Source of the DNA: an uncultured Rhodospirillales bacterium
GTDB taxonomy: Bacteria; Pseudomonadota; Alphaproteobacteria; Acetobacterales; Acetobacteraceae
Length of the DNA stretch: 64,000 bases
NCBI GenBank assembly: GCA_903823665.1
Contig: CAIJTR010000060.1
Coordinates: 1-64,000, forward strand
Direction of reading: 5' to 3'
Part shown: positions 1-64,000 of the stretch, in pieces
How positions within the stretch are numbered: the first letter of the stretch is position 1
Layout: each line of letters starts with the position of its first letter
The notes under the pieces: model-generated
What the model was told of the DNA's origin: nothing
The model's database searches: none
The model's input: only the letters and a program-made list of their open reading frames with translations
Made by a program: the position numbers and the translations under genes

Positions 1-46
1 CCGGTGCAATCTGGTCGGCGCTAAGTTGCTCTAGAGTCATATGTTT

Positions 47-99
47 CTAGAGCACGAACTTTCGACCAGATGATTCCATCTGGTCGAAACGTGCTCTAG
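47..99. repeat. Long hairpin over the end of the DUF4337 gene
   Basis: A near-perfect inverted repeat. The outer arms CTAGAGCACG (47-56) and CGTGCTCTAG (90-99) and the inner arms at 60-72 and 77-89 are complementary, with only AAC (57-59) bulged and a four-base loop at 73-76. The stop codon of the minus-strand gene (96-98) lies inside it. It may end transcription, but no T-run follows. A diverged half copy (ATCTGGTCG at 9-17 and GCTCTAG at 28-34) lies just to the left, which suggests a dispersed palindromic element. Confidence 0.75.
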
Positions 100-686
100 G
101 CGACGCCCAGGGCCACCAGACCGGCATAAGCGGCGGCGCCAAAACCGAGCAGGGCTGCGATATAGGTCAGCGGTTTGGTTTTGGTGACCAGCGAGACTGA
201 GGCCAGCACGATGGAGATTTGCAGGCCGCCGGTGGCGCGTTCGAAATGGTGGTAGGCGTGGAAGGCTTCGTCTCGCTCAAGCTTTTCCGCGTCCGCCTTG
301 GCTGCGAGCTGCTTGCTGCCTTCGCCGCTTTTGGCATCGTCTGCCATCCGGTCTGCCTCGGCGCGGAGCGCTGCGATCCGGCTGCGAGTGGTGTCCGTCT
401 GTTCCGGCAGGCTTGAGATGACATCTGCCGAGGTGCTGTAGGTGGTGCGGCGGACGTTCTTGCCCTGCATGAAGGCGTAGGTGTCGCTGACGGATATGTG
501 GTGCGTGAGATAGGCATTCTGTGCTGCCTTCTCGCCCATATCCGAGAGTGCCAGACAGGCAGCGAGGGCTGCGATGAGGATCGCCACGTTGCGCGGGCCG
601 TTGCCGGCACCCTCTTCCTCGCCGTGATGGGCCTGGTGATGGGCGTGCTCTAGGCCGGATTTGGCCTGTTCGATGGTGTCGGACAT
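96..686 (-). CDS. DUF4337 family membrane protein
   Basis: Protein of 196 aa resembling the DUF4337 family, whose function is unknown. A His-rich N-terminus (HAHHQAHHGEE, about residues 14-24) is followed by a hydrophobic segment at about 33-47. A charged, probably helical middle (about 95-145) leads to two hydrophobic segments near 153-165 and 172-194. The middle would sit on one side of the membrane between anchors. The gene stands alone, with tRNA-Val behind its start. No catalytic motif is visible. The start ATG at 686 is supported by the family-like N-terminus rather than by a strong ribosome binding site. Confidence 0.7.
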   Translation of the reverse strand: MSDTIEQAKSGLEHAHHQAHHGEEEGAGNGPRNVAILIAALAACLALSDMGEKAAQNAYLTHHISVSDTYAFMQGKNVRRTTYSTSADVISSLPEQTDTTRSRIAALRAEADRMADDAKSGEGSKQLAAKADAEKLERDEAFHAYHHFERATGGLQISIVLASVSLVTKTKPLTYIAALLGFGAAAYAGLVALGVA

Positions 687-790
687 GGTGGCCCCCGGCT
701 GTTGCAGCCAGCTTATAGCATGGCCTGCACGTATGAGTCGCGCCGGTGCTTGGTCGATGTTACGACTTTATGACACTGACCGAGTCGATG

Positions 791-865
791 TGGTGGGCGC
801 GACAGGGATTGAACCTGTGACCTCTCCCGTGTGAAGGGAATGCTCTACCGCTGAGCTACGCGCCC
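791..865 (-). tRNA. tRNA-Val (anticodon CAC), CCA encoded
   Basis: The minus strand folds as a full cloverleaf. The acceptor is GGGCGCG pairing with CGCGCCC, the D arm is GCTC/GAGC, the anticodon loop is TTCACAC, and the T arm contains GGTTCAATCC. Positions 34-36 read CAC, which decodes GTG valine. The discriminator A is followed by encoded CCA (791-793). It is related to, but distinct from, the tRNA-Val(GAC) at 31573. Confidence 0.95.
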
Positions 866-962
866 GCACCGGGGAGGCGGCGTATTAGGTTTTGTGGCTG
901 TGGGTGTCAAGCAGCGACAGCGCAGTGAAGCAGCGCTGCAGCCGGCAAGGGGCGGGATCAGA

Positions 963-1817
963 ATGCGGGTTATCGTGATGGGCGTGCTGGGCGGGCTTGC
1001 GGCGCATGTGGCGCTGGCAGAGCCAGCGGCGGGCAGTGCTGCGATACCGGCAGCGGTGATGCGCGGCAGTGCCGAGGTGAGTTATCGCGGCTATGTGGCA
1101 GGTTTGCATGTGACCAACATGCGGGTGGGAGCCGAGCTCGGGCCGCAGGGTTATAAGGTGGGCATTGATTTCCATGTGGTTGGCATGGCGGGAACCCTGC
1201 TGCGGGCGCAGAACATGGCGTTGACCCAGGGCGGCTGGGACGGCAACAGGGCGGCACCGAAATCATACGAGAGCCAGGGTCAGTTTCGCGGCGCGCCACG
1301 TAAGATGCAGATCGAGTATCCGGATGGCCAACCGCATATCGTCGCCAGCATTTTGCCGGTGAGTGAGCCGCGCGAGCCGGTTCCTGAGGCGCTGCAGAAG
1401 GACACCATGGATGACCTCAGCGCCATTGCCCATCTGCTGCGCGCGGTTGCCATGACGGGGCGGTGTGAGGGGAAGGTGCAGTTGTATGATGGCCTTCGCG
1501 CCTCGGTTATTTCGGCGGTGACGGTGGGGATGGAGACGTTGCCGTTGGAGAGCCGGTCGAGCTTTTCCGGTCAGGCGTTGCGATGCGATCTGGAGGGTCG
1601 GCAGATTGCGGGTTTCCCGAAGGATGCTGGGCCGGACGACATGCTGCGGCGGGTGCAGCATTCCTCGGTTTGGATGGCACCGCTGGTGCCGGGAATGCCG
1701 CCGGTTCCGGTGCTGATGTCCATTGAGGTGCGGCTTTTGGGCCATATGACGATCTACGTGACCGACGCCCATGAGGGTGTGCGGATTGCGGAGTTCACCC
1801 CGAGGCCGGCGAAGTGA
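963..1817 (+). CDS. DUF3108 domain-containing exported protein
   Basis: Protein of 284 aa that begins with a short signal peptide (MRVIVMGVLGGLAAHVALA, cut near AEP). The rest resembles DUF3108 proteins, which are exported beta-rich proteins of unknown function common in Proteobacteria. The region with YRGYVAGLHVTNM near residue 45 is the typical start of that domain. I chose ATG 963 over an in-frame upstream start at 894 because it places the signal peptide at the N-terminus. The upstream extension would run into the space next to the tRNA. The gene is transcribed away from the tRNA and converges on the PEP-CTERM gene. Confidence 0.65.
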   Translation: MRVIVMGVLGGLAAHVALAEPAAGSAAIPAAVMRGSAEVSYRGYVAGLHVTNMRVGAELGPQGYKVGIDFHVVGMAGTLLRAQNMALTQGGWDGNRAAPKSYESQGQFRGAPRKMQIEYPDGQPHIVASILPVSEPREPVPEALQKDTMDDLSAIAHLLRAVAMTGRCEGKVQLYDGLRASVISAVTVGMETLPLESRSSFSGQALRCDLEGRQIAGFPKDAGPDDMLRRVQHSSVWMAPLVPGMPPVPVLMSIEVRLLGHMTIYVTDAHEGVRIAEFTPRPAK

Positions 1818-1822
1818 AAAGC

Positions 1823-1850
1823 GGGCTGCCGCCGCAATATCCGGCAGCCC
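1823..1850 (-). terminator. Terminator-like hairpin between convergent genes
   Basis: GGGCTGCCG (1823-1831) pairs with CGGCAGCCC (1842-1850) around a 10-base loop. On the minus strand the stem is followed by CGCTTTTC, a short T-run, so it best serves the PEP-CTERM gene ending at 1859. It also lies immediately after the DUF3108 stop and could serve both genes. Confidence 0.65.
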
Positions 1851-1858
1851 ATCTCATA

Positions 1859-3124
1859 TCAGGCACGGCGGCGGCGTAGCACCACGATACCAAGCCCCAC
1901 CAGACCAACCGCAAGGATTGGCATGGCACCGGGCTCCGGCACGGCAAAGACCGCGACGCAGCCGGTGGTGCAACCGGGGATGGCGGTGGTGGCACCGGTT
2001 GCCACGAACACCTCGCCCGAGACCGGATCGACCGCGACGGAATGGTCGTTCGATCCGATGGCCAGCGTCTGCACGGCCAGGGTGTTGCCGTCGATCACCC
2101 CCAACACCGGGCCGCCGGGCTGGAAGCGGGCGGCCTCGAAGAACACGTTGCGGGTTGCGTCATACGAGACCTGATCACCGCCGGCGATGCCCGCCACCAG
2201 CGTGAGGCTACCGGTACCGGTGGGGTCGAGCACAACGCTGTGGCCTACGGTGCCGTCACTGCAAGCAACCAGCATCGCAGCCCCAGCCCCTTGTGCGACC
2301 CCGGTGGGAGAGCAGCCACCGGTGAGGCCCATTGCGTTGAAGTCGTAGGTGTGCAGCAGGTTGCCGGTGGTGGCATCCAGCTCGATCACGCCGCCGGCCC
2401 CCGTGCCTGCCGCGTTGAACGCCGGCACCGCCACGAAGAAGGTGCCGCGCGCGGTGTTGAAGATGGTTGCTTCCACGCCGTTGCTGCCGACATTCGGATA
2501 GCCGCCGGTGCCATCGAGCAGGATGCTGCGGATGACGGCACCGGTGGCGTTGTTGACCAGTGTGACGAAGCCGGGGTTGGAGGCATTGTTGGCCGTCAGA
2601 ATGGTGTTGGCGGTGGGCGCGTAGGCCACGCCGTCAACGCGGTTGGGCGGGGTGGGCGTGCCGCTCACGGCGGTGGACGTAATGCGCGGGCTGCCCACCA
2701 CCGTGGTGCCGTTGCTGGCGAGGTTGAAGCTGAACAGAGTGCTCGGCCCGTTGCCTGCGATCAGCAGCTTGCCACCGCTGACGTTGGAGATGCTGATGCC
2801 GTTTGGCCCGGCATTGTCATTGCTGGGCGTGGCACCGGCGAACAGCCCGGACCCGATGCGCTCGACGTAGGTGTTGCTGGCGGCCGAGAACACGTCGATG
2901 CCGTTGTTCGACCGGTCGGTGAGGTAATAGAGCTGGGTGGATTGATCAAACGTTGCCAGATCATAGCCGCTGAAGGCCACGCCGGGGATGACGAGCGTCT
3001 GCTGATAGACATAATTCGATGCGGCCTGAGCCGGTGAGAAGACGGCGCTCGCGGCGACTACGGTGCCCAGCAGCACCGCGTGAATGGTGGAACGCGTTTT
3101 CGGCAGCATGAAACGATGGGCCAT
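1859..3124 (-). CDS. PEP-CTERM sorting-domain protein, probable beta-propeller
   Basis: Protein of 421 aa with an N-terminal signal peptide ending near PAQAASN (residue 35) and a typical C-terminal sorting tail. The tail is VPEPGA, a hydrophobic helix, then RRRRA, recognised by exosortase systems. Between them, about 350 residues show repeated short strands (DGVAYAPTANTI, SVAVDPVSGEVFVA), as in YncE- or NHL-like propellers. Six cysteines are present, including the CTTGC motif near the tail. A strong ribosome binding site (GGAGGGAGGTG) precedes ATG 3124. No exosortase or polysaccharide cluster is in the window, so the sorting machinery must be encoded elsewhere. The product is probably exported and held at the cell surface. 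Confidence 0.8.
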   Translation of the reverse strand: MAHRFMLPKTRSTIHAVLLGTVVAASAVFSPAQAASNYVYQQTLVIPGVAFSGYDLATFDQSTQLYYLTDRSNNGIDVFSAASNTYVERIGSGLFAGATPSNDNAGPNGISISNVSGGKLLIAGNGPSTLFSFNLASNGTTVVGSPRITSTAVSGTPTPPNRVDGVAYAPTANTILTANNASNPGFVTLVNNATGAVIRSILLDGTGGYPNVGSNGVEATIFNTARGTFFVAVPAFNAAGTGAGGVIELDATTGNLLHTYDFNAMGLTGGCSPTGVAQGAGAAMLVACSDGTVGHSVVLDPTGTGSLTLVAGIAGGDQVSYDATRNVFFEAARFQPGGPVLGVIDGNTLAVQTLAIGSNDHSVAVDPVSGEVFVATGATTAIPGCTTGCVAVFAVPEPGAMPILAVGLVGLGIVVLRRRRA

Positions 3125-3267
3125 TAAAGCACCTCCCTCCTGAGATTTTCTTCAGGTTACGTTCACGCTGTTGCCGGCCGCGCGCGCCGTCAAGTCACAA
3201 ACCCGGCATTGGCTGCTGAGGCGGTGATTTTAAAATGGATAATTGAAATAACAAAACGTTTAATTTA

Positions 3268-3296
3268 TTGACAAACGCATGTCGTCCATGCTTTAT
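3268..3296 (+). promoter_or_regulatory. Candidate sigma70 promoter of the unknown gene at 3305
   Basis: TTGACA (3268-3273), a 17-base spacer and CTTTAT (3291-3296). The expected start of transcription is about 3303-3305, at or next to the ATG at 3305. No Shine-Dalgarno sequence is visible, so the mRNA would be leaderless. The surrounding 3225-3275 is AT-rich. Confidence 0.5.
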
Positions 3297-3304
3297 CCTC
3301 GCCA

Positions 3305-3760
3305 ATGTCCTCTCGCCCTGATTCCCCGTCACCGTTGAGCCTGATTGCGCAAATTGGCGCGGTGGGCGGAGCTGTGCCCGGGTGGGATGCGATGGTTTGG
3401 TTGGTTCGGATGCTGATGGGGCTGGGTGTTCCGGTCTCTGAGGACAGTGTTTGGCCGGCTTTCATGGCGCTGATGCGGGAGATGGCCGAGGGCGAGTTCC
3501 CGCTGCGAGGTTGCGAGGTGACGCATTGGAGCGTTCAGCGCGGTCTGGCGCGGACGGATTTCGTCCGGATCTGCATCAAGGGCGCTGTTGGCACCTCGGG
3601 GATTCAGGACGGGATCACCATCACGATGGTGTACCTCCATGAGGAAAACGCGACGCTGCTGGCGTGGGTGCAGGGTGTGCGACCGGCGTGGGGCCGAGCT
3701 GTGGTGTTGCGTGCTGACGTCGCAAAACGGGTTTTGGGCTTCGGGGAAACTTGCGCCTAA
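3305..3760 (+). CDS. Unknown protein, paralogue of the gene at 33936-34427
   Basis: Protein of 151 aa that I cannot assign to a family. It shares with the 163-aa product of 33936-34427 an N-terminal block (SLIA-x-IGA-x-GGAV-x-G), a central block (G-x-F-x-x-RGCEV-x-x-W-x-x-x-RGL-x-R) and a TI-x-M-x-Y strand. Residues 28-45 are moderately hydrophobic. It is divergent from the PEP-CTERM gene and convergent with ligA across a dispersed repeat. The start has a plausible promoter immediately upstream but no ribosome binding site. Conservation of two spaced blocks in a second locus argues that it is a real gene. Role unknown. Confidence 0.6.
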   Translation: MSSRPDSPSPLSLIAQIGAVGGAVPGWDAMVWLVRMLMGLGVPVSEDSVWPAFMALMREMAEGEFPLRGCEVTHWSVQRGLARTDFVRICIKGAVGTSGIQDGITITMVYLHEENATLLAWVQGVRPAWGRAVVLRADVAKRVLGFGETCA

Positions 3761-3808
3761 TTCGTTGCGATATCGTAACGTAATTGACGTCCTTTGGGTT
3801 TCTCTCTC

Positions 3809-3904
3809 GTCATTGCGAGCCGCCGCTTGGCGGCGTGGCAATCCACAGTTGCGCCGCTTGACGATCTGGATTGCCACGGAGCGAAGGCGCTCCTCGCAAT
3901 GACG
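3809..3904. repeat. Dispersed palindromic repeat between convergent genes
   Basis: The arms CGTCATTGCGAG (3809-3820) and CTCGCAATGACG (3893-3904), with TGGCAATCCA (3836-3845) and TGGATTGCCA (3867-3876) nearer the centre, form a long imperfect hairpin. The left arm carries an internal stem, CGCCGC/GCGGCG. The arm sequence is that of a common alphaproteobacterial intergenic palindrome. It sits between an unknown gene and ligA, both of which end here. Confidence 0.8.
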
Positions 3905-3916
3905 GGGGGTGGTGGG

Positions 3917-7662
<3,746 letters not shown>

Positions 7663-7671
7663 TGGCGGCGG

Positions 7672-8526
7672 TCAGAAGATCGAGGGAAGATTGCGCTTGA
7701 AGAAGCCTGGCTTCTCATCCGACTCGGTGGTGCCGTGCACCTGCTCTCCCTGCACCTGCCCGGTCGCGATGAGGTCGTTGTAGCTGTTCTCATACCACTC
7801 GCTGCCGGGATAGTTGTGGCCGAGGACAGCGGCGGTTTTGCGAGCCTGATCGGGCAGGCCGAGCTTCAGATAGATCTCAGTGAGCCGGTGCAGTGCCTCG
7901 GGCACGTGGTTTGTGGTCTGGTAATCATCCACCACTCGTTGAAAGCGCCCTATGGCGGCGGTGTAGAGGTGTTGCTTCTCATAGTAACGGCCAACCTCCA
8001 TCTCCTTGCCAGCAAGGTGATCGCGGGCAAGGTCGATCTTGAGGCGAGCATCGCGGCCATAGGAACTGTCGGGGAAGCGGGTGACGACTTCCTGAAGCGC
8101 GGTCATGGCATCCTGTGTGCCTTTCTGGTCACGCTGGATATCGGCAATCTGCTCGTAATAACACAAGGCACGAAGATAATAGGCATAGGCGATATCACGG
8201 TTCGACGGATGCAACTGGATAAAGCGGTCAAGAACGCTGATCGCGTCGGTATAGTGATTGCGCAGATACTCGGTGTAGCCCTGCATCAGCTGCGAGTTCA
8301 CCGCAAAGCTAGAATACGGGTAGGTCTGCTCCAACCCGTCGAACTGCTTCACGGCCACGTCGTAATTCTTGCCGTTCAGCGCGTCGATACCCTTGCTGTA
8401 GATCTGCTCGGGGGGAACATTCGTCAGATCGACCGGCTTCTGCTCTGGCTCGAACAGCGAACAGCCGCCCAGTGCCAAGAGCATCAGCATAACAGGGACG
8501 GGACGTGGCAGGAACAAGTCGATCAC
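7672..8526 (-). CDS. bamD: Outer-membrane assembly lipoprotein BamD
   Basis: Protein of 284 aa with a lipoprotein signal and lipobox LGGC (Cys22). It is followed by TPR-type helices (for example GKNYDVAVKQFDGLEQTYPYS and HYTDAISVLDRFIQLHPSN) typical of BamD/ComL. BamD is an essential part of the Bam complex that folds beta-barrel proteins into the outer membrane. Length and the tandem TPR arrangement fit the family. It follows lpxC with a 76-base gap and precedes recN closely, an order common in alphaproteobacteria. Confidence 0.95.
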   Translation of the reverse strand: MIDLFLPRPVPVMLMLLALGGCSLFEPEQKPVDLTNVPPEQIYSKGIDALNGKNYDVAVKQFDGLEQTYPYSSFAVNSQLMQGYTEYLRNHYTDAISVLDRFIQLHPSNRDIAYAYYLRALCYYEQIADIQRDQKGTQDAMTALQEVVTRFPDSSYGRDARLKIDLARDHLAGKEMEVGRYYEKQHLYTAAIGRFQRVVDDYQTTNHVPEALHRLTEIYLKLGLPDQARKTAAVLGHNYPGSEWYENSYNDLIATGQVQGEQVHGTTESDEKPGFFKRNLPSIF

Positions 8527-8602
8527 CGGGCGGCTATGGAGCGCGGTCTATAGCACAGTGTGGCTGTAGGCGAAGCCCCGCCGATGAAGCGTTGTCGTGT
8601 GA

Positions 8603-9562
8603 TCAGGCTGCTGCCGAAAGCGGCTGCCAGATCGGATTGCTCGCAGTATCGTCGACGACCAAACGCCAGTTGGCGTCGTCGGCGAACAACGCCAGCAGAA
8701 GCTGGTTGTTCAGCGCATGACCTGTCCGATTTGCCACGAATCGGGCGCAGAGTGGGCTGCCGGCCAATGCCAGATCGCCTACTGCATCGAGCAGCTTGTG
8801 ACGAACGAACTCGTCAGATACGCGCAGGCCGGTTGGGTTCAGCACCCTGGCACCATCAACGACTATTGCATTGTTCAAGCTGCCGCCGAGTGCGAGGCCG
8901 GCGGCGCGCAGGGCTTCCACTTCGTGGGCCTGCGTGAAGGTGCGGCAATAAGACAGTTCAGTGCGGAAGGTTTCTGGCGAGAAATGTATCGAAAGGGCCT
9001 GCTTGCCGATGGCGGCAGCGTCAAAATCAATCGACAGCGCCATGTCAAAGCCATCAACATATGGCCGAAGCTCAGCGAAAGCTGCGCCGTTTTCGACGCG
9101 AACTGTACGCAGAACTTCGATACGCGCAGTGCTCGCATCCTGTTCTACGATGCCCGCACAGTCGATCAAAAAAACGAAACTGGCGGCCGAACCGTCAAGG
9201 ATCGGCACTTCCGGCCCATCAACCTCAATAAGTAGATTGTCGATACCGCAACCTGCCAAGGCCGCAAGGAGATGCTCGACGGTGCTCACCCGGCACTCGC
9301 GGCGCACCGGATCGCCAATGACCGTGCAAAGCCGAGTGTCGACGACGTGATCGTGCCGCGCGGGGATATCAATGGCACCAAGAGTTGGGTCGAGATCGAT
9401 GCGGCGGAACGTGATGCCATTACCAGCAGGGAGGGGCACTAGATTGAGCCGGATCTTTTTGCCGCTGTGCAAACCCACGCCCACGCACCCAATCGACGAA
9501 GCGATCGTGCGCTGCGTGCGGGAGGTGGTTTGCAGAGTAAGGCCGTGAGGCATACCGTCCAT
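8603..9562 (-). CDS. lpxC: UDP-3-O-acyl-N-acetylglucosamine deacetylase
   Basis: Protein of 319 aa that catalyses the committed step of lipid A synthesis. The zinc-site motifs are clear: STVEHLLAAL, then EFVRHKLLDAVGDLAL with the second His and the Asp, and the catalytic His in NRTGHALNNQL. The N-terminus has the LpxC start QRTIASSIGCVGVGLHSGK. It follows ftsZ after a terminator and a gap of about 284 bases, so it probably has its own promoter, though no clean one is visible. ATG 9562 is used; an in-frame ATG (residue 4) is a possible alternative. Confidence 0.96.
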   Translation of the reverse strand: MDGMPHGLTLQTTSRTQRTIASSIGCVGVGLHSGKKIRLNLVPLPAGNGITFRRIDLDPTLGAIDIPARHDHVVDTRLCTVIGDPVRRECRVSTVEHLLAALAGCGIDNLLIEVDGPEVPILDGSAASFVFLIDCAGIVEQDASTARIEVLRTVRVENGAAFAELRPYVDGFDMALSIDFDAAAIGKQALSIHFSPETFRTELSYCRTFTQAHEVEALRAAGLALGGSLNNAIVVDGARVLNPTGLRVSDEFVRHKLLDAVGDLALAGSPLCARFVANRTGHALNNQLLLALFADDANWRLVVDDTASNPIWQPLSAAA

Positions 9563-9782
9563 CGAGTCTTTTCCCCGAGGGCACCTGATCCGAGCAGACC
9601 TGGAGCCGTTTGTTACCGGACCGATAGCGGCGCGTCCGATGATGACAACTTAAGGGTGCTTGACGGCTCGGGCCAGTCAATCATTATTTCCAAATATTTC
9701 GACGCAAGTCATTGATTGTAAAATACTTTGGATATCACATGGCGTTACATACAGACATATTCGCGCTGCGCTGCAACGTCGC

Positions 9783-9824
9783 AAAAACAACCCCTGCTGT
9801 CCCCTAGTTATGGGACAACAGGGG
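9783..9824 (-). terminator. Rho-independent terminator of the dcw operon after ftsZ
   Basis: On the minus strand CCCCTG-TTGTCCC and GGGACAGCAGGGG (complementary to 9791-9803 and 9812-9824, with one mismatch) form a stem with an 8-base loop. TTGTTTTTG follows directly. It begins 23 bases beyond the ftsZ stop and would separate the dcw operon from lpxC. The remaining 9563-9782 is an AT-richer leader in which I see no gene. Confidence 0.85.
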
Positions 9825-9846
9825 GCCTGTTAGCCACGCCAAGGAT

Positions 9847-11550
9847 TTACGATTGGCGGCGAAGGAATGCAGGGATCTCAATGCCAATTTCGTCCCCACC
9901 GGACGGGCGGACATGCGCCCGTGCCTGCTCAGGTTCGCGTGATGGCGATGCATATTGCGGCTCGGCGCGCGGAGTGGGCTGCTCAGATTGGGTTTCTGTC
10001 ATGTGACCACGAATGGCACCAGTCACGATACCAAACAGGCTCTTGCGCTGGCTAGGAGCGGCAGAAGGCTCCGCCACTATTGCCGGACGTACCGCCTGTG
10101 GCTTTGGCTCCGCTGCACGAGGGGTGGAGCGGGGTGGGGGGGCCTGTGGCCGGAGCGGCTGCTTTAGATGGGCCGGAATAGCGCGTGGCGGCAGCGGCGG
10201 TTCGTCCAGATCAAACCCAGCGGTAGGGTTAATTTCCGTTAGGCTGGAAACAGACAAGTTTGGCTCTGGCTGAAGCAGCGCACTGGGACGTACTGGTGAC
10301 TGCACCACGCGGGACATCGGAGCCGCTACAGGTGACGGTGCCGCATTCGGTTGGCTGATTGCGCGATTGGGTGCAGCCGGTGCCGCACGAACAACTTGCT
10401 CGCGTGCAACGGCCGGTGCCAGGCTACGTGGTGCCGGCATGGCATTGCCCTGCGGTGCCTGCGTGACGTTGGCCTGAACCTGCTGGTTTGCCTGATGCTG
10501 TGCAACGGCATTCGCCATCGGCATCACGCTGCCGCCACCAACGGCAACCAGGGTGGGACGCTCCACATGCTTGGTGAGGGCGTTCTCGATGCCCGTGGCC
10601 ACAACCGATACGCGGATGCGACCATTCAGCGTTTCGTCGATGGCCGAGCCGAAGATGATGTTCGCCTCGTCGTCCACTTCCTGGCGGATGCGGTTGGCGG
10701 CTTCATCAACCTCGAACAGCGTGAGGTCTTCACCACCGGTGATGTTGATGAGAAGGCCGCGTGCACCGGACATCGACGTGTCCTCAAGCAGCGGATTGGA
10801 GATGGCAAGCTCGGCAGCGCGCAGTGCACGGCCTTCACCGTCAGCCTCGCCCGTGCCCATCATCGCCTTGCCCATTTCCGCCATGACGGTGCGGATATCT
10901 GCGAAATCGAGGTTCACCATGCCAGGTGCAACCATCAGATCAGTCACGCCGCGCACACCCATATAGAGCACGTTGTCGGCCATCTTGAACGCTTCCTTGA
11001 AGCCAGTGCGTTCATTCGACAGACGGAACAGGTTTTGGTTGGGAATGACAATCAGCGTGTCAACCCATTGCTGCAGCTCGTCTATTCCTTGCTCAGCAGC
11101 ACGCGCGCGGCGAGCACCCTCAAACGTAAAGGGTTTGGTCACAACGCCAACCGTCAGGATGCCGCGCTCACGAGCCATGCGTGCGATCACCGGTGCAGCT
11201 CCCGTACCAGTGCCGCCGCCCATGCCTGCGGTGATGAACACCATATGAGCGCCATCAAGGTGACGATACACCTCATCCATCGCTTCTTCGGCAGCAGCAC
11301 GACCGATTTCCGGCTTTGCTCCTGCACCAAGGCCCTGGGTCAGATGCGGCCCAAGCTGAATGCGCCGATCCGCGCGCGCATTTTGCAGCGACTGCGCATC
11401 AGTGTTTGCAACGACAAAGTCCACGCCCTTCAGGTCGAGCGAAATCATGGTGTTCACAGCATTTGTGCCACCGCCACCGACCCCGATGACTGTGATACGC
11501 GGCGTGAAATCTGTATGCATCTGCTGCGGAATGGTCAGGTTCAAGGTCAC
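9847..11550 (-). CDS. ftsZ: Cell division GTPase FtsZ
   Basis: Protein of 567 aa; it polymerises into the Z ring at midcell. The tubulin signature GGGTGTGA lies at about residue 108 and [10 protein letters not shown] at about 23. The globular core ends near residue 330. A long linker rich in Pro, Ala and Gln follows, and the C-terminal peptide IPAFLRRQS is the site used by FtsA. The GTG start at 11550 is preceded by GGGAGGAG at good spacing. An ATG 10 codons later is a weaker choice, and the open frame extending to 11856 overlaps ftsA. It is last in the dcw operon, 58 bases after ftsA. Confidence 0.97.
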
Positions 11551-11608
11551 GGGGTTTCTCCTCCCAGAGAGATCGTTTCTACGTGGCATTTCCGATTCGT
11601 CAGCATTC

Positions 11609-12925
11609 CTACGTGCGATCACGCAAAAAATTGACGATCCGGCGCAATATTCCGCCGGGGCGATCAGAATCGATATCGATGTCCATGGCCGTGCGGCCCT
11701 CTCCCGAGGCCCACGAAAGCAGGCCGACGGAAGTGGCAAACGCAGGGCCCGCGGCCGACTCGGGCAGGCCTCGGAGTGATGTTGGGCGACCCACACGAAC
11801 CTGACGGTCAAGGATCGTGGCAGCCATTTCGCGAACGCCTTGCAACTGGCTGGCACCGCCGGTCAGCACCACGCGATGGCCTGCTATTGAGCCGAAGCCT
11901 TCGAGTCGTTCACGCACCATCTCGAATGTCTCTTCGAGCCTTGGGATGATGATGCCCACCACCGCCTTACGCGGCACCTTGGCAATCTGATGTTCGGCCT
12001 CACCGACGAGCTTCACCGGAAGCATCTCACGCTCGTCGTCGGGGCTCGATTGTGCGCTGCCGAACAATGTTTTCAGGCGTTCAGCATGCGCAACGGGCGT
12101 TGAGAGCAGACGGGCGATGTCGTTGGTCACATGCTGTCCACCAATCGGCAACTGACACGTGTGCAGCAACTGGCCCTCAGCGAACACCGCCATGCCTGTC
12201 GTGCCGCCGCCCATGTCGAGCACTGTGGCACCAAGCTGCTTTTCGTCTTCCACTAATGTGGCAATACCCGCAGCCATCGGCGCAGATACCAGCGCGGTGA
12301 TGCCAAGATCGCAACGCTGCAAACAGGCCTGCAGAGTGCGCAGTGCGCTGTGCGTAGCGTCGATGACATGCATACGGGCACTCAATGTATCGCAAAACAG
12401 CCCTCGCGGATCGTCAACGCCCATTGTATCGTCCGCCGCGAAATTCAGCGGCATGGCGTGGATGATCTGACGACCGTCGGAAGCGGCGCGGGCGCGGCCT
12501 TCCAGCAGTACGCGACGCACGTCCATTTCTGTCACCGCGCGCCCGCCAACCGGCCAGCGCACGTTGAACAGGCGGCTTTCCGGCTGGCCACAAGAGAGAT
12601 TTACCGTGACGGCGCGAAGCCGCGTATCAGCCATTTCCTCCGCAGCCCCAACGGCTGCACGAATGGCACGTTCGGCCTGCTCGATATCCACGATGCCACC
12701 TGCGCGAACACCCTGGCCACGTTGCCAGCCGAAACCAAGCACGCGCGGCGTTCCATCTGATTCGACCCGGCCGATGATGCACGCGATCTTTGTTGTTCCG
12801 ATATCAAGAATTCCGAACGGCCCAGACGGACGTGGTCCCCCGCGCGGACGGGCGCGTGGCTCTGGTTGATCTGGCAAAATCTGGTTGGCGGAGCGTGTGG
12901 CACTGCCGGGTGAGATGGCGTTCAT
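11609..12925 (-). CDS. ftsA: Cell division protein FtsA
   Basis: Protein of 438 aa of the actin-like FtsA family that tethers FtsZ to the membrane. Nucleotide-binding motifs are [13 protein letters not shown] (about residue 42) and [14 protein letters not shown] (about 243). The SHS2 insertion domain follows the first. The C-terminus ends in a short amphipathic segment ([14 protein letters not shown]) that fits the membrane-targeting helix. A Pro/Arg-rich N-terminal extension of about 38 residues precedes the core. The start overlaps the ftsQ stop by 4 bases. Confidence 0.95.
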
Positions 12926-13809
12926 GTGGCCTTCCTCGACGGTGTGGCAGGAGCGGGGGCATGGGCAGCGTTCTCATGAGCCTGGCCGCATGGCCCCTCG
13001 ACCATGGAGCGAATGCGCAAACGATCTGGCAAACGCAGGTCGATTTCCTGTAGCGGCCGATCAAGGATTGCTTTGCTGGTCTGCAATTCTGCCAATTTTG
13101 CCAGGGCTGGCACTTCGGCACCCTCGGGCAGTTGAACATTTGCACCGCTGTTCATGCACAAATCCCAACGGCGCTCGCCGACACGCACAGCAGCCACCAG
13201 ATGGCTTGTTATAACCGGATAGGCTTCCATCGATTTCAACAGCGACGCGGCTTCCACGTCCGCACCAATACCCACCACCAGCGGAAGCTTGTCGGCAAAA
13301 TCTGAGATGTTGCTATCAGTGACGTTTTTGCCGGCCTGATCAATGAGCGTGAATTTGCCCTGGTTCTGCCAAACCGCGAACGGTCTGCGCTCGTTCAGCA
13401 CCACATGAATTGTGCCTGGCAACACACGTTCAACGATAGCGGAGCGAACCCAGGGAATAGCCTCCAAACGCGCACGGGCATCGGAAACAGAAAAGCCTAG
13501 AATGGGCGACCCAACTTTGGCATCAAGCGCCGCGTTCAGTAGCTTCTGCGGTGTTTTTTCCTGCCCTTCGATGCTGATGGTTTGAATAGTGAGACCAATG
13601 CCAGCTGTGGCCATTCCCGCACGATCGCGCATGGGCGCACCATGGCCAAACGAGTTGGCGGCGACTGCGATACCGATCAAGACGATGACGGCAGCGGATG
13701 CGAATACCGTGGGCCGCAGCAATTTGCGTTGCCTGCGCAGCATCAGCTTCCAGCGATTGGGCCGGTCCGGCAAAGCGGTTTGCACCACACGAGGTTTCAC
13801 GCGCGGCAT
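12922..13809 (-). CDS. ftsQ: Cell division protein FtsQ
   Basis: Protein of 295 aa from ATG 13809 (MPRVKPRV). It has a basic cytoplasmic tail, one membrane segment at about residues 36-50 and a periplasmic POTRA domain starting near TIQTISIEGQEKTPQ. The FtsQ/DivIB core motif (LNERRPFAVWQNQGKFTLID) follows. It links early and late divisome proteins. I prefer this start to 13836 because it gives a normal tail and overlaps the ddl stop by only 13 bases. It overlaps ftsA by 4 bases. Confidence 0.94.
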   Translation of the reverse strand: MPRVKPRVVQTALPDRPNRWKLMLRRQRKLLRPTVFASAAVIVLIGIAVAANSFGHGAPMRDRAGMATAGIGLTIQTISIEGQEKTPQKLLNAALDAKVGSPILGFSVSDARARLEAIPWVRSAIVERVLPGTIHVVLNERRPFAVWQNQGKFTLIDQAGKNVTDSNISDFADKLPLVVGIGADVEAASLLKSMEAYPVITSHLVAAVRVGERRWDLCMNSGANVQLPEGAEVPALAKLAELQTSKAILDRPLQEIDLRLPDRLRIRSMVEGPCGQAHENAAHAPAPATPSRKAT

Positions 13810-14714
13810 GATGCAGCCTCCACCATCCAGCGACACAGAGCTGGGAACTCGATACCAATATGCGCCGCCTGCTCAGGCAGCAGTGACGTGGGGGTTAATC
13901 CGGGCTGGGTGTTGACTTCCAGCAGCACAAGCCGGCCTGGTTCGCCGATGGTGTCGTCATACCGGAAATCAGCGCGGCTCGCCCCGGCGCACCCGAGCGC
14001 ACGATGTGCCGCAAGAGCCACGCGCATAGCCTCTGCGGTAACATCAGGATGGATGTCTGCCGGAATGACATGACGCGAGCCGCCATCAGCGTATTTTGCT
14101 TCGTAGTCGTAAAACTTATGGCTGGCGATAATCTCCGTCACGGCCAAGGCACGGTCACCCATCACGCCCACCGTCAGTTCTCGGCCGGGGATGAATTCTT
14201 CGACCATTGCCGTGGTTCCAAAGCGCCAGCCGCTGGCGACGGCGGCCCTGCGATTATCGCCGTCGCGAATGATCTCAACCCCGACCGATGATCCCTCGTT
14301 CAGCGGCTTGATGACATAGGGCACCGGGTAGGGATCAGCATCGATGAGGCTTTTCACGTCATGGATGCCACCGGGGGCTATGGGCAATCCAGCACTGGCG
14401 AAAATCGCCTTGGCCATTGCCTTGTCCATCGCCAGTGCGGAGGCACGAATGCCAGAATGGGTGTAGGGGATGTTGAGCCAATCAAGCACACCTTGAATGG
14501 CACCGTCTTCGCCAAACCGGCCGTGCAGGGCGTTGAACACCACATCTGGCTTGGGTGTGAGGGCGGCGATGGTGGTGCGAAGATCAGGCCCAACATCGAT
14601 CGGTGTGACATCGTAGCCGGTAGCGATGAGCGCCTGGATCACCTGCTTTCCGCTGGACATGCTGACCTCGCGTTCGGCCGAAATTCCACCATAAAGGACT
14701 GCCACGCGGATCAT
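13797..14714 (-). CDS. ddl: D-alanine--D-alanine ligase
   Basis: Protein of 305 aa of the ATP-grasp Ddl family, making the D-Ala-D-Ala dipeptide for MurF. The N-terminal motif VLYGGISAEREVSMSSG, the HGRFGEDGAIQG motif, and the C-terminal ADFRYDD and LLEVNTQPGLTPTSLLPEQA magnesium and substrate motifs are all present. It overlaps murB by 4 bases and ftsQ by 13 bases within the dcw operon. Length and start are standard for DdlB. Confidence 0.96.
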   Translation of the reverse strand: MIRVAVLYGGISAEREVSMSSGKQVIQALIATGYDVTPIDVGPDLRTTIAALTPKPDVVFNALHGRFGEDGAIQGVLDWLNIPYTHSGIRASALAMDKAMAKAIFASAGLPIAPGGIHDVKSLIDADPYPVPYVIKPLNEGSSVGVEIIRDGDNRRAAVASGWRFGTTAMVEEFIPGRELTVGVMGDRALAVTEIIASHKFYDYEAKYADGGSRHVIPADIHPDVTAEAMRVALAAHRALGCAGASRADFRYDDTIGEPGRLVLLEVNTQPGLTPTSLLPEQAAHIGIEFPALCRWMVEAASCRA

Positions 14715-15619
14715 GCCGGCTGCTCCTGACGCTGAGGCACGCCAAGCCTGCGAATTTCCCAGTGTAGTTCAACGCCTGTGGCTGCTAGCACGCGGGCGCG
14801 GACATCTTCGCCGAGGCCTTCGACATCGCCAGCGGTTGCGTTGCCGGTGTTTAGCAGGAAGTTGCAGTGCTTCTCTGAGACTTGCGCCCCGCCACGGACC
14901 AAACCGCGACAGCCCGCACCGTCGATCAGCTCCCACGCCTTCATGCCCGGCGGGTTGCGAAAGGTGGAGCCACCGGTGCGGGCACGGACAGGCTGCGTCG
15001 CCTCACGGTTCGTACGAATCTCGGCCATACGCGCGGCGATTGTGGACGGAAGCGTGGGGTGCGCGCGAAACCGCGCACGAACCACGATGCCACCAGCCGG
15101 AAGGCTTGCGTGGCGATAGGCGAAGGCAAGTTTTGCGGCGCTCAACGTGACCAACTCACCTGAGCGGGTCACCATCTCTGCCCAATCGAGGCACCCAGCC
15201 ACATCGCCGCCATAGGCACCGGCGTTCATTGCGACTGCCCCGCCGATGGTGCCGGGAATGCCGGAGAGGAACTCCAACCCACCCAGGCCAGCGGTTGCTG
15301 CATGTTCTGCCACCGTAAGGTCGAGCGCCGCCGCACCTGCCACAATGCCGTCAGCCTCGACCGCAATCTCGTTGAACCCGCGTGCAAGCCTGATCACCAC
15401 ACCGTGGACGCCGCCATCACGCACAATCAGGTTTGAAGCGGCACCAATCACGGTGACCGGCACCTCATGCGGCAGTGCTGCAAGGAACGCCGCAAGGTCC
15501 GCCATATCCGCGGGCCGTACCAGCGCCTCCGCCGGGCCGCCCACGCGAAACCACGTCGTCGCTGCCAGATCAGCTCCCGCTTGCAGGCGGCCGCGCAGAG
15601 GAGGCAGCATCGAGATCAT
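14711..15619 (-). CDS. murB: UDP-N-acetylenolpyruvoylglucosamine reductase
   Basis: Protein of 302 aa; an FAD enzyme that reduces enolpyruvyl-UDP-GlcNAc to UDP-MurNAc. FAD-binding motifs are [13 protein letters not shown] near residue 25 and [12 protein letters not shown] near 70. The [18 protein letters not shown] motif is present, as is [10 protein letters not shown], which carries the catalytic serine. ATG 15619 overlaps the murC TGA as ATGA. An upstream start at 15670 would overlap murC by 55 bases and add residues outside the family. Confidence 0.96.
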
Positions 15620-17034
15620 CGTTTTGGGGCCTGCAATGCGGCCAATTGTGCAGGAAGTGCCGCCGCCCAATGGGTGATGTTGCCTGCACCGAGGCAGATC
15701 ACGAAATCGCCGGGTTTGGCGATGGCATGGATCATTTCGGCAAGGTGCTCTGGCCCTGGCAGCGGCACCACACTGCGATGGCCGCGCGCGCGCATACCCT
15801 CGATCAGCGCATCACGGTTAACGCCCGCGATGGGTGCCTCACCAGCTGCGTAGACATCTGACACGATCACGGTGCCTGCGTCGTTCATGCAGGTGCAGAA
15901 CTCGGTGAACAACGAGGCGAGGCGGGAGTAGCGATGTGGCTGCATGACCGCGATCACGTCACGCGCACCGGCCTGACGTGCGGCCTTCAGCACGGCCATG
16001 ATTTCCACCGGGTGATGGCCGTAATCATCGATGACGGTGATGCCGCCGCTTTCACCGGTTTTGGTGAAGCGCCTCTGCACACCGCGAAAGTTGAGGAACG
16101 CGCTGCGCAATGTTGCGTCGTCGATCTCCATCTCGATGCCGATGGTGATGGCGGCGAGCGCGTTCGAGACGTTGTGCGCGCCGAGCATTGGAAGACGAAA
16201 CGGCCCCATGCGGCGAGTCCGGCCACGGGCACGATCGGCAACCTCGACCTCAAACGTTGCCCCCATGCGGTCCATCACGAGGCGGTCGGCACGCACATCG
16301 GCTTGTGGCGAGAATCCGTATGTGATCACGCGGCGATCAGACAGCCGTGGGATCATCTGCTGCACCGCCGGGTGGTCGATGCACAGCACGGCAAAGCCAT
16401 AGAACGGAATGTTCTGCACGAACTGATCAAACCCAGCCGTCATCGCCTCGGCGGTGCCCCAATGGTCGAGATGCTCGGGGTCGATGTTGGTGACAACCGC
16501 GATGGTGGCGGGCAGACGCAGGAAGCTGCCATCTGATTCATCGGCTTCCACAACCATCCACTCGCCGGCCCCCATGCGGGTGTTGGAGCCATAGGCGTTG
16601 ATGATGCCGCCGTTGATGACGGTGGGATCGAGATGCGCTGCTTCGAGAACGCTGGCCACTAGACTGGTGGTTGTGGTTTTGCCATGTGTGCCGCCCACCG
16701 CGATGGCCCACCGCAACCGCATCAATTCGCCAAGCATTTCTGCACGGCGTACGACGGGAATAAGCCGAGTTCGGGCGGCGCGCACTTCGGGGTTTTCGGG
16801 CTTCACAGCGGTTGAGATCACAACCACCCGTGCATCACGCAGATTGGCCTCGTCATGGCCCACCGCCACGTGAATGCCCGCCTCGCGCAGGCGAAGCACG
16901 TTTGCGCTCTCGGCGATATCGCTGCCCTGCACGGTATAGCCCAGCGTGTGCAGCACCTCAGCGATGCCGGACATACCGATGCCGCCAATGCCGACGAAGT
17001 GAATGGCACCAATTGTGAGAGGAAGCGCCCTCAT
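15616..17034 (-). CDS. murC: UDP-N-acetylmuramate--L-alanine ligase
   Basis: Protein of 472 aa of the Mur ligase family, adding L-Ala to UDP-MurNAc. The UDP-binding motif [17 protein letters not shown] (about residue 12), the ATP loop [12 protein letters not shown] (about 115), the DESDGSF motif and [10 protein letters not shown] define MurC. It overlaps murG upstream and murB downstream by 4 bases each. Length is normal for the family. Confidence 0.97.
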
Positions 17035-18137
17035 GCTGCGTTCCCCGCATTTTTGATGGTGTGTTCGACAAGATCGGCAAGCTGGCTGGTCGCATCTAGC
17101 CGCGCGAAGGAAGCAGATGCACTCGCCATTGGGCGAAGTTCACCGGCATCACGGATCAGCGGAGCCAGAAAATCAGCAAGATCAGCACCATCGAAAATCG
17201 ACTGATGCATCATCCACGCTCCACCCGCATTGGCCAACGCCAGCGCATTGGCGCGCTGATGGTCGTCAATGGCACTGGGGAGCGGCACCAATATGGCGGG
17301 CCTGCCGATGGCTGCGAGCTCGGCCACGGTTGAGGCCCCCGCGCGGGCAATCACAAGATGGGCTGCTTCAAGCAGTACGTCTACATTCGGAAAGAAGGTG
17401 CTCAGATCAGCATTGATGCCGATCTCATGATAAGCTTTGCGAGCCGCGTCCAGATCCTCAGCGCGACATTGCTGCGTGATCCGCAACCGCCCAAGCAATT
17501 CAGCGGGGAGGCGCGCAATGGCATCTGGCAGCGTGGTGCTGAACACACGCGCACCCAGCGAGCCGCCGAGGACGAGCAGGCGGAACTCATTTTCGCTGGA
17601 ATCGTAACCTTGCCCGGCGCGCGCCGTGATGGCGTGGCGCACCGGGTTGCCGGTGGTAACCTTCCGAGCGCTGGCCGGAAGCTTTAATGTCTTGTCAAAG
17701 CTCAAGGCTAAGGCATCACAAAACCCTGAAAGGGCGCGGTTGGCGCGACCGAGCACGGCGTTTTGCTCGTGCAGGATGACGCGCGGGCGGCGGCCAAGGC
17801 TGCGCGAGGCCAGCACTGGGGCCACAGTCGGATATCCGCCAAAACCCACAATCGCATCTGGCCGAAGCTTGCGCAGAATAGATCGAGCCTGCAGCGTCCC
17901 GCTTGCCAAAGCGCCAGCGCTGCGCATGGCCTTTCCCAGGCCTCGCCCTGCGATGCCGGCACCGCTCAGCACAAAACGCTCGCTCTGCGCGAACACCGCC
18001 GACCGCTCACCACCGGAGCGGGCGTCGGTCATCAGCGCCACGGTGCGGCCGCGCGCAATCAACTCGGCAGCCAGTGCCTCCGCGGGGAAGAAATGCCCGC
18101 CCGTGCCGCCAGCTGCGATGATGATCGGTCCGCTCAC
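17031..18137 (-). CDS. murG: UDP-GlcNAc:lipid I GlcNAc transferase MurG
   Basis: Protein of 368 aa of glycosyltransferase family 28, which converts lipid I to lipid II on the inner face of the membrane. It has [14 protein letters not shown] near the N-terminus, [19 protein letters not shown], and the donor-binding stretch [25 protein letters not shown]. It overlaps ftsW and murC by 4 bases each. Length is normal. Confidence 0.97.
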
Positions 18138-19252
18138 AGCAACTCGCTCGATCCGCCGCGCCGCGTCAGCGCCAACAACATACCGATGCCTAGTGCTATC
18201 GCCATCACCGAGGAGCCGCCATAGGAAATGAACGGCAGCGTCATCCCCTTGGTGGGGATCAGATGAAGGGTCGAGGCCATATTCACACAGGCCTGCAGGC
18301 CGAAGCTCGCCACCAGCCCGGTGGCGGCCAGCACGGTGAATAGATCGCCCTCCGACAGCAGGCGCAGCAGCCCGCGAATGACGATGAACGCAAACACCCC
18401 GATCACCAGCGTGCAGATCACCAGCCCGAACTCCTCGCCCATCACGGCAAAGACGAAATCCGCGTGGGCGTCGGGCAGCGCGTCCTTCACAATGCCCTCA
18501 CCAGGGCCGCGCCCCAGCAGGCCACCGCTGCCGAAAGCTTCCAGGGCGCGATCAATCTGGAAATGATCGCCCTTGCCCTGGAAGAAATCAAGAATGCGGG
18601 TGTGGAAATGCGGCAGGGTGAAGAACGCGGCCACACCGCCGACGCCGATCAGGGCGGCCCCAACTGCGATCCAGGTGAGGTTCAGGCCGATCACGAAGAG
18701 CTGTGTCAGAAACACCACCGTCACCACGGCGAGCATCCCTATATCCGGCTGCGATTTCAGCAGTAGGGCGATCAGCGCGTAGATGCCAAGCGCCACTGGC
18801 AGGCCGGGCACGCCCAGCATGCGCTTGCCATCGGCCAGCAGCCAGGCGGTGACAACAGCAAAGCACGGCTTTAAAAACTCGCTCGGCTGGACAGACAATC
18901 CCGGCAGCGCGATCCAGCGTGTGGCACCCTTGATGTTCGGCCCGATCACGAGGGTGGCCGCCGTCAGCAGCAGCGCCACGCCACAGCCTGCAATCGACAG
19001 CCGCCGCACACCACGCGGGGAGAGCAGGGATACGGCCACGACAATCAGCCCGGCAATCGCGAGAAACGCCACCTGCTTGAAGATGAAGCTGTCCCGCGCC
19101 TGACCGATCCGCTCCGCCACTGCCGGGGACGCGGCAAGCATCATCACATAGCCGAAGCCGATCAGTGTCGCGATCGCCATCAGGGTCCAGCGATCAACCG
19201 ACCACCACCAGCGGCCCAGAAGCGAGGTATCGGCGCGCGACAATGCGGGCAT
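18134..19252 (-). CDS. ftsW: Septal peptidoglycan polymerase FtsW
   Basis: Protein of 372 aa of the SEDS family with about ten hydrophobic segments. It polymerises lipid II at the septum with FtsI. The family motifs LSVQPSEFLKP, GRGPGEGIVKDALPDAHADFVFAVMGEE and FISYGGSS are present. The start ATG (19252) overlaps the murD TAA by one base as TAATG. It sits between murD and murG, the usual order. Confidence 0.96.
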   Translation of the reverse strand: MPALSRADTSLLGRWWWSVDRWTLMAIATLIGFGYVMMLAASPAVAERIGQARDSFIFKQVAFLAIAGLIVVAVSLLSPRGVRRLSIAGCGVALLLTAATLVIGPNIKGATRWIALPGLSVQPSEFLKPCFAVVTAWLLADGKRMLGVPGLPVALGIYALIALLLKSQPDIGMLAVVTVVFLTQLFVIGLNLTWIAVGAALIGVGGVAAFFTLPHFHTRILDFFQGKGDHFQIDRALEAFGSGGLLGRGPGEGIVKDALPDAHADFVFAVMGEEFGLVICTLVIGVFAFIVIRGLLRLLSEGDLFTVLAATGLVASFGLQACVNMASTLHLIPTKGMTLPFISYGGSSVMAIALGIGMLLALTRRGGSSELL

Positions 19253-20544
19253 TATGCAAGACCTTTGGCAAGAGCGCGGAACTGGTCGCCGCGCTGGTCA
19301 AACCCGGTGAACTGATCCCAACTGGCACAGGCGGGGGAAAGCAGAACCACGTCCGGGCTAGGGTCGGCACCGAGCGCAAATAGGGCTGCCTGACGCACCG
19401 CGGTTTCGAGCGTTCCAACGATGCTATGCAGCACTTGATGATGAGCCAGTGTCTCCGCCAGCACCGTTGCGTCGCGGCCGATGAGAAAGGCGTGCGCGAT
19501 GCGCGGGAAATATTCGGCCAGCGTTTCGATGCCGCCTTCTTTCGCTGAACCACCCGCAATCCAAACAATGTTATCGTAGCAGGAAAGTGCCTTGGCGGTG
19601 CTGTCGGCGTTGGTCGCCTTGCTGTCATTGATCCAGTCAACGCCAGCGATGTTGGCCACCAGTTCCTGCCGGTGCGGCAGACCAGGATAGGTTAGGATAC
19701 CCTCTTCAATCGCTTCATCCGAAACGCCAAGCGCGCGAGCCATTGCGGTCGCTGCGGAGACATTCTGCGCGTTGTGCAGGCCGGGCAGGGTGCGACCTTT
19801 GGCAATTGGCGCATCATGCTCGCTGATGCGGATCGCACGCAGCAGGCTGTTCGCCATGTCGAGAGAATACGCGTCATCAATGCCGATCACAGCCGTGTCG
19901 GTGTTGGTCTGACGCGCAAAGATCTGCCGCTTGGCATGGGCGTAGCCTGCCATGTCGCCATGGCGATCGAGGTGATCTGGACTGAGATTGAGCATGCAGG
20001 CGACATGAAACCGCAGAGTGGCGATTCGTTCCAACATATAGCTGGACATCTCCAGCACATACACGCCATCGTCACTCAACAATTGCAATGAAAGTGCGGC
20101 GGTACCAAGATTTGCACCGGCCTCGTTCGGCACTCCTGCCGTTGTCAGAATATGTGCCAACAATGCCGTGGTGGTTGATTTGCCGTTGGTGCCGGTAATG
20201 CCTGCAAACCGTGCCTTTGAGCCGGCAGCGCGCACGGCAACATAAAGCAGCTCCGCATCGCAAATGATCGGCACTCGTGCTGCGCGCGCGGCCTCAGCAA
20301 TCGGGTGCGGCTTTGGCAACGCATGCGGAATGCCCGGTGAAAGGACCAGCGCGGTCAGGCCATTCAAAACTGGTTCGGCCACAACCAAACCCTCGGCAGC
20401 CTCGCGTGCTGCGGGCTTGTCGTCCCACACCGTCACCTCGGCACCCATCGCCACCAGTGCGCGTGCAGCCGGCAATCCTGCTTTCCCGAGGCCCACTACC
20501 GCGTAGCGATGGCCCGCCAGCAGATATGCTGGGAAGCTGCTCAT
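19252..20544 (-). CDS. murD: UDP-MurNAc-L-Ala:D-glutamate ligase
   Basis: Protein of 430 aa of the Mur ligase family that adds D-Glu. It carries the N-terminal [16 protein letters not shown]-binding motif, the ATP loop [12 protein letters not shown] (about residue 117), [11 protein letters not shown] and the C-terminal [11 protein letters not shown] motif. It is nested between mraY and ftsW with 4- and 1-base overlaps. Length is normal for MurD. Confidence 0.96.
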
Positions 20545-21629
20545 CTGATCTTCAACGTGGCGAGCCCGATGAGGGCGAGGATGACGGAGACGATCCAGAA
20601 ACGGATCACAATGGTGGGCTCGGCCCAGCCCTTCTTCTCGAAATGGTGATGCAGCGGTGCCATCAGAAATACCCTCCTGCCGGTCCGCTTGAACCAGAAC
20701 ACCTGGATGACGACTGAAAGCGTCTCCACCACGAAGAGGCCGCCCACAATGGCGAGCACGATCTCATGCTTGGTCGCCACCGCCACCGCACCCAATGCGC
20801 CACCCAGTGCCAGGCTGCCGGTGTCACCCATGAACACGCGGGCAGGGGGCGCGTTGAACCACAGAAAGCCCAGCCCCGCACCGATGATCGAGGAGCAGAA
20901 CACGCTGAGTTCGCCCACGCCCGGCACTTCGCGGATGCGCAGATATTCAGCGAACACGTGGTTTCCAACAAGGTAGGCGATCAGCGCGAACACACCGGCA
21001 GCAATGATGGTCGGCACGATTGCCAAACCGTCAAGACCGTCGGTGAGGTTGACCGCGTTAGAAGCGCCGATCATCACAAAACCGGCAACCAACGGGAAGG
21101 CGAGCCCAAGCGGAATGAGCACGTCTTTCAGCAGTGGCACGACAAGCCCGGTGCCAAGCGGTCCGCGCGTGATGCTCATGATCCAGATGGCAACACCTAC
21201 CGCAAGACCAACTTGCAGAACCAGTTTCCCCCTGCCGGACAGTCCACGAAACGAGGCTTTGGACAGCTTGATGTAATCATCGATAAAGCCAATCGCCCCA
21301 TAGCCGAGCGTGAGGGTCAGCACCGCCCACACATATTGGTTGCGCAGATCGGCCCACAGCAGAGTGGAGACGGTGAGCGTGGATAAAATCAGCACACCGC
21401 CCATTGTGGGCGTGCCCTTCTTCGTCAGCAGGTGGCTCTCCGGTCCATCCGGGCGGATCGGCTGGCCGCTGCCTTGCACTGACTTCAGCCAGCGAATGAG
21501 GGCCGGGCCGAGCACCAGACTCAGGATCAGCGCTGTCATGCAGGCGGCACCGGACCGGAAGGTGAGGTAGCGAATAAGGTTCGCAAGCTGAATTTGGTCC
21601 GCGAAGGGGCGCGCGAGATCGTACAGCAT
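20541..21629 (-). CDS. mraY: Phospho-N-acetylmuramoyl-pentapeptide transferase
   Basis: Protein of 362 aa with about ten membrane segments. It transfers phospho-MurNAc-pentapeptide to undecaprenyl phosphate to form lipid I. Diagnostic motifs are KKGTPTMGG, the Asp-rich [10 protein letters not shown] (about residue 115), [23 protein letters not shown] and [11 protein letters not shown]. It starts exactly where murF ends and overlaps murD by 4 bases. Confidence 0.97.
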
Positions 21630-23023
21630 CAGCGTTGGTCCTGGTGTTGGTCGGAGGCGGCGCGCGTAGCTGCGTCAATCGCTTCGACAATGATCTTCAT
21701 GCGGCTGCCCAGGCTACCTTTCACCAGCACGGCGTCTCCCGCGCGCAAGGAAGCTGTCACGAGGGGGGCGAGGCTGGCCGAATCGATTGCATGGGCACCG
21801 CGGCGAGCAGGCGGCATGGCATCGTGCAGCCCGCACATCAAGGGGCCGCAGGTGAACAGCAGGTCGGCGTGGGCCAGCGCATCCGGCGCGAGGCTGGCGT
21901 GTTCGGAGGGGCCAGCATCGCCCATTTCCAGCATATCGCCCAGCACAGCGATGCGACGAGTGGCGGGCGCTAGGCCCAGCAATGCCAATGCTGCGCGTAC
22001 CGAGGCAGTGGATGCGTTATAGCTCTCGTCGAGCAGCGTGACGGTGCCGCTGTCCAATTCGACGGCACGTCTGGCACCACGCCCGGCACCCGGTGCGAAA
22101 TCAGCGAGTGCTGCGGCACCGGCCAGAGGATCAGCTCCGAGCAGGGTGGTGGCGGCCAAGGCTGCCACGGCATTCATCGCCATGTGCATGCCAGGAGCGT
22201 TCAGGCGGAAGCTGATGGCGTGGCCAGCGATATCAGCAGTGATGTCGGTGCCATCGGCGTCGGCCTTGGTGCTGGTCAGGCGATGGGTGGCGATGTGGCC
22301 GAAACTCTCAGTCTTATGAGTGGTTGAGGCGGCCATGCGGGCAAAGAGTGGGCTGTCCGCAGGAAGAAGCAGCACGCCATGAGGCTCCAGGCCCTCGGCG
22401 ATGCTGGCCTTCTCATCGGCAATTGCCTCAATGCTGCCGAGATGGCCGATATGGGCGGTGGCGATGGTGGTGATGACGGCGACGTGCGGGCGGGCGAGGC
22501 GGGCCAACGGTGCGATTTCGCCAGCATGGTTCATGCCGATTTCGACCACCGCATAGGCGGCATTCGCTGGCATCCGCGCGAGGGTAAGCGGCACCCCCCA
22601 ATGATTGTTGTGCGAGGCCTCGGCGGCCCAGGTCTTGCCCTGCGCCTGCAGCACGCAGCGGAGCATCTCCTTTGTGGTTGTCTTGCCGACGGACCCGGTC
22701 ACCGCCACCAAGCGGCCTTCAAACCGGGCGCGGGCAAAGCGGGCAAGATCATGCAAGGCCTGGAAAGTGTCCTGCACAATCAGCAGTTTGGCGTCATCCG
22801 GCACATCGTCCGGCAGGGTGTGGACCATCGCCCCAGCGGCACCGTTTCCCAACGCCTGCGCGACATGTTTGTGCCCATCACCATTCTCACCCACCAGCGC
22901 CACGAACATCTGGCCGGGTTTGATACTGCGGCTGTCGATCGAAACGCCGTTCGCGGAGAACGGCACGCGCAGCATACCGAAGCTGGCAGCGAGCAGGTCG
23001 GCGGGTGTCCAGAGCGCGCTCAT
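21629..23023 (-). CDS. murF: UDP-MurNAc-tripeptide:D-Ala-D-Ala ligase
   Basis: Protein of 464 aa of the Mur ligase family, adding the D-Ala-D-Ala made by Ddl. It shows the ATP loop [12 protein letters not shown] (about residue 111), [10 protein letters not shown], and [10 protein letters not shown], a MurF marker. It overlaps murE by 4 bases at its start and touches mraY at its end. Length is normal. Confidence 0.96.
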
Positions 23024-24432
23024 GCCCGGCCGACCAATCGGCCGATCACCGTCGCATCGTCGAACGGGTGCGTTTCGGTGCCAATGGTTTGGCCCTGCTC
23101 ATGGCCCTTGCCGGCCACCACCAGTACGTCACCGGGTGCGAGGACATTGAGGCCCGCAGCGATGGCCGCCTCACGGTCCGCAATATCCGTGGCGTCGGGG
23201 CAACCGGCGCGAACGGCTTCACGGATACTGGCGGCATTTTCGGTTCGCGGGTTGTCGTCCGTGACGATGACGTGGTCCGCTGCAGCGGCGGCCTGTCCCA
23301 TCAGGGGGCGCTTGCCTGGATCGCGGTCACCACCGGCTCCGAACACAATGTGCAGACGGCCAGACGTATGCGGCCGCAATGCCGAAATCAGCCGGTCCAG
23401 CGCATCCGGCGTGTGAGCGAAATCCACATAGGCGGCGGCACCATTGGCCAGCGTCGCCACCAACTCAAGCCTGCCGCGCACCCCCGCCAGCGAGCCGAGA
23501 TGCCGACGCGCATTGGCAAGCCCGGTCGCCTCCGCCAGCGCACAAGCGAGGATCGCGTTGTCCGCCTGGAACTGCCCGGCGAGCGGCAGGTGAAAGCTTT
23601 CCCCGCGATATTCGATCAACTGGCCATCCGCAGAGGGAATGCACAGGAAAGGGGACACCACACCGAAATCCAGCCGCCGCTCAGTGCAAACGGCGCGCAG
23701 CATCTTCATGGTCTCGGCGTCCAACGCGGCACTCGCCAACGCCGGAGCACCCTGCGGCAGCAATTCACCGAACAAACGCAGCTTGGCCACGCGATAGGCC
23801 GCCATGCTGCCGTGATAATCCAGATGGTCGCGGGTCAGATTGGTGAACGCCCCCGCCGACAGCCGAACGCCGTCTAACCGGAACTGATCCAGACCATGCG
23901 ATGACGCCTCGATGGCGGCAGACTGAATCCCCGCCTTCGCCAGCCGTGCGAGGTTATGCGCCAACGCCACGGGGTCAGGCGTGGTGAGGCCCGGACCCGC
24001 GGCGAAGCCGGGGGCGATCAACCCGAGTGTGCCGATGCTTGCAGCGGGGCGGCCCGCCATTTGCCAAAGCTGCCGCAGGAACTCAGCCGTGCTGGTTTTG
24101 CCGTTGGTCCCCGTGATCGCCACCACCTGCGCCGGCTGCGTCCCAGCAAGCGCTGCTGCGATATAGGCAAGGCTGCGGCGCGGCTCGGCATCGGTCAGCA
24201 ACGGGCGAGGCGGCACGCCCGGCGGCCATTCGGTGCCGACCGGGGCCAGTACCGCCGATGCCCCACGCCCCACCGCATCGGCAATGAAATCCGCACCTTG
24301 CACCCGGGTGCCGGGCAGGGCCGCGAACAACATGCCCGGGCCTGCCAGCTTGCTGTCCGCCGTCACGCCTTGAATGTCGAGTCCGGCCACGGCGCGCCAG
24401 ATGGTGGGGTCTGCGCCGGGGACCAAGCGCAT
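23020..24432 (-). CDS. murE: UDP-MurNAc-dipeptide:meso-diaminopimelate ligase
   Basis: Protein of 470 aa of the Mur ligase family. The ATP loop is GTNGKTSTAEFL. DDNPRTE contains the DNPR motif that marks enzymes adding meso-diaminopimelate rather than lysine. ATG 24432 is preceded by AAGGTGA at proper spacing. The alternative ATG 24450 lies inside the end of ftsI and has no such site. It is followed by murF with a 4-base overlap. Confidence 0.94.
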   Translation of the reverse strand: MRLVPGADPTIWRAVAGLDIQGVTADSKLAGPGMLFAALPGTRVQGADFIADAVGRGASAVLAPVGTEWPPGVPPRPLLTDAEPRRSLAYIAAALAGTQPAQVVAITGTNGKTSTAEFLRQLWQMAGRPAASIGTLGLIAPGFAAGPGLTTPDPVALAHNLARLAKAGIQSAAIEASSHGLDQFRLDGVRLSAGAFTNLTRDHLDYHGSMAAYRVAKLRLFGELLPQGAPALASAALDAETMKMLRAVCTERRLDFGVVSPFLCIPSADGQLIEYRGESFHLPLAGQFQADNAILACALAEATGLANARRHLGSLAGVRGRLELVATLANGAAAYVDFAHTPDALDRLISALRPHTSGRLHIVFGAGGDRDPGKRPLMGQAAAAADHVIVTDDNPRTENAASIREAVRAGCPDATDIADREAAIAAGLNVLAPGDVLVVAGKGHEQGQTIGTETHPFDDATVIGRLVGRA

Positions 24433-24439
24433 CAGCGCG

Positions 24440-26461
24440 TCACCTTGCATTGGCCGGCATCCGCATCGTCACGTCGCGGCTGAGATCGCGGGTGGGCGGT
24501 GCCACGACGGGCAAGGCGGCGCTGGGCGGGGCTGCGGCGCGTGGCGGCTTGTTCTGCGCCACTGGAGCCGGCGCTCTCGGGGTTGTTGCCGGAGCACCGG
24601 CGGGTCTGCCCGGCTGCAGCGGAATGGCAAGCGAGGCCTCGGTGGCGGCCGCCGTGTCGGTCTCCGGAAGCAAGCCCAGCATCGGCCCGATCCGCGCAAT
24701 CACCCGCCCAGCGGCAGGGGCCGAGACCCAGCCTGCCGTGGAATACCCATGCGTGCTGGCATCCGCCTTCGGATCATCCAGCATCATATAAACGGCATAG
24801 CGCGGCGCGTTCATCGGGAATACGCTCATGAAGGCCGAGACGTTGGCGTGCTTGGCATAGCCATGCCCGCTCACCTTCTCCGCCGTGCCGGTTTTGCCAC
24901 CGACGAAATAGCCGGGCACCTCGGCGGATTTGCCGTAGCCCGCGGTCACCACGAGGCGCATCAGCTTGCGGGTGATGTCCGATGTGCTGGCCTGCATGAT
25001 GCGGGTACCAGCAGGTCTGAGATCCGCGCTGTCTTGTGCAACCAACGTAGGAGGTAGCTTCACGCCGCCATTGGCCAATGCCGCTGTGCCTGAGACAACA
25101 TGCAAAGGCGTCACCGCAATGCCATGGCCGAAGCCGATGGTCAGCGTCGCGGCCTCGCCCCAATTGTTGGCCGGCGGGAACAATGGTGCCGCGTTCTCCG
25201 GCAATTCAATGCCGGTGCGCTTGGTCATGCCAAGCTTGTCCATCCACACCTTTTGCACCGCCGTGCCAGTGGCCTCGGCCATGCGCGCGGCACCGATATT
25301 GGAGGAATAGGCAATGATCTCCGGCACCGACAGCCAGCGATGCTTGCCCTCGAAATCGTTGATCGAGAAGCGGCCGATCTTAATAGGACTTGTTGCGTCA
25401 AACCCGTTCCAGATGTGCACGGCCCCAGCGTCGAGTGCCATCGACACCGTCTGCAGCTTGAACGTGCTGCCCGGCTCATACACCGCCCCCACCGCACGGT
25501 TCACCCGCTCATTTGGCACCGCACTGCCGGAATTGTTGATATCGAAATCTGGCAGCGACACCATGGCGATCACCTCGCCGGTGCGAACATCCATCACGAT
25601 GCCGCAGGCACCGATGGCCTTGAACTCCTGCATCGCGCTGAGCAGTTCCTCGCGCACCACCGCCTGCGCACGCACATCAATTGATAGTCGAAGCGGCGTT
25701 GCATCCGTTGCCAGCCGTTCGTTGAAATGCCGCTCCACACCGGCAATGCCGTGGCCATCAACATCCACGCCGCCCAGCACCTGTGCCGCCACCCGGCCCA
25801 GCGGATAGCGCCTGCGCTCGGTGCGTTCGAAATCCACACCGGGAATACCGAGATCATTGATCGCCAGCTGCTCACGTGGCGTCACCTGCCGGGCGAGATA
25901 GACGAACTGCTTGCTCTGATCGGCCAACCTCTCCGCCACCTGCTCCTCGTCGATGCGCGGCAGCACTGATTTGAGCTTGTGGGCGGCGTCAGCAGGGTCG
26001 ATCAGCGCGCGAGGATTGGCGATCACGGCAGCCGTCGGCAGCGACAGCGCCAGAACCTCGCCGTTGCGATCCGTGATCATCGCCCGCTTTGCATGCTGTG
26101 CCTCCGTCGGGCGCGCAGCAGCTGGAGCCATTGCCGTCTTCAACGGGGGAGGGCTCGGTGGGCCGGATTGGAGAAGCTTGCGAGCCTCCTGCGCGCGCAG
26201 CGGCATGGGAGCTATGATGGTCGCCACTGCCAGCTTCAGTCCGATCGCGGTGAACAGCACCATGAACCCACCAGCCGCCAGCACCAGCCGGCCGCGCGTT
26301 TTGTCCATCGTCGCGCGACGGTCGAGATCGGGTGCGGTAATCCGCACATCCTCCATACGCGGCACGGCGGCATCACGCGGCGCTCCCAGCCGGCGGGCGA
26401 GCCTGCTGGTGAACGGAGCATGCGCGTCTGGCGCGTTCTGCAGATCGGGCGTCTTGCTCAT
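24440..26461 (-). CDS. ftsI: Septal transpeptidase PBP3 (FtsI)
   Basis: Protein of 673 aa, a class B penicillin-binding protein that crosslinks septal peptidoglycan with FtsW. After a cytoplasmic tail of about 55 residues comes one membrane anchor (about 58-84) and a non-catalytic domain. The transpeptidase domain follows with STFK (S332-K335), the SSN motif (386-388) and KTGTAEK (from K523). A Pro/Ala-rich C-terminal tail of about 70 residues is longer than usual. It overlaps the ftsL-like gene by 4 bases. Confidence 0.95.
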   Translation of the reverse strand: MSKTPDLQNAPDAHAPFTSRLARRLGAPRDAAVPRMEDVRITAPDLDRRATMDKTRGRLVLAAGGFMVLFTAIGLKLAVATIIAPMPLRAQEARKLLQSGPPSPPPLKTAMAPAAARPTEAQHAKRAMITDRNGEVLALSLPTAAVIANPRALIDPADAAHKLKSVLPRIDEEQVAERLADQSKQFVYLARQVTPREQLAINDLGIPGVDFERTERRRYPLGRVAAQVLGGVDVDGHGIAGVERHFNERLATDATPLRLSIDVRAQAVVREELLSAMQEFKAIGACGIVMDVRTGEVIAMVSLPDFDINNSGSAVPNERVNRAVGAVYEPGSTFKLQTVSMALDAGAVHIWNGFDATSPIKIGRFSINDFEGKHRWLSVPEIIAYSSNIGAARMAEATGTAVQKVWMDKLGMTKRTGIELPENAAPLFPPANNWGEAATLTIGFGHGIAVTPLHVVSGTAALANGGVKLPPTLVAQDSADLRPAGTRIMQASTSDITRKLMRLVVTAGYGKSAEVPGYFVGGKTGTAEKVSGHGYAKHANVSAFMSVFPMNAPRYAVYMMLDDPKADASTHGYSTAGWVSAPAAGRVIARIGPMLGLLPETDTAAATEASLAIPLQPGRPAGAPATTPRAPAPVAQNKPPRAAAPPSAALPVVAPPTRDLSRDVTMRMPANAR

Positions 26462-27273
26462 GGGCGCGCGGGGATCGGTTGCGCCATGGTGCGCGCCATG
26501 CCGAGTGCTGAAGCCACCATCGGCACCGGCGTCTCGGAAGGCGAGGGGTGCAACATTCTGGCGTTGATATCGTTGCTCGAAGCCACAGCCAGAGGCGATG
26601 CCACCGGACGTGGCCGGGCTGCGGCCACAACGACAGGGGCGGGCGCGGTCTGAGTGGCCGGATGCACGGCCGCCGGTTTCACATCAGCCGCAGGATGCAG
26701 CGGTGTCGGCGCAGACTTCGGAGCCACTGGTGCATTCGAGGCCATTTGTGCCGGAGCCGAAGCGGGACTTGGAGCGGTTGCTGCCTGAGACTGCGAAATC
26801 AATGGCGGTGTCACTGGGCGCGATGGAGCAGCCGGGCGCGTGACCATCGCCAAAGCCTGCGGTGCTGCTCGTTCGATGGCAGGCTTATCCGCAGCCACCG
26901 CAGTTGGAGCTGGCTCTGCATTCGCAGCGATGACCGGGGCCGCGGTCTGAACCGCCGTCGCCAGTATAGGCAACGTCACGGGAGGGGCCGTGGCGGGAAG
27001 GCGCTTGTCCAGATCAGACAGCGAGGCAAATTGCTTTGGGTCGGTGGGCACCAGGGTCAGCACCTGCGACGCCAATTCCTTCAGCCGTTCTGGATCTCCG
27101 AGCCGGTCATACTCGGCGCGCAGCAGCGCGGCGCGGGCACGGTTTTCCTGTGCCGATTTGACGAGCTTTGCCGTCTCCTGATCGACTATCTGCGCCGAAT
27201 GCTTCGAGTTGTAGAGAAACAACCCCGAACCAGCGGCGAACATCAGGCAAAGGCAGGTGAACGGACGGATCAT
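26458..27273 (-). CDS. ftsL: FtsL-like divisome protein with long Pro/Ala-rich tail
   Basis: Protein of 271 aa in the normal place of ftsL, between rsmH and ftsI. It has one N-terminal membrane segment (about residues 4-20). A charged helical stretch that could form a coiled coil ([22 protein letters not shown]) and the DPERLKELA motif, typical of alphaproteobacterial FtsL, follow. From about residue 95 on it is a low-complexity tail rich in Ala, Pro, Val and Thr. FtsL is usually near 100 aa, so the tail of about 175 residues is odd. The assignment rests on position and on the first 80 residues. Confidence 0.75.
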
Positions 27274-28241
27274 ACGTGCCTCTCCATACCGTCTGAATGC
27301 CCAACCGCATCGTGTCGGCGCAAGGCGCGAAGCCGTGCACTTCGCGCGCGCGGATTGGCCGAAACCTCATGCTCGGTCGGCTTGACCGCGCGCGGGGTCA
27401 GCAAATCAAACCCTGCCGCCTGCCGTGCCACCATGCCGCCGGGATGATGGCGTGACGGCTGTGGCGTGCGTCCGGTGGCCTCGGTCATGAAGCGCTTCAC
27501 CAGGCGATCCTCCAGCGAGTGGAAGGACACCACCACCAGCCGCCCGCCGGGTGCGAGCAAACTTGCTGCCTGCGCCAAGGCCCGTTCAATTTGCCCGAGC
27601 TCATCATTCACCCGGATACGCAGCGCCTGAAAGCTGCGCGTGGCAGGGTCGATGCCGGATTTGTCCTTCGGCACTACCGCACGGATCACTTCTGCCAGTT
27701 GCTGTGTTGTCGTGATCGCGGCCACAGCCCGCGCGGCCACAATCGCCTTCGCAATCCGCCGTGACAGTCGTTCCTCACCGAGTTGATAGAGCGTGTCTGC
27801 CAACTCCGCCTCGGAAAGATCTGCCACCAGGTCAGCAGCTGACGTGCCGCTGGCCGACATCCGCATATCAAGTGGGCCGTCATGCCGGAAGCTGAACCCC
27901 CGCGCGGGATCGTCGATCTGGAAGGAGGATACACCGAGGTCGAGCACCACACCATCCAACGCGCTCACACCGTGCTCATCCAGCAGCCCGACCATGTCGG
28001 CGAACGTGCCCTGAACCAGATGCAACCGGCCGGGATGACGTGCCGCCAATTCTGCCCCACGGGCAATCGCATCGGGGTCCCGATCAATCGCCCAAAGCGT
28101 GCAGTCCGGTGCCGCTTCCAGGATGGCGCGCGCGTAACCACCACCGCCAAACGTGCCATCGAGATAGGTTTCGCCGGGGGCAGGGGCGAGGTATTCCAAG
28201 ATCTCCCCGAGCAGCACTGGGGTGTGGCTGAACCCGCTCAT
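27270..28241 (-). CDS. rsmH: 16S rRNA (cytosine-1402 N4) methyltransferase
   Basis: Protein of 323 aa of the RsmH/MraW family, which methylates C1402 in the ribosomal decoding site with S-adenosylmethionine. [15 protein letters not shown] starts the protein, followed by the SAM-binding [14 protein letters not shown] (about residue 29). [18 protein letters not shown] and [16 protein letters not shown] are family signatures. It overlaps mraZ and the ftsL-like gene by 4 bases each. Confidence 0.97.
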
Positions 28242-28696
28242 GCCGACACCGCCGGAAGGGTAACATTGCGGGCGGCAAGCCGGGCCTCGGAGCGCCTGCG
28301 CGCGGCGGCCTGCGGTTCCCAGATCTGAAAGTGATCGCGCATGCCGACGAATTCGATGGCGTCGGTGAGATTGGCGTGCGTTGCCAGCAAATCCGGCAGC
28401 ACAATCCGCCCCTCTTTGTCCGGCGTCATCTCCGTCGCATCGGCGTAATAGGCGAATGTCAGATCGTCCTGCGCCTGGCTGAACATATCCAGTCGCTCCA
28501 GCGCATCGCCCCGTCGATAAAAATCCACAGCGGCCCAGCCCTCGATGCAGTCGAACTTATGCGAAGGGCGCAGTACGACGGACGGGGCCGCACCCTCAGG
28601 GGCCTTTTCACGCAGCACCGACCGAAAGGGCGCGGGAATGCTCACCCGCCCTTTGGCGTCCAGCCTGTTGTGATGCGGGCCCATAAAGTGGGTCAT
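28238..28696 (-). CDS. mraZ: Transcriptional regulator MraZ
   Basis: Protein of 152 aa with two AbrB-like SpoVT/MraZ domains, marked by DAKGRVSIP (residues 14-22) and DKEGRIVLP. MraZ binds TGGG repeats in front of its own operon and regulates the dcw genes. It is the first gene of the cluster. A set of TGGG boxes lies about 110 bases upstream (28804-28848). A small palindrome, GGCGGTT-G-AACCGCC (723-737 in the 28 kb segment), lies between the boxes and the start. Confidence 0.95.
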
Positions 28697-28803
28697 TCGG
28701 CCAAATCGGCCCCTTTTGCGTAGGCGGTTGAACCGCCGCCCTCCACAGCGCCGAAGCCGGCCGCCGACGAAATGCGGATATCCCCCCGAATGAGCAATTC
28801 ACT

Positions 28804-28848
28804 TGGGATGGCATGGGATATCATGGGTCTGCATGGGCGTCAAAGGGA
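28804..28848. promoter_or_regulatory. Probable MraZ operator: TGGG boxes at 10-base pitch
   Basis: On the plus strand TGGGA (28804), TGGGA (28814), TGGGT (28824) and TGGGC (28834) are followed by a degenerate AGGGA (28844), all exactly 10 bases apart. MraZ is known to bind TGGGN repeats with 5-base spacers. The boxes read opposite to the mraZ direction. The rest of 28697-29090 holds the mraZ leader and an AT-rich stretch (28855-28985) that probably carries the mraZ promoter. I see no gene in it. Confidence 0.8.
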
Positions 28849-29090
28849 TTTAGCTGGCTGATTTTGCTTATGGGATAGAAGTTATGTTTCTTATCAATGT
28901 TTTAATTGGCCTTCTTGAGTGCTGGCGGAACATTCACGGAGAAAAACGTTTGGATGATTAATGTTCATTATTTGTTCTTAGTGCTGGAATATTCATTCTG
29001 CAGATAACCAGTCTGTGGATAAGCTGGAACAAACCGTGCCTTGGGAGCGTAGTCGCGCTCCTCAGCGGCGAAAGCGACGGTGGAAAATGC

Positions 29091-29507
29091 CAGACGGCCT
29101 GTAAGCCGGGTTCTGTTCGCACCTTGCGGCACGAGGCGACCATTCCTCTGGGACACGCATTGCTGCGTGCCTCACGCGACCAACCCGGGCGACAGGGCGG
29201 AAATGCCCCCGCGTCACCTCGCCAGACTTTCGTCCGATGAAGCCGCCGGCCGCCCCTATTCGGTCTTGCTCCCGGTGGGGTTTGCCCTGCCACCCCTGTT
29301 ACCAGAGGTGCGGTGCGCTCTTACCGCACCGTTTCACCCTTGCCAGTTGAGCCAACCAAGCGTGATTGTCTGAACCTGGCGGTTTGTTTTCTGTGGCACT
29401 TTCCCTAGGGTCGCCCCCGCCGGCCGTTAGCCGGCACCGTATTCCCGTGGAGCCCGGACTTTCCTCCATGAGGCTTTAAAACCTCACAGCGATCGCCCAG
29501 CCGTCTG
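29091..29507 (-). ncRNA. rnpB: RNase P RNA
   Basis: The minus strand carries the universal type A core. The terminal helix AGACGGC at the 5' end pairs with GCCGTCT at the 3' end (about 29500-29506 with 29092-29098). GAGGAAAGTCCGGGCTCC (18 bases) lies near the 5' end. The GGTAAGAGCGCACCGC motif is in the middle, and ACCCGGCTTAC is near the 3' end. RNase P RNA matures tRNA 5' ends. The ends are set from the closing helix and may be off by a few bases. Confidence 0.95.
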
Positions 29508-29576
29508 GCCCACGCTGCATGCGCCGAAGCATGCATGTCGTCAACGCCGCCTTCACCACCGTGACATATTGAACTC

Positions 29577-30437
29577 TTACGGCCGCCCCGCCACCCGCAC
29601 CGGGATCATACGGTACGCCGCCAAATCGCGCCCAGGCGCAGCATTCGCCGATGGGATTATATGCACGTTTTCGGAGTGGTTGCCAAGCAATCTCGCCCCG
29701 GTGGGGGGGGCCATGCCGAATATCCCAGGCACATCTGGCCCCATCGCCATGCGCACACCGCTCCCGGCAGCCGTTGCATCGGCACCAGCTTCCTCGTTCA
29801 TCACCGAAGCCACCTTGCGCTGATAGGGATCGCCTAAGGCCGGGTTGAGGGAGTGATAGCCCGCCGTCGCTTTTGGCCAGGAGCCCGTTTGTTCGAACAA
29901 CTCTTTCAGGAAATGCGCCGCATAATTGGCATTCGCCAAAGGATCAAATGCCTGCTCAAGCGAGGCAAACGCGTTGGGGTGAAACAGCAGATTGACCTGC
30001 ATGCACCCAACATCGATCGACCGCACGCCGCTGGCCTGATAGCTGCGCACGGCTGCAATCGCCAGATCGCGCGTGTCATAAATATGGTCCGTGCCCTCGA
30101 CATTGATGCTCCACGGCCACGGATTGACCTGACCATCAGCACCACGCCTGCCACTTTCAATGCGCGCTATGGCGGACATCAGGTGGTCGGGAATGCCAGA
30201 GTTGCGTCCTGCCTGCACAACGGCCGCACGGCACATCAAACCAGGATCTGCGACGTTCGATACCACACGCGGGATGGGTGTGTGCGGCACCGGCGCTGCG
30301 AGCATCGGCAACGGCTTAGGCGACAGTGGAGGCATGATTGTGCCGGAGGCTGGCCCCACGTCAGCCCAGGCCGTGCCTGCTTGCATTACCGGCCACCAAC
30401 CTATGCAAATCATCAATAAGCCGAGGAGAATACGCAT
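29577..30437 (-). CDS. Exported lytic transglycosylase (SLT domain)
   Basis: Protein of 286 aa from ATG 30437, with a signal peptide ending near TAWADVG. The SLT-type lysozyme-like domain spans about residues 70-205. It has the catalytic glutamate in SAIARIESG and the motifs IDVGCMQVNLLFHP and AFDPLANANYAAHFLKEL. The variant resembles the transglycosylases often found as conjugation accessory proteins. No conjugation gene is near, so a general cell-wall cutting role is more likely. An upstream in-frame start at 30482 would add 15 residues before the signal peptide. Neither start has a good ribosome binding site. Confidence 0.8.
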   Translation of the reverse strand: MRILLGLLMICIGWWPVMQAGTAWADVGPASGTIMPPLSPKPLPMLAAPVPHTPIPRVVSNVADPGLMCRAAVVQAGRNSGIPDHLMSAIARIESGRRGADGQVNPWPWSINVEGTDHIYDTRDLAIAAVRSYQASGVRSIDVGCMQVNLLFHPNAFASLEQAFDPLANANYAAHFLKELFEQTGSWPKATAGYHSLNPALGDPYQRKVASVMNEEAGADATAAGSGVRMAMGPDVPGIFGMAPPTGARLLGNHSENVHIIPSANAAPGRDLAAYRMIPVRVAGRP

Positions 30438-30520
30438 GTTCGAAGCATGCGCCGCGAAGCTTAACCCCCGGTAAACACGCATAGATGCATAACCAATTTG
30501 TCATGCTGCACTGCACGATT

Positions 30521-30549
30521 TTGCTTGCCCAGCGTGGGTGCGATCGATA
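30521..30549 (+). promoter_or_regulatory. Candidate promoter of a small RNA
   Basis: TTGCTT (30521-30526), a 17-base spacer and TCGATA (30544-30549) on the plus strand, about 95 bases before a strong plus-strand terminator. No plus-strand gene lies between them. The match to sigma70 is moderate. Confidence 0.35.
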
Positions 30550-30555
30550 TCTTGT

Positions 30556-30646
30556 GCACTGCAGCACAGCGACTACGGTCGCGCTGCTTTCTTGGACGTT
30601 TCCTCCCTAAACTTGGCGATGCTGCAAAGCATCGCCACTTTTTTTT
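30556..30646 (+). ncRNA. Candidate small RNA with anti-Shine-Dalgarno stretch
   Basis: Both flanking genes run on the minus strand, yet this spacer holds a strong plus-strand terminator. A transcript of about 90 nt would contain a stem CAGCGAC/GTCGCGCTG (568-586 in the 30.5 kb segment). An unpaired stretch with TTTCCTCCC (30599-30607), complementary to a Shine-Dalgarno sequence, comes next, and then the terminator. This layout resembles alphaproteobacterial trans-acting sRNAs that expose CCUCC motifs. The start is inferred from a moderate promoter. I cannot assign a named family. Confidence 0.5.
30614..30646 (+). terminator. Strong rho-independent terminator with GCAA tetraloop
   Basis: TGGCGATGCT (30614-30623) pairs perfectly with AGCATCGCCA (30628-30637) around the stable tetraloop GCAA. 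It is followed by C and eight T residues. It works only on the plus strand; on the minus strand the stem is followed by GTTTAGG. Confidence 0.9.
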
Positions 30647-30665
30647 CGAAAACGCCGCCAGCGCA

Positions 30666-31508
30666 TCAAAGCTCTGGCAGAAATCCCCGGCTCGCCACCA
30701 GCTCCGCCACCAGTTGGGTGAACCGCGCCCGCACATCCACAAATCCCGCGAGCCTCTCAATCCGCGACTCATCCATATAAATCGACCGGCATATCTCAAT
30801 CTGCAGCGCATGCACCCCCTCGCGCGGCCGCCCGTAATGACGGGTGATATAGCCGCCCGCATAAGGGTCATTGCGCTTCACCCGGTAGCCGAGCCCAACC
30901 AGCAGCTCCTCCACCCCGCGCACCACGCGGGCCGAACACGTCGTCCCATGCGCATCTCCCAAAATCACATCCACCCGTCCGCTGTGGCTCTGGCTGTTCG
31001 TCGGCATCGAATGGCAATCGACCAGCAAACACTGGCCGAACACCGCACGCGTGGCACCAATCTCGGTCAGCAGCGCATCATGGAACGGTTGCCAGCACCG
31101 CTCCATCCGCATCTGCGCCTCGGCAAAATGCAACTTGTGCCGATAAATATGCTCGCCGGACGCCACAACGCGGGCAATCGTACCAAGGCCCGCACCCACC
31201 CGCGCGCTCTTGCTGTTCACCCAGTCCGGCAGCGCCCCCTCGAACATCTCAGGATCGAGCTCCCACTTCTCCCGGTTCGCATCGCAATAGGCTCGTGGAA
31301 ACCGGGCCACCACCATTGGCGCGCCCAAACCGGGGGCGGCATCGAATAACTCATCGACAAAACTATCCTCGCTGCGCCGCAACGCCGGAAAATCCAGCCG
31401 CGCCGATGCCACGAAATCCGCCGGGTAATTCTGCCCGGAATGCGCGCACGCCAGCACCAAAGGGGATGCCTGCGCGCGTGGCCTACGAACGTCCACGGCA
31501 TCAGCCAT
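30666..31508 (-). CDS. N-formylglutamate amidohydrolase family protein
   Basis: Protein of 280 aa of the N-formylglutamate amidohydrolase (HutG-like) family of zinc amidohydrolases. Visible landmarks are ACAHSGQNYPADF near the N-terminus, FVDELFD, LLVDCHSMPT, DVILGDAHGTTCS and EICRSIYMDE. No hut genes are nearby, so histidine breakdown is not supported by context, and the true substrate is open. ATG 31508 is chosen; a GTG at 31526 would add six residues. Neither has a clear ribosome binding site. Confidence 0.85.
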   Translation of the reverse strand: MADAVDVRRPRAQASPLVLACAHSGQNYPADFVASARLDFPALRRSEDSFVDELFDAAPGLGAPMVVARFPRAYCDANREKWELDPEMFEGALPDWVNSKSARVGAGLGTIARVVASGEHIYRHKLHFAEAQMRMERCWQPFHDALLTEIGATRAVFGQCLLVDCHSMPTNSQSHSGRVDVILGDAHGTTCSARVVRGVEELLVGLGYRVKRNDPYAGGYITRHYGRPREGVHALQIEICRSIYMDESRIERLAGFVDVRARFTQLVAELVASRGFLPEL

Positions 31509-31572
31509 GATCGCATCGTTTGTCACAGCACTTGCGGCGGGCGAGGGGGGCGGATAGAACGCTGGTCCGGAT

Positions 31573-31647
31573 GGGCGATTAGCTCAGCGGGAGAGCGTCC
31601 CCCTGACACGGGGAAGGTCACAGGTTCAATCCCTGTATCGCCCACCA
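31573..31647 (+). tRNA. tRNA-Val (anticodon GAC), CCA encoded
   Basis: Cloverleaf with acceptor GGGCGAT/ATCGCCC, D arm GCTC/GAGC, anticodon stem TCCCC/GGGGA with loop CTGACAC, and T arm ACAGG/CCTGT. Positions 34-36 read GAC, decoding GTC and GTT valine codons. The discriminator A and CCA end at 31647. Confidence 0.95.
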
Positions 31648-31664
31648 TCCGGCTGCATCTGCTT

Positions 31665-32348
31665 TCAAAAGTGGAAATCATACTGCAAAAACGGGTTCTC
31701 GCGGCGTTCTGCCCCGAAGGTCGAGCCCTCGCCGTGGCCGCAGATGAACGCGATATCATCGCCCATCGGCAGCAGCTTTTCCTTGATGCCCGCAAGCAGC
31801 GCCGGCCCATCGCCATATTCAAAATCACTCCGCCCCACGCCCTGGCGGAACACAATATCGCCCACCAGCGCCAGCTTCGCTGCCGGATCGACAAACGCCA
31901 CATGCCCAGGGGTATGGCCGGGAACATGCACCACCTGAAACTTCAGCGAGCCAAGTTCGATCACCTCGCCCTCGGTCACAAACCGGTCCGGCGTGATGTT
32001 GCGCAGACCCGTGATGCCGAATTTTGCGGCCTGCGTCTCAATCGACTGCAGCAAAAACATATCGCGCTCATCAGGCCCCACCACCGGCACCTTGCCCAGC
32101 CCCATCTGGCTGCGCGCTTCATCAATCACGCCCTTCAGCGCCAGCGCCCCACCGGCATGATCAAGATGTCCATGCGTGAGCAAAATCAGCTCCGGCAGCA
32201 AATCCATCCGGTTCAGCAGATCAATGATCCGCCCCGGCTCCCCACCCGGATCAATCACCGCACATTGCCGCGTCTTGGTGTCCCACAGAACCGTGCAGTT
32301 CTGCTGGAACACGGTGACGGGAATAACGGCAATCTGGAAATCAGACAT
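31665..32348 (-). CDS. Metallo-beta-lactamase-fold hydrolase, glyoxalase II-like
   Basis: Protein of 227 aa from ATG 32348 (MSDFQIAVIPV). The motif THGHLDHAGG (HxHxDH) gives the dinuclear metal site. Further ligands are in HVPGHTPGHVAF and the C-terminal FICGHGEGSTFG. The short length without the C-terminal domain of true glyoxalase II points to the YcbL-like group that hydrolyses thioesters. An upstream in-frame start at 32453 lacks family similarity and would run into the cysK end. It lies downstream of cysK in the same direction, 40 bases apart. Confidence 0.88.
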   Translation of the reverse strand: MSDFQIAVIPVTVFQQNCTVLWDTKTRQCAVIDPGGEPGRIIDLLNRMDLLPELILLTHGHLDHAGGALALKGVIDEARSQMGLGKVPVVGPDERDMFLLQSIETQAAKFGITGLRNITPDRFVTEGEVIELGSLKFQVVHVPGHTPGHVAFVDPAAKLALVGDIVFRQGVGRSDFEYGDGPALLAGIKEKLLPMGDDIAFICGHGEGSTFGAERRENPFLQYDFHF

Positions 32349-32388
32349 CAACGCGGCTCCGGGAAAATAGGGTCGTTCGGTCTGACTA

Positions 32389-33402
32389 TCACAGCCCGGC
32401 GAAAAGCGCTGTCGACAGATAGCGTTCCGCGAAGGAGGCGGCGATGCACACAATCAGCTTGCCCTCATTCGCCGGAAGCCCCGCCAGCCCAATCGCCGCA
32501 TGCAGCGCCGCACCCGATGAAATCCCAATCGGAACCCCATCGGTCTCCGCCACCCTACGGGCCATCGCAATCGCCTCGCGTTCTGATGCCAACAACACGC
32601 CGTCCATCAGATCGATGGCCAGATTGGCAGGCTGAAACCCCGGCCCAATCCCCTGCACCCCATGCGGCCCCGGCTCATCACCAGACAGCACCGCACTTTC
32701 AGAAGGCTCCACCGCGAACACCTGCAACCCGGCTTTGCGAGGCTTCAACCGCCGCGCGATGCCGGTGAGCGTCCCGCCGGTTCCGGCACCGCCGACCACA
32801 ATGTCCACGCCACCCTGCGTGTCCGTCCAAATCTCCTCAGCCGTCGTGGCCTCGTGAATGGCGGGATTGGCCGGATTGTCGAATTGCCTTGGCATCCAGG
32901 CACCAGGCGTATCTGCGAGAATCGCCTCCGCTCGAGCAATCGCGCCCGCCATCCCAGCGCGGGCAGGGGTCAACTGCACATCCACACCCAGCAGCCGCAT
33001 CATCCGCCGCCGCTCGATCGAAGCACCATCCGGCATTGTCACGATCAGCTTATAGCCACGCGCCGCGGCCACGAACCCAAGTGCTATGCCGGTGTTGCCC
33101 GATGTCGGCTCCACCAGCACGGAGCGTTCCGGCGCGATCAATCCGGAAGCCTCAGCCTCCAGCACCATCGCAAGCCCAATGCGGTCCTTCACGGAACCCA
33201 GCGGATTGAAGAACTCCAGCTTCACCGCAATGTCCGCCCGCAGCGCCAGCGCGCGGCTCAACCGAGGCAGCCGAACCAGCGGAGTGCCGCCGATAGTGTC
33301 GAGAATGCTGTCATAAATCCGCCCGCGCGGTGCAAACGGCACCGGCACGGCGTGTTCCACCGCGTCATATGCGGGAGCGAATCGAACGTTCTTCTTGTTC
33401 AT
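32389..33402 (-). CDS. cysK: Cysteine synthase family PLP enzyme
   Basis: Protein of 337 aa of the O-acetylserine sulfhydrylase family, which makes cysteine from O-acetylserine and sulfide. The PLP lysine is in NPLGSVKDR (K72). The substrate loop EPTSGNTGIALG and the phosphate-binding GAGTGGTLTGIA follow. About 28 residues precede the usual start (DSILDTIGGTPLVRLP), a modest extension. It is divergent from an Rrf2 regulator and shares a short promoter region with an operator-like dyad. A related beta-substituting enzyme cannot be excluded. Confidence 0.88.
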   Translation of the reverse strand: MNKKNVRFAPAYDAVEHAVPVPFAPRGRIYDSILDTIGGTPLVRLPRLSRALALRADIAVKLEFFNPLGSVKDRIGLAMVLEAEASGLIAPERSVLVEPTSGNTGIALGFVAAARGYKLIVTMPDGASIERRRMMRLLGVDVQLTPARAGMAGAIARAEAILADTPGAWMPRQFDNPANPAIHEATTAEEIWTDTQGGVDIVVGGAGTGGTLTGIARRLKPRKAGLQVFAVEPSESAVLSGDEPGPHGVQGIGPGFQPANLAIDLMDGVLLASEREAIAMARRVAETDGVPIGISSGAALHAAIGLAGLPANEGKLIVCIAASFAERYLSTALFAGL

Positions 33403-33412
33403 CTCATGACAG

Positions 33413-33438
33413 TATCACACGCTGGCCTTGTGGTTTAG
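33413..33438. promoter_or_regulatory. Operator-like dyad between cysK and the Rrf2 gene
   Basis: TATCAC (33413-33418), 11 bases, then GTGGTTTAG (33430-33438). The right arm matches GTGATTTAG of the dyad at 34801-34830 in 8 of 9 bases. The left arm shares ATCAC with both dyads before the cysI operon. It lies in the 61-base spacer between two divergent genes. Confidence 0.5.
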
Positions 33439-33463
33439 TCTGACCCCACGGACGGGGGGAATC

Positions 33464-33922
33464 ATGCTCATTCGACGAGACCGCGCGATGGTGGCCGTCA
33501 CCATCATGCTCGACGTGGCCTTTCATGGTGGAAGAAATGCCACCGTCAGCGCCGCCGACATGGCGGAACGGCTCGGCATGGCAAGGCGCGGCATGGAGCC
33601 GCTGCTCCAGGCCCTCTCTCGCGCCGGATTGCTCGATTCCGTGCGCGGCCCTCGCGGAGGCTATCGTCTCGGCCGGCCCCGCCGTGATATCGCGCTGTCT
33701 GAGGTCGTCTCCGTCGCCGTCACCAATGGGGGAGACACAACCGAGCCCGAAAGCGGCCCGGCCGGAGCGCTTCAAATCGACGTCGTAGATCCGCTTTGGC
33801 AAGAAATCGACGCCGCCGCCCAGGCTCGCCTCGGTGCCCTCACGCTTGACGACCTGATCAAACGCGCCGCCGCCGCCGGATTGCGAAGGCCCACCGCAGA
33901 GCCGATCAGCTTCGCAATCTAG
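33464..33922 (+). CDS. Rrf2 family transcriptional regulator
   Basis: Protein of 152 aa with the winged-helix start of Rrf2 proteins. The recognition region reads VSAADMAERLGMARRGMEPLLQALSRAGLLDSVRGPRGGYRLGRP. No cysteine is present, so it cannot hold the iron-sulfur cluster of IscR or NsrR and is closer in design to CymR-type sulfur regulators. ATG 33464 has a GGGGGGA site at good spacing. It diverges from cysK and probably controls it. Similar dyads at cysK and cysI suggest a wider sulfur regulon; that is inference. Confidence 0.85.
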   Translation: MLIRRDRAMVAVTIMLDVAFHGGRNATVSAADMAERLGMARRGMEPLLQALSRAGLLDSVRGPRGGYRLGRPRRDIALSEVVSVAVTNGGDTTEPESGPAGALQIDVVDPLWQEIDAAAQARLGALTLDDLIKRAAAAGLRRPTAEPISFAI

Positions 33923-33935
33923 CCAGCAGCGCGGG

Positions 33936-34427
33936 TCATTTTGATATCGTAACGAATAGCGCGTGCCAATGCTCGTTCCGTATTTCAATTTTTGCGGAAA
34001 TTCGTGAAACAAGCGTGATAAAGCGCCGCACCGGCCAGCTGTCACACCCGCCCAGATGAAATACTGCTGTCTCCACGTAGATCATCCGAATGGTTAGCTC
34101 GAAGTAGCTACGCCCCTCAGCACCAGCGTCATCGCCGCCCACTCGTATCCGAATGCACTCAACCCGCTCCAGGCCCCGGCGCATTGTCCACTGCGAAACT
34201 TCACAGCCGCGCATCGTGAAATCACCGCTGACAATCCGTCCCAACAGCGCCCAAACCACCGCCCAGGGTCGCCCCTGCAAAGCCGGCATGTCGAGGCTCA
34301 ACAGCAGCTGCGCCACCCACAAAACCGCCACCCAGCCCACCGCATTCCGCCCAGCCACAGCTCCGCCATGGGCACCAATCGGTGCAATCAGGCTCGAAGA
34401 GGGGGGGGAAGCAATGCGCGAGATCAT
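33936..34427 (-). CDS. Unknown protein, paralogue of the gene at 3305-3760
   Basis: Protein of 163 aa of unknown function. It shares SLIA-x-IGA-x-GGAV-x-G (about residues 12-26) and FTMRGCEVSQWTMRRGLERVECIRI (about 70-94) with the product at 3305. Residues 29-46 are hydrophobic and might form one membrane segment. The C-terminal 25 residues differ from the paralogue. It converges on the Rrf2 gene with 13 bases between stops. ATG 34427 has at best a weak ribosome binding site. A TTGCGA-N17-ATGTAG element would start transcription almost at the ATG. Confidence 0.55.
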   Translation of the reverse strand: MISRIASPPSSSLIAPIGAHGGAVAGRNAVGWVAVLWVAQLLLSLDMPALQGRPWAVVWALLGRIVSGDFTMRGCEVSQWTMRRGLERVECIRIRVGGDDAGAEGRSYFELTIRMIYVETAVFHLGGCDSWPVRRFITLVSRISAKIEIRNEHWHALFVTISK

Positions 34428-34542
34428 CCGCCAGTCTACATCACACCCGAGGGGTGGCTCGCAAGCGCAAAATATTACTTAACGCATTATTATCGTTGAG
34501 AAAGCGCTAAATTCACAGCAGATACAAATAGGCCCGCGAACC

Positions 34543-34734
34543 TCACCCGACCAGCGAAAACACCAGCGTCAGCAGTCCGCCAATCACCACAGCGAGTGCC
34601 AGGTCACGTACGCATGGCCCGCGGCCCTCCGTCGCCAGCCAGGCCATCACAACGGCGTCGTCGCCCTGCTGCAGCACCGCGGGGTGAGCCAGATTGGCCT
34701 TGTCCTGGAACAGCTGAGGATTGAACACCGACAT
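34543..34734 (-). CDS. Small single-pass membrane protein
   Basis: Protein of 63 aa from ATG 34734, preceded by GGAG with a six-base spacer. The first 40 residues are soluble (FNPQLFQDKANLAHPAVLQ). The last 20 (LALAVVIGGLLTLVFSLVG) form a membrane helix, so it is a tail-anchored type. A longer frame starting at 34782 lacks a ribosome binding site. It is divergent from the DUF2849-cysI operon across a region with two dyads, so it may be co-regulated with sulfite reduction. I do not recognise the family. Confidence 0.6.
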   Translation of the reverse strand: MSVFNPQLFQDKANLAHPAVLQQGDDAVVMAWLATEGRGPCVRDLALAVVIGGLLTLVFSLVG

Positions 34735-34800
34735 GGCGATCTCCGGGTTGCACGTTGATCTCGAACATATATCATTTTTCACAAAATGAAAGTGTAAAAA

Positions 34801-34830
34801 CTAAATCACCTAAAATTTAACGTGATTTAG
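34801..34830. promoter_or_regulatory. Perfect dyad, candidate operator 1 of the cysI region
   Basis: CTAAATCAC (34801-34809), a 12-base spacer and GTGATTTAG (34822-34830), a perfect 9-base inverted repeat. It lies in the AT-rich spacer between the small membrane protein gene and the DUF2849-cysI operon. Confidence 0.65.
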
Positions 34831-34881
34831 AAAATGTGGCCGCTTGAACCCCGCACATGAAGCGTCTATCTCTGATATGAT

Positions 34882-34906
34882 ATATCACGACAAATAAATG
34901 TGATAT
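34882..34906. promoter_or_regulatory. Second dyad, candidate operator 2 of the cysI region
   Basis: ATATCAC (34882-34888), an 11-base spacer and GTGATAT (34900-34906). It has the same ATCAC/GTGAT core as the dyad at 34801 and lies about 40 bases before the DUF2849 start, a position that fits control of the cysI operon promoter. Confidence 0.6.
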
Positions 34907-34947
34907 CCCGCAGTCTCAGCCACCTTCGCTCCCCAGGATCACCGCGC

Positions 34948-35259
34948 ATGAAACTCTCCGTCGTCACCGCCAATCGTTTGCGCGATGGTGCCATTTTGTG
35001 GCTCGGGGCAGGCCCGGCTTGGCGGGAACACTTTGCCGAGGCGCAGCCATTCGATGCCGATGCCCTCGTCATCGCGCTGGAGTTTGGTGCCCGCGAAGTG
35101 GCGTTGCAGCGCGTCATCGGCGTCTACGCGGTGGATGTCGAACACAACACCGGCACGCTCTCACCCCTCAGCGCACGTGAACGGGTTCGCGCCCACGGCC
35201 CCAGCGTCCGCCCGGATCTCGGCTACGGCCAAACCCACAACACATTGGTGGAGGCCTGA
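34948..35259 (+). CDS. DUF2849 family protein of the sulfite reductase operon
   Basis: Protein of 103 aa matching DUF2849, a small family regularly found directly before the sulfite or nitrite reductase gene in alphaproteobacteria. Function is unknown. The stretch LRDGAILWLGAGPAWREHFAEA is typical. ATG 34948 is preceded by AGGATC; an in-frame ATG at 34900 falls inside the operator region and is less likely. It ends two bases before the cysI start, so translation is probably coupled. Confidence 0.85.
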   Translation: MKLSVVTANRLRDGAILWLGAGPAWREHFAEAQPFDADALVIALEFGAREVALQRVIGVYAVDVEHNTGTLSPLSARERVRAHGPSVRPDLGYGQTHNTLVEA

Positions 35260-35261
35260 TC

Positions 35262-36965
35262 ATGGACGGCATTTCCCACATCCAGCCGCCCGCCGGTTCG
35301 CAAGACGTCGGCATTTATCATTATGATGGGCTCGATCGCGCGTGGCTCGCCCGCCGGGTGGAGGAATTCCGCGAGCAGGTCCAGCGCCGCATGGCAGGCG
35401 GCCTCACCGAGGACGAATTCAAGCCGCTCCGCCTGATGAACGGCCTCTACCTCCAACTGCACGCCTATATGCTGCGCGTGGCCATCCCCTACGGCATCGT
35501 CAGCTCCACCCAACTGCGCAAAATGGCTCATGTCGCGCGGAAATATGACCGCGATTACGGCCATTTCACCACACGCCAGAACATCCAGTTCAACTGGATC
35601 AAGCTGGAGCAGGCCCCCGATATCCTGGCCGAGCTGGCCGAGGTGGACATCCACGCCATCCAGACCAGCGGCAACTGCATCCGCAACGTCACCACCGACC
35701 AGTTCGCCGGTGCCGCCGCCGATGAGATCATCGACCCGCGCGTCTACGCCGAAATCCTGCGCCAATGGTCCACCGACCATCCGGAATTCCTGTTCCTGCC
35801 GCGCAAGTTCAAAATCGCCCTCACCGGCAGTGAGAAGGACCGTGCGGCCATCAAGCTGCACGACATCGGCATCCTCACCACCCGCAACGAACACGGCGAG
35901 CCTGGCTTCACCGTCTATGTCGGCGGCGGTCTCGGCCGCACCCCCGTCATCGGTGTTAAAATCCGCCAATGGCTGCAGGTGAGCGACCTGCTGCGCTACA
36001 TGGAAGCCATTCTGCGCGTCTATAATGCGGCCGGCAGACGGGACAATCTCTACAAGGCCCGCATCAAAATCCTCGTCCGCGAAACCGGGGCCGAGAAATT
36101 CGCCGAGCAGGTCGAAGCCGAGTTCGCCCGCCTCTCCGGTGACCGTTTCAACCTCCCGCCCGAAGTTGTGTCTGCCATCCAGGCCCGCTTCGGCGCACCA
36201 CGCTTCGCCAATCTGCCCGCCACATCCACCGCATTTGACCGCGCGATGCTCACCAACCCAGCCTTTGCCCAATGGGTCGGCACCAACACCCACCCGCACC
36301 GCATGCCCGGCTACATCTCCGCCGTCATCTCGCTGAAACCCGTCGGCGGCATCCCCGGTGACGCCAGCTCAGCACAGATCGACCACATTGCCGCTCTCGC
36401 TGACCGCTATTCCTTCGGCGAGGCCCGCGTGGCGCATGAGCAGAACGTCGTCCTCGCCCATGTCCGCCTCGACGACCTGTTCGCCCTCTGGCAGGAACTG
36501 CAGCCCGCCGCCATCGACACACCCAATATCGGCCTCATCACCGATATCATCGCCTGCCCGGGGCTGGATTATTGCGAGCTTGCCAACGCCCGCTCCATCC
36601 CCGTCGCACAGGCCATCAGCGAGCGCTTCGCCGATCTGGCCCGCCAGCATGACATCGGCGAACTGCATCTGAACATCTCAGGCTGCATCAATGCCTGCGC
36701 GCATCACCATGTCGGCCATATCGGCATTCTCGGCGTCGATAAGCATGGCGAGGAGGCCTATCTCATCAGCCTCGGCGGGGCCGCCGACGAAAACGCCGCC
36801 CTCGGCCAGTTGCTCGGTGCCGCCATGCCCGCCCATGTCGTGCCGGACGTGATCGAGCGCGTCATCGCCATCTACCTCGCCCATCGCACACAAGGTGAGC
36901 GCTTCATCGACAGTTTTCGCCGTCTGGGCATGGCCCCATTCAAGGAGGCCGCCAATGCCCGCTGA
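35262..36965 (+). CDS. cysI: Sulfite reductase hemoprotein (nitrite/sulfite reductase)
   Basis: Protein of 567 aa with two ferredoxin-like and two siroheme/4Fe-4S domains. The repeat includes YGHFTTRQNIQFNWIKLE early and ACPGLDYCELA plus LNISGCINACAHHH late. The four cysteines of these last two motifs bind the iron-sulfur cluster coupled to siroheme. It reduces sulfite to sulfide, which cysK at 33 kb can use. A nitrite-reducing role is formally possible, but the DUF2849/DUF934 neighbours favour sulfite. Its siroheme could be made by the CysG-type protein at the right edge. Confidence 0.92.
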   Translation: MDGISHIQPPAGSQDVGIYHYDGLDRAWLARRVEEFREQVQRRMAGGLTEDEFKPLRLMNGLYLQLHAYMLRVAIPYGIVSSTQLRKMAHVARKYDRDYGHFTTRQNIQFNWIKLEQAPDILAELAEVDIHAIQTSGNCIRNVTTDQFAGAAADEIIDPRVYAEILRQWSTDHPEFLFLPRKFKIALTGSEKDRAAIKLHDIGILTTRNEHGEPGFTVYVGGGLGRTPVIGVKIRQWLQVSDLLRYMEAILRVYNAAGRRDNLYKARIKILVRETGAEKFAEQVEAEFARLSGDRFNLPPEVVSAIQARFGAPRFANLPATSTAFDRAMLTNPAFAQWVGTNTHPHRMPGYISAVISLKPVGGIPGDASSAQIDHIAALADRYSFGEARVAHEQNVVLAHVRLDDLFALWQELQPAAIDTPNIGLITDIIACPGLDYCELANARSIPVAQAISERFADLARQHDIGELHLNISGCINACAHHHVGHIGILGVDKHGEEAYLISLGGAADENAALGQLLGAAMPAHVVPDVIERVIAIYLAHRTQGERFIDSFRRLGMAPFKEAANAR

Positions 36966-37365
36966 AATCATCGACCGCACCGGCCACCTCGTCCCCGGCG
37001 ATCACGCCGAGCCGGACGTGACGCTGGAACCCGCCTCCTCGATTGACGCGCTGCTGCCAAATCTCGGCACTCTCAAATGCATCGCCGTGAGTTTCCCAAA
37101 ATTCCGCGATGGCCGCGGCTTCACCCATATCCGCGCCCTTCGCGAGAACGGCTTCAAAGGTGAAATCCGTGCGGTCGGCCACGTGCTGCCAGACCAGTTT
37201 CTGTCTTTGTGCCGGTGCGGCGTCTCTACCGTGACGCTTCCGGAAGGTGCGGCCCCAGCTTTGTGGCGCAATGTCCTGGCCTTGCATGGTGGCGATACCA
37301 CGCAACCCCTTGCAGAACGCCCACTTCCCCTGTTGCGCCGCCTCGCCGTGCCCTTTGACGCCTGA
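36955..37365 (+). CDS. DUF934 family protein of the sulfite reductase operon
   Basis: Protein of 136 aa resembling DUF934, a family of unknown role linked to assimilatory sulfite reductase genes. Conserved features are IAVSFPKFRDGRGFTHIRALRE and GHVLPDQF. ATG 36955 overlaps the cysI end by 11 bases, implying coupled translation. In many related operons cysH lies between cysI and this gene; it is absent here. An upstream in-frame start at 36895 would overlap cysI by 71 bases and is rejected. Confidence 0.85.
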   Translation: MPAEIIDRTGHLVPGDHAEPDVTLEPASSIDALLPNLGTLKCIAVSFPKFRDGRGFTHIRALRENGFKGEIRAVGHVLPDQFLSLCRCGVSTVTLPEGAAPALWRNVLALHGGDTTQPLAERPLPLLRRLAVPFDA

Positions 37366-37380
37366 TCGGCGCGCAATGGG

Positions 37381-37409
37381 CTGTCATTAAACCTTCATAA
37401 AACTGCAAT
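37381..37409 (+). promoter_or_regulatory. Pho box with three half-sites upstream of pstS
   Basis: CTGTCAT (37381), CCTTCAT (37392) and CTGCAAT (37403) are seven-base units repeated every 11 bases with A-rich spacers. The first unit is a perfect PhoB consensus half-site. They lie about 70-97 bases before the pstS ATG. PhoB is encoded at the end of the same cluster, so autoregulation under phosphate starvation is likely. Confidence 0.85.
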
Positions 37410-37477
37410 CTTCCAGACACGCTCCCTGCGTAGGTTCCGGGCGTCCACTAAATGTACACGGACTCCTCGGAGGAATC

Positions 37478-38488
37478 ATGAAGATCGCATCAACGGCTCT
37501 GGCCATCGCCCTCGCCGGAATCTCCACCGCAGCGCTCGCACAGCCTATCACAGGCGCAGGCTCCAGCTTCGCCGCACCGATCTATGGCAAGTGGGGCGAA
37601 GCCGCCGCCGCCGCCATCGGCACAAAGCTGAACTACCAGTCCATCGGCTCCGGTGCCGGCATCAACCAGGTCAACGCCCGCACCGTCGATTTCGGCGCGT
37701 CGGACATGCCGGTGAAGGCTGAAGACCTCGCCGCCCACAAGCTGATGCAGTTCCCCACCGTCATCGGTGGCGTGGTCATCATCGTCAACATCCCAGGCGT
37801 TGAGCCCGACCAGCTTAAGCTGTCCGGTGAACTGCTGAGCGAGTTTTATCTCGGCAAGATCACCAAGTGGAACGACGCGAAGATTGTTGAGATGAACAAT
37901 GGCCTGAAGCTGCCGGACCTTGCCATCGCCCCGGTCTACCGCGCCGATGGTTCGGGCACGACCTTCGTGTTCACCGATTACCTCTCAATGCTTGACCCCA
38001 ACTGGAAGTCCACCGTCGGTTCTTCGACGAGCGTGAAGTGGCCGGTTGGCAATGGTGCCAAGGGCAGCGAGGGCGTCTCCGCCGTGGTTCGTCAGGTCAA
38101 GGGCGGCATTGGCTACGCTGAGAGCGCCTATGCGGCTCAGAACCACCTGACAACCACCCAGATGCGCAACAAGGCCGGCAGCTTCGTGAAGCCGAACATG
38201 GAGAGCTTCGCCGCGGCTGCGAAATTCGCAGACTGGTCCAAGGTGCAGAACTTTGCCATCGACCTCAACGACCAGCAGGGTGCGGCCAGCTGGCCGATCG
38301 AGTCGGCCACGTTTGTGCTGCTGCCGACCGACGCGAAGGACCCGGCACAGACCCAGGCCGTCATCAAGTTCTTCGACTCTTCGTTCAAGAACGGCAACAA
38401 GATCGCAACCGATCTGCTCTATGTGCCGTTGCCGGAAGCCATCCAGAACACCATCCGCGCCGCCTGGTCCGCCCAGTACAAAGGCTGA
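37478..38488 (+). CDS. pstS: Phosphate ABC transporter, periplasmic binding protein
   Basis: Protein of 336 aa with a signal peptide cut near ALAQPIT. Phosphate-binding motifs are ITGAGSSFAAPIYGKW, YQSIGSGAGINQV, DFGASDMPV and YRADGSGTTFVFTDYLS, as in E. coli PstS. A strong GGAGGAAT site precedes ATG. A Pho box lies upstream, and a perfect hairpin between pstS and pstC may keep its mRNA level above that of the permease genes. Confidence 0.96.
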   Translation: MKIASTALAIALAGISTAALAQPITGAGSSFAAPIYGKWGEAAAAAIGTKLNYQSIGSGAGINQVNARTVDFGASDMPVKAEDLAAHKLMQFPTVIGGVVIIVNIPGVEPDQLKLSGELLSEFYLGKITKWNDAKIVEMNNGLKLPDLAIAPVYRADGSGTTFVFTDYLSMLDPNWKSTVGSSTSVKWPVGNGAKGSEGVSAVVRQVKGGIGYAESAYAAQNHLTTTQMRNKAGSFVKPNMESFAAAAKFADWSKVQNFAIDLNDQQGAASWPIESATFVLLPTDAKDPAQTQAVIKFFDSSFKNGNKIATDLLYVPLPEAIQNTIRAAWSAQYKG

Positions 38489-38508
38489 TCCGAGGGCCTG
38501 AAGCCAAT

Positions 38509-38538
38509 CCGGCGGCGACCCTCATGGGTCGCCGCCGG
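38509..38538 (+). terminator. Strong hairpin between pstS and pstC
   Basis: A perfect 13-base stem (CCGGCGGCGACCC at 38509-38521 with GGGTCGCCGCCGG at 38526-38538) and the loop TCAT. Only TCCTTCCTTC follows, with no uninterrupted T-run. It is better read as a partial terminator or an mRNA 3'-end stabiliser than as the end of the operon. Confidence 0.75.
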
Positions 38539-38564
38539 TCCTTCCTTCAAAACGGAACAGCGCA

Positions 38565-39524
38565 TTGTCACAGTCGGCAGCTTCATCACCCCACAAAAGC
38601 AGCTCCAGCGGCATGTTGGGTGATAAAATCTTCGCAGGCATCGCCACCGCCTGCGGTGTTTTGGTGCTGGTCATCCTCAGCGCCATCATCATCTCACTCT
38701 TCGTCGGCGGTCTCCCAGCGTTCCGTGCATTCGGACCGGGGTTCCTGACGAACACAGACTGGGATCCGGTCAAGCAGGTATACGGGGCGGCGGTGCCAAT
38801 CTACGGCACGCTGATCACCGCCGTGCTGGCCATCCTCCTCGCCGTTCCGCTCGCATTCGGCATCGCCTTCTACCTCACCGAACTGGCACCGCAATGGTTC
38901 CGCCAGCCGGTCGGCACCGCCATTGAGTTGCTTGCCGCCGTGCCATCGATCATCTACGGCATGTGGGGTTTCTTCATCATCGTGCCGATCATGGGCGATT
39001 ACGTGCAGCCCTTCCTCATCGACACGCTGGGTGAGGTGCCGTTGATCGGCGCTTTGTTTCAGGGCCCCGCCTTCGGCACCGGCATCCTCACATCCGCCCT
39101 GATCCTGGCCATCATGATCCTGCCATTCATCGCAGCCACCATGCGCGATGTGTTCCTCACCGTGCCCGGCGTGTTCAAGGAATCGGCCTACGGTGTCGGC
39201 TGCACCACGTGGGAGGTGATGCGCTCCATTGTGCTCCCTTACACCCGTGCCTCGGTGGTCGGCGGCGTCATGCTCGGCCTCGGTCGTGCGCTCGGTGAGA
39301 CGATGGCCGTAACCTTCGTCATAGGCAACACCAACCGCATCTCCACCAGCCTCTTTGGCCCCGGCAACACCATCGCTTCGATCGTCGCACTTGAGTTTCC
39401 GGAAAGCCCGGCCGGCTCACTGAAGTTGTCCTCGCTGCTGGCCCTGGGCTTCTTGCTGTTCGTCATCTCGTTCATCGTGCTGGCCATTTCGCGCTTCCTG
39501 CTGCGCACCAAGGTGACAAAATGA
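38565..39524 (+). CDS. pstC: Phosphate ABC transporter permease PstC
   Basis: Protein of 319 aa with six or more membrane segments and the permease loop [19 protein letters not shown], whose EAA-type glycine contacts PstB. It forms the membrane channel with PstA. The start used is TTG 38565, with GGAACAG upstream. ATG 38613 would remove 16 polar residues and cannot be excluded. It overlaps pstA by 4 bases. Confidence 0.95.
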
Positions 39525-40414
39525 GCGCCACCCTCGCCACCACAGCAATCCCCGGCGGCGCACGTGACCCGAGCGTGGCGCAATCGCTGTCCCGCCGTCG
39601 CCATCGCGCCAACGTCATCGTCAAAACGCTGTGCGTTCTGGCAACCGCCGTGGGCCTGATCTTCCTCGTGGCCATTCTGGGCACGCTGCTCTGGCTCGGC
39701 TTTTCCGGCCTGCGTCTGGGCGTGTTCACCGAAATGACCAAACCGCCAGGCTCCGGTGGCGGCCTGCTGAACGCCATAGCAGGCTCGCTGATCCAGACCA
39801 TCATTGGCACCGCCATCGGCACACCAATCGGCCTGATGGTCGGCACCTACCTGTCGGAATACGCAAAGGGCACATATCTGGGCAACGCCGTCCGCTTCGT
39901 GTCGGACGTGCTGCTCTCCGCCCCCTCCATCCTCATCGGCCTGTTCGTCTATGAGGTGTTCGTCGAGCCCTTTGGCGGCTTCTCGGGCATAGCCGGCTGC
40001 GTCGCACTCGCGGTCATCGTCATCCCCATCGTCGTCCGCACCACCGAGGACATGTTGAACCTCATCCCAACCGCCCTGCGGGAAGCGGCCGTGGCCTTGG
40101 GTGCGCCGAAATGGAAATCGATCGTCTTCGTCTGCTACCCAGCAGCACTCAGCGGCATCGCCACTGGCGTTCTGCTCGCCATCGCCCGCGTTGCCGGTGA
40201 AACCGCCCCGCTGCTGTTCACCTCGCTCGGCAACCTCAACTGGTCGCTCGATATGTCGGCACCAATGTCCAGCCTTCCCGTCACCATCTACCAATATGCC
40301 GGCTCCCCGTTCGAGGACTGGGTGCAGCTTGCCTGGGTGGGAGCATTGCTCATCACCTTCGGCGTGCTGGCATTGAACATCATGGCCCGCGTCGTTTTGC
40401 GGCCGCGCGGCTGA
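39521..40414 (+). CDS. pstA: Phosphate ABC transporter permease PstA
   Basis: Protein of 297 aa with six membrane segments and the permease loop [22 protein letters not shown]. It pairs with PstC. The [24 protein letters not shown] stretch is typical of PstA. ATGA overlap with pstC and a 10-base gap to pstB show operon structure. Confidence 0.95.
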
Positions 40415-40424
40415 GGAGGCCGAT

Positions 40425-41252
40425 ATGAGCACCACCAATGAAACTGCGGGAAAAACCTCAATGGGCGGCATGCAGGCCACGTCGAGCGCGACGCTCAATG
40501 AAACCCGCATCGCCATCAGCAACGTGGATTTCTTCTACGGTCAGAACAAGGCGCTGAAGGGCATCAACCTCAACCTGCCGGCAAAACAGGTCACCGGCAT
40601 GATCGGCCCGTCCGGTTGCGGCAAATCCACCCTGCTGCGCGTGCTGAACCGCATGTATGACCTCTACCCCGGCCAGCGCGCCGAGGGGCAGGTGATGTTT
40701 GATGGGGAGAACATCCTCAAGCCGGATCTCGATCTCAACCAACTGCGCAGCCGCATCGGCATGGTATTCCAAAAGCCCACGCCGTTCCCAATGTCGATCT
40801 ATGACAACATCGCCTTCGGGGTGAAGCTGCACGAAAAGCTCAGCAAATCCGACATGGATGAGCGCGTTGAATGGTCGCTCACCCGCTCCGCCCTGTGGGG
40901 TGAGGTGAAGGACCGTTTGGGCTCGTCGGCGGCCGGTCTCTCCGGTGGTCAGCAGCAGCGCCTTTGCATCGCCCGCACCATCGCCACCCGCCCAGACGTC
41001 ATCCTGCTCGACGAGCCAACCTCCGCTCTCGACCCGATCAGCACGCTGAAGGTGGAGGAGCTGATCGACGAGTTGAAGCATGACTTCACCATCGCCATCG
41101 TCACCCACAACATGCAGCAGGCGGCCCGCTGCGCCGATCAGGTGGCGTTCTTCTACATCGGCGAACTTGTCGAGGTCGGCACGGCCTCGCAAATGTTCAC
41201 CTCGCCGCGCGAGAAGCGCACCCAGGAATACATCACCGGCCGGTTCGGCTAA
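40425..41252 (+). CDS. pstB: Phosphate ABC transporter ATPase PstB
   Basis: Protein of 275 aa. Walker A is GPSGCGKST, the signature is LSGGQQQRL, Walker B is [12 protein letters not shown] and the switch His is in [31 protein letters not shown] is characteristic of PstB. An N-terminal extension of about 28 residues precedes the ATPase core. It energises PstCA and also takes part in phosphate signalling through PhoU. Confidence 0.97.
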
Positions 41253-41265
41253 GGGGATCACATAG

Positions 41266-41988
41266 ATGGCATCGGATGCTGAACACATCGTCAAAAGCTA
41301 CGAAGTTGAACTGAACCGTCTGCGCACGTTGATTTCGGACATGGGCGGCATGGTCGAGCATCAGGTCTCAGACGCCTGTGACGCCGTGCTGAACGGCAAT
41401 GGGGAGGCCGCCACTTCGGCGATTTCCGAAGACCCGAAGGTGGACGCAGCCGAGAAGGAGATCGAGCAATTCGTCATCAAGTTGCTCGCCCTGCGTCAGC
41501 CGATGGCCGGCGATCTCCGCCAGATCGTCTCCTCGCTGAAGATCACCGGCGATCTTGAGCGCATCGGTGACTATGCCGCCAACGTGGCCAAGCGCAGCCT
41601 CGTGCTGTCGCAATTCACGCTGCCCTATACGCTCTCCGGCCTCGCCAACATGACGCGCCTGGTTCAAGCCAGCCTGAAGGACGTCATCGACGCGGCAGGC
41701 GAGGGTGACAGCATCAAGGCGCTCGAAGTCTGGCGCTCCGACGAGCAGATCGACGACATCTATAACGGCCTGTTCCGCGAGCTCATCACCTACATGATGG
41801 AAGACCCGCGCAACATCACGCCGTGCACGCATCTGCTGTTCATCGCCAAAAATCTTGAGCGAATCGGTGATCACGCAACCAACATCGCCGAGACGGTCTA
41901 CTACGCCGCCACTGGCGAAACCCTGCTTACGGCCCGTCCGAAGGGCGATACCTCAGCCTACGCCGTGGTTCGCCCGGCGCGCGACTAA
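41266..41988 (+). CDS. phoU: Phosphate signalling regulator PhoU
   Basis: Protein of 240 aa with two PhoU helical domains. Each carries the E(K/R)IGDxAxN motif: LERIGDYAANVAKR at about residue 98 and LERIGDHATNIAET at about 197, the metal-binding repeats. It links the Pst transporter to the PhoR-PhoB system. It lies 13 bases after pstB and 9 bases before phoB. Confidence 0.96.
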   Translation: MASDAEHIVKSYEVELNRLRTLISDMGGMVEHQVSDACDAVLNGNGEAATSAISEDPKVDAAEKEIEQFVIKLLALRQPMAGDLRQIVSSLKITGDLERIGDYAANVAKRSLVLSQFTLPYTLSGLANMTRLVQASLKDVIDAAGEGDSIKALEVWRSDEQIDDIYNGLFRELITYMMEDPRNITPCTHLLFIAKNLERIGDHATNIAETVYYAATGETLLTARPKGDTSAYAVVRPARD

Positions 41989-41997
41989 GGAGGCATC

Positions 41998-42717
41998 TTG
42001 ATGCTCGACGGCAATTCCAGCCTTGCAAAGCCGCTTGTCCTCGTTGTCGAGGACGAAGCGGCGCTTGCCACCATGCTGCGCTACAATCTTGAGAAGCAGG
42101 GCTTCCGGGTCGAGGAAGCTGCTGACGGCCAGGAAGCGCTCACCCGCATCGCGGAAACGCAGCCCGATCTCGTCCTGCTCGACTGGATGCTGCCGGTGAT
42201 GTCGGGCATAGAGGTCTGCCGCCAAATCCGCAGGCGCAGCGCCACCCGCGAACTGCCGGTGATCATGGTCACCGCCCGCACTGAGGATCAGGACGCCGTG
42301 CGCGGCCTGAACACCGGCGCTGACGACTACATCACCAAGCCCTTCAACATGGAAGCGCTGCTGGCCCGCATGCGCGCCCTGCTGCGCCGTTCCAACACGG
42401 TTCCGGCCAAGGGGCGTTTGGCGTTCCACGACATCTCGATGGACCTCGCCTCGCACCGCGTCAGCCGCAACAGCCGGCCGGTGCATCTCGGCCCCACCGA
42501 GTTCCGTCTGCTCGAATACTTCCTTCAGCACCCGCGCCGGGTATTCTCACGCGAAGAACTGCTCGACGCTGTTTGGGGCCCAGACATCCACGTCGAACCC
42601 CGCACCGTCGATGTCCACATTCGCCGTCTGCGCAAATCGATCAACGGCGATGGCGAACTCGACGTCGTCCGCACCGTCCGCGCCGCCGGCTATGCGCTGG
42701 ACACTGAACCCGTTTGA
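41998..42717 (+). CDS. phoB: Phosphate regulon response regulator PhoB
   Basis: Protein of 239 aa, OmpR/PhoB type. The receiver domain has the phosphoacceptor D61 in LLDWMLPVMSG and the acid pair in VVEDE. The C-terminal winged helix has GPTEFRLLEYFLQHPRRVFSREELLDAVWG and VDVHIRRLRKSI. It probably acts at the Pho box before pstS. The partner kinase phoR is not in this cluster. Confidence 0.95.
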   Translation: MMLDGNSSLAKPLVLVVEDEAALATMLRYNLEKQGFRVEEAADGQEALTRIAETQPDLVLLDWMLPVMSGIEVCRQIRRRSATRELPVIMVTARTEDQDAVRGLNTGADDYITKPFNMEALLARMRALLRRSNTVPAKGRLAFHDISMDLASHRVSRNSRPVHLGPTEFRLLEYFLQHPRRVFSREELLDAVWGPDIHVEPRTVDVHIRRLRKSINGDGELDVVRTVRAAGYALDTEPV

Positions 42718-42786
42718 ACTTCGTAGGGTGGATAAGCCCTCGCGCCGCCCATCATTTCGCAGCGCAATAGAGCAAGAGAAGCAAGC

Positions 42787-42901
42787 AAGAAAGAATTCAC
42801 CACGGAGAACACGGAGAGCACGGAGAAGGAATAGGGAAGTTTCTCTACACTTCTCTTCTCCGTGATCTCCGTGTCCTCCGTGTTAAAATTCTTACTTTCT
42901 T
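42787..42901. repeat. Large inverted repeat built of CACGGAGA units
   Basis: The left side has three tandem units of CACGGAGA type (42800-42827), and the right side has three of the complementary TCTCCGTG type (42856-42883). Flanking arms AAGAAAGAATT and AATTCTTACTTTCTT extend the pairing. The loop is about 25 bases. It separates phoB and the ABC permease gene, which end toward each other, and could stop transcription from both sides. Confidence 0.75.
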
Positions 42902-42915
42902 CCTTCTCCGCCCAC

Positions 42916-43746
42916 TCAACTCAAAGTCGGGTCCAACTTATCCCGCAGCCAATCGCCCACCAGGCTCACCGCCAGCGTCGTGATCACAATCACTGTGCTC
43001 GGGGCCAACAAAATCCACGGCGCGCGGGTCAAATATTCCCGCCCAGACCCCACCATATTCCCCAGCGAAGTCATTGGCGGCTGCACGCCCAGCCCCAGGA
43101 ATGACAGCCCGCTTTCCAGCAGCACCACCTCAGGAAACGACAACGTCGCCGACACAATCAAAGTCGATGCGATATTGGGCAGTACATGCCCGAGATAAAT
43201 CCGCAGCGGCTGCGCGCCCAGCTGCCGCACCGCCGCCGCATAACCCTGCGTGTTCGCCGCAATCGCAAGCCCACGCGCCATCCGCGCATGCCGTTCCCAG
43301 CCGTACAAGCCCATCAGCACCACAAACAACCCAAGCGCGTTGCCAAAGAATGCCAGCACAGACAACGCCAAAATCAAAAACGGCATGCTCGCCTGAAAAT
43401 CGATCAGCATGAGCACAATCTGCTCCACCCAGCCGCGAAAATGCGCCGCCAGAAAGCCGAGCGTGGTGCCAACCACGGCCGCAATCACCGTTGCCCCCAG
43501 CGCAATCATCAGGCTGATGCGGATGGAAATGATCAGCCTAGACGTCACGTCACGCCCCAGCTCATCCGTCCCAAACAGATGCCGCTCTGTGCCGCCAAAC
43601 CCAATCGGAGGCGTAAGGCGCGCCCGCAGATCAAGGGCCGTGATGCCATAAGGCCTGATCCACTCAGCGAACAGCGCAATCAGCACCATCGCCACCAGCC
43701 ACAGCATGGCAATCAGCACCAGTGGCGGAATCTTCAAACGCCGCAT
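42916..43746 (-). CDS. Dipeptide-type ABC transporter permease (DppC-like)
   Basis: Protein of 276 aa from ATG 43746, one base after the stop of the partner permease. It has six hydrophobic segments and the binding-protein-dependent permease loop YAAAVRQLGAQPLRIYLGHVLPN. The N-terminal GTDELGRDVTSRLI is typical of DppC/OppC. A longer frame starting at 43809 would overlap the partner gene. It is the last gene of the minus-strand transporter operon. Confidence 0.92.
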   Translation of the reverse strand: MRRLKIPPLVLIAMLWLVAMVLIALFAEWIRPYGITALDLRARLTPPIGFGGTERHLFGTDELGRDVTSRLIISIRISLMIALGATVIAAVVGTTLGFLAAHFRGWVEQIVLMLIDFQASMPFLILALSVLAFFGNALGLFVVLMGLYGWERHARMARGLAIAANTQGYAAAVRQLGAQPLRIYLGHVLPNIASTLIVSATLSFPEVVLLESGLSFLGLGVQPPMTSLGNMVGSGREYLTRAPWILLAPSTVIVITTLAVSLVGDWLRDKLDPTLS

Positions 43747-43747
43747 C

Positions 43748-44680
43748 TTAATGCCCCCCGCCAGCACCGGCGCGCAGCCTTGGATCGAGCACGCCATACA
43801 GCAGATCAACGATCAGGTTAGACGTTACCATCGTCGCCGCCACCAGCAGCAAAATGCACTGCACCACCGCCAGATCACGGTTCGACACCGCCACCACCAG
43901 CAAACGCCCGACACCCGGCCAGCTGAACACGCTCTCCACCACCACAGCGCCCGCAATCAGGCTGCCCACCATGAAGCCGATGATCGTCACCGTCGGTATC
44001 GCCGCATTCGGCAGCGCATGCCCGCGCACCACCCGCTGCCACGGAACACCCTTGGCGAGTGCCGTGCGAATGTAAGGCTGGCCCAGCACCTCCAGCATCG
44101 CCGACCGTGTGAACCGCGCCAGCACGCCCGCGCCGCCAAACCCCAGCGTGATCACCGGCAAAATCAACGACCGCCAGCTTTCCTGCCCGCCCGAAGGCAG
44201 CCAGCCCAGCTGCACCGAGAACAGCAGCACCAACAACAAGCCCAGCACAAAACTCGGGATCGTGAACCCCGCCACAGCACCCGCCATCACCAGCCGGTCC
44301 GTCGTTGAATTGCGATGCAACGCCGCGTGAATCCCAGCCGGAATCCCCACGCTGATCTTCAACAACAGGGCAGGGATGGTGAGCAGCAACGTCGCCGGAA
44401 TCCGCTCCGCCACTAACTCAATCGCCGGCCGCCCGTCACGGAAAGACTGGCCAAGATTGCCATGCGCAATGGCACCGAAGTAATCAAGATACTGTATCCA
44501 GATCGGCTGATCCAAACCCCATTCATGCCGGAACGCGTCAATCGCCTCCTGCGGCGCTTCCGGGCTCATGATAATCAGCGCCGGATCACCCGACAGCCGC
44601 AGCACCACGAAGGCGAACGTCACCACCAGCACAATCGTCAACGCCGCACGAGCAAGCCTCAGGGCCAAAAACCGCAGCAT
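43748..44680 (-). CDS. Dipeptide-type ABC transporter permease (DppB-like)
   Basis: Protein of 310 aa from ATG 44680, which overlaps the TGA of the preceding binding-protein gene as TGATG. It begins MLRFLALRLARAALTIVL and carries the loop YIRTALAKGVPWQRVVRGHALPNAAIPTVT. Six membrane segments are visible, with FSWPGVGRLLVVAVSNRDL near the end, all standard for DppB/OppB. It forms the channel with the DppC-like gene that follows. Confidence 0.92.
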   Translation of the reverse strand: MLRFLALRLARAALTIVLVVTFAFVVLRLSGDPALIIMSPEAPQEAIDAFRHEWGLDQPIWIQYLDYFGAIAHGNLGQSFRDGRPAIELVAERIPATLLLTIPALLLKISVGIPAGIHAALHRNSTTDRLVMAGAVAGFTIPSFVLGLLLVLLFSVQLGWLPSGGQESWRSLILPVITLGFGGAGVLARFTRSAMLEVLGQPYIRTALAKGVPWQRVVRGHALPNAAIPTVTIIGFMVGSLIAGAVVVESVFSWPGVGRLLVVAVSNRDLAVVQCILLLVAATMVTSNLIVDLLYGVLDPRLRAGAGGGH

Positions 44681-46233
44681 CAGGCCCGCCACGCGCCAGG
44701 GGAGAAATCCATGAAGAACGAAGGCGGTGCCTGCCACGGCGTCGCGCGCTTGCACGCAGTGAACACCGCGTTCTGATGCAGCACCACGTAAGCCGGGTCC
44801 TCTCGCTCACAAATCGCCAGCATCCGCGCAAACACCGCCCGTCGCTGCGCCATGTCCTGCCCGCTCTCCAGCGCCCGCGACAGCTCGTTCATCTCCGCAT
44901 TCGTCCACTCGCCATTGGTCTGCTGCGCCCCATTTGGCCCATGCTGGTTGACGATGGACGACACCGGATCATCGAACACGGCGGAATTGGACCAATCCCG
45001 CACACCTCGAGGACCTGCCTTGTCCAGCACCTGGCCCCAATTCTCCTTGATCTCCAGCCGCACGTTCAGCCCGGCCTGCTTCCACATCTCGACCAATATC
45101 TGAGCCGTGGCATTCTCGGCGGTGTAGTAATCATTCCGTGCGCGATAGATGATCTCATCGCCCTTATAGCCCGCCTGCTTCAACAGATCCTGCGCCAGCG
45201 CCGGATCATATTTCGGCACCGTCCACCCCGGCACGAACATCTCGCCATAGAATTCCCATTGCAGACCCGCCGGCACCCGCGCCCGCCCAGCCCACAACGC
45301 ATCCACAATCGCCTGCCCATCAATCGCATGCGCCATCGCCTGCCGTACGAGAGGATTGGAAAGGGGAGGGTGGTTCTTGTCGAACGCCAGAATGCGATGG
45401 TTCAGCACCAGCCCGCCTTGCACAACCAAGCGGGCGTTCTTCTCAATTTGGCTGATCTGATCAGGCGGAATGTCACACGCGAAATCAAACTCGCCCGACT
45501 GCAACCCAGCAATCCGGCTCGAAGCCTCCGGCACTTCCAAAAACCGCACTGATTTCAGCGGCGGCCTGCCACCCCAATACTCATCATGCGCATCCAGCAC
45601 GAGCGAGTTGTCCGGCTTGAACTCCCGCAACTTGTAAGGCCCGGTACCGACCGGACGACGAGAGTTTGCCTGCCAATCGCCATGCTCCAGCCATGCCCGC
45701 TTGGAGACGATCTCCGAGCCACCAGCGGAAAGCCGCCCCTCCATCGTCACGTCCGGCGTCGCATTCACAAACCGCACGACATATTTCGAAACCACATCCA
45801 CGCTCGAAAGCGAAGGCCAATGCCGCTTTGCTATCGGCGGAATATCGGCGGGAAGCCCAGCGCCAAACATATGCTCAGCCCCAAAGCTGAACGCCATATC
45901 CTCCGCCGTCAGCTCATCGCCATTGTGCAGCTTCACGCCGGGCCGCAGTTCCAGCTCCACCACCCGGTCACTGATCCGCTTCCACGAGGCCGCAATCCCC
46001 GGCACCCGCTCCAACTTGCCCCGCTGATTGCGCGCAATCGGGGTCTCCAGAATGGAAGCCACCCACCGCTCACTCGCATTGGACGACTGCTCCCGCAGCG
46101 GCTCCAGCACGCCGGTGTTGCTGATCTTCTGCACCGCCACCGTCACACTCGGCCGAGTATCGCTCTGCGCCAGCGCCACACGCGGCAACAGAGCAGCCCC
46201 AGCCATCACAGCCCGCCTCGATATCAACATCAC
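44680..46233 (-). CDS. ABC transporter substrate-binding protein 1 (SBP family 5)
   Basis: Protein of 517 aa with a twin-arginine-type signal (ISRRAVMAGAALLPRVALAQ). The family 5 binding fold is marked by LRPGVKLHNGDELTAEDMAFSF and RRPVGTGPYKLREF. It is clearly homologous along its length to the products of 48159-49787 and 49794-51416, with shared ACDIPPDQIS and WTNAEMNELSR blocks. It lies between the second ATPase gene and the permeases. The ligand cannot be told from sequence. Confidence 0.9.
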   Translation of the reverse strand: MMLISRRAVMAGAALLPRVALAQSDTRPSVTVAVQKISNTGVLEPLREQSSNASERWVASILETPIARNQRGKLERVPGIAASWKRISDRVVELELRPGVKLHNGDELTAEDMAFSFGAEHMFGAGLPADIPPIAKRHWPSLSSVDVVSKYVVRFVNATPDVTMEGRLSAGGSEIVSKRAWLEHGDWQANSRRPVGTGPYKLREFKPDNSLVLDAHDEYWGGRPPLKSVRFLEVPEASSRIAGLQSGEFDFACDIPPDQISQIEKNARLVVQGGLVLNHRILAFDKNHPPLSNPLVRQAMAHAIDGQAIVDALWAGRARVPAGLQWEFYGEMFVPGWTVPKYDPALAQDLLKQAGYKGDEIIYRARNDYYTAENATAQILVEMWKQAGLNVRLEIKENWGQVLDKAGPRGVRDWSNSAVFDDPVSSIVNQHGPNGAQQTNGEWTNAEMNELSRALESGQDMAQRRAVFARMLAICEREDPAYVVLHQNAVFTACKRATPWQAPPSFFMDFSPGAWRA

Positions 46234-47207
46234 TCAGCAACCTTGGTTTGAGCATCGGCCAAATGGCACGCAATCTTCCGCCCATCATCGAAATGACGCA
46301 GCGCCGGAACCTCCGCCTTGCACCGCGCAATCGCCACCGGGCAGCGCGTATGAAACGCGCAGCCAGACGGCCGATCAGCCGGGTTCGGCGGATCACCCGT
46401 CAGCACAATCCGAGGAATACGCCGAGGCCCCGGCACCGGAATGGCCGACACCAGCGCTCGCGTGTAAGGATGCGCCGGATCAGCAAACAACGCCTCCGGA
46501 TCGCCCTGTTCCACTATGCGGCCGAGATACATCACCGCCACCTCATGGCTCACCTGCCGCACAACCTTCAGGTCATGGCTGATGAAAACCATCGCAATCC
46601 CACGCGCCACCTGCAGATCGGTCAGCATGTTGACCACCTGCGCCTGAATTGAAACGTCCAGCGCAGAAACAGGCTCATCACAAACCAACAACTTCGGGTT
46701 CGTCGCCAGCGCCCGCGCCAGCACCGCCCGCTGCCGCTGCCCGCCGGACAATTCATGCGGATGCCGCGCCGCATGATCGGGCCGCAGACCCACATCCACC
46801 AGCAACGCCGCCACGCGCTCCTTCCGCTCGGCAGCATTGCCGATGCGGTGAATAACCAGCGGCTCCTCAATCTGCTGCGCAATTGTCAAACGCCGGTCCA
46901 TCGCCCCCAGCGGGTCCTGAAACACCAGTTGCATCTTCGCCCGCATATCCCGCCATTCGGCACTCCGAGGCACCGGCATCGCCGCACCCTCGAACGTCAC
47001 GCTGCCCTCGCTCGGCCGTTCCAGCCCCAGCGCCATCCGCCCGGTGGTGGATTTGCCGCAGCCACTCTCACCGACAACACCCAGCGTCCGCCCCGGCTGC
47101 ACCGAGAACGAAATGCCATCCACGGCGCGCACCTTCACCGGCCGGCCGAACAACCCGCGCCGCGTGGTATAAATCTGAGCCGCATCCGTCACATCCAAAA
47201 GGCTCAT
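46230..47207 (-). CDS. Dipeptide-type ABC transporter ATPase (DppF-like)
   Basis: Protein of 325 aa. Walker A is GESGCGKSTTGR, the signature is LSGGQRQRAVLARAL, Walker B is LLVCDEPVSALD and the switch His is in FISHDLKVV. The C-terminal oligopeptide-transporter domain has HTRCPVAIARCKAEVP with the cysteines of this family. It overlaps the DppD-like gene and binding protein 1 by 4 bases each. Confidence 0.93.
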   Translation of the reverse strand: MSLLDVTDAAQIYTTRRGLFGRPVKVRAVDGISFSVQPGRTLGVVGESGCGKSTTGRMALGLERPSEGSVTFEGAAMPVPRSAEWRDMRAKMQLVFQDPLGAMDRRLTIAQQIEEPLVIHRIGNAAERKERVAALLVDVGLRPDHAARHPHELSGGQRQRAVLARALATNPKLLVCDEPVSALDVSIQAQVVNMLTDLQVARGIAMVFISHDLKVVRQVSHEVAVMYLGRIVEQGDPEALFADPAHPYTRALVSAIPVPGPRRIPRIVLTGDPPNPADRPSGCAFHTRCPVAIARCKAEVPALRHFDDGRKIACHLADAQTKVAE

Positions 47208-48175
47208 GCCGCAACCGCCTCATTCAAATGCACGCAGGCAGCGTCATGATCCCTTCCCAACGCCTGAAACGGCGGCATCACCGCACATGCCCCATCCGCC
47301 CGCTCACATCGCGGTGCGAACGCACAGCCCGGCGGCAAATTCCAAGGCTCCGGCACACCGCCTGGAATGGCCGAAAGCCGCCGACGCGGCCCTACCATAT
47401 CCGGCAACGCGCCGAGCAAACCCTGCGTGTAGGGGTGCGCAGGGCGGGCGAACAATTCCTCACTCGGGGCCTGCTCCACAATCCGCCCGGCATACATCAC
47501 GCACACCCGGCTGCACATATCCGCGACAACGCCGAGATCGTGGCTGATCAGCACCAGCGCCATGCCCGTCTCGGCCTGCAACCGTCGCAGCAAATCCAGA
47601 ATCTGCGCCTGAATCGTTGCATCCAAAGCCGTCGTCGGCTCGTCCGCCACCAGCAGCTCCGGCTGCCCCGCCAGTGCCATGGCGATCATCACCCGCTGAT
47701 TCTGCCCACCGGACATCTCATGCGGATATACGTCGATGCGCTGCGCCGGGTTGGGAATGCCCACCATCTCGAAAAGCCGCCGCGTTTCTGCTCGCGCCGC
47801 CGCGTCATCCATCCCACGATGCAGCGTCAGCGCCTCACATACCTGCCGTCCCACTGTCTGCACCGGGTTCAGTGCCGTCGCTGGGTCTTGAAAGATCATC
47901 GCAACCCGCCCGCCGCGCACGTCATCGAGCACGGCAGGTGCCGCCCCCAGCAACTCCGCCCCATCCAGAGTCACGGACCCGCTCACCGCTGCCTTCTTCG
48001 GCAAGAGCCCAAGTGCCGCCAGCCAAGTGACAGACTTGCCGCACCCGCTCTCGCCCACGAGCCCCACTGCCTCACCTTTGCCGATATCAAGGTCGATGCC
48101 GCGCAATGCTGGCAGCCCGTTGAACTTCACATCCAGCCCGCGGATACGCACCAGCGGCTCAGCCACGAATGCCAT
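47204..48175 (-). CDS. Dipeptide-type ABC transporter ATPase (DppD-like)
   Basis: Protein of 323 aa. Walker A is GESGCGKSVTWLA, the signature is MSGGQNQRVMIAMAL, Walker B is LLVADEPTTALD and the switch His is in LISHDLGVV. The C-terminal domain has FAPRCERADGACAV. It overlaps binding protein 2 by 17 bases upstream and the DppF-like gene by 4 bases downstream, so it is translated as part of the same operon. Confidence 0.93.
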   Translation of the reverse strand: MAFVAEPLVRIRGLDVKFNGLPALRGIDLDIGKGEAVGLVGESGCGKSVTWLAALGLLPKKAAVSGSVTLDGAELLGAAPAVLDDVRGGRVAMIFQDPATALNPVQTVGRQVCEALTLHRGMDDAAARAETRRLFEMVGIPNPAQRIDVYPHEMSGGQNQRVMIAMALAGQPELLVADEPTTALDATIQAQILDLLRRLQAETGMALVLISHDLGVVADMCSRVCVMYAGRIVEQAPSEELFARPAHPYTQGLLGALPDMVGPRRRLSAIPGGVPEPWNLPPGCAFAPRCERADGACAVMPPFQALGRDHDAACVHLNEAVAA

Positions 48176-49787
48176 CTCCCCAGTTGCTGGCCTTGAAATC
48201 CATCACAAAACTCGGGCATGCGCGCCAGCGGATATCACGTCGTTTGGCGGTGAACCCAGCATTCTGATGCAGAACCGTATAAGCCGGGTCCTCCCGCTCA
48301 GCGATCTGGAGCAGCCGCTGGAAAACCCGCTTCCGCTCAGCCCTATCGGTGCTCGACTGAATTCGGACGCAAAGCTGATTGTATTCCGCATTGGTCCACT
48401 CGCCCGCCGCCGGGGCCGAGCCATTCGGCCCATAGGTCGTGACAATCGAGCCCACGGGATCATTGAACGCCGCCCCAGCCGACCAATCGCGCACGCCGCG
48501 CGGCTTGGAGCGGTCGCGGATCTGCGTCCAATTCTCCTTCATCTCAATCTCAACGTTCAGGCCCACCTGCTTCCACATCTCCAACAACACCTGCGAGGTC
48601 GCAACCTGGTTGGTGTAGTAGTTGTTGAGCAGACGATAAGGGATCGCATCTCCCTTATACCCAGCCGCCTTCAGCAGAGCGCGAGACTTCGCCGGATCAT
48701 ATTCTGGCACCCGCCAATCGCTGATCAGCATGTCGCCATAAAAATCGAACTGCAGACCCGGCGGCACCCGCGTCCGGCCTGACCACAGCGCATCAATGAT
48801 CGCCGCCCGGTCGATCGCATGGGCAAACGCCAGCCGCACCCGCGGATCAGCCAACGTCGCGTTGGTCTTGTCGAACTGCGTGATGCGAATGTTCAAAATC
48901 GGCCCACCGGCCACTTCGAAGCCCGCATGCCCTTCCACCACGCCAATCTGATCGGGCGGAATGTCGCACGCGAATTGATACTCGCCAGACAGCAAGCCGT
49001 TGATCCGGCTGGAAACTTCCGGCACCTGCACAAAACGCAGCGTTTTGATCGGCGGACGGCCGCCCCAATACTCGTCATGCGCATCCAAAATCAGCGCCTG
49101 ATCCGGCCGGAACTCGCGCACCCGATACGGCCCGGTGCCCACTGGCTTGCGGGCGAAATCCAGCCAACTCGAAGCCGCCTCATATCCGGCGCGCGAGGTG
49201 ATCTCACTGCCCGTCGCAGCCAGCCGCCCTTCCAGCGTCACATCCGGCGACGCATTGACGAAACGCACGGTCCGCGCGTCCACAATTTCCACGCCGCGCA
49301 GCCCAGGATACGCCCGGCGCGCCACCGGCGGAATCTCCGGCGGCAACGCCTTGCTGCCCGCACCAATCAAATATTGCGCCGAAACCGGCAGCGACACGCC
49401 CAATTCTGGTTTGGTGTCGCCAAACATCTGCGCCGGCGAGAAGGCAAAAGCCACGTCCTCCGCCGTCATCGTCTCGCCATTGTGGAACTTCACCCCGTCC
49501 CGCAGGGTGAATTCCAGCGTCGCCTCGTCAATCCGCCGCCAGGATGTCGCCAGCCCCGGCTTTTGCTTGATGCCGTCGAACCAATCGAGATCAATCAGCC
49601 GCTCGGTCATCAGCCCACTGGTGCGCTCGCCCACATTGGACTGTTCACGTAACAAATTCAGAGTGTTGGTGGTGGCGATGGTTTGCACCGCCACCGTCAC
49701 CGTCGGACGATTATCCACCTGCGCCAAAGCCACGCGGGGCAGCAATGCTGACCCGGCCACTCCTGCCAATGAGCGTCGGGTCAGCAT
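48159..49787 (-). CDS. ABC transporter substrate-binding protein 2 (SBP family 5)
   Basis: Protein of 542 aa with a signal peptide of twin-arginine design (LTRRSLAGVAGSALLPRVALAQ). The family 5 motifs LRDGVKFHNGETMTAEDVAFAF and RKPVGTGPYRVREF are present. An insertion of about 20 residues around YLIGAGSKALPPEIPP is shared with binding protein 3 but not with 1, so 2 and 3 appear to be the closer pair. The gene ends inside the start of the DppD-like gene. Confidence 0.9.
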   Translation of the reverse strand: MLTRRSLAGVAGSALLPRVALAQVDNRPTVTVAVQTIATTNTLNLLREQSNVGERTSGLMTERLIDLDWFDGIKQKPGLATSWRRIDEATLEFTLRDGVKFHNGETMTAEDVAFAFSPAQMFGDTKPELGVSLPVSAQYLIGAGSKALPPEIPPVARRAYPGLRGVEIVDARTVRFVNASPDVTLEGRLAATGSEITSRAGYEAASSWLDFARKPVGTGPYRVREFRPDQALILDAHDEYWGGRPPIKTLRFVQVPEVSSRINGLLSGEYQFACDIPPDQIGVVEGHAGFEVAGGPILNIRITQFDKTNATLADPRVRLAFAHAIDRAAIIDALWSGRTRVPPGLQFDFYGDMLISDWRVPEYDPAKSRALLKAAGYKGDAIPYRLLNNYYTNQVATSQVLLEMWKQVGLNVEIEMKENWTQIRDRSKPRGVRDWSAGAAFNDPVGSIVTTYGPNGSAPAAGEWTNAEYNQLCVRIQSSTDRAERKRVFQRLLQIAEREDPAYTVLHQNAGFTAKRRDIRWRACPSFVMDFKASNWGDGIRG

Positions 49788-49793
49788 GTCTGA

Positions 49794-51416
49794 TTACCCC
49801 CAATTCTTGGTGCGGAAATCCATCGCGAACGTGGGCGACGCCTTCCACTTGATCGAGCGTGGCTTGGCGGTGAACGTCGCGTTCTGGTGCAACACCGTGT
49901 AAGCCGGGTCCTCGCGCTCGCAGATTTCGAGCATACGGGCGAAGGTCTTCTTGCGCAGCGCACGGTCAGTGCTGCTCAGCAACACGCCGGAGATCGTGTT
50001 CATCTCCTCGTTGGTCCACTCGCCGCGCTGCTGCTGCTCGCCGTTCGGGCCATGCTGGGCGACGATGGACGACACTGGATCGTTGAACGTCGCCGAGTTC
50101 GACCAGTCACGAACCGCGCGGCCCGGCGTCTTCTCGAACACCTGGCTCCAGTTTTCCTTCATCTGGATCTGCACGTTCAGACCAGCCTGCTGCCACATCT
50201 CGGCCAGCACCTGACCGGTGGCGGTCTGGTTGGTGTAATAGTTGTTCTGCAGGCGATACTCGATCGGGTCGCCCTTGTAGCCGGAAGCCTTGACCAGCTC
50301 ACGAGCCTTGGCGATGTCGAACTCCGGCACCGTCCAGCCGGTGACGAACATGTCGGCATAGAACGGCCACTGCAGCCCAGCCGGAACAACCGTGCGCCCG
50401 GCCCACAGGCTGTCCACAATCGCCTTGCGGTCAATTGCGTGCGCCATCGCAAGGCGCAGGCGTGGGTCGCGCAGCGCGTTGTTCTTGTCGAATGCCATGA
50501 TGCGGTGGTTCGGAATGGTGCCGCCCTGCACTTCGAATGCAGCGTGCTTCTCAATGTCGGCAATCTGGTCCGGCGGAATGTCGCAGGCAAACTGATACTC
50601 GCCCGACAGCAGCCCGTTCACGCGCGATGCCACTTCCGGCACCTCGACAAAACGCAGTGTTTTGATCGGCGGGCGACCACCCCAATACTCGTCATGCGCA
50701 TCGAGAATGAGCATCGAGTCAGGGCGCAGTTCACGCACTTTGTAAGCGCCCGTGCCAACCGGCTTGCGCGAATAATCCAGCCATGACGGAGACTCATTAA
50801 AGCCGCGCTGGCTGACGATTTCCGCGCCGGTTCCTGACAGGCGACCTTCCAACGTCACGTCCGGCGTCGCGTTGACGAAGCGCACCGTGTATTTGTCAAC
50901 GATGTCGACGCGATCAAGGCCCGGCAGCAGGCGACGCGCCACCGGTGGAATTTCCGCCGGCAGTTCCTTGCTCTTGTTGATGATCTGAAACACGCTCGAC
51001 AGCGGCAGCGTCTTGCCGTCCACGGTTGGGCGGGTCGAACCGAACATATGCTCTGGCCCGAAGCTGAACGCGACATCCTCAGCGGTCATTTCGTCGCCGT
51101 TGTGGAACTTAACACCTTGGCGCAGCTTCATCTCCACCGTCTTGTCGTCGATGCGCTTCCACTCGGTGGCGAGGCTCGGCACCTGCTCCAGTTGCGACTG
51201 GTAATTCAGGCCGATCAACCGCTCGGTGAACAGGTTCGACAGTCGCGTGCCCACGTTCGACTGCTCGCGCAGCAGATCAAGCGCATTGGTGATCGACACC
51301 TTCTGCACGGCCACGGTCACGGTCGGGCGAGTGTCGCTCTGGCCAATGGCGATGCGCGGCAATGCGGTGGCTGCGGCGGCCATCCCAATGGCACCGCGAC
51401 GGCTGATCTTGCTCAT
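49794..51416 (-). CDS. ABC transporter substrate-binding protein 3 (SBP family 5)
   Basis: Protein of 540 aa from ATG 51416, with a twin-arginine signal (ISRRGAIGMAAAATALPRIAIGQ). The start overlaps the stop of the hydrolase gene as ATGA, which decides it against an in-frame start at 51515. Motifs LRQGVKFHNGDEMTAEDVAFSF and RKPVGTGAYKVREL place it in SBP family 5. It is the first of three homologous binding proteins in this operon and directly follows the hydrolase, so it may bind that enzyme's substrate. Confidence 0.9.
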   Translation of the reverse strand: MSKISRRGAIGMAAAATALPRIAIGQSDTRPTVTVAVQKVSITNALDLLREQSNVGTRLSNLFTERLIGLNYQSQLEQVPSLATEWKRIDDKTVEMKLRQGVKFHNGDEMTAEDVAFSFGPEHMFGSTRPTVDGKTLPLSSVFQIINKSKELPAEIPPVARRLLPGLDRVDIVDKYTVRFVNATPDVTLEGRLSGTGAEIVSQRGFNESPSWLDYSRKPVGTGAYKVRELRPDSMLILDAHDEYWGGRPPIKTLRFVEVPEVASRVNGLLSGEYQFACDIPPDQIADIEKHAAFEVQGGTIPNHRIMAFDKNNALRDPRLRLAMAHAIDRKAIVDSLWAGRTVVPAGLQWPFYADMFVTGWTVPEFDIAKARELVKASGYKGDPIEYRLQNNYYTNQTATGQVLAEMWQQAGLNVQIQMKENWSQVFEKTPGRAVRDWSNSATFNDPVSSIVAQHGPNGEQQQRGEWTNEEMNTISGVLLSSTDRALRKKTFARMLEICEREDPAYTVLHQNATFTAKPRSIKWKASPTFAMDFRTKNWG

Positions 51417-52978
51417 GTTGTTTGTCCTTTGGCGTGGAATGATGGGCGTTCTTCGAGCCCGGTGGGGGAGGTGCGGAAATTCGTCAGCGTCCGGTCGGCA
51501 TGGCGCATCCGCCATGACAGCGCACGTTGCGCATAATCACGAACAACCGTTGCGTATTCAGGCTTGTCCGCGAGATTGTGAAACTGGTTAGGGTCGGCCT
51601 TCAGGTCGAACAGCAGCGGCGGCAAGGTGGTGAAATGCACGTATTTGAACGCGTCGTCCTGAAGGACAGACAGCGTGCAGTCATCCATCGTAAGCCCGAT
51701 CTCACCCTCATAGTTGGTGCCGATTGTGTCGCGGAAGTCGAACTCATAATGCAGCGCATCGCGCCAATCCGCAGGCTTATGCCCATGCACCAGCGGCATC
51801 AGGCTGCGACCATCGACAGCGTTTGGAATTTTGCCGCCGAGGTAGTCGATCAGCGTCGGCATAATGTCCACGCTCTCGGTGTAAGCATCCACAATGCTGC
51901 CGCGCGTGGCATCCGTGTCCGGGTCCACAATCACCAGCGGAATGCGGAAGCTCTCGTCGAAATACCCATTCTTGCCGAGCATGTGATGATCGCCCAACTG
52001 CTCGCCATGGTCAGACGTGAACACCACCAGCGTGTCTTTCCATTGATCCGTCGCATCCAGCAGATCAAACACCCGGCCCAGGCAATCATCCACCTCGGTC
52101 ATCATGCCAAAATAGGTGGCGCGCATCTGGCGGATCTCCGCCTCGTCCATGGCAGCCGCAAGGCCCTCGCCGCGCTGGAAGAAGCTGCCCTGCTGCGAAT
52201 TGCGCATGTAATAGGCGAGCAACGGATGCTGCGCCGCCTCTTCCGCCACCGTCTCGGCGCGCACCGGCGGGGCCATGTCGGAAGCCTGATACATCTCGTG
52301 GTACGGCGCACTCGCTACAAACGGCGGGTGCGGGCGGTAATAGCCCAGATGCAGGAAGAACGGCTTGCCGTTGCGGCCCTTCAGATACGTCAGCGCCTTG
52401 TCAGTGAAATAAGCGCTATCCGAGAACTCCGCCGGAATCCGCGCCGGGCGATCCGTGGCCCCCGGCACGGCGTCCACACCCTCAGGCAGCCAGATATCGT
52501 CGCGGTTGGCCGGAATCTCAAAGCCCTTCTGCGCCAGCCAGCCGAAATAATGATCATGCGCCGGCCCAAACTCACCCACCGGACGCCAGCCATCCATCAG
52601 ATCGCCCAGCGAATTGAACCGAGGATCATTGTGCGACGTGGTGCGCGGGTCCGGGGCCGTGGTCGTATACCCGATCAGCGCCGGATCATGCCCCACTTCC
52701 CGCAACACCCGCGGCAGCGTCACGTGGCGCGCGTCGAGCGGAAGCCAGTTCTGCACCTGACGATGGTTCATCAAATACAGCCCCGTGTGCAGGCTCGCCC
52801 GCGCAGGACCGCACGGCACCGCCGTTGTCACATGGTTGCGAAACGTGACGCCCATTTTGCAAAGGCGATCAAGGTTCGGGGTGCGCAGATGCGGGGCGCC
52901 CAGATGCGGCACGCAATCGGCCCGCCACTGGTCGACCACGATCAGCAAGACGTTACGCTTGGGGGACTGAAAGGTCAT
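51413..52978 (-). CDS. Phosphonate monoester hydrolase-like sulfatase superfamily enzyme
   Basis: Protein of 521 aa of the alkaline phosphatase/arylsulfatase superfamily. VPCGPARAS contains the CxPxR sequence in which Cys56 would be converted to formylglycine, the nucleophile. Metal ligands are visible in VVDQWRAD (D16) and FTSDHGEQLGDH. The start KRNVLLIVVDQWRAD, the YTTTAPDPRTTS stretch and the end RALSWRMRHADRTLT resemble the phosphonate monoester hydrolases of Burkholderia and Rhizobium, as I recall them. Those enzymes hydrolyse phosphonate, phosphate and sulfate esters. No signal peptide is seen, so it is cytoplasmic. First gene of the operon. Confidence 0.85.
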   Translation of the reverse strand: MTFQSPKRNVLLIVVDQWRADCVPHLGAPHLRTPNLDRLCKMGVTFRNHVTTAVPCGPARASLHTGLYLMNHRQVQNWLPLDARHVTLPRVLREVGHDPALIGYTTTAPDPRTTSHNDPRFNSLGDLMDGWRPVGEFGPAHDHYFGWLAQKGFEIPANRDDIWLPEGVDAVPGATDRPARIPAEFSDSAYFTDKALTYLKGRNGKPFFLHLGYYRPHPPFVASAPYHEMYQASDMAPPVRAETVAEEAAQHPLLAYYMRNSQQGSFFQRGEGLAAAMDEAEIRQMRATYFGMMTEVDDCLGRVFDLLDATDQWKDTLVVFTSDHGEQLGDHHMLGKNGYFDESFRIPLVIVDPDTDATRGSIVDAYTESVDIMPTLIDYLGGKIPNAVDGRSLMPLVHGHKPADWRDALHYEFDFRDTIGTNYEGEIGLTMDDCTLSVLQDDAFKYVHFTTLPPLLFDLKADPNQFHNLADKPEYATVVRDYAQRALSWRMRHADRTLTNFRTSPTGLEERPSFHAKGQTT

Positions 52979-53148
52979 GAGTGCGGAGGTAGCACCGACC
53001 TGCGTCTTCAGCGTGACAGATTGATTTCATTTTTATGACACGACGACCCCCTCGACCGCAGCGCTGGGCGGACGCATGATGCCGCCCGCCTGGCATCGTG
53101 GCGCAGCCATGCCCGTGCCCAATGTTCAAAACAACGGAGACCCAGTTC

Positions 53149-54582
53149 ATGTATCCTGCAGTCCAACTGCTCATCGACGGCGCATGGGGCCCCAGCGCGT
53201 CCGGCGAAACGCTGCCGGTTCTCAACCCCGCCACCGGCGAGACCATCGGCCAGCTCGCCCATGCTGGCATCCCCGATCTCGACCGTGCGCTCGCCGCCGT
53301 GCAGAAGGGCTTCGAGGTCTGGCGCAAAATGAGCGCCTATGACCGCAGCAAGATCATGCGCAAGGCCGCCGATCTCGTCCGCGCCCGTGTCGATACCATC
53401 GCCCCCCTGATGACAATGGAGCAGGGCAAGCCGCTCGCCGAAGCCAAGATGGAAACCGCCTTCTCAGCGGACATCATCGAATGGTTCGCCGAGGAAGCCC
53501 GCCGTGCCTATGGCCGGGTCGTCCCCGCCCGTGCCGAGAACATCTACCAGCTTGTGCTGAAAGAGCCCGTCGGCCCCGTTGCCGCCTTCACGCCGTGGAA
53601 CTTCCCGATCAACCAGGCCAACCGCAAAATCTGCGGGGCACTTGCCGCCGGCTGCTCGATCATCGTCAAAGGCCCAGAAGAAACACCCGCCTCACTCGCC
53701 GCCTACATCCAATGCTGGCTCGATGCCGGCGTGCCCGCTGGTGTGATCAACCTCGTCTACGGCGTGCCAGCGGTGATCAGCGAATACCTCATCCCGCACC
53801 CGGTCATCCGCAAAATCTCGTTCACCGGCTCCACCCCGGTTGGAAAGCACCTCGCAGCGTTGGCTGGCGCGCACATGAAGCGCGTGACCATGGAATTGGG
53901 TGGCCACGCTCCTGCGATGATCTTCGATGACGCCAACATCGACACCGCGGTCAACATCCTCGCCGCCAACAAGTTCCGTAACGCCGGCCAGGTCTGCGTA
54001 TCGCCCACCCGCTTCCTCATCCAAGACGGCGTGCATGACAGCTTCGTGGAGAAGTTCGTCGCCAAGGCCGAGGCACAGAAAATCGGCAACGGCATGGACC
54101 CCACCACCACCATGGGCCCGCTCGCCAATGGCCGCCGTGTCCCCGCCATGGAAAGCTTGATTGCGGACGCCGTGCAGAAGGGCGCCACCATCGCCACCGG
54201 CGGCAAGCGCATCGGCAACGTCGGCAACTTCTTCGAACCCACCGTGCTCACCGGCATCACGCCCGAAATGCGTGTGATGAACGAAGAACCCTTCGGCCCA
54301 ATCGCGCTGTTCTCGCGCTTCAGCACGCTCGATGAGGTCATCACCGAAGCCAACCGCCTGCCGTTCGGCCTCGCCAGCTACGCCTACACCTCGTCCAACC
54401 ACACCGCGATGTCCCTCGGCACCCGCGTCGAAGTTGGCATGCTCTCCATCAACCACCACGGCATCGCCCTGCCGGAAGTGCCGTTCGGCGGCGTGAAAGA
54501 CAGCGGCTACGGCTCCGAAGGCGGCCTCGAAGCCATCGAAGCCTACCTCAACACCAAACTGGTCACCCAGGCCGGCATCTAA
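53149..54582 (+). CDS. NAD(P)-dependent aldehyde dehydrogenase, succinate-semialdehyde type
   Basis: Protein of 477 aa of the aldehyde dehydrogenase superfamily. The oxyanion Asn is in FTPWNFPIN and the cofactor loop is FTGSTPVGK. The catalytic Glu249 is in TMELGGHAP and the nucleophile Cys283 is in [10 protein letters not shown]. The pattern is nearest to succinate-semialdehyde dehydrogenases, but substrate choice cannot be read safely. ATG 53149 has CGGAG upstream; an in-frame start at 53098 is less likely. It diverges from the hydrolase/transporter operon across 170 bases and may oxidise an aldehyde released in that pathway (inference). Confidence 0.9.
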
Positions 54583-54596
54583 GTCGCCCCCCGCAG

Positions 54597-54625
54597 CCCG
54601 CATCGCGCTTCAGCGATGCGGGTTT
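54597..54625 (+). terminator. Terminator after the aldehyde dehydrogenase gene
   Basis: CCCGCATCGC (54597-54606) pairs perfectly with GCGATGCGGG (54613-54622) around a 6-base loop and is followed by TTT. It lies 15 bases past the stop. The next 140 bases (54626-54766) hold no gene and mark the change to AT-rich DNA. Confidence 0.75.
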
Positions 54626-54766
54626 GGCTCAGCTCAGGGCCTGTTTCCGAATGATACTGCAATGACCGTTTTCGACCATTTGCGGTTGTTTAGCTACTCA
54701 CCTCGGTTGCCTAAAAGGAGACATCCGAATACCGTAGCTTTGATGCATAAGCTGTTTTGAACAATT

Positions 54767-55756
54767 TTGGGATGGCGTCCCTTGCAAGCATTAGTGAATT
54801 CCGATGCTATCTTGTATGAAGAAAGACTAAATAGGTTCAAAGGGCAGGGAGGCGGCATTCAATTTGACGACCTGAATGAGAGAGATATACTCGATCAAGT
54901 TTGTGAGATCTTAAAGATCCTTGAGACAATATCTCAAAGCGCTCTAGAGCATTCAAAGTGTTCATTAAGCTTATATTTAAGGTCTGACTTAGCTGCGTCA
55001 AGTACCGTTGAAGTAAGAAAGACCGGTGAGAAGGCATATAAAATTGATGCTTCTGTAGAGTTTCTGCATCTTTTAGTTCGAAGCGGACTCAGGCACATGG
55101 CTTCTGTTCCACAGTTTAGCCCTGTTCAGTCGATACTTATAGCATCAGCGATGATATTTCTACATGAACTAGCTCACGTCGCATGGGGTCATTTAGAGCG
55201 TCCAATTGCTACCGACTTAGAGTATAGAACTGACGAAGTCAGTGCAGATTATCGGTCTGGAGTATTATTAGCGCGCTGTCTGGCAGATACCGACGCAGTC
55301 TCTGACTTTATTCAAATAAAAAATCCAGACGATCAGGCTCGCTATACGTTTTTAGGTGCGTTAGTTCTACACACGTTTATCTCCGAACGAACAAACATTT
55401 CTGCAAGATATCATACAGCTAACAATCGTTTCGTCTTAGTTTTGAGTGGGTATTTAACGTCACTCTTAAAACTAAAGCAGCCTGGTACACATTGTGTGAA
55501 AGGAATCCAGGACAGTGTTCGTGTTACGGTAATTAATGCACAGGATCGGGGATTTCTGCATGTTCTCTCGCCTGATGCAGCTGATGACTTGGAAATGGAA
55601 AAACACACTGAACCAGGATTTCAGAAAAGGGTTGCGTTTCTGCTTAACCAGTCGGAGGTAGCTGAGCCGCTGTCGAAGCTGATTGGCAAGTTTGTAAGAA
55701 AATACAGAACTGACAAGGTAAAACTTATCAAGCACCTTTTGGGGAAGAAGAGGTGA
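54767..55756 (+). CDS. AT-rich orphan HExxH metallopeptidase-like protein
   Basis: Protein of 329 aa from TTG 54767. HELAH (H133, E134, H137) in a helix FLHELAHVAWGH, followed 20 residues later by DEVSAD (E157), gives the HExxH...E-x-x-A-D pattern of zinc peptidases such as the ImmA/IrrE and Lit/U49-like groups. No signal peptide or membrane segment is clear; the C-terminus is lysine-rich. Two sample lines counted by hand have 42 and 47 % GC, against about two thirds in the gene before. The start has no ribosome binding site. A one-base change near 54800 would join the frame to an ATG at 54772, so the 5' end may be damaged. Family not certain. Confidence 0.7.
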   Translation: MGWRPLQALVNSDAILYEERLNRFKGQGGGIQFDDLNERDILDQVCEILKILETISQSALEHSKCSLSLYLRSDLAASSTVEVRKTGEKAYKIDASVEFLHLLVRSGLRHMASVPQFSPVQSILIASAMIFLHELAHVAWGHLERPIATDLEYRTDEVSADYRSGVLLARCLADTDAVSDFIQIKNPDDQARYTFLGALVLHTFISERTNISARYHTANNRFVLVLSGYLTSLLKLKQPGTHCVKGIQDSVRVTVINAQDRGFLHVLSPDAADDLEMEKHTEPGFQKRVAFLLNQSEVAEPLSKLIGKFVRKYRTDKVKLIKHLLGKKR

Positions 55757-55887
55757 GTGGGCTTGTCGATCAAATGGGAACCGACTGCTTGTCTACCTGC
55801 TCGAAGCTGAAGCGGACAGACCGCTTTCCACCGACATCCGCCCTTGCCGCACTGCAAGAGCCACTCCAGCATCATCGAGAGACAGCC

Positions 55888-56592
55888 TCACGCCGCATCG
55901 TGAAAAATAACCCCCAGCGTGTGCCGCCGTCCGCTGCGAATGCGGCTAACCCCATGCCGTAAATTCACCCGGTAGCTCCCGCGCGCCCCTTGCACCGGGC
56001 GATGGCGCACCGCGAACACCACGCCCTCGCCCTGAAGCAACGCCACCACCTCAGCCCGGCTCTGCATCCGCGGCCGCTGCTCGGTCAGCACGAACTCGCC
56101 GCCGGAGAAATCCCGCCCCGGGTCCGACAACAAAAATGCCACCTGCAACGGAAACACATGCTCGCCGTAAAGGTCCTGATGCAGACAGTTATAATCTCCC
56201 TCCCCGTATTGCAGCAGCAACGGCGTCGGTCGCGTCTGTCCCGCCGCGTGGCATCGCGCCAGAAACTCTGAGTGCGCAGCAGGAAACTGCACATCAATCC
56301 CCATCACCGCGTTCCAGCGATTGGCCAACGGCACCAATTTCTCATAAAGGCTCGACCGCAACCGCTGCACCAAATCAGGCAATGGATACGCCAAATACTT
56401 ATACTCCCCGCGCCCATACCCGTGCCGAGCCATCACAATACGCGACCGAAACCGCTGCTCCTCGGCATAAAGTGCCACCAAATCCCGGCACTCCGCCGCA
56501 CTCAGCAAAGGCCCAGTCACGGCGCATCCGTGGCTCTCAAGCTCCGAACTAATCTCCGCCCAGTCCCGCGCCTGCTGTGAGATAATGTCCAT
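55888..56592 (-). CDS. 2-oxoglutarate/Fe(II) oxygenase family protein
   Basis: Protein of 234 aa from ATG 56592, which has a GGAGGAGGG site. The iron ligands are His and Asp in LHQDLYGEHVFPL and a distal His in NLRHGVSRI. The Arg of RSGRRHTLGVIFHDA would bind 2-oxoglutarate. It fits prokaryotic 2OG-Fe(II) oxygenases related to prolyl hydroxylases or AlkB-like enzymes. The substrate is unknown. It follows nagA by 56 bases in the same direction. An upstream in-frame start at 56685 would overlap nagA. Confidence 0.8.
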   Translation of the reverse strand: MDIISQQARDWAEISSELESHGCAVTGPLLSAAECRDLVALYAEEQRFRSRIVMARHGYGRGEYKYLAYPLPDLVQRLRSSLYEKLVPLANRWNAVMGIDVQFPAAHSEFLARCHAAGQTRPTPLLLQYGEGDYNCLHQDLYGEHVFPLQVAFLLSDPGRDFSGGEFVLTEQRPRMQSRAEVVALLQGEGVVFAVRHRPVQGARGSYRVNLRHGVSRIRSGRRHTLGVIFHDAA

Positions 56593-56648
56593 ATCGCCCT
56601 CCTCCTCACCGCAGCATCCACGCAAACCGCCCGGCGCGCACTCCGTTT

Positions 56649-57779
56649 TCAGGCACAACGCTCCCCGCCACGCCAAACCCCACACACCGCCAAATCCGCA
56701 TCCAGCGCCACGAAATCCGTCCTACTCCCCGGCGTAATCCGCCCACGATCAAACAAGCCCACCGCATCCGCAGGCGTGCGCGTCGCCATCCGCACTGCAT
56801 CCGAAAGCGGAATCCCAACGCCCGCCACCGCCCGCCGAACCGCCTCGGCCATGCTCAAATGCGCCCCAGCCAATGTGCCCGCCGCATCCGTCAGCCGGTC
56901 ATTCTCCAGGCGGATCATCGTCCCCGCTAGCTCGAACGACGTGCAATCCGACCCCGCCGTCGCCATCGCATCCGACACCAGAAACAACCGCTCCGGCCCC
57001 ATCGCGCGAAACGCCAGCGCCACGCTGGCCGGATGCACATGCAGCAAATCCACAATAATCCCGGCCACGCCCCGCAACATCGCAGCCCCCACCAACCCCG
57101 GCGCGCGGGACTGCACGGGAGACATCGCATTGAACAGATGCGTCGAGCCCATCACCCCCGCATCAAACCCAGCATTCGCTTGCTCGAAACTCGCATCGGA
57201 ATGCCCAGCAAACACAAAACGCCCAGCCGCCACCAGCGCCTTTACGTGTGCGGCAGAAACAATCTCGGGTGCCAAAGTAATCACCATCGGCCCCGGAAAC
57301 GCCTTCGTCAGCATCTCGATATCCGCGCGCTCCGGCACCGCAATCGCCGCCGCCGGATGAATACCGCGCCGCGCCATCGCAAAAAATGGCCCCTCGAGAT
57401 GCAGCCCAGCAATCCCCGCCACCCCATCCTCAATCGCCCGATGCGCCGCCTCCAACGCCGCCTCACGCATCGGTTGGTCAGAACTGATCAAAGTCGGCAA
57501 AATACTCGTCGTGCCCAGCCGCATATGCGCGTCGGCAATGATCCGCAGCGTATCGGGCGAAGGCGCATCATTGAACATCACGCCGCCGCCGCCATTGACC
57601 TGCAGATCAACAAACCCCGGCACCAGCATCATATCGTCCGGCAGATGTTCGACGGAGGTATAAGCGGGTAGGGCGTCCACCCGTTCGATCCCGATCACCC
57701 GGTCATCATGCAGCAGCACGCACATACCCTCGTGCCAGTCACTGCCATCAAAGATGCGTGACGCGGCCAGCGCTTTCAT
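56649..57779 (-). CDS. nagA: N-acetylglucosamine-6-phosphate deacetylase
   Basis: Protein of 376 aa of the amidohydrolase superfamily. It removes acetate from GlcNAc-6-phosphate in amino sugar recycling. Metal and substrate motifs are LVPGFVDLQVNGGGG, GLHLEGPFF, AGHSDAS, GSTHLFNAMSP and LVSDAMATAG, the last with the catalytic Asp. ATG 57779 overlaps the murQ TGA as ATGA. The open frame continuing upstream to 58229 is only a shadow of murQ. MurQ makes its substrate, so the pair is a recycling module. Confidence 0.95.
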   Translation of the reverse strand: MKALAASRIFDGSDWHEGMCVLLHDDRVIGIERVDALPAYTSVEHLPDDMMLVPGFVDLQVNGGGGVMFNDAPSPDTLRIIADAHMRLGTTSILPTLISSDQPMREAALEAAHRAIEDGVAGIAGLHLEGPFFAMARRGIHPAAAIAVPERADIEMLTKAFPGPMVITLAPEIVSAAHVKALVAAGRFVFAGHSDASFEQANAGFDAGVMGSTHLFNAMSPVQSRAPGLVGAAMLRGVAGIIVDLLHVHPASVALAFRAMGPERLFLVSDAMATAGSDCTSFELAGTMIRLENDRLTDAAGTLAGAHLSMAEAVRRAVAGVGIPLSDAVRMATRTPADAVGLFDRGRITPGSRTDFVALDADLAVCGVWRGGERCA

Positions 57780-58681
57780 CGAGCTAGCCCAGCCAGCGTC
57801 ACCCGCAGATTGCCACCATGCCGCGCAAGCGCCGCCGAAGCCTCCGCTCCGCTCAACCCTTCCAGCACCAGCACGGCAGATTTCACATTCCCGCCCGCTT
57901 CCACCAGCGCCGCCCGCACGGCCTCCAATTCCGCGCCGGTAATCTCCATCACCATCCGCTCCGCCCGCCGCCGCAGCTTCTCGTTGCGCGCCAGCATATC
58001 GACCATCCGGCCACGATACACATGCCCCATCCGCACCATCACAAGGCTCGACAGCAGATTGAGCACCACCTTCTGAGCCGTGCCCGCCTTCATCCGCGTT
58101 GAACCCGCAATCACCTCGGGCCCCGTCTCCACCAGAACCGGAAACTCCGCCGCCCGCAGAATCGCGCCATTGGCTGAGTTGGCCACTGCAATCGTGCAAG
58201 CCCCCGCTGCCCGAGCCGCATTCAGGCAAGACAAAGTGAACGGCGTGCTGCCACTCGCGGCAATGCCGATCACCACATCATTTGCGCCCACGCCATGCGC
58301 CGCAATCGCCGCAGCCCCGGCTGCCACATCGTCCTCGGCATTTTCCACCGCCCGCGTGAACGCCACGTCGCCGCCCGCCATCAGCAACACCAGCCGATCC
58401 TCCGGCCAGTTGAACGTCGGCGGCAACTCCGCCCCGTCCTGCACTCCAATTCGACCAGATGTTCCAGCCCCGGCATAAACCAGCCGCCCACCACGTCCGA
58501 GTTGCTCCACACAGGCCTCCGCAGCCGCAGCAATGGCGGGCAGGGCAGGGCCCACCGCCGCCACCGCCGCCAATTGCCCCTCCCACATCGCATGCAGAAT
58601 TGCCTGCGGTGCCCAACTATCGAGATCGTCGTAGCGTCGATCAGGCTGTTCGGTGCTCGGGAGTTTCGGATCACTGGCCAT
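57776..58681 (-). CDS. murQ: N-acetylmuramic acid 6-phosphate etherase
   Basis: Protein of 301 aa with an SIS fold. It splits the lactyl ether of MurNAc-6-phosphate to give GlcNAc-6-phosphate for NagA. Motifs are YAGAGTSGRIGVQDGAELPPTF, which includes the catalytic Glu region, GIAASGSTPF and GSTRMKAGTAQKVVLN. ATG 58681 has GGAG at six bases; a TTG at 58693 is an alternative. It is the first gene of the murQ-nagA-oxygenase run. I see no murR-type regulator or MurNAc transporter nearby. Confidence 0.95.
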   Translation of the reverse strand: MASDPKLPSTEQPDRRYDDLDSWAPQAILHAMWEGQLAAVAAVGPALPAIAAAAEACVEQLGRGGRLVYAGAGTSGRIGVQDGAELPPTFNWPEDRLVLLMAGGDVAFTRAVENAEDDVAAGAAAIAAHGVGANDVVIGIAASGSTPFTLSCLNAARAAGACTIAVANSANGAILRAAEFPVLVETGPEVIAGSTRMKAGTAQKVVLNLLSSLVMVRMGHVYRGRMVDMLARNEKLRRRAERMVMEITGAELEAVRAALVEAGGNVKSAVLVLEGLSGAEASAALARHGGNLRVTLAGLAR

Positions 58682-58798
58682 GTAAGGCTCCAAGACTGGT
58701 CAAACTGGGCAATATTGCAACAAAAGCTGAAGAACACGCCCCGCACACTGTCAAAATTGGTTTACACGACGCCAACCTCGCTGTTAGGAGCAAAAAGG

Positions 58799-58827
58799 TT
58801 GACATACGTCTCGGCCAAGTAACTGAT
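58799..58827 (+). promoter_or_regulatory. Candidate promoter of the HU gene
   Basis: TTGACA (58799-58804) followed at 17 bases by ACTGAT (58822-58827). The -35 element is perfect; the -10 is poor, as is common in alphaproteobacteria. It lies about 48 bases before the HU start. Confidence 0.45.
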
Positions 58828-58874
58828 CATCGTCCACTCTTTGAGCCGCGGCAAACACAGGAGCCCATTGCATC

Positions 58875-59144
58875 ATGTCGAAGGCATTTATCGCCCAGGT
58901 TATCCAGGACGCCGCTGGGCTCACTGGCGTTGCCGCCAATCGTACGGCTGGTGAGGTCATTGATGCCATCGTCAAGGAACTCAAGAAGAACGGCAAGTTC
59001 ACCCTTCCCAGCTTCGGCACTTTCAGCGTGCACAAGACCAAGGCCCGCAAGGCGCTGAACCCGCGCACCGGCGCGCCCGTGAAGGTAAAGGCTGGCAAAA
59101 CCGTGCGCTTCAAGGCCTCGCCCACGCTGAAGAAAATCGTCTGA
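58875..59144 (+). CDS. HU family DNA-binding protein
   Basis: Protein of 89 aa, full length for HU/IHF. The beta-arm region NPRTGAPVKVKAGKTVRFKASPTLKK is typical; the usual RNPQTG is changed to LNPRTG. It begins MSKAFIAQVIQDAAGLTG. It binds and bends DNA without strong sequence choice. An AGGAG site precedes ATG 58875. The single-gene unit converges on parE across a hairpin. Confidence 0.95.
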   Translation: MSKAFIAQVIQDAAGLTGVAANRTAGEVIDAIVKELKKNGKFTLPSFGTFSVHKTKARKALNPRTGAPVKVKAGKTVRFKASPTLKKIV

Positions 59145-59151
59145 TTCAGAC

Positions 59152-59184
59152 TGGCCGCGCAATGCCTCAAGCCTTGCGCGGCCA
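59152..59184. terminator. Hairpin between convergent HU and parE genes
   Basis: TGGCCGCGCAA (59152-59162) pairs perfectly with TTGCGCGGCCA (59174-59184) around an 11-base loop. No T-run follows on either strand. It fills the 45-base space between two stops, so it may protect or end both transcripts. Confidence 0.65.
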
Positions 59185-59189
59185 ACGCC

Positions 59190-61166
59190 TCAAACGTCCA
59201 GCTCACCCGCGCTGCGGGCGTTTTCCTGAATGAACTGAAACCGTAGCTCCGGCTTGCGGCCCATCAAACTCTCCACCCGATCCGCCGTTGCTGCCCGGTC
59301 TTCGCTGCTGTTGACCACCTTGAGCAACGTCCGCCGCTTCGGGTCCATCGTCGTCTCCTTCAACGCCGAAGGCGGCATCTCGCCAAGTCCTTTGAACCGG
59401 CTGACCTCCACCTTGGCACTGCCCTTGAACTCCTTCATCCGCACCACGCGATCATCATCATTCATCGCGTAGATGGATTTCGCCCCCTGCGTCAGGCGGT
59501 AAAGCGGCGGCTGCGCTAGGAACACATGGCCGTGTTTGATCAGCTCCGGCAGCTCCCGATAGAAGAACGTCATCAACAATGATGCAATATGCGCCCCGTC
59601 CACGTCGGCGTCCGTCATGATGATCACCCGGCCATAGCGCAGCTTGGTCCGATCAAACCGGTCGCCCACACCACAGCCCAACGCCTCGATCAGATCCTTC
59701 AATTCCTGATTCTGCCGCAGCTTTTCCGTGCTGGCACTTGCCACGTTCAAAATTTTGCCGCGCAACGGTAGCACCGCCTGACTGGCCCGGTCCCGCGCCT
59801 GCTTGGCCGAACCGCCGGCGCTATCACCCTCCACCAGGAACAGCTCAGTCCGCGCTGCATCTTCCGAGCTGCAATCGGCCAACTTGCCCGGCAGCCGCAG
59901 CCGTCGCGTGGCGGACTTGCGCGGCGTGTCCTTCAACTCCTTGCGCCGCAACCGCTCCTCAGCCCGCTCGATCACAAAGCCCAGCAGCGCATCGGCCTGC
60001 GCCGGGCTTGAGCCCAAAAAGTGATCGAACCGGTCCCGCAGCGCCGTCTCCACCAACCGCGTCGCCTCGGCGTTGGTCAGCTTCTCCTTCGTCTGCCCCT
60101 GAAACTGCGGCTCCCGAATAAACACCGACAATTTGGCCGACATGCCGGCAAGCACGTCCTCAGCCGTCACCGCCGCCGCCCGCTTGTTCCCACGCTGCTC
60201 ACCCCAGGCCCGCAGACCCTTCAGCAATGCCGCGCGATAGCCCGCCTCATGCGTCCCGCCCTGCGGGGTCGGAACTGTGTTGCAATAGCTGGCAAGGGCC
60301 GCGTCTCCGTCCTCCAGCCACGCCATCGCCCATTCCAGCCGCCCAGTGCGATCCCCATTGGCCGCGGCGGGCAGTGGAGCCTCGCCCGCCCACATCGGCA
60401 CCACTGTTGCCTTGCCACCGAGATCCGCCTCCAGGCTGTCCGCTAGACCGCCCGGAAAATGCAGCTCTGCCTCAGCTGGAATATCGCTTGATTTGATCAG
60501 CGACGGATCGCACGCCCATTTGATCCGCACGCCCCGGAACAAATACGCCTTCGACCGGCACAGCTTGAACAACCGCCCCGGCACAAACGCCAACTCGCCG
60601 AAAATCTCCACGTCCGGCATGAACTTGATCTGCGTGCCGCGCCGGTTCTGCACCGCGCCCGCATTGACCAGCTTTGTCAAAGGCTTGCCGCGCGCATAGC
60701 TCTGCTTCCACAGCACCCGGTCGCGCGCCACTTCCACCTCAAGCTCGGCCGACAATGCATTCACCACGGACGAGCCCACGCCATGCAGACCGCCCGACGT
60801 CTCATATGCCTTGCCGCCAAACTTGCCGCCGGAATGCAGCGTGGTGAGAATCACCTCCAATGCGGACAAATTTTTGAACTTAGGATGCGGGTCCACCGGA
60901 ATGCCGCGACCATTGTCGCGCACCGTCAGCCAATTGCCGGCCGCGAGCGTCACCTCTATCAGGCTCGCATGGCCAGCCACCGCCTCATCCATGGCGTTGT
61001 CGATTACTTCGGACGCGAGATGATGCAGCGCGGTCTCATCGGTGCCGCCGATATACATGCCGGGCCTGCGGCGGACTGGCTCCAGCCCCTCCAGAACCTC
61101 GATGTCCTTGGCGGAATATGCGGCCTGATCAGCCCCGCCTTTGCCGGCATTAAACAAATCGTTCAT
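59190..61166 (-). CDS. parE: DNA topoisomerase IV subunit B
   Basis: Protein of 658 aa, type IIA topoisomerase B subunit. The GHKL ATPase motifs are EVIDNAMDEAVAG, DNGRGIPVD and GGLHGVGSSVVNALS. The TOPRIM acidic residues are in FLVEGDSAGGSA and MTDADVDGAHI. Length and the lack of the large GyrB insertion favour ParE over GyrB. ATG 61166 matches the family start (MNDLFNAGK). It decatenates daughter chromosomes together with ParC, which is not in the window. Confidence 0.93.
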   Translation of the reverse strand: MNDLFNAGKGGADQAAYSAKDIEVLEGLEPVRRRPGMYIGGTDETALHHLASEVIDNAMDEAVAGHASLIEVTLAAGNWLTVRDNGRGIPVDPHPKFKNLSALEVILTTLHSGGKFGGKAYETSGGLHGVGSSVVNALSAELEVEVARDRVLWKQSYARGKPLTKLVNAGAVQNRRGTQIKFMPDVEIFGELAFVPGRLFKLCRSKAYLFRGVRIKWACDPSLIKSSDIPAEAELHFPGGLADSLEADLGGKATVVPMWAGEAPLPAAANGDRTGRLEWAMAWLEDGDAALASYCNTVPTPQGGTHEAGYRAALLKGLRAWGEQRGNKRAAAVTAEDVLAGMSAKLSVFIREPQFQGQTKEKLTNAEATRLVETALRDRFDHFLGSSPAQADALLGFVIERAEERLRRKELKDTPRKSATRRLRLPGKLADCSSEDAARTELFLVEGDSAGGSAKQARDRASQAVLPLRGKILNVASASTEKLRQNQELKDLIEALGCGVGDRFDRTKLRYGRVIIMTDADVDGAHIASLLMTFFYRELPELIKHGHVFLAQPPLYRLTQGAKSIYAMNDDDRVVRMKEFKGSAKVEVSRFKGLGEMPPSALKETTMDPKRRTLLKVVNSSEDRAATADRVESLMGRKPELRFQFIQENARSAGELDV

Positions 61167-61241
61167 GCTGTGTTCCAAAATTCCTGGCGAAACATAGCGA
61201 CCCCCATGGCCTGCGGGCAAGCCATCTCCGCCTCGGGGCCG

Positions 61242-62852
61242 CTACACGACGGGTGGGCGCTGCGGGTTGATACTCAAAAACCGCCGAGTCGCCGGTAAGT
61301 CGCCTTTAACATGAAATGCCATCGCCCGCGCCAGCGCCGCACGGTCCGACTCCGAAAGCCGCCCGGCCTCACGTAAATGGTCCGTCCAGGTTTCCACCCA
61401 CCATAACTCCACCCAATGCTCCGGCGCGTGAATATCTTCGCCGAGATGCCATTGGACCGCCCCACCTCGCGCCCGTGCGCCCCGCACATCCACCATGGCA
61501 CGCAAAAATTCGTCCTTGCTGCCCGGTGCGATGCGATAATGCTGGCTCTCCAAAACCCGCCCACGCGCTGCCGCCAGTGTAGGGGCCAACTCCGGCGCCA
61601 CCGCCTCCACACTCGGCATCACCGCCGCATCGCTGCTAAAACTAATATCGGCGGCATCAATGCTGATCCCACGCGCCGCCACCGCCAGCACAGAGCCCAC
61701 AACTGATGCCGAAAGCATCGATGTCGTCAGCCCAACTTGGGTTCCCAACCAGCCCCAAAAGAACGTACCCATCGCCAGCGCAAAGTTGAATGACAGCTGA
61801 TAAATCGCCAGTGCCCGGGCCCGCACCCAGGAAGGTGCCGCCATTTGCGCGGCACCTTGCGTGATCGAAGCCGTCGTCACCCAGCCGAGGCCGAACATGA
61901 GCATGCCGAGCCCGGCCACCATCCAATGGCGCGACACGCCCAGCACCGCCATGCCGCCGTACGACAGCAAACTCGCAAACAAAACGAGGTTGCTGCGCGA
62001 GAATCGCATCCGCAGCTGCGGCAAAATCAGCCCTGCCGTCACGCCGCCAACTCCCATCAGCCCAAGCAGCACGCCGTATATACCAGCGCCTTCTTGCAAC
62101 TGTTCGCGCACCACCAGCGGCAGCATCGCCCAAGGGGCGGCTCCTGGTGCGAAATAAACCGTCGCCCGCCAGATCGCCGCCCGCATTGGCGGCGTGTGCC
62201 GTACAAACCGCGTTCCGGCCTTGATCGCACTGAGGAAATGCTCACGCGGCAACCCATCCGCATGCCGCCTCCGCCGCCACGTCAGCAGCACCCCAATCAC
62301 CGCCAGATATGACGCTGCATTCAGCCCAAACGTCAGCGCCGGGCCACCTGCTAGCAGCAAAAATCCCGCCAACGCCGGCCCCACTGCGCGCGCAATGTTG
62401 AACCCCACCCCGTTCAGCGCAATGGCCTGCACAAGATCGCGTCTGGGCACCGACTCTGCCATCACCGAGCCCCAGGCCGGATTGTTCATCGCCGAGCCCG
62501 CACCGATGGCGAACGTCAGTGCGAGCAATGTCCAGGCTGTTGTGGCATGCGCCCAGGTCAACATTGTCAGAAGCACCGCCGCCGCCAGCATCCAGCTTTG
62601 GGTGCCAAGAATGAGCGTGCGTCGGTCCACAATGTCCGCAATCGCACCGGCCGGCAGCGCGAACAGAAACACCGGCACAATCGTCGCTGCCTGCACCAGG
62701 CTTACCATCAGCGCGTCAGGCGAGAGCGACGTCATCAACCATCCGGCACTCGTGCTCTGCATCCAAACGCCGAGCGATACAACAACGTTCGCGCCCCAGA
62801 GCAGCCGGAACAGCGTGTGGCGCAAAGGTGCTAGGGCAGCAGGAAGTCGCAT
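61242..62852 (-). CDS. MFS transporter with C-terminal soluble domain (MFS_3/EntS-like)
   Basis: Protein of 536 aa. The first 400 residues form about twelve membrane helices with the MFS loop GAIADIVDRRTLIL near residue 67. FRLLWGANVVVSLGVWMQ at the start is typical of the MFS_3 (enterobactin exporter EntS-like) group. From about residue 430 a soluble domain follows (LESQHYRIAPGSKDEFLRAM and HWVELWWVETW). It resembles the ferredoxin-like monooxygenase fold common at the end of this group. It lies 46 bases after the cysG-like gene in the same direction. Cargo unknown. Confidence 0.88.
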   Translation of the reverse strand: MRLPAALAPLRHTLFRLLWGANVVVSLGVWMQSTSAGWLMTSLSPDALMVSLVQAATIVPVFLFALPAGAIADIVDRRTLILGTQSWMLAAAVLLTMLTWAHATTAWTLLALTFAIGAGSAMNNPAWGSVMAESVPRRDLVQAIALNGVGFNIARAVGPALAGFLLLAGGPALTFGLNAASYLAVIGVLLTWRRRRHADGLPREHFLSAIKAGTRFVRHTPPMRAAIWRATVYFAPGAAPWAMLPLVVREQLQEGAGIYGVLLGLMGVGGVTAGLILPQLRMRFSRSNLVLFASLLSYGGMAVLGVSRHWMVAGLGMLMFGLGWVTTASITQGAAQMAAPSWVRARALAIYQLSFNFALAMGTFFWGWLGTQVGLTTSMLSASVVGSVLAVAARGISIDAADISFSSDAAVMPSVEAVAPELAPTLAAARGRVLESQHYRIAPGSKDEFLRAMVDVRGARARGGAVQWHLGEDIHAPEHWVELWWVETWTDHLREAGRLSESDRAALARAMAFHVKGDLPATRRFLSINPQRPPVV

Positions 62853-62898
62853 TCTTGACTGTTCATTCCCGGATAATCGTTGTCAGCTCTTAGCAACG

Positions 62899-64000
62899 CT
62901 ACACCGGTTGTGTGGCATCTTGATGAAAAACCGGAAGAGTATCGCGCAACGCCACACCACGGCCAATCGCCGCCCCAATCAGCACCAGCGTTGGCCCCTT
63001 CCGTGACCACCCAGGGCCTTCAGCCACCAGGCGGTCAAGGCCGCCACGCAACTCCCGCTGCCGACGTGTGCCGCCTCGTTCGATGAGCATTGCCGGTGTC
63101 TCGCGCGGCAGACCATGCGCGAACAGGCCGTCGCGTAGCAGGGGCAGCGACACAATGCCCATATAGACTGCGATGGTTCCGCCCAGCTTTACCAGCGGCG
63201 CAAAATCCACGTCCAGCTTGCCCTCCTTGGTATGCCCGGTCAGGAAAGTGACACTGCGCGCAGCCTCGCGATGCGTCAGTGGAATGCGCGCTTGGGCCGC
63301 ACACGCCAAAGCAGCCGTCACGCCCGGCACCACCTCAAACGCAACTCCTGCTGCCTGCAGCGCCTCCGCCTCTTCGCCACCCCGGCCAAAAATGAATGGA
63401 TCACCACCCTTCAGACGCACCACCTTACGGCCCTCGCGCGCCAGATTAATCAGCAAATCATTAATATCTTCTTGCAGCACGCAATGATGTGCCCGCTCCT
63501 TGCCGACATAAATCCGGTCAGCATCGCGGCGTGCCATATCCAGGACGTCCTCCCCGATCAGCCGGTCATGCACGATGATGTCGGCCTCGCCGAGCAGCCT
63601 TTGCGCGCGCAAGGTCAGCAAATCCGCCGATCCTGGACCGCCACCCACCAGAAACACCATGCCGCCGGAGGGGGCGTTATCCGCCAGCGTGCTCTCGAAA
63701 ATCGCCGCCGCCTCGTCCTCACGCCCGGCAAACACCAGATCGGCAGCCGCCCCCGTGAGCAATTTCTCCAGCACGCGCCGACGCTGCGCCAAATCAGGCA
63801 ATCGCGCGCGAATATCAGCCTTAAACCGGTCTGCCATCGCGGCAAGCCGCCCGTAAGCAGGCGGAATCAGCGCCTCAATCTGCGCCCGGATCAGCCGAGC
63901 CAGCACGGGTGCCGTGCCGGAGGAGGAGATCGCAATGCTGATGGGGTTCCGATCAATGACCGCGGGCGTGATGAAGCTGCACAATTCCGGCTTGTCGACC
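62899..64000 (-). CDS. cysG: Siroheme synthase CysG (5' end outside the window)
   Basis: The C-terminal 367 or so codons are visible. The frame stays open to the right edge, so the start lies beyond. DKPELCSFITPAVIDRNPISIAISSSGTAPVLAR belongs to the precorrin-2 dehydrogenase/ferrochelatase half (shown in two parts: DKPELCSFITP, then AISSSGTAPVLAR). From about 63690 leftward the uroporphyrinogen III methyltransferase half follows. Its motifs are LVGGGPGSADLLTLRAQ, VRLKGGDPFIFGRGGEE and VVPGVTAALACAA. It makes siroheme, the cofactor of the CysI protein at 35-37 kb. Confidence 0.93.
   Translation of the reverse strand, partial: VDKPELCSFITPAVIDRNPISIAISSSGTAPVLARLIRAQIEALIPPAYGRLAAMADRFKADIRARLPDLAQRRRVLEKLLTGAAADLVFAGREDEAAAIFESTLADNAPSGGMVFLVGGGPGSADLLTLRAQRLLGEADIIVHDRLIGEDVLDMARRDADRIYVGKERAHHCVLQEDINDLLINLAREGRKVVRLKGGDPFIFGRGGEEAEALQAAGVAFEVVPGVTAALACAAQARIPLTHREAARSVTFLTGHTKEGKLDVDFAPLVKLGGTIAVYMGIVSLPLLRDGLFAHGLPRETPAMLIERGGTRRQRELRGGLDRLVAEGPGWSRKGPTLVLIGAAIGRGVALRDTLPVFHQDATQPV

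Follow-up and report, generated by a model that had tools for sequence, protein, structure and literature searches.

An AT-rich islet gene of an uncultured Rhodospirillales bacterium encodes a probable, horizontally acquired zinc peptidase with a possible Lit-like anti-phage role

How did a single AT-rich gene come to lie between an aldehyde dehydrogenase gene and an oxygenase gene in an uncultured Rhodospirillales bacterium, and what might its zinc-peptidase-like product do there? To approach these questions, we analysed a stretch of 64,000 nucleotides of contig CAIJTR010000060.1 (hereafter the window; Table 1). The gene has a GC content of 0.427, with 0.53/0.37/0.38 at codon positions 1/2/3 versus 0.62/0.47/0.83 in the left-hand gene, and 990-base tiles elsewhere in the window average 0.625 (sd 0.026, minimum 0.56). 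This places the ORF at a z of about −7.7 and makes it the sole low-GC gene of the window, with no other gene-length stretch near its value; the sharp compositional difference from the flanks that had been claimed in the original prediction is thus borne out (42.7% versus 62.5 ± 2.6%). Such a codon-position pattern is typical of a functional gene of low-GC origin. The edges of the islet are sharp, at about the tabulated positions, and it begins directly 3′ of the terminator-like hairpin that follows the aldehyde dehydrogenase gene.

Table 1 Features of the window around the zinc-peptidase-like gene, and locations of its relatives.
Feature	Coordinates	Strand	Basis or remark
Zinc-peptidase-like ORF, 329 aa	54767..55756	+	TTG start, intact
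AT-rich islet, foreign composition	54645..55860		GC about 0.42 versus 0.62-0.65 on either side
HELAH codons (H133, E134, H137), zinc-binding HExxH, then invariant G141-H142	55163..55177	+	9/9 aligned sequences
DEVSAD codons, residues 156-161; E157, A160, D161 invariant; E157 presumed third zinc ligand	55232..55249	+	Alignment
YHTANNR codons (Y215, H216, R221), third motif Y-[H/A]-x4-R	55409..55429	+	Proposed counterpart of the M48/Lit HPx4R plug
Aldehyde dehydrogenase (PF00171), native left neighbour	53098..54582	+	Pfam, sister comparison
Perfect 10-bp inverted repeat, probably the aldehyde dehydrogenase terminator; left limit of native sequence	54597..54622	+	
Left copy of 14-base pattern, GACCGTTTTCGACC	54664..54677	+	
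Right copy of 14-base pattern, GACCGCTTTCCACC	55819..55832	+	At 3′ arm of small AAGCGG-acaga-CCGCTT hairpin
2OG-Fe(II) oxygenase 'Oxygenase-NA' (PF09859), right neighbour, in variable segment	55888..56595	-	
nagA-like amidohydrolase, native right border	56649..57800	-	Adjoins aldehyde dehydrogenase in sister genomes
Relative, Sinorhizobium americanum plasmid A	L002:9935-10936		
Relative, Agrobacterium tumefaciens pQ15_94_5	L003:9947-10891		
Relative, Rhizobium lentis p1	L008		
Relative, Rhizobium sp. NXC14	L009		
Relative, Rhizobium sp. FKY42	L041:7746-8723		
Relative, genome of same phylum, integron cassette	L010:8810-9733		
Broken relative	R. etli plasmid pRetNXC12d		

An alternative GTG start at 54794 matches the N-termini of the relatives better than the TTG and may be the true start, because the relatives align from about residue 9. 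A Shine-Dalgarno-like AAGGAG stands at 54715-54720, but no usable start codon is suitably spaced from it, and a tiny in-frame reading frame (ATG CAT AAG CTG TTT TGA, 54743-54760) ends just 5′ of the TTG. The search for a promoter of the peptidase gene returned nothing beyond chance. The promoter result and the tiny frame, together with the broken relative on the R. etli plasmid, would suit selfish or decaying passenger DNA, that is, the orphan of a mobile element with no present function. We consider this improbable, given 329 intact codons, the retention of all catalytic motifs and codon-position GC typical of a working gene.

Is the gene foreign to its genome? Single-sequence searches found no homologue of the protein in the seven sister species of the genus, whose genomes are fragmentary (the source genome is itself a draft of 211 contigs), nor in 100 relatives or 385 genomes of the class. 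In three sisters (G001, G006 and G007) the aldehyde dehydrogenase gene is followed by the nagA-like gene at a distance of about 15-140 bases. The foreign insertion originally proposed is supported by both results, and an empty site does exist at this junction; its expected position between the dehydrogenase and the oxygenase had to be revised, as the oxygenase is also missing at these three sites and lies elsewhere, on another contig, in the sisters having it. Since oxygenase and peptidase are missing together, the variable segment comprises both genes, about 2 kb, within which foreign composition is confined to the peptidase part. Similarity to the sister oxygenase loci ends within a few bases of the oxygenase 3′ end. 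The window gene is very probably a recent acquisition by horizontal transfer that encodes a zinc peptidase. A viral origin was rejected, with no relative in the viral contigs or phage records scanned. Three further observations concern the surroundings: the interval between aldehyde dehydrogenase and HU varies among sisters, with nagA and SIS genes present or missing; the PF09859 oxygenase is of the DNA-damage type; and the region 44700-51400 of the window gives several alignments to one and the same part of the sister loci, which suggests tandem paralogous genes.

The route of arrival was sought in the islet flanks, where two 14-base patterns had been read as a possible trace of insertion. 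Both copies of GACCG-N-TTTC-N-ACC are exact, and the window contains no third even when one mismatch is tolerated; the expected count is 0.24, and the pair is suggestive only, because 5/100 shuffles (one mismatch allowed) give at least two copies. The left copy, which lies in no significant hairpin, has essentially no second occurrence in the genome and none in the genome's relatives, a left 22-base motif has one further genome copy with one mismatch, and the right flank of the islet is single-copy. With essentially single-copy flanks, no plasmid match for the left flank and no transposase in the islet, we discarded an insertion-sequence, transposon or REP origin of the 14-base flanks, and a reading of them as transposon ends is not supported. 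An attribution of the left motif to a widespread intergenic repeat was not borne out by the loci compared, and an integron-cassette origin of the window copy was rejected as no RYYYAAC or GTTRRRY attC cores occur in 54583-54790 or 55740-55890. The immediate neighbours (aldehyde dehydrogenase on one side, oxygenase and nagA-like gene on the other) include no partner toxin, repressor or transposase, as predicted, and no defence gene adjoins the window copy.

What, then, does the gene encode? The 329-aa product carries HELAH at residues 133-137 and DEVSAD at 156-161, all as first described, and this combination of HExxH and ExxAD supports the reading of a zinc-peptidase-like gene. By chance, HExxH appears in 2.3% of composition-shuffled versions of the protein and HExxH with ExxAD 10-40 residues later in 0.02%; the window has 281 stop-to-stop frames of 100 aa or more, of which 2 contain HExxH and 1 the pair. 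Conservation among independent relatives is the stronger argument for the motifs being real. Eleven residues (A126, H133, E134, H137, G141, H142, E157, A160, D161, G165 and R221) are invariant in 9/9 aligned sequences, and the invariance of the catalytic motifs at a pairwise identity of only 13-37% points to selection for catalysis. The close relatives also keep Y215 and, mostly, H216. With HExxH and the downstream glutamate conserved through the family, the protein would belong to the zinc peptidases of clan MA in the broad sense (gluzincins). AlphaFold models built from a two-sequence alignment reached pLDDT values of 44 and 41, too low for zinc-ligand geometry, and a fold search returned nothing.

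Assignment to a family within this clan was less direct. No model in Pfam, PHROGs, NCBIfam or PADLOC, and no known defence-protein profile among them, scored the protein above threshold; in Pfam and PHROGs there was no match up to E 10, which includes Peptidase_U49 (PF10463), peptidase M48 (PF01435) and Peptidase_M78 (PF06114), the three families named for the HMM search in the original prediction. PF10463 performs as a control, with 374 bits for E. coli Lit itself. The nearest model was Lit, below threshold (NCBIfam NF007238, E 0.041, 13.1 bits versus a cut-off of 274; PADLOC, E 0.034), and a hit to type B polymerase (NCBIfam, E 0.01, cut-off 692 bits) was dismissed as chance. Two distant relatives, L052 and L006, reached 12.1 and 13.0 bits against PF01435, where the cut-off is 20.3.

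Profile comparisons against the window family gave a more graded picture. Three M48 proteins and Lit scored 49.6, 41.4, 40.8 and 34.5, versus at most 22.1 for a background of about 170 decoy ORFs and 50 shuffled Lit sequences. M48 gave the strongest match (probability 89%), and Lit aligned over about 41 columns only (36%). One M78 protein of the same genome scored like Lit and HtpX (48%), three other M78 proteins were at decoy level, and M1, M41 and M50 controls dropped to that level too. The likeness to Lit and M48 is limited to about 17-45 columns around HExxH and ExxAD. In other genomes the family profile also retrieves genuine M48 proteins; L053-L055, weaker profile matches, turned out to be ordinary M48 proteins and were left out of the family. 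These comparisons support a putative zinc gluzincin of the M48/U49/M78 neighbourhood, and tests of membership in U49, M48 and M78 each came back negative. The earlier label Lit/U49-like holds at motif level, with Lit above all decoys, and fails as a family assignment, with PF10463 unmatched, NF007238 far below its cut-off and M48 matching at least equally well.

The same prediction had offered ImmA/IrrE as a second likeness, for which we found no specific support. The window protein shares with ImmA/IrrE a HELAH-type zinc helix, a downstream glutamate and a general association with mobile elements. In such a reading the product would be a regulatory protease acting on a repressor or stress regulator in response to DNA damage or stress, and its gene the cargo of an element since lost. 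Mobile elements often carry ImmA-type proteases, and the one M78 protein that scores like Lit and HtpX speaks for this reading. Opposed to it are the missing Pfam M78 match even at E 10, the decoy-level scores of the other M78 proteins and the GH after HExxH and Y[H/A]x4R of the window family, extra motifs which are absent from the M78 sequences compared. Nor is there a repressor partner: neither a repressor nor a helix-turn-helix gene adjoins the window gene, and none is annotated directly beside the relatives examined. We give an ImmA/IrrE-like role only a small chance.

The third motif separates the window family from its nearest neighbours. E. coli Lit reads HEISHVVLQH ... EREAD ... THPAAYER and the M48 proteins found by the same profile read HEYAHIMYGH ... 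EIEAD ... THPSNEAR, whereas the window family carries Y-[H/A]-x4-R where both of these carry HPx4R. The difference is consistent: the proline after the plug histidine is missing in all close relatives (Hx4R), and the plug histidine itself is absent in two family members, L008 and L009. In the M48 protease BepA, a regulatory plug closes the active site, with its HPx4R histidine coordinating the zinc (PMC7950410), and by analogy only, H216 and R221 may hold the window enzyme latent.

How far does the likeness to M48 (PF01435: HtpX, BepA, LoiP, YcaL) reach? The window family has the HExxHxxxGH and ExxAD layout of M48 and a conserved third His and Arg at the position of the HPx4R active-site plug. 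A soluble M48-like quality-control or stress protease, horizontally acquired and without a defence role, would account for the strongest profile match and for the retrieval of genuine M48 proteins by the family profile. It fits less well with the missed Pfam M48 model and with the lack of an evident membrane anchor or transmembrane segment (the top 19-residue hydropathy, 1.53, is the HExxH helix itself). The Hx4R motif, without the plug proline and with a spacing one residue shorter than HPx4R, and the patchy plasmid and integron distribution, unlike that of a housekeeping gene, also argue against it, and we regard it as distinctly unlikely. Lit, the cell-death peptidase of E. coli prophage e14 (PF10463, NF007238), has several traits in common with the window protein: both are single genes for proteins of about 300 aa carried on foreign DNA, with HExxH and an H at +9, ExxAD and then a His-x-Arg motif (HPAAYER in Lit, YHTANNR in the window protein). 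Unlike Lit, the window protein lies outside the U49 Pfam family, aligns over those few columns and has Hx4R rather than HPx4R. The resemblance lies in the catalytic motifs only, and a single-gene anti-phage role is plausible.

Besides the window copy, we found six intact family members, with 17-25% identity to the window protein, and a broken one; five of the six intact relatives are in Rhizobiaceae, mostly plasmid-borne, and one is a chromosomal-integron cassette. Four relatives lie near recombinases. The S. americanum copy (L002), on a conjugative plasmid, adjoins GajA-like (E 2e-42) and GajB-like (Gabija-like), DUF3800 and GHKL-type ATPase genes, with VapBC, AbiEii and an integrase in the vicinity. 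The A. tumefaciens copy (L003) adjoins two integrases and a PemK-type pair; a serine-recombinase fragment lies upstream of the FKY42 copy (L041) and a trypsin-like gene, then a NACHT/STAND-type ATPase gene, downstream; and a convergent tyrosine-recombinase frame lies 3′ of L009 and of the broken R. etli copy. The integron relative (L010) stands alone between VCR-like attC repeats within a long array and occurs in 1/296 genomes of its bacterial family. The window family is rare, patchy, mobile cargo, and it is undescribed and scattered. Rhizobial plasmids and integrons carry many non-defence genes. Defence-gene enrichment around the few known members looks likely. That chromosomal integrons store anti-phage genes is established (PMC12409362), and L010 resembles their single-gene anti-phage cassettes in its position between attC sites, unlike the window copy, whose ends carry neither attC nor a recombination core.

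Two further proteins, L007 and L052, were kept only as possible distant members. They share HExxHxxxGH and ExxAD with the family and have an M48-type third motif, so they may be cousins rather than members; both also lie in AT-rich islets (GC 0.34 versus about 0.69, and 0.37 versus about 0.57).

Several of these loci deserve note in their own right. The L002 region 5423-13110, with the GajA/GajB-like pair, DUF3800 and GHKL ATPase around the relative, may be a composite defence locus, and L041:8749-16056, with a 200-aa gene of unknown function, the trypsin-like gene and the NACHT/STAND-type gene, is a possible uncharacterised one. L010:1-18001, a long array of small genes separated by VCR-like attC repeats, is a sedentary chromosomal integron, many of whose cassettes are unknown. 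L007 (L012:2867-4990, in a genome of the phylum) lies 3′ of an HNH endonuclease gene, and the two may form an islet whose protease has the M48/Lit-type HPx4R motif. L052 (L052:1012-2067, minus strand, in a genome of the class) is a lone Lit/M48-like protease gene of 351 aa that adjoins ftsY, with no Pfam match above cut-off, and L006:1093-2328, in a genome of the same class, encodes a 411-aa M48-like HEYAH protein below the Pfam cut-off.

From the neighbourhoods of the relatives, we infer that the window protein could be an anti-phage effector, which we hold to be possible though somewhat doubtful, any particular substrate being less likely still. The best reading of the locus as a whole, itself tentative, is that of a horizontally acquired, latent zinc protease that would act as a Lit-like stand-alone effector against phage or in stress, cutting one essential protein. 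Counting against it are the lack of a known defence profile above threshold, the short reach of the similarity to Lit and M48, the equal score of one M78 protein and the missing plug histidine of L008 and L009. Lit, an HExxH protease, is latent until T4 gp23 is produced, whose Gol peptide activates it to cut EF-Tu (PMC3014915). For the window protein, proteolytic activity, latency, trigger, substrate and anti-phage role are all predicted. The gene would have arrived by horizontal transfer as a one-gene islet, and its product would be a soluble, intracellular (cytoplasmic) gluzincin-type zinc endopeptidase in which H133 and H137 bind zinc, E134 serves as catalytic base and E157 as third ligand. 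The Y215-H216-x4-R221 loop would cover the zinc and keep the enzyme latent, like the HPx4R plug of M48 proteases, until a signal specific to infection or stress uncovers the active site or the substrate; the activated enzyme would then cut one essential host (or phage) protein, and infection would fail.

Extended to the whole family, this reading becomes unlikely: the relatives would then make up a new family of latent 'suicide' proteases that has only the catalytic core in common with Lit and an altered Y-H-x4-R plug. Such a family would spread in single-gene islets, as plasmid cargo and in integron cassettes, and each member would be triggered by a phage product to cut an essential host protein. 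To our knowledge, Lit with T4 is essentially the only case in which single-gene phage exclusion by proteolysis is known in detail. If the reading is true, a family with a Lit-like catalytic layout and mobile, defence-rich surroundings, yet without a profile in the four libraries searched, would mean that a wider protease class has been overlooked by defence finders, and the window family would allow a direct test of the M48-type active-site plug as a latency switch.
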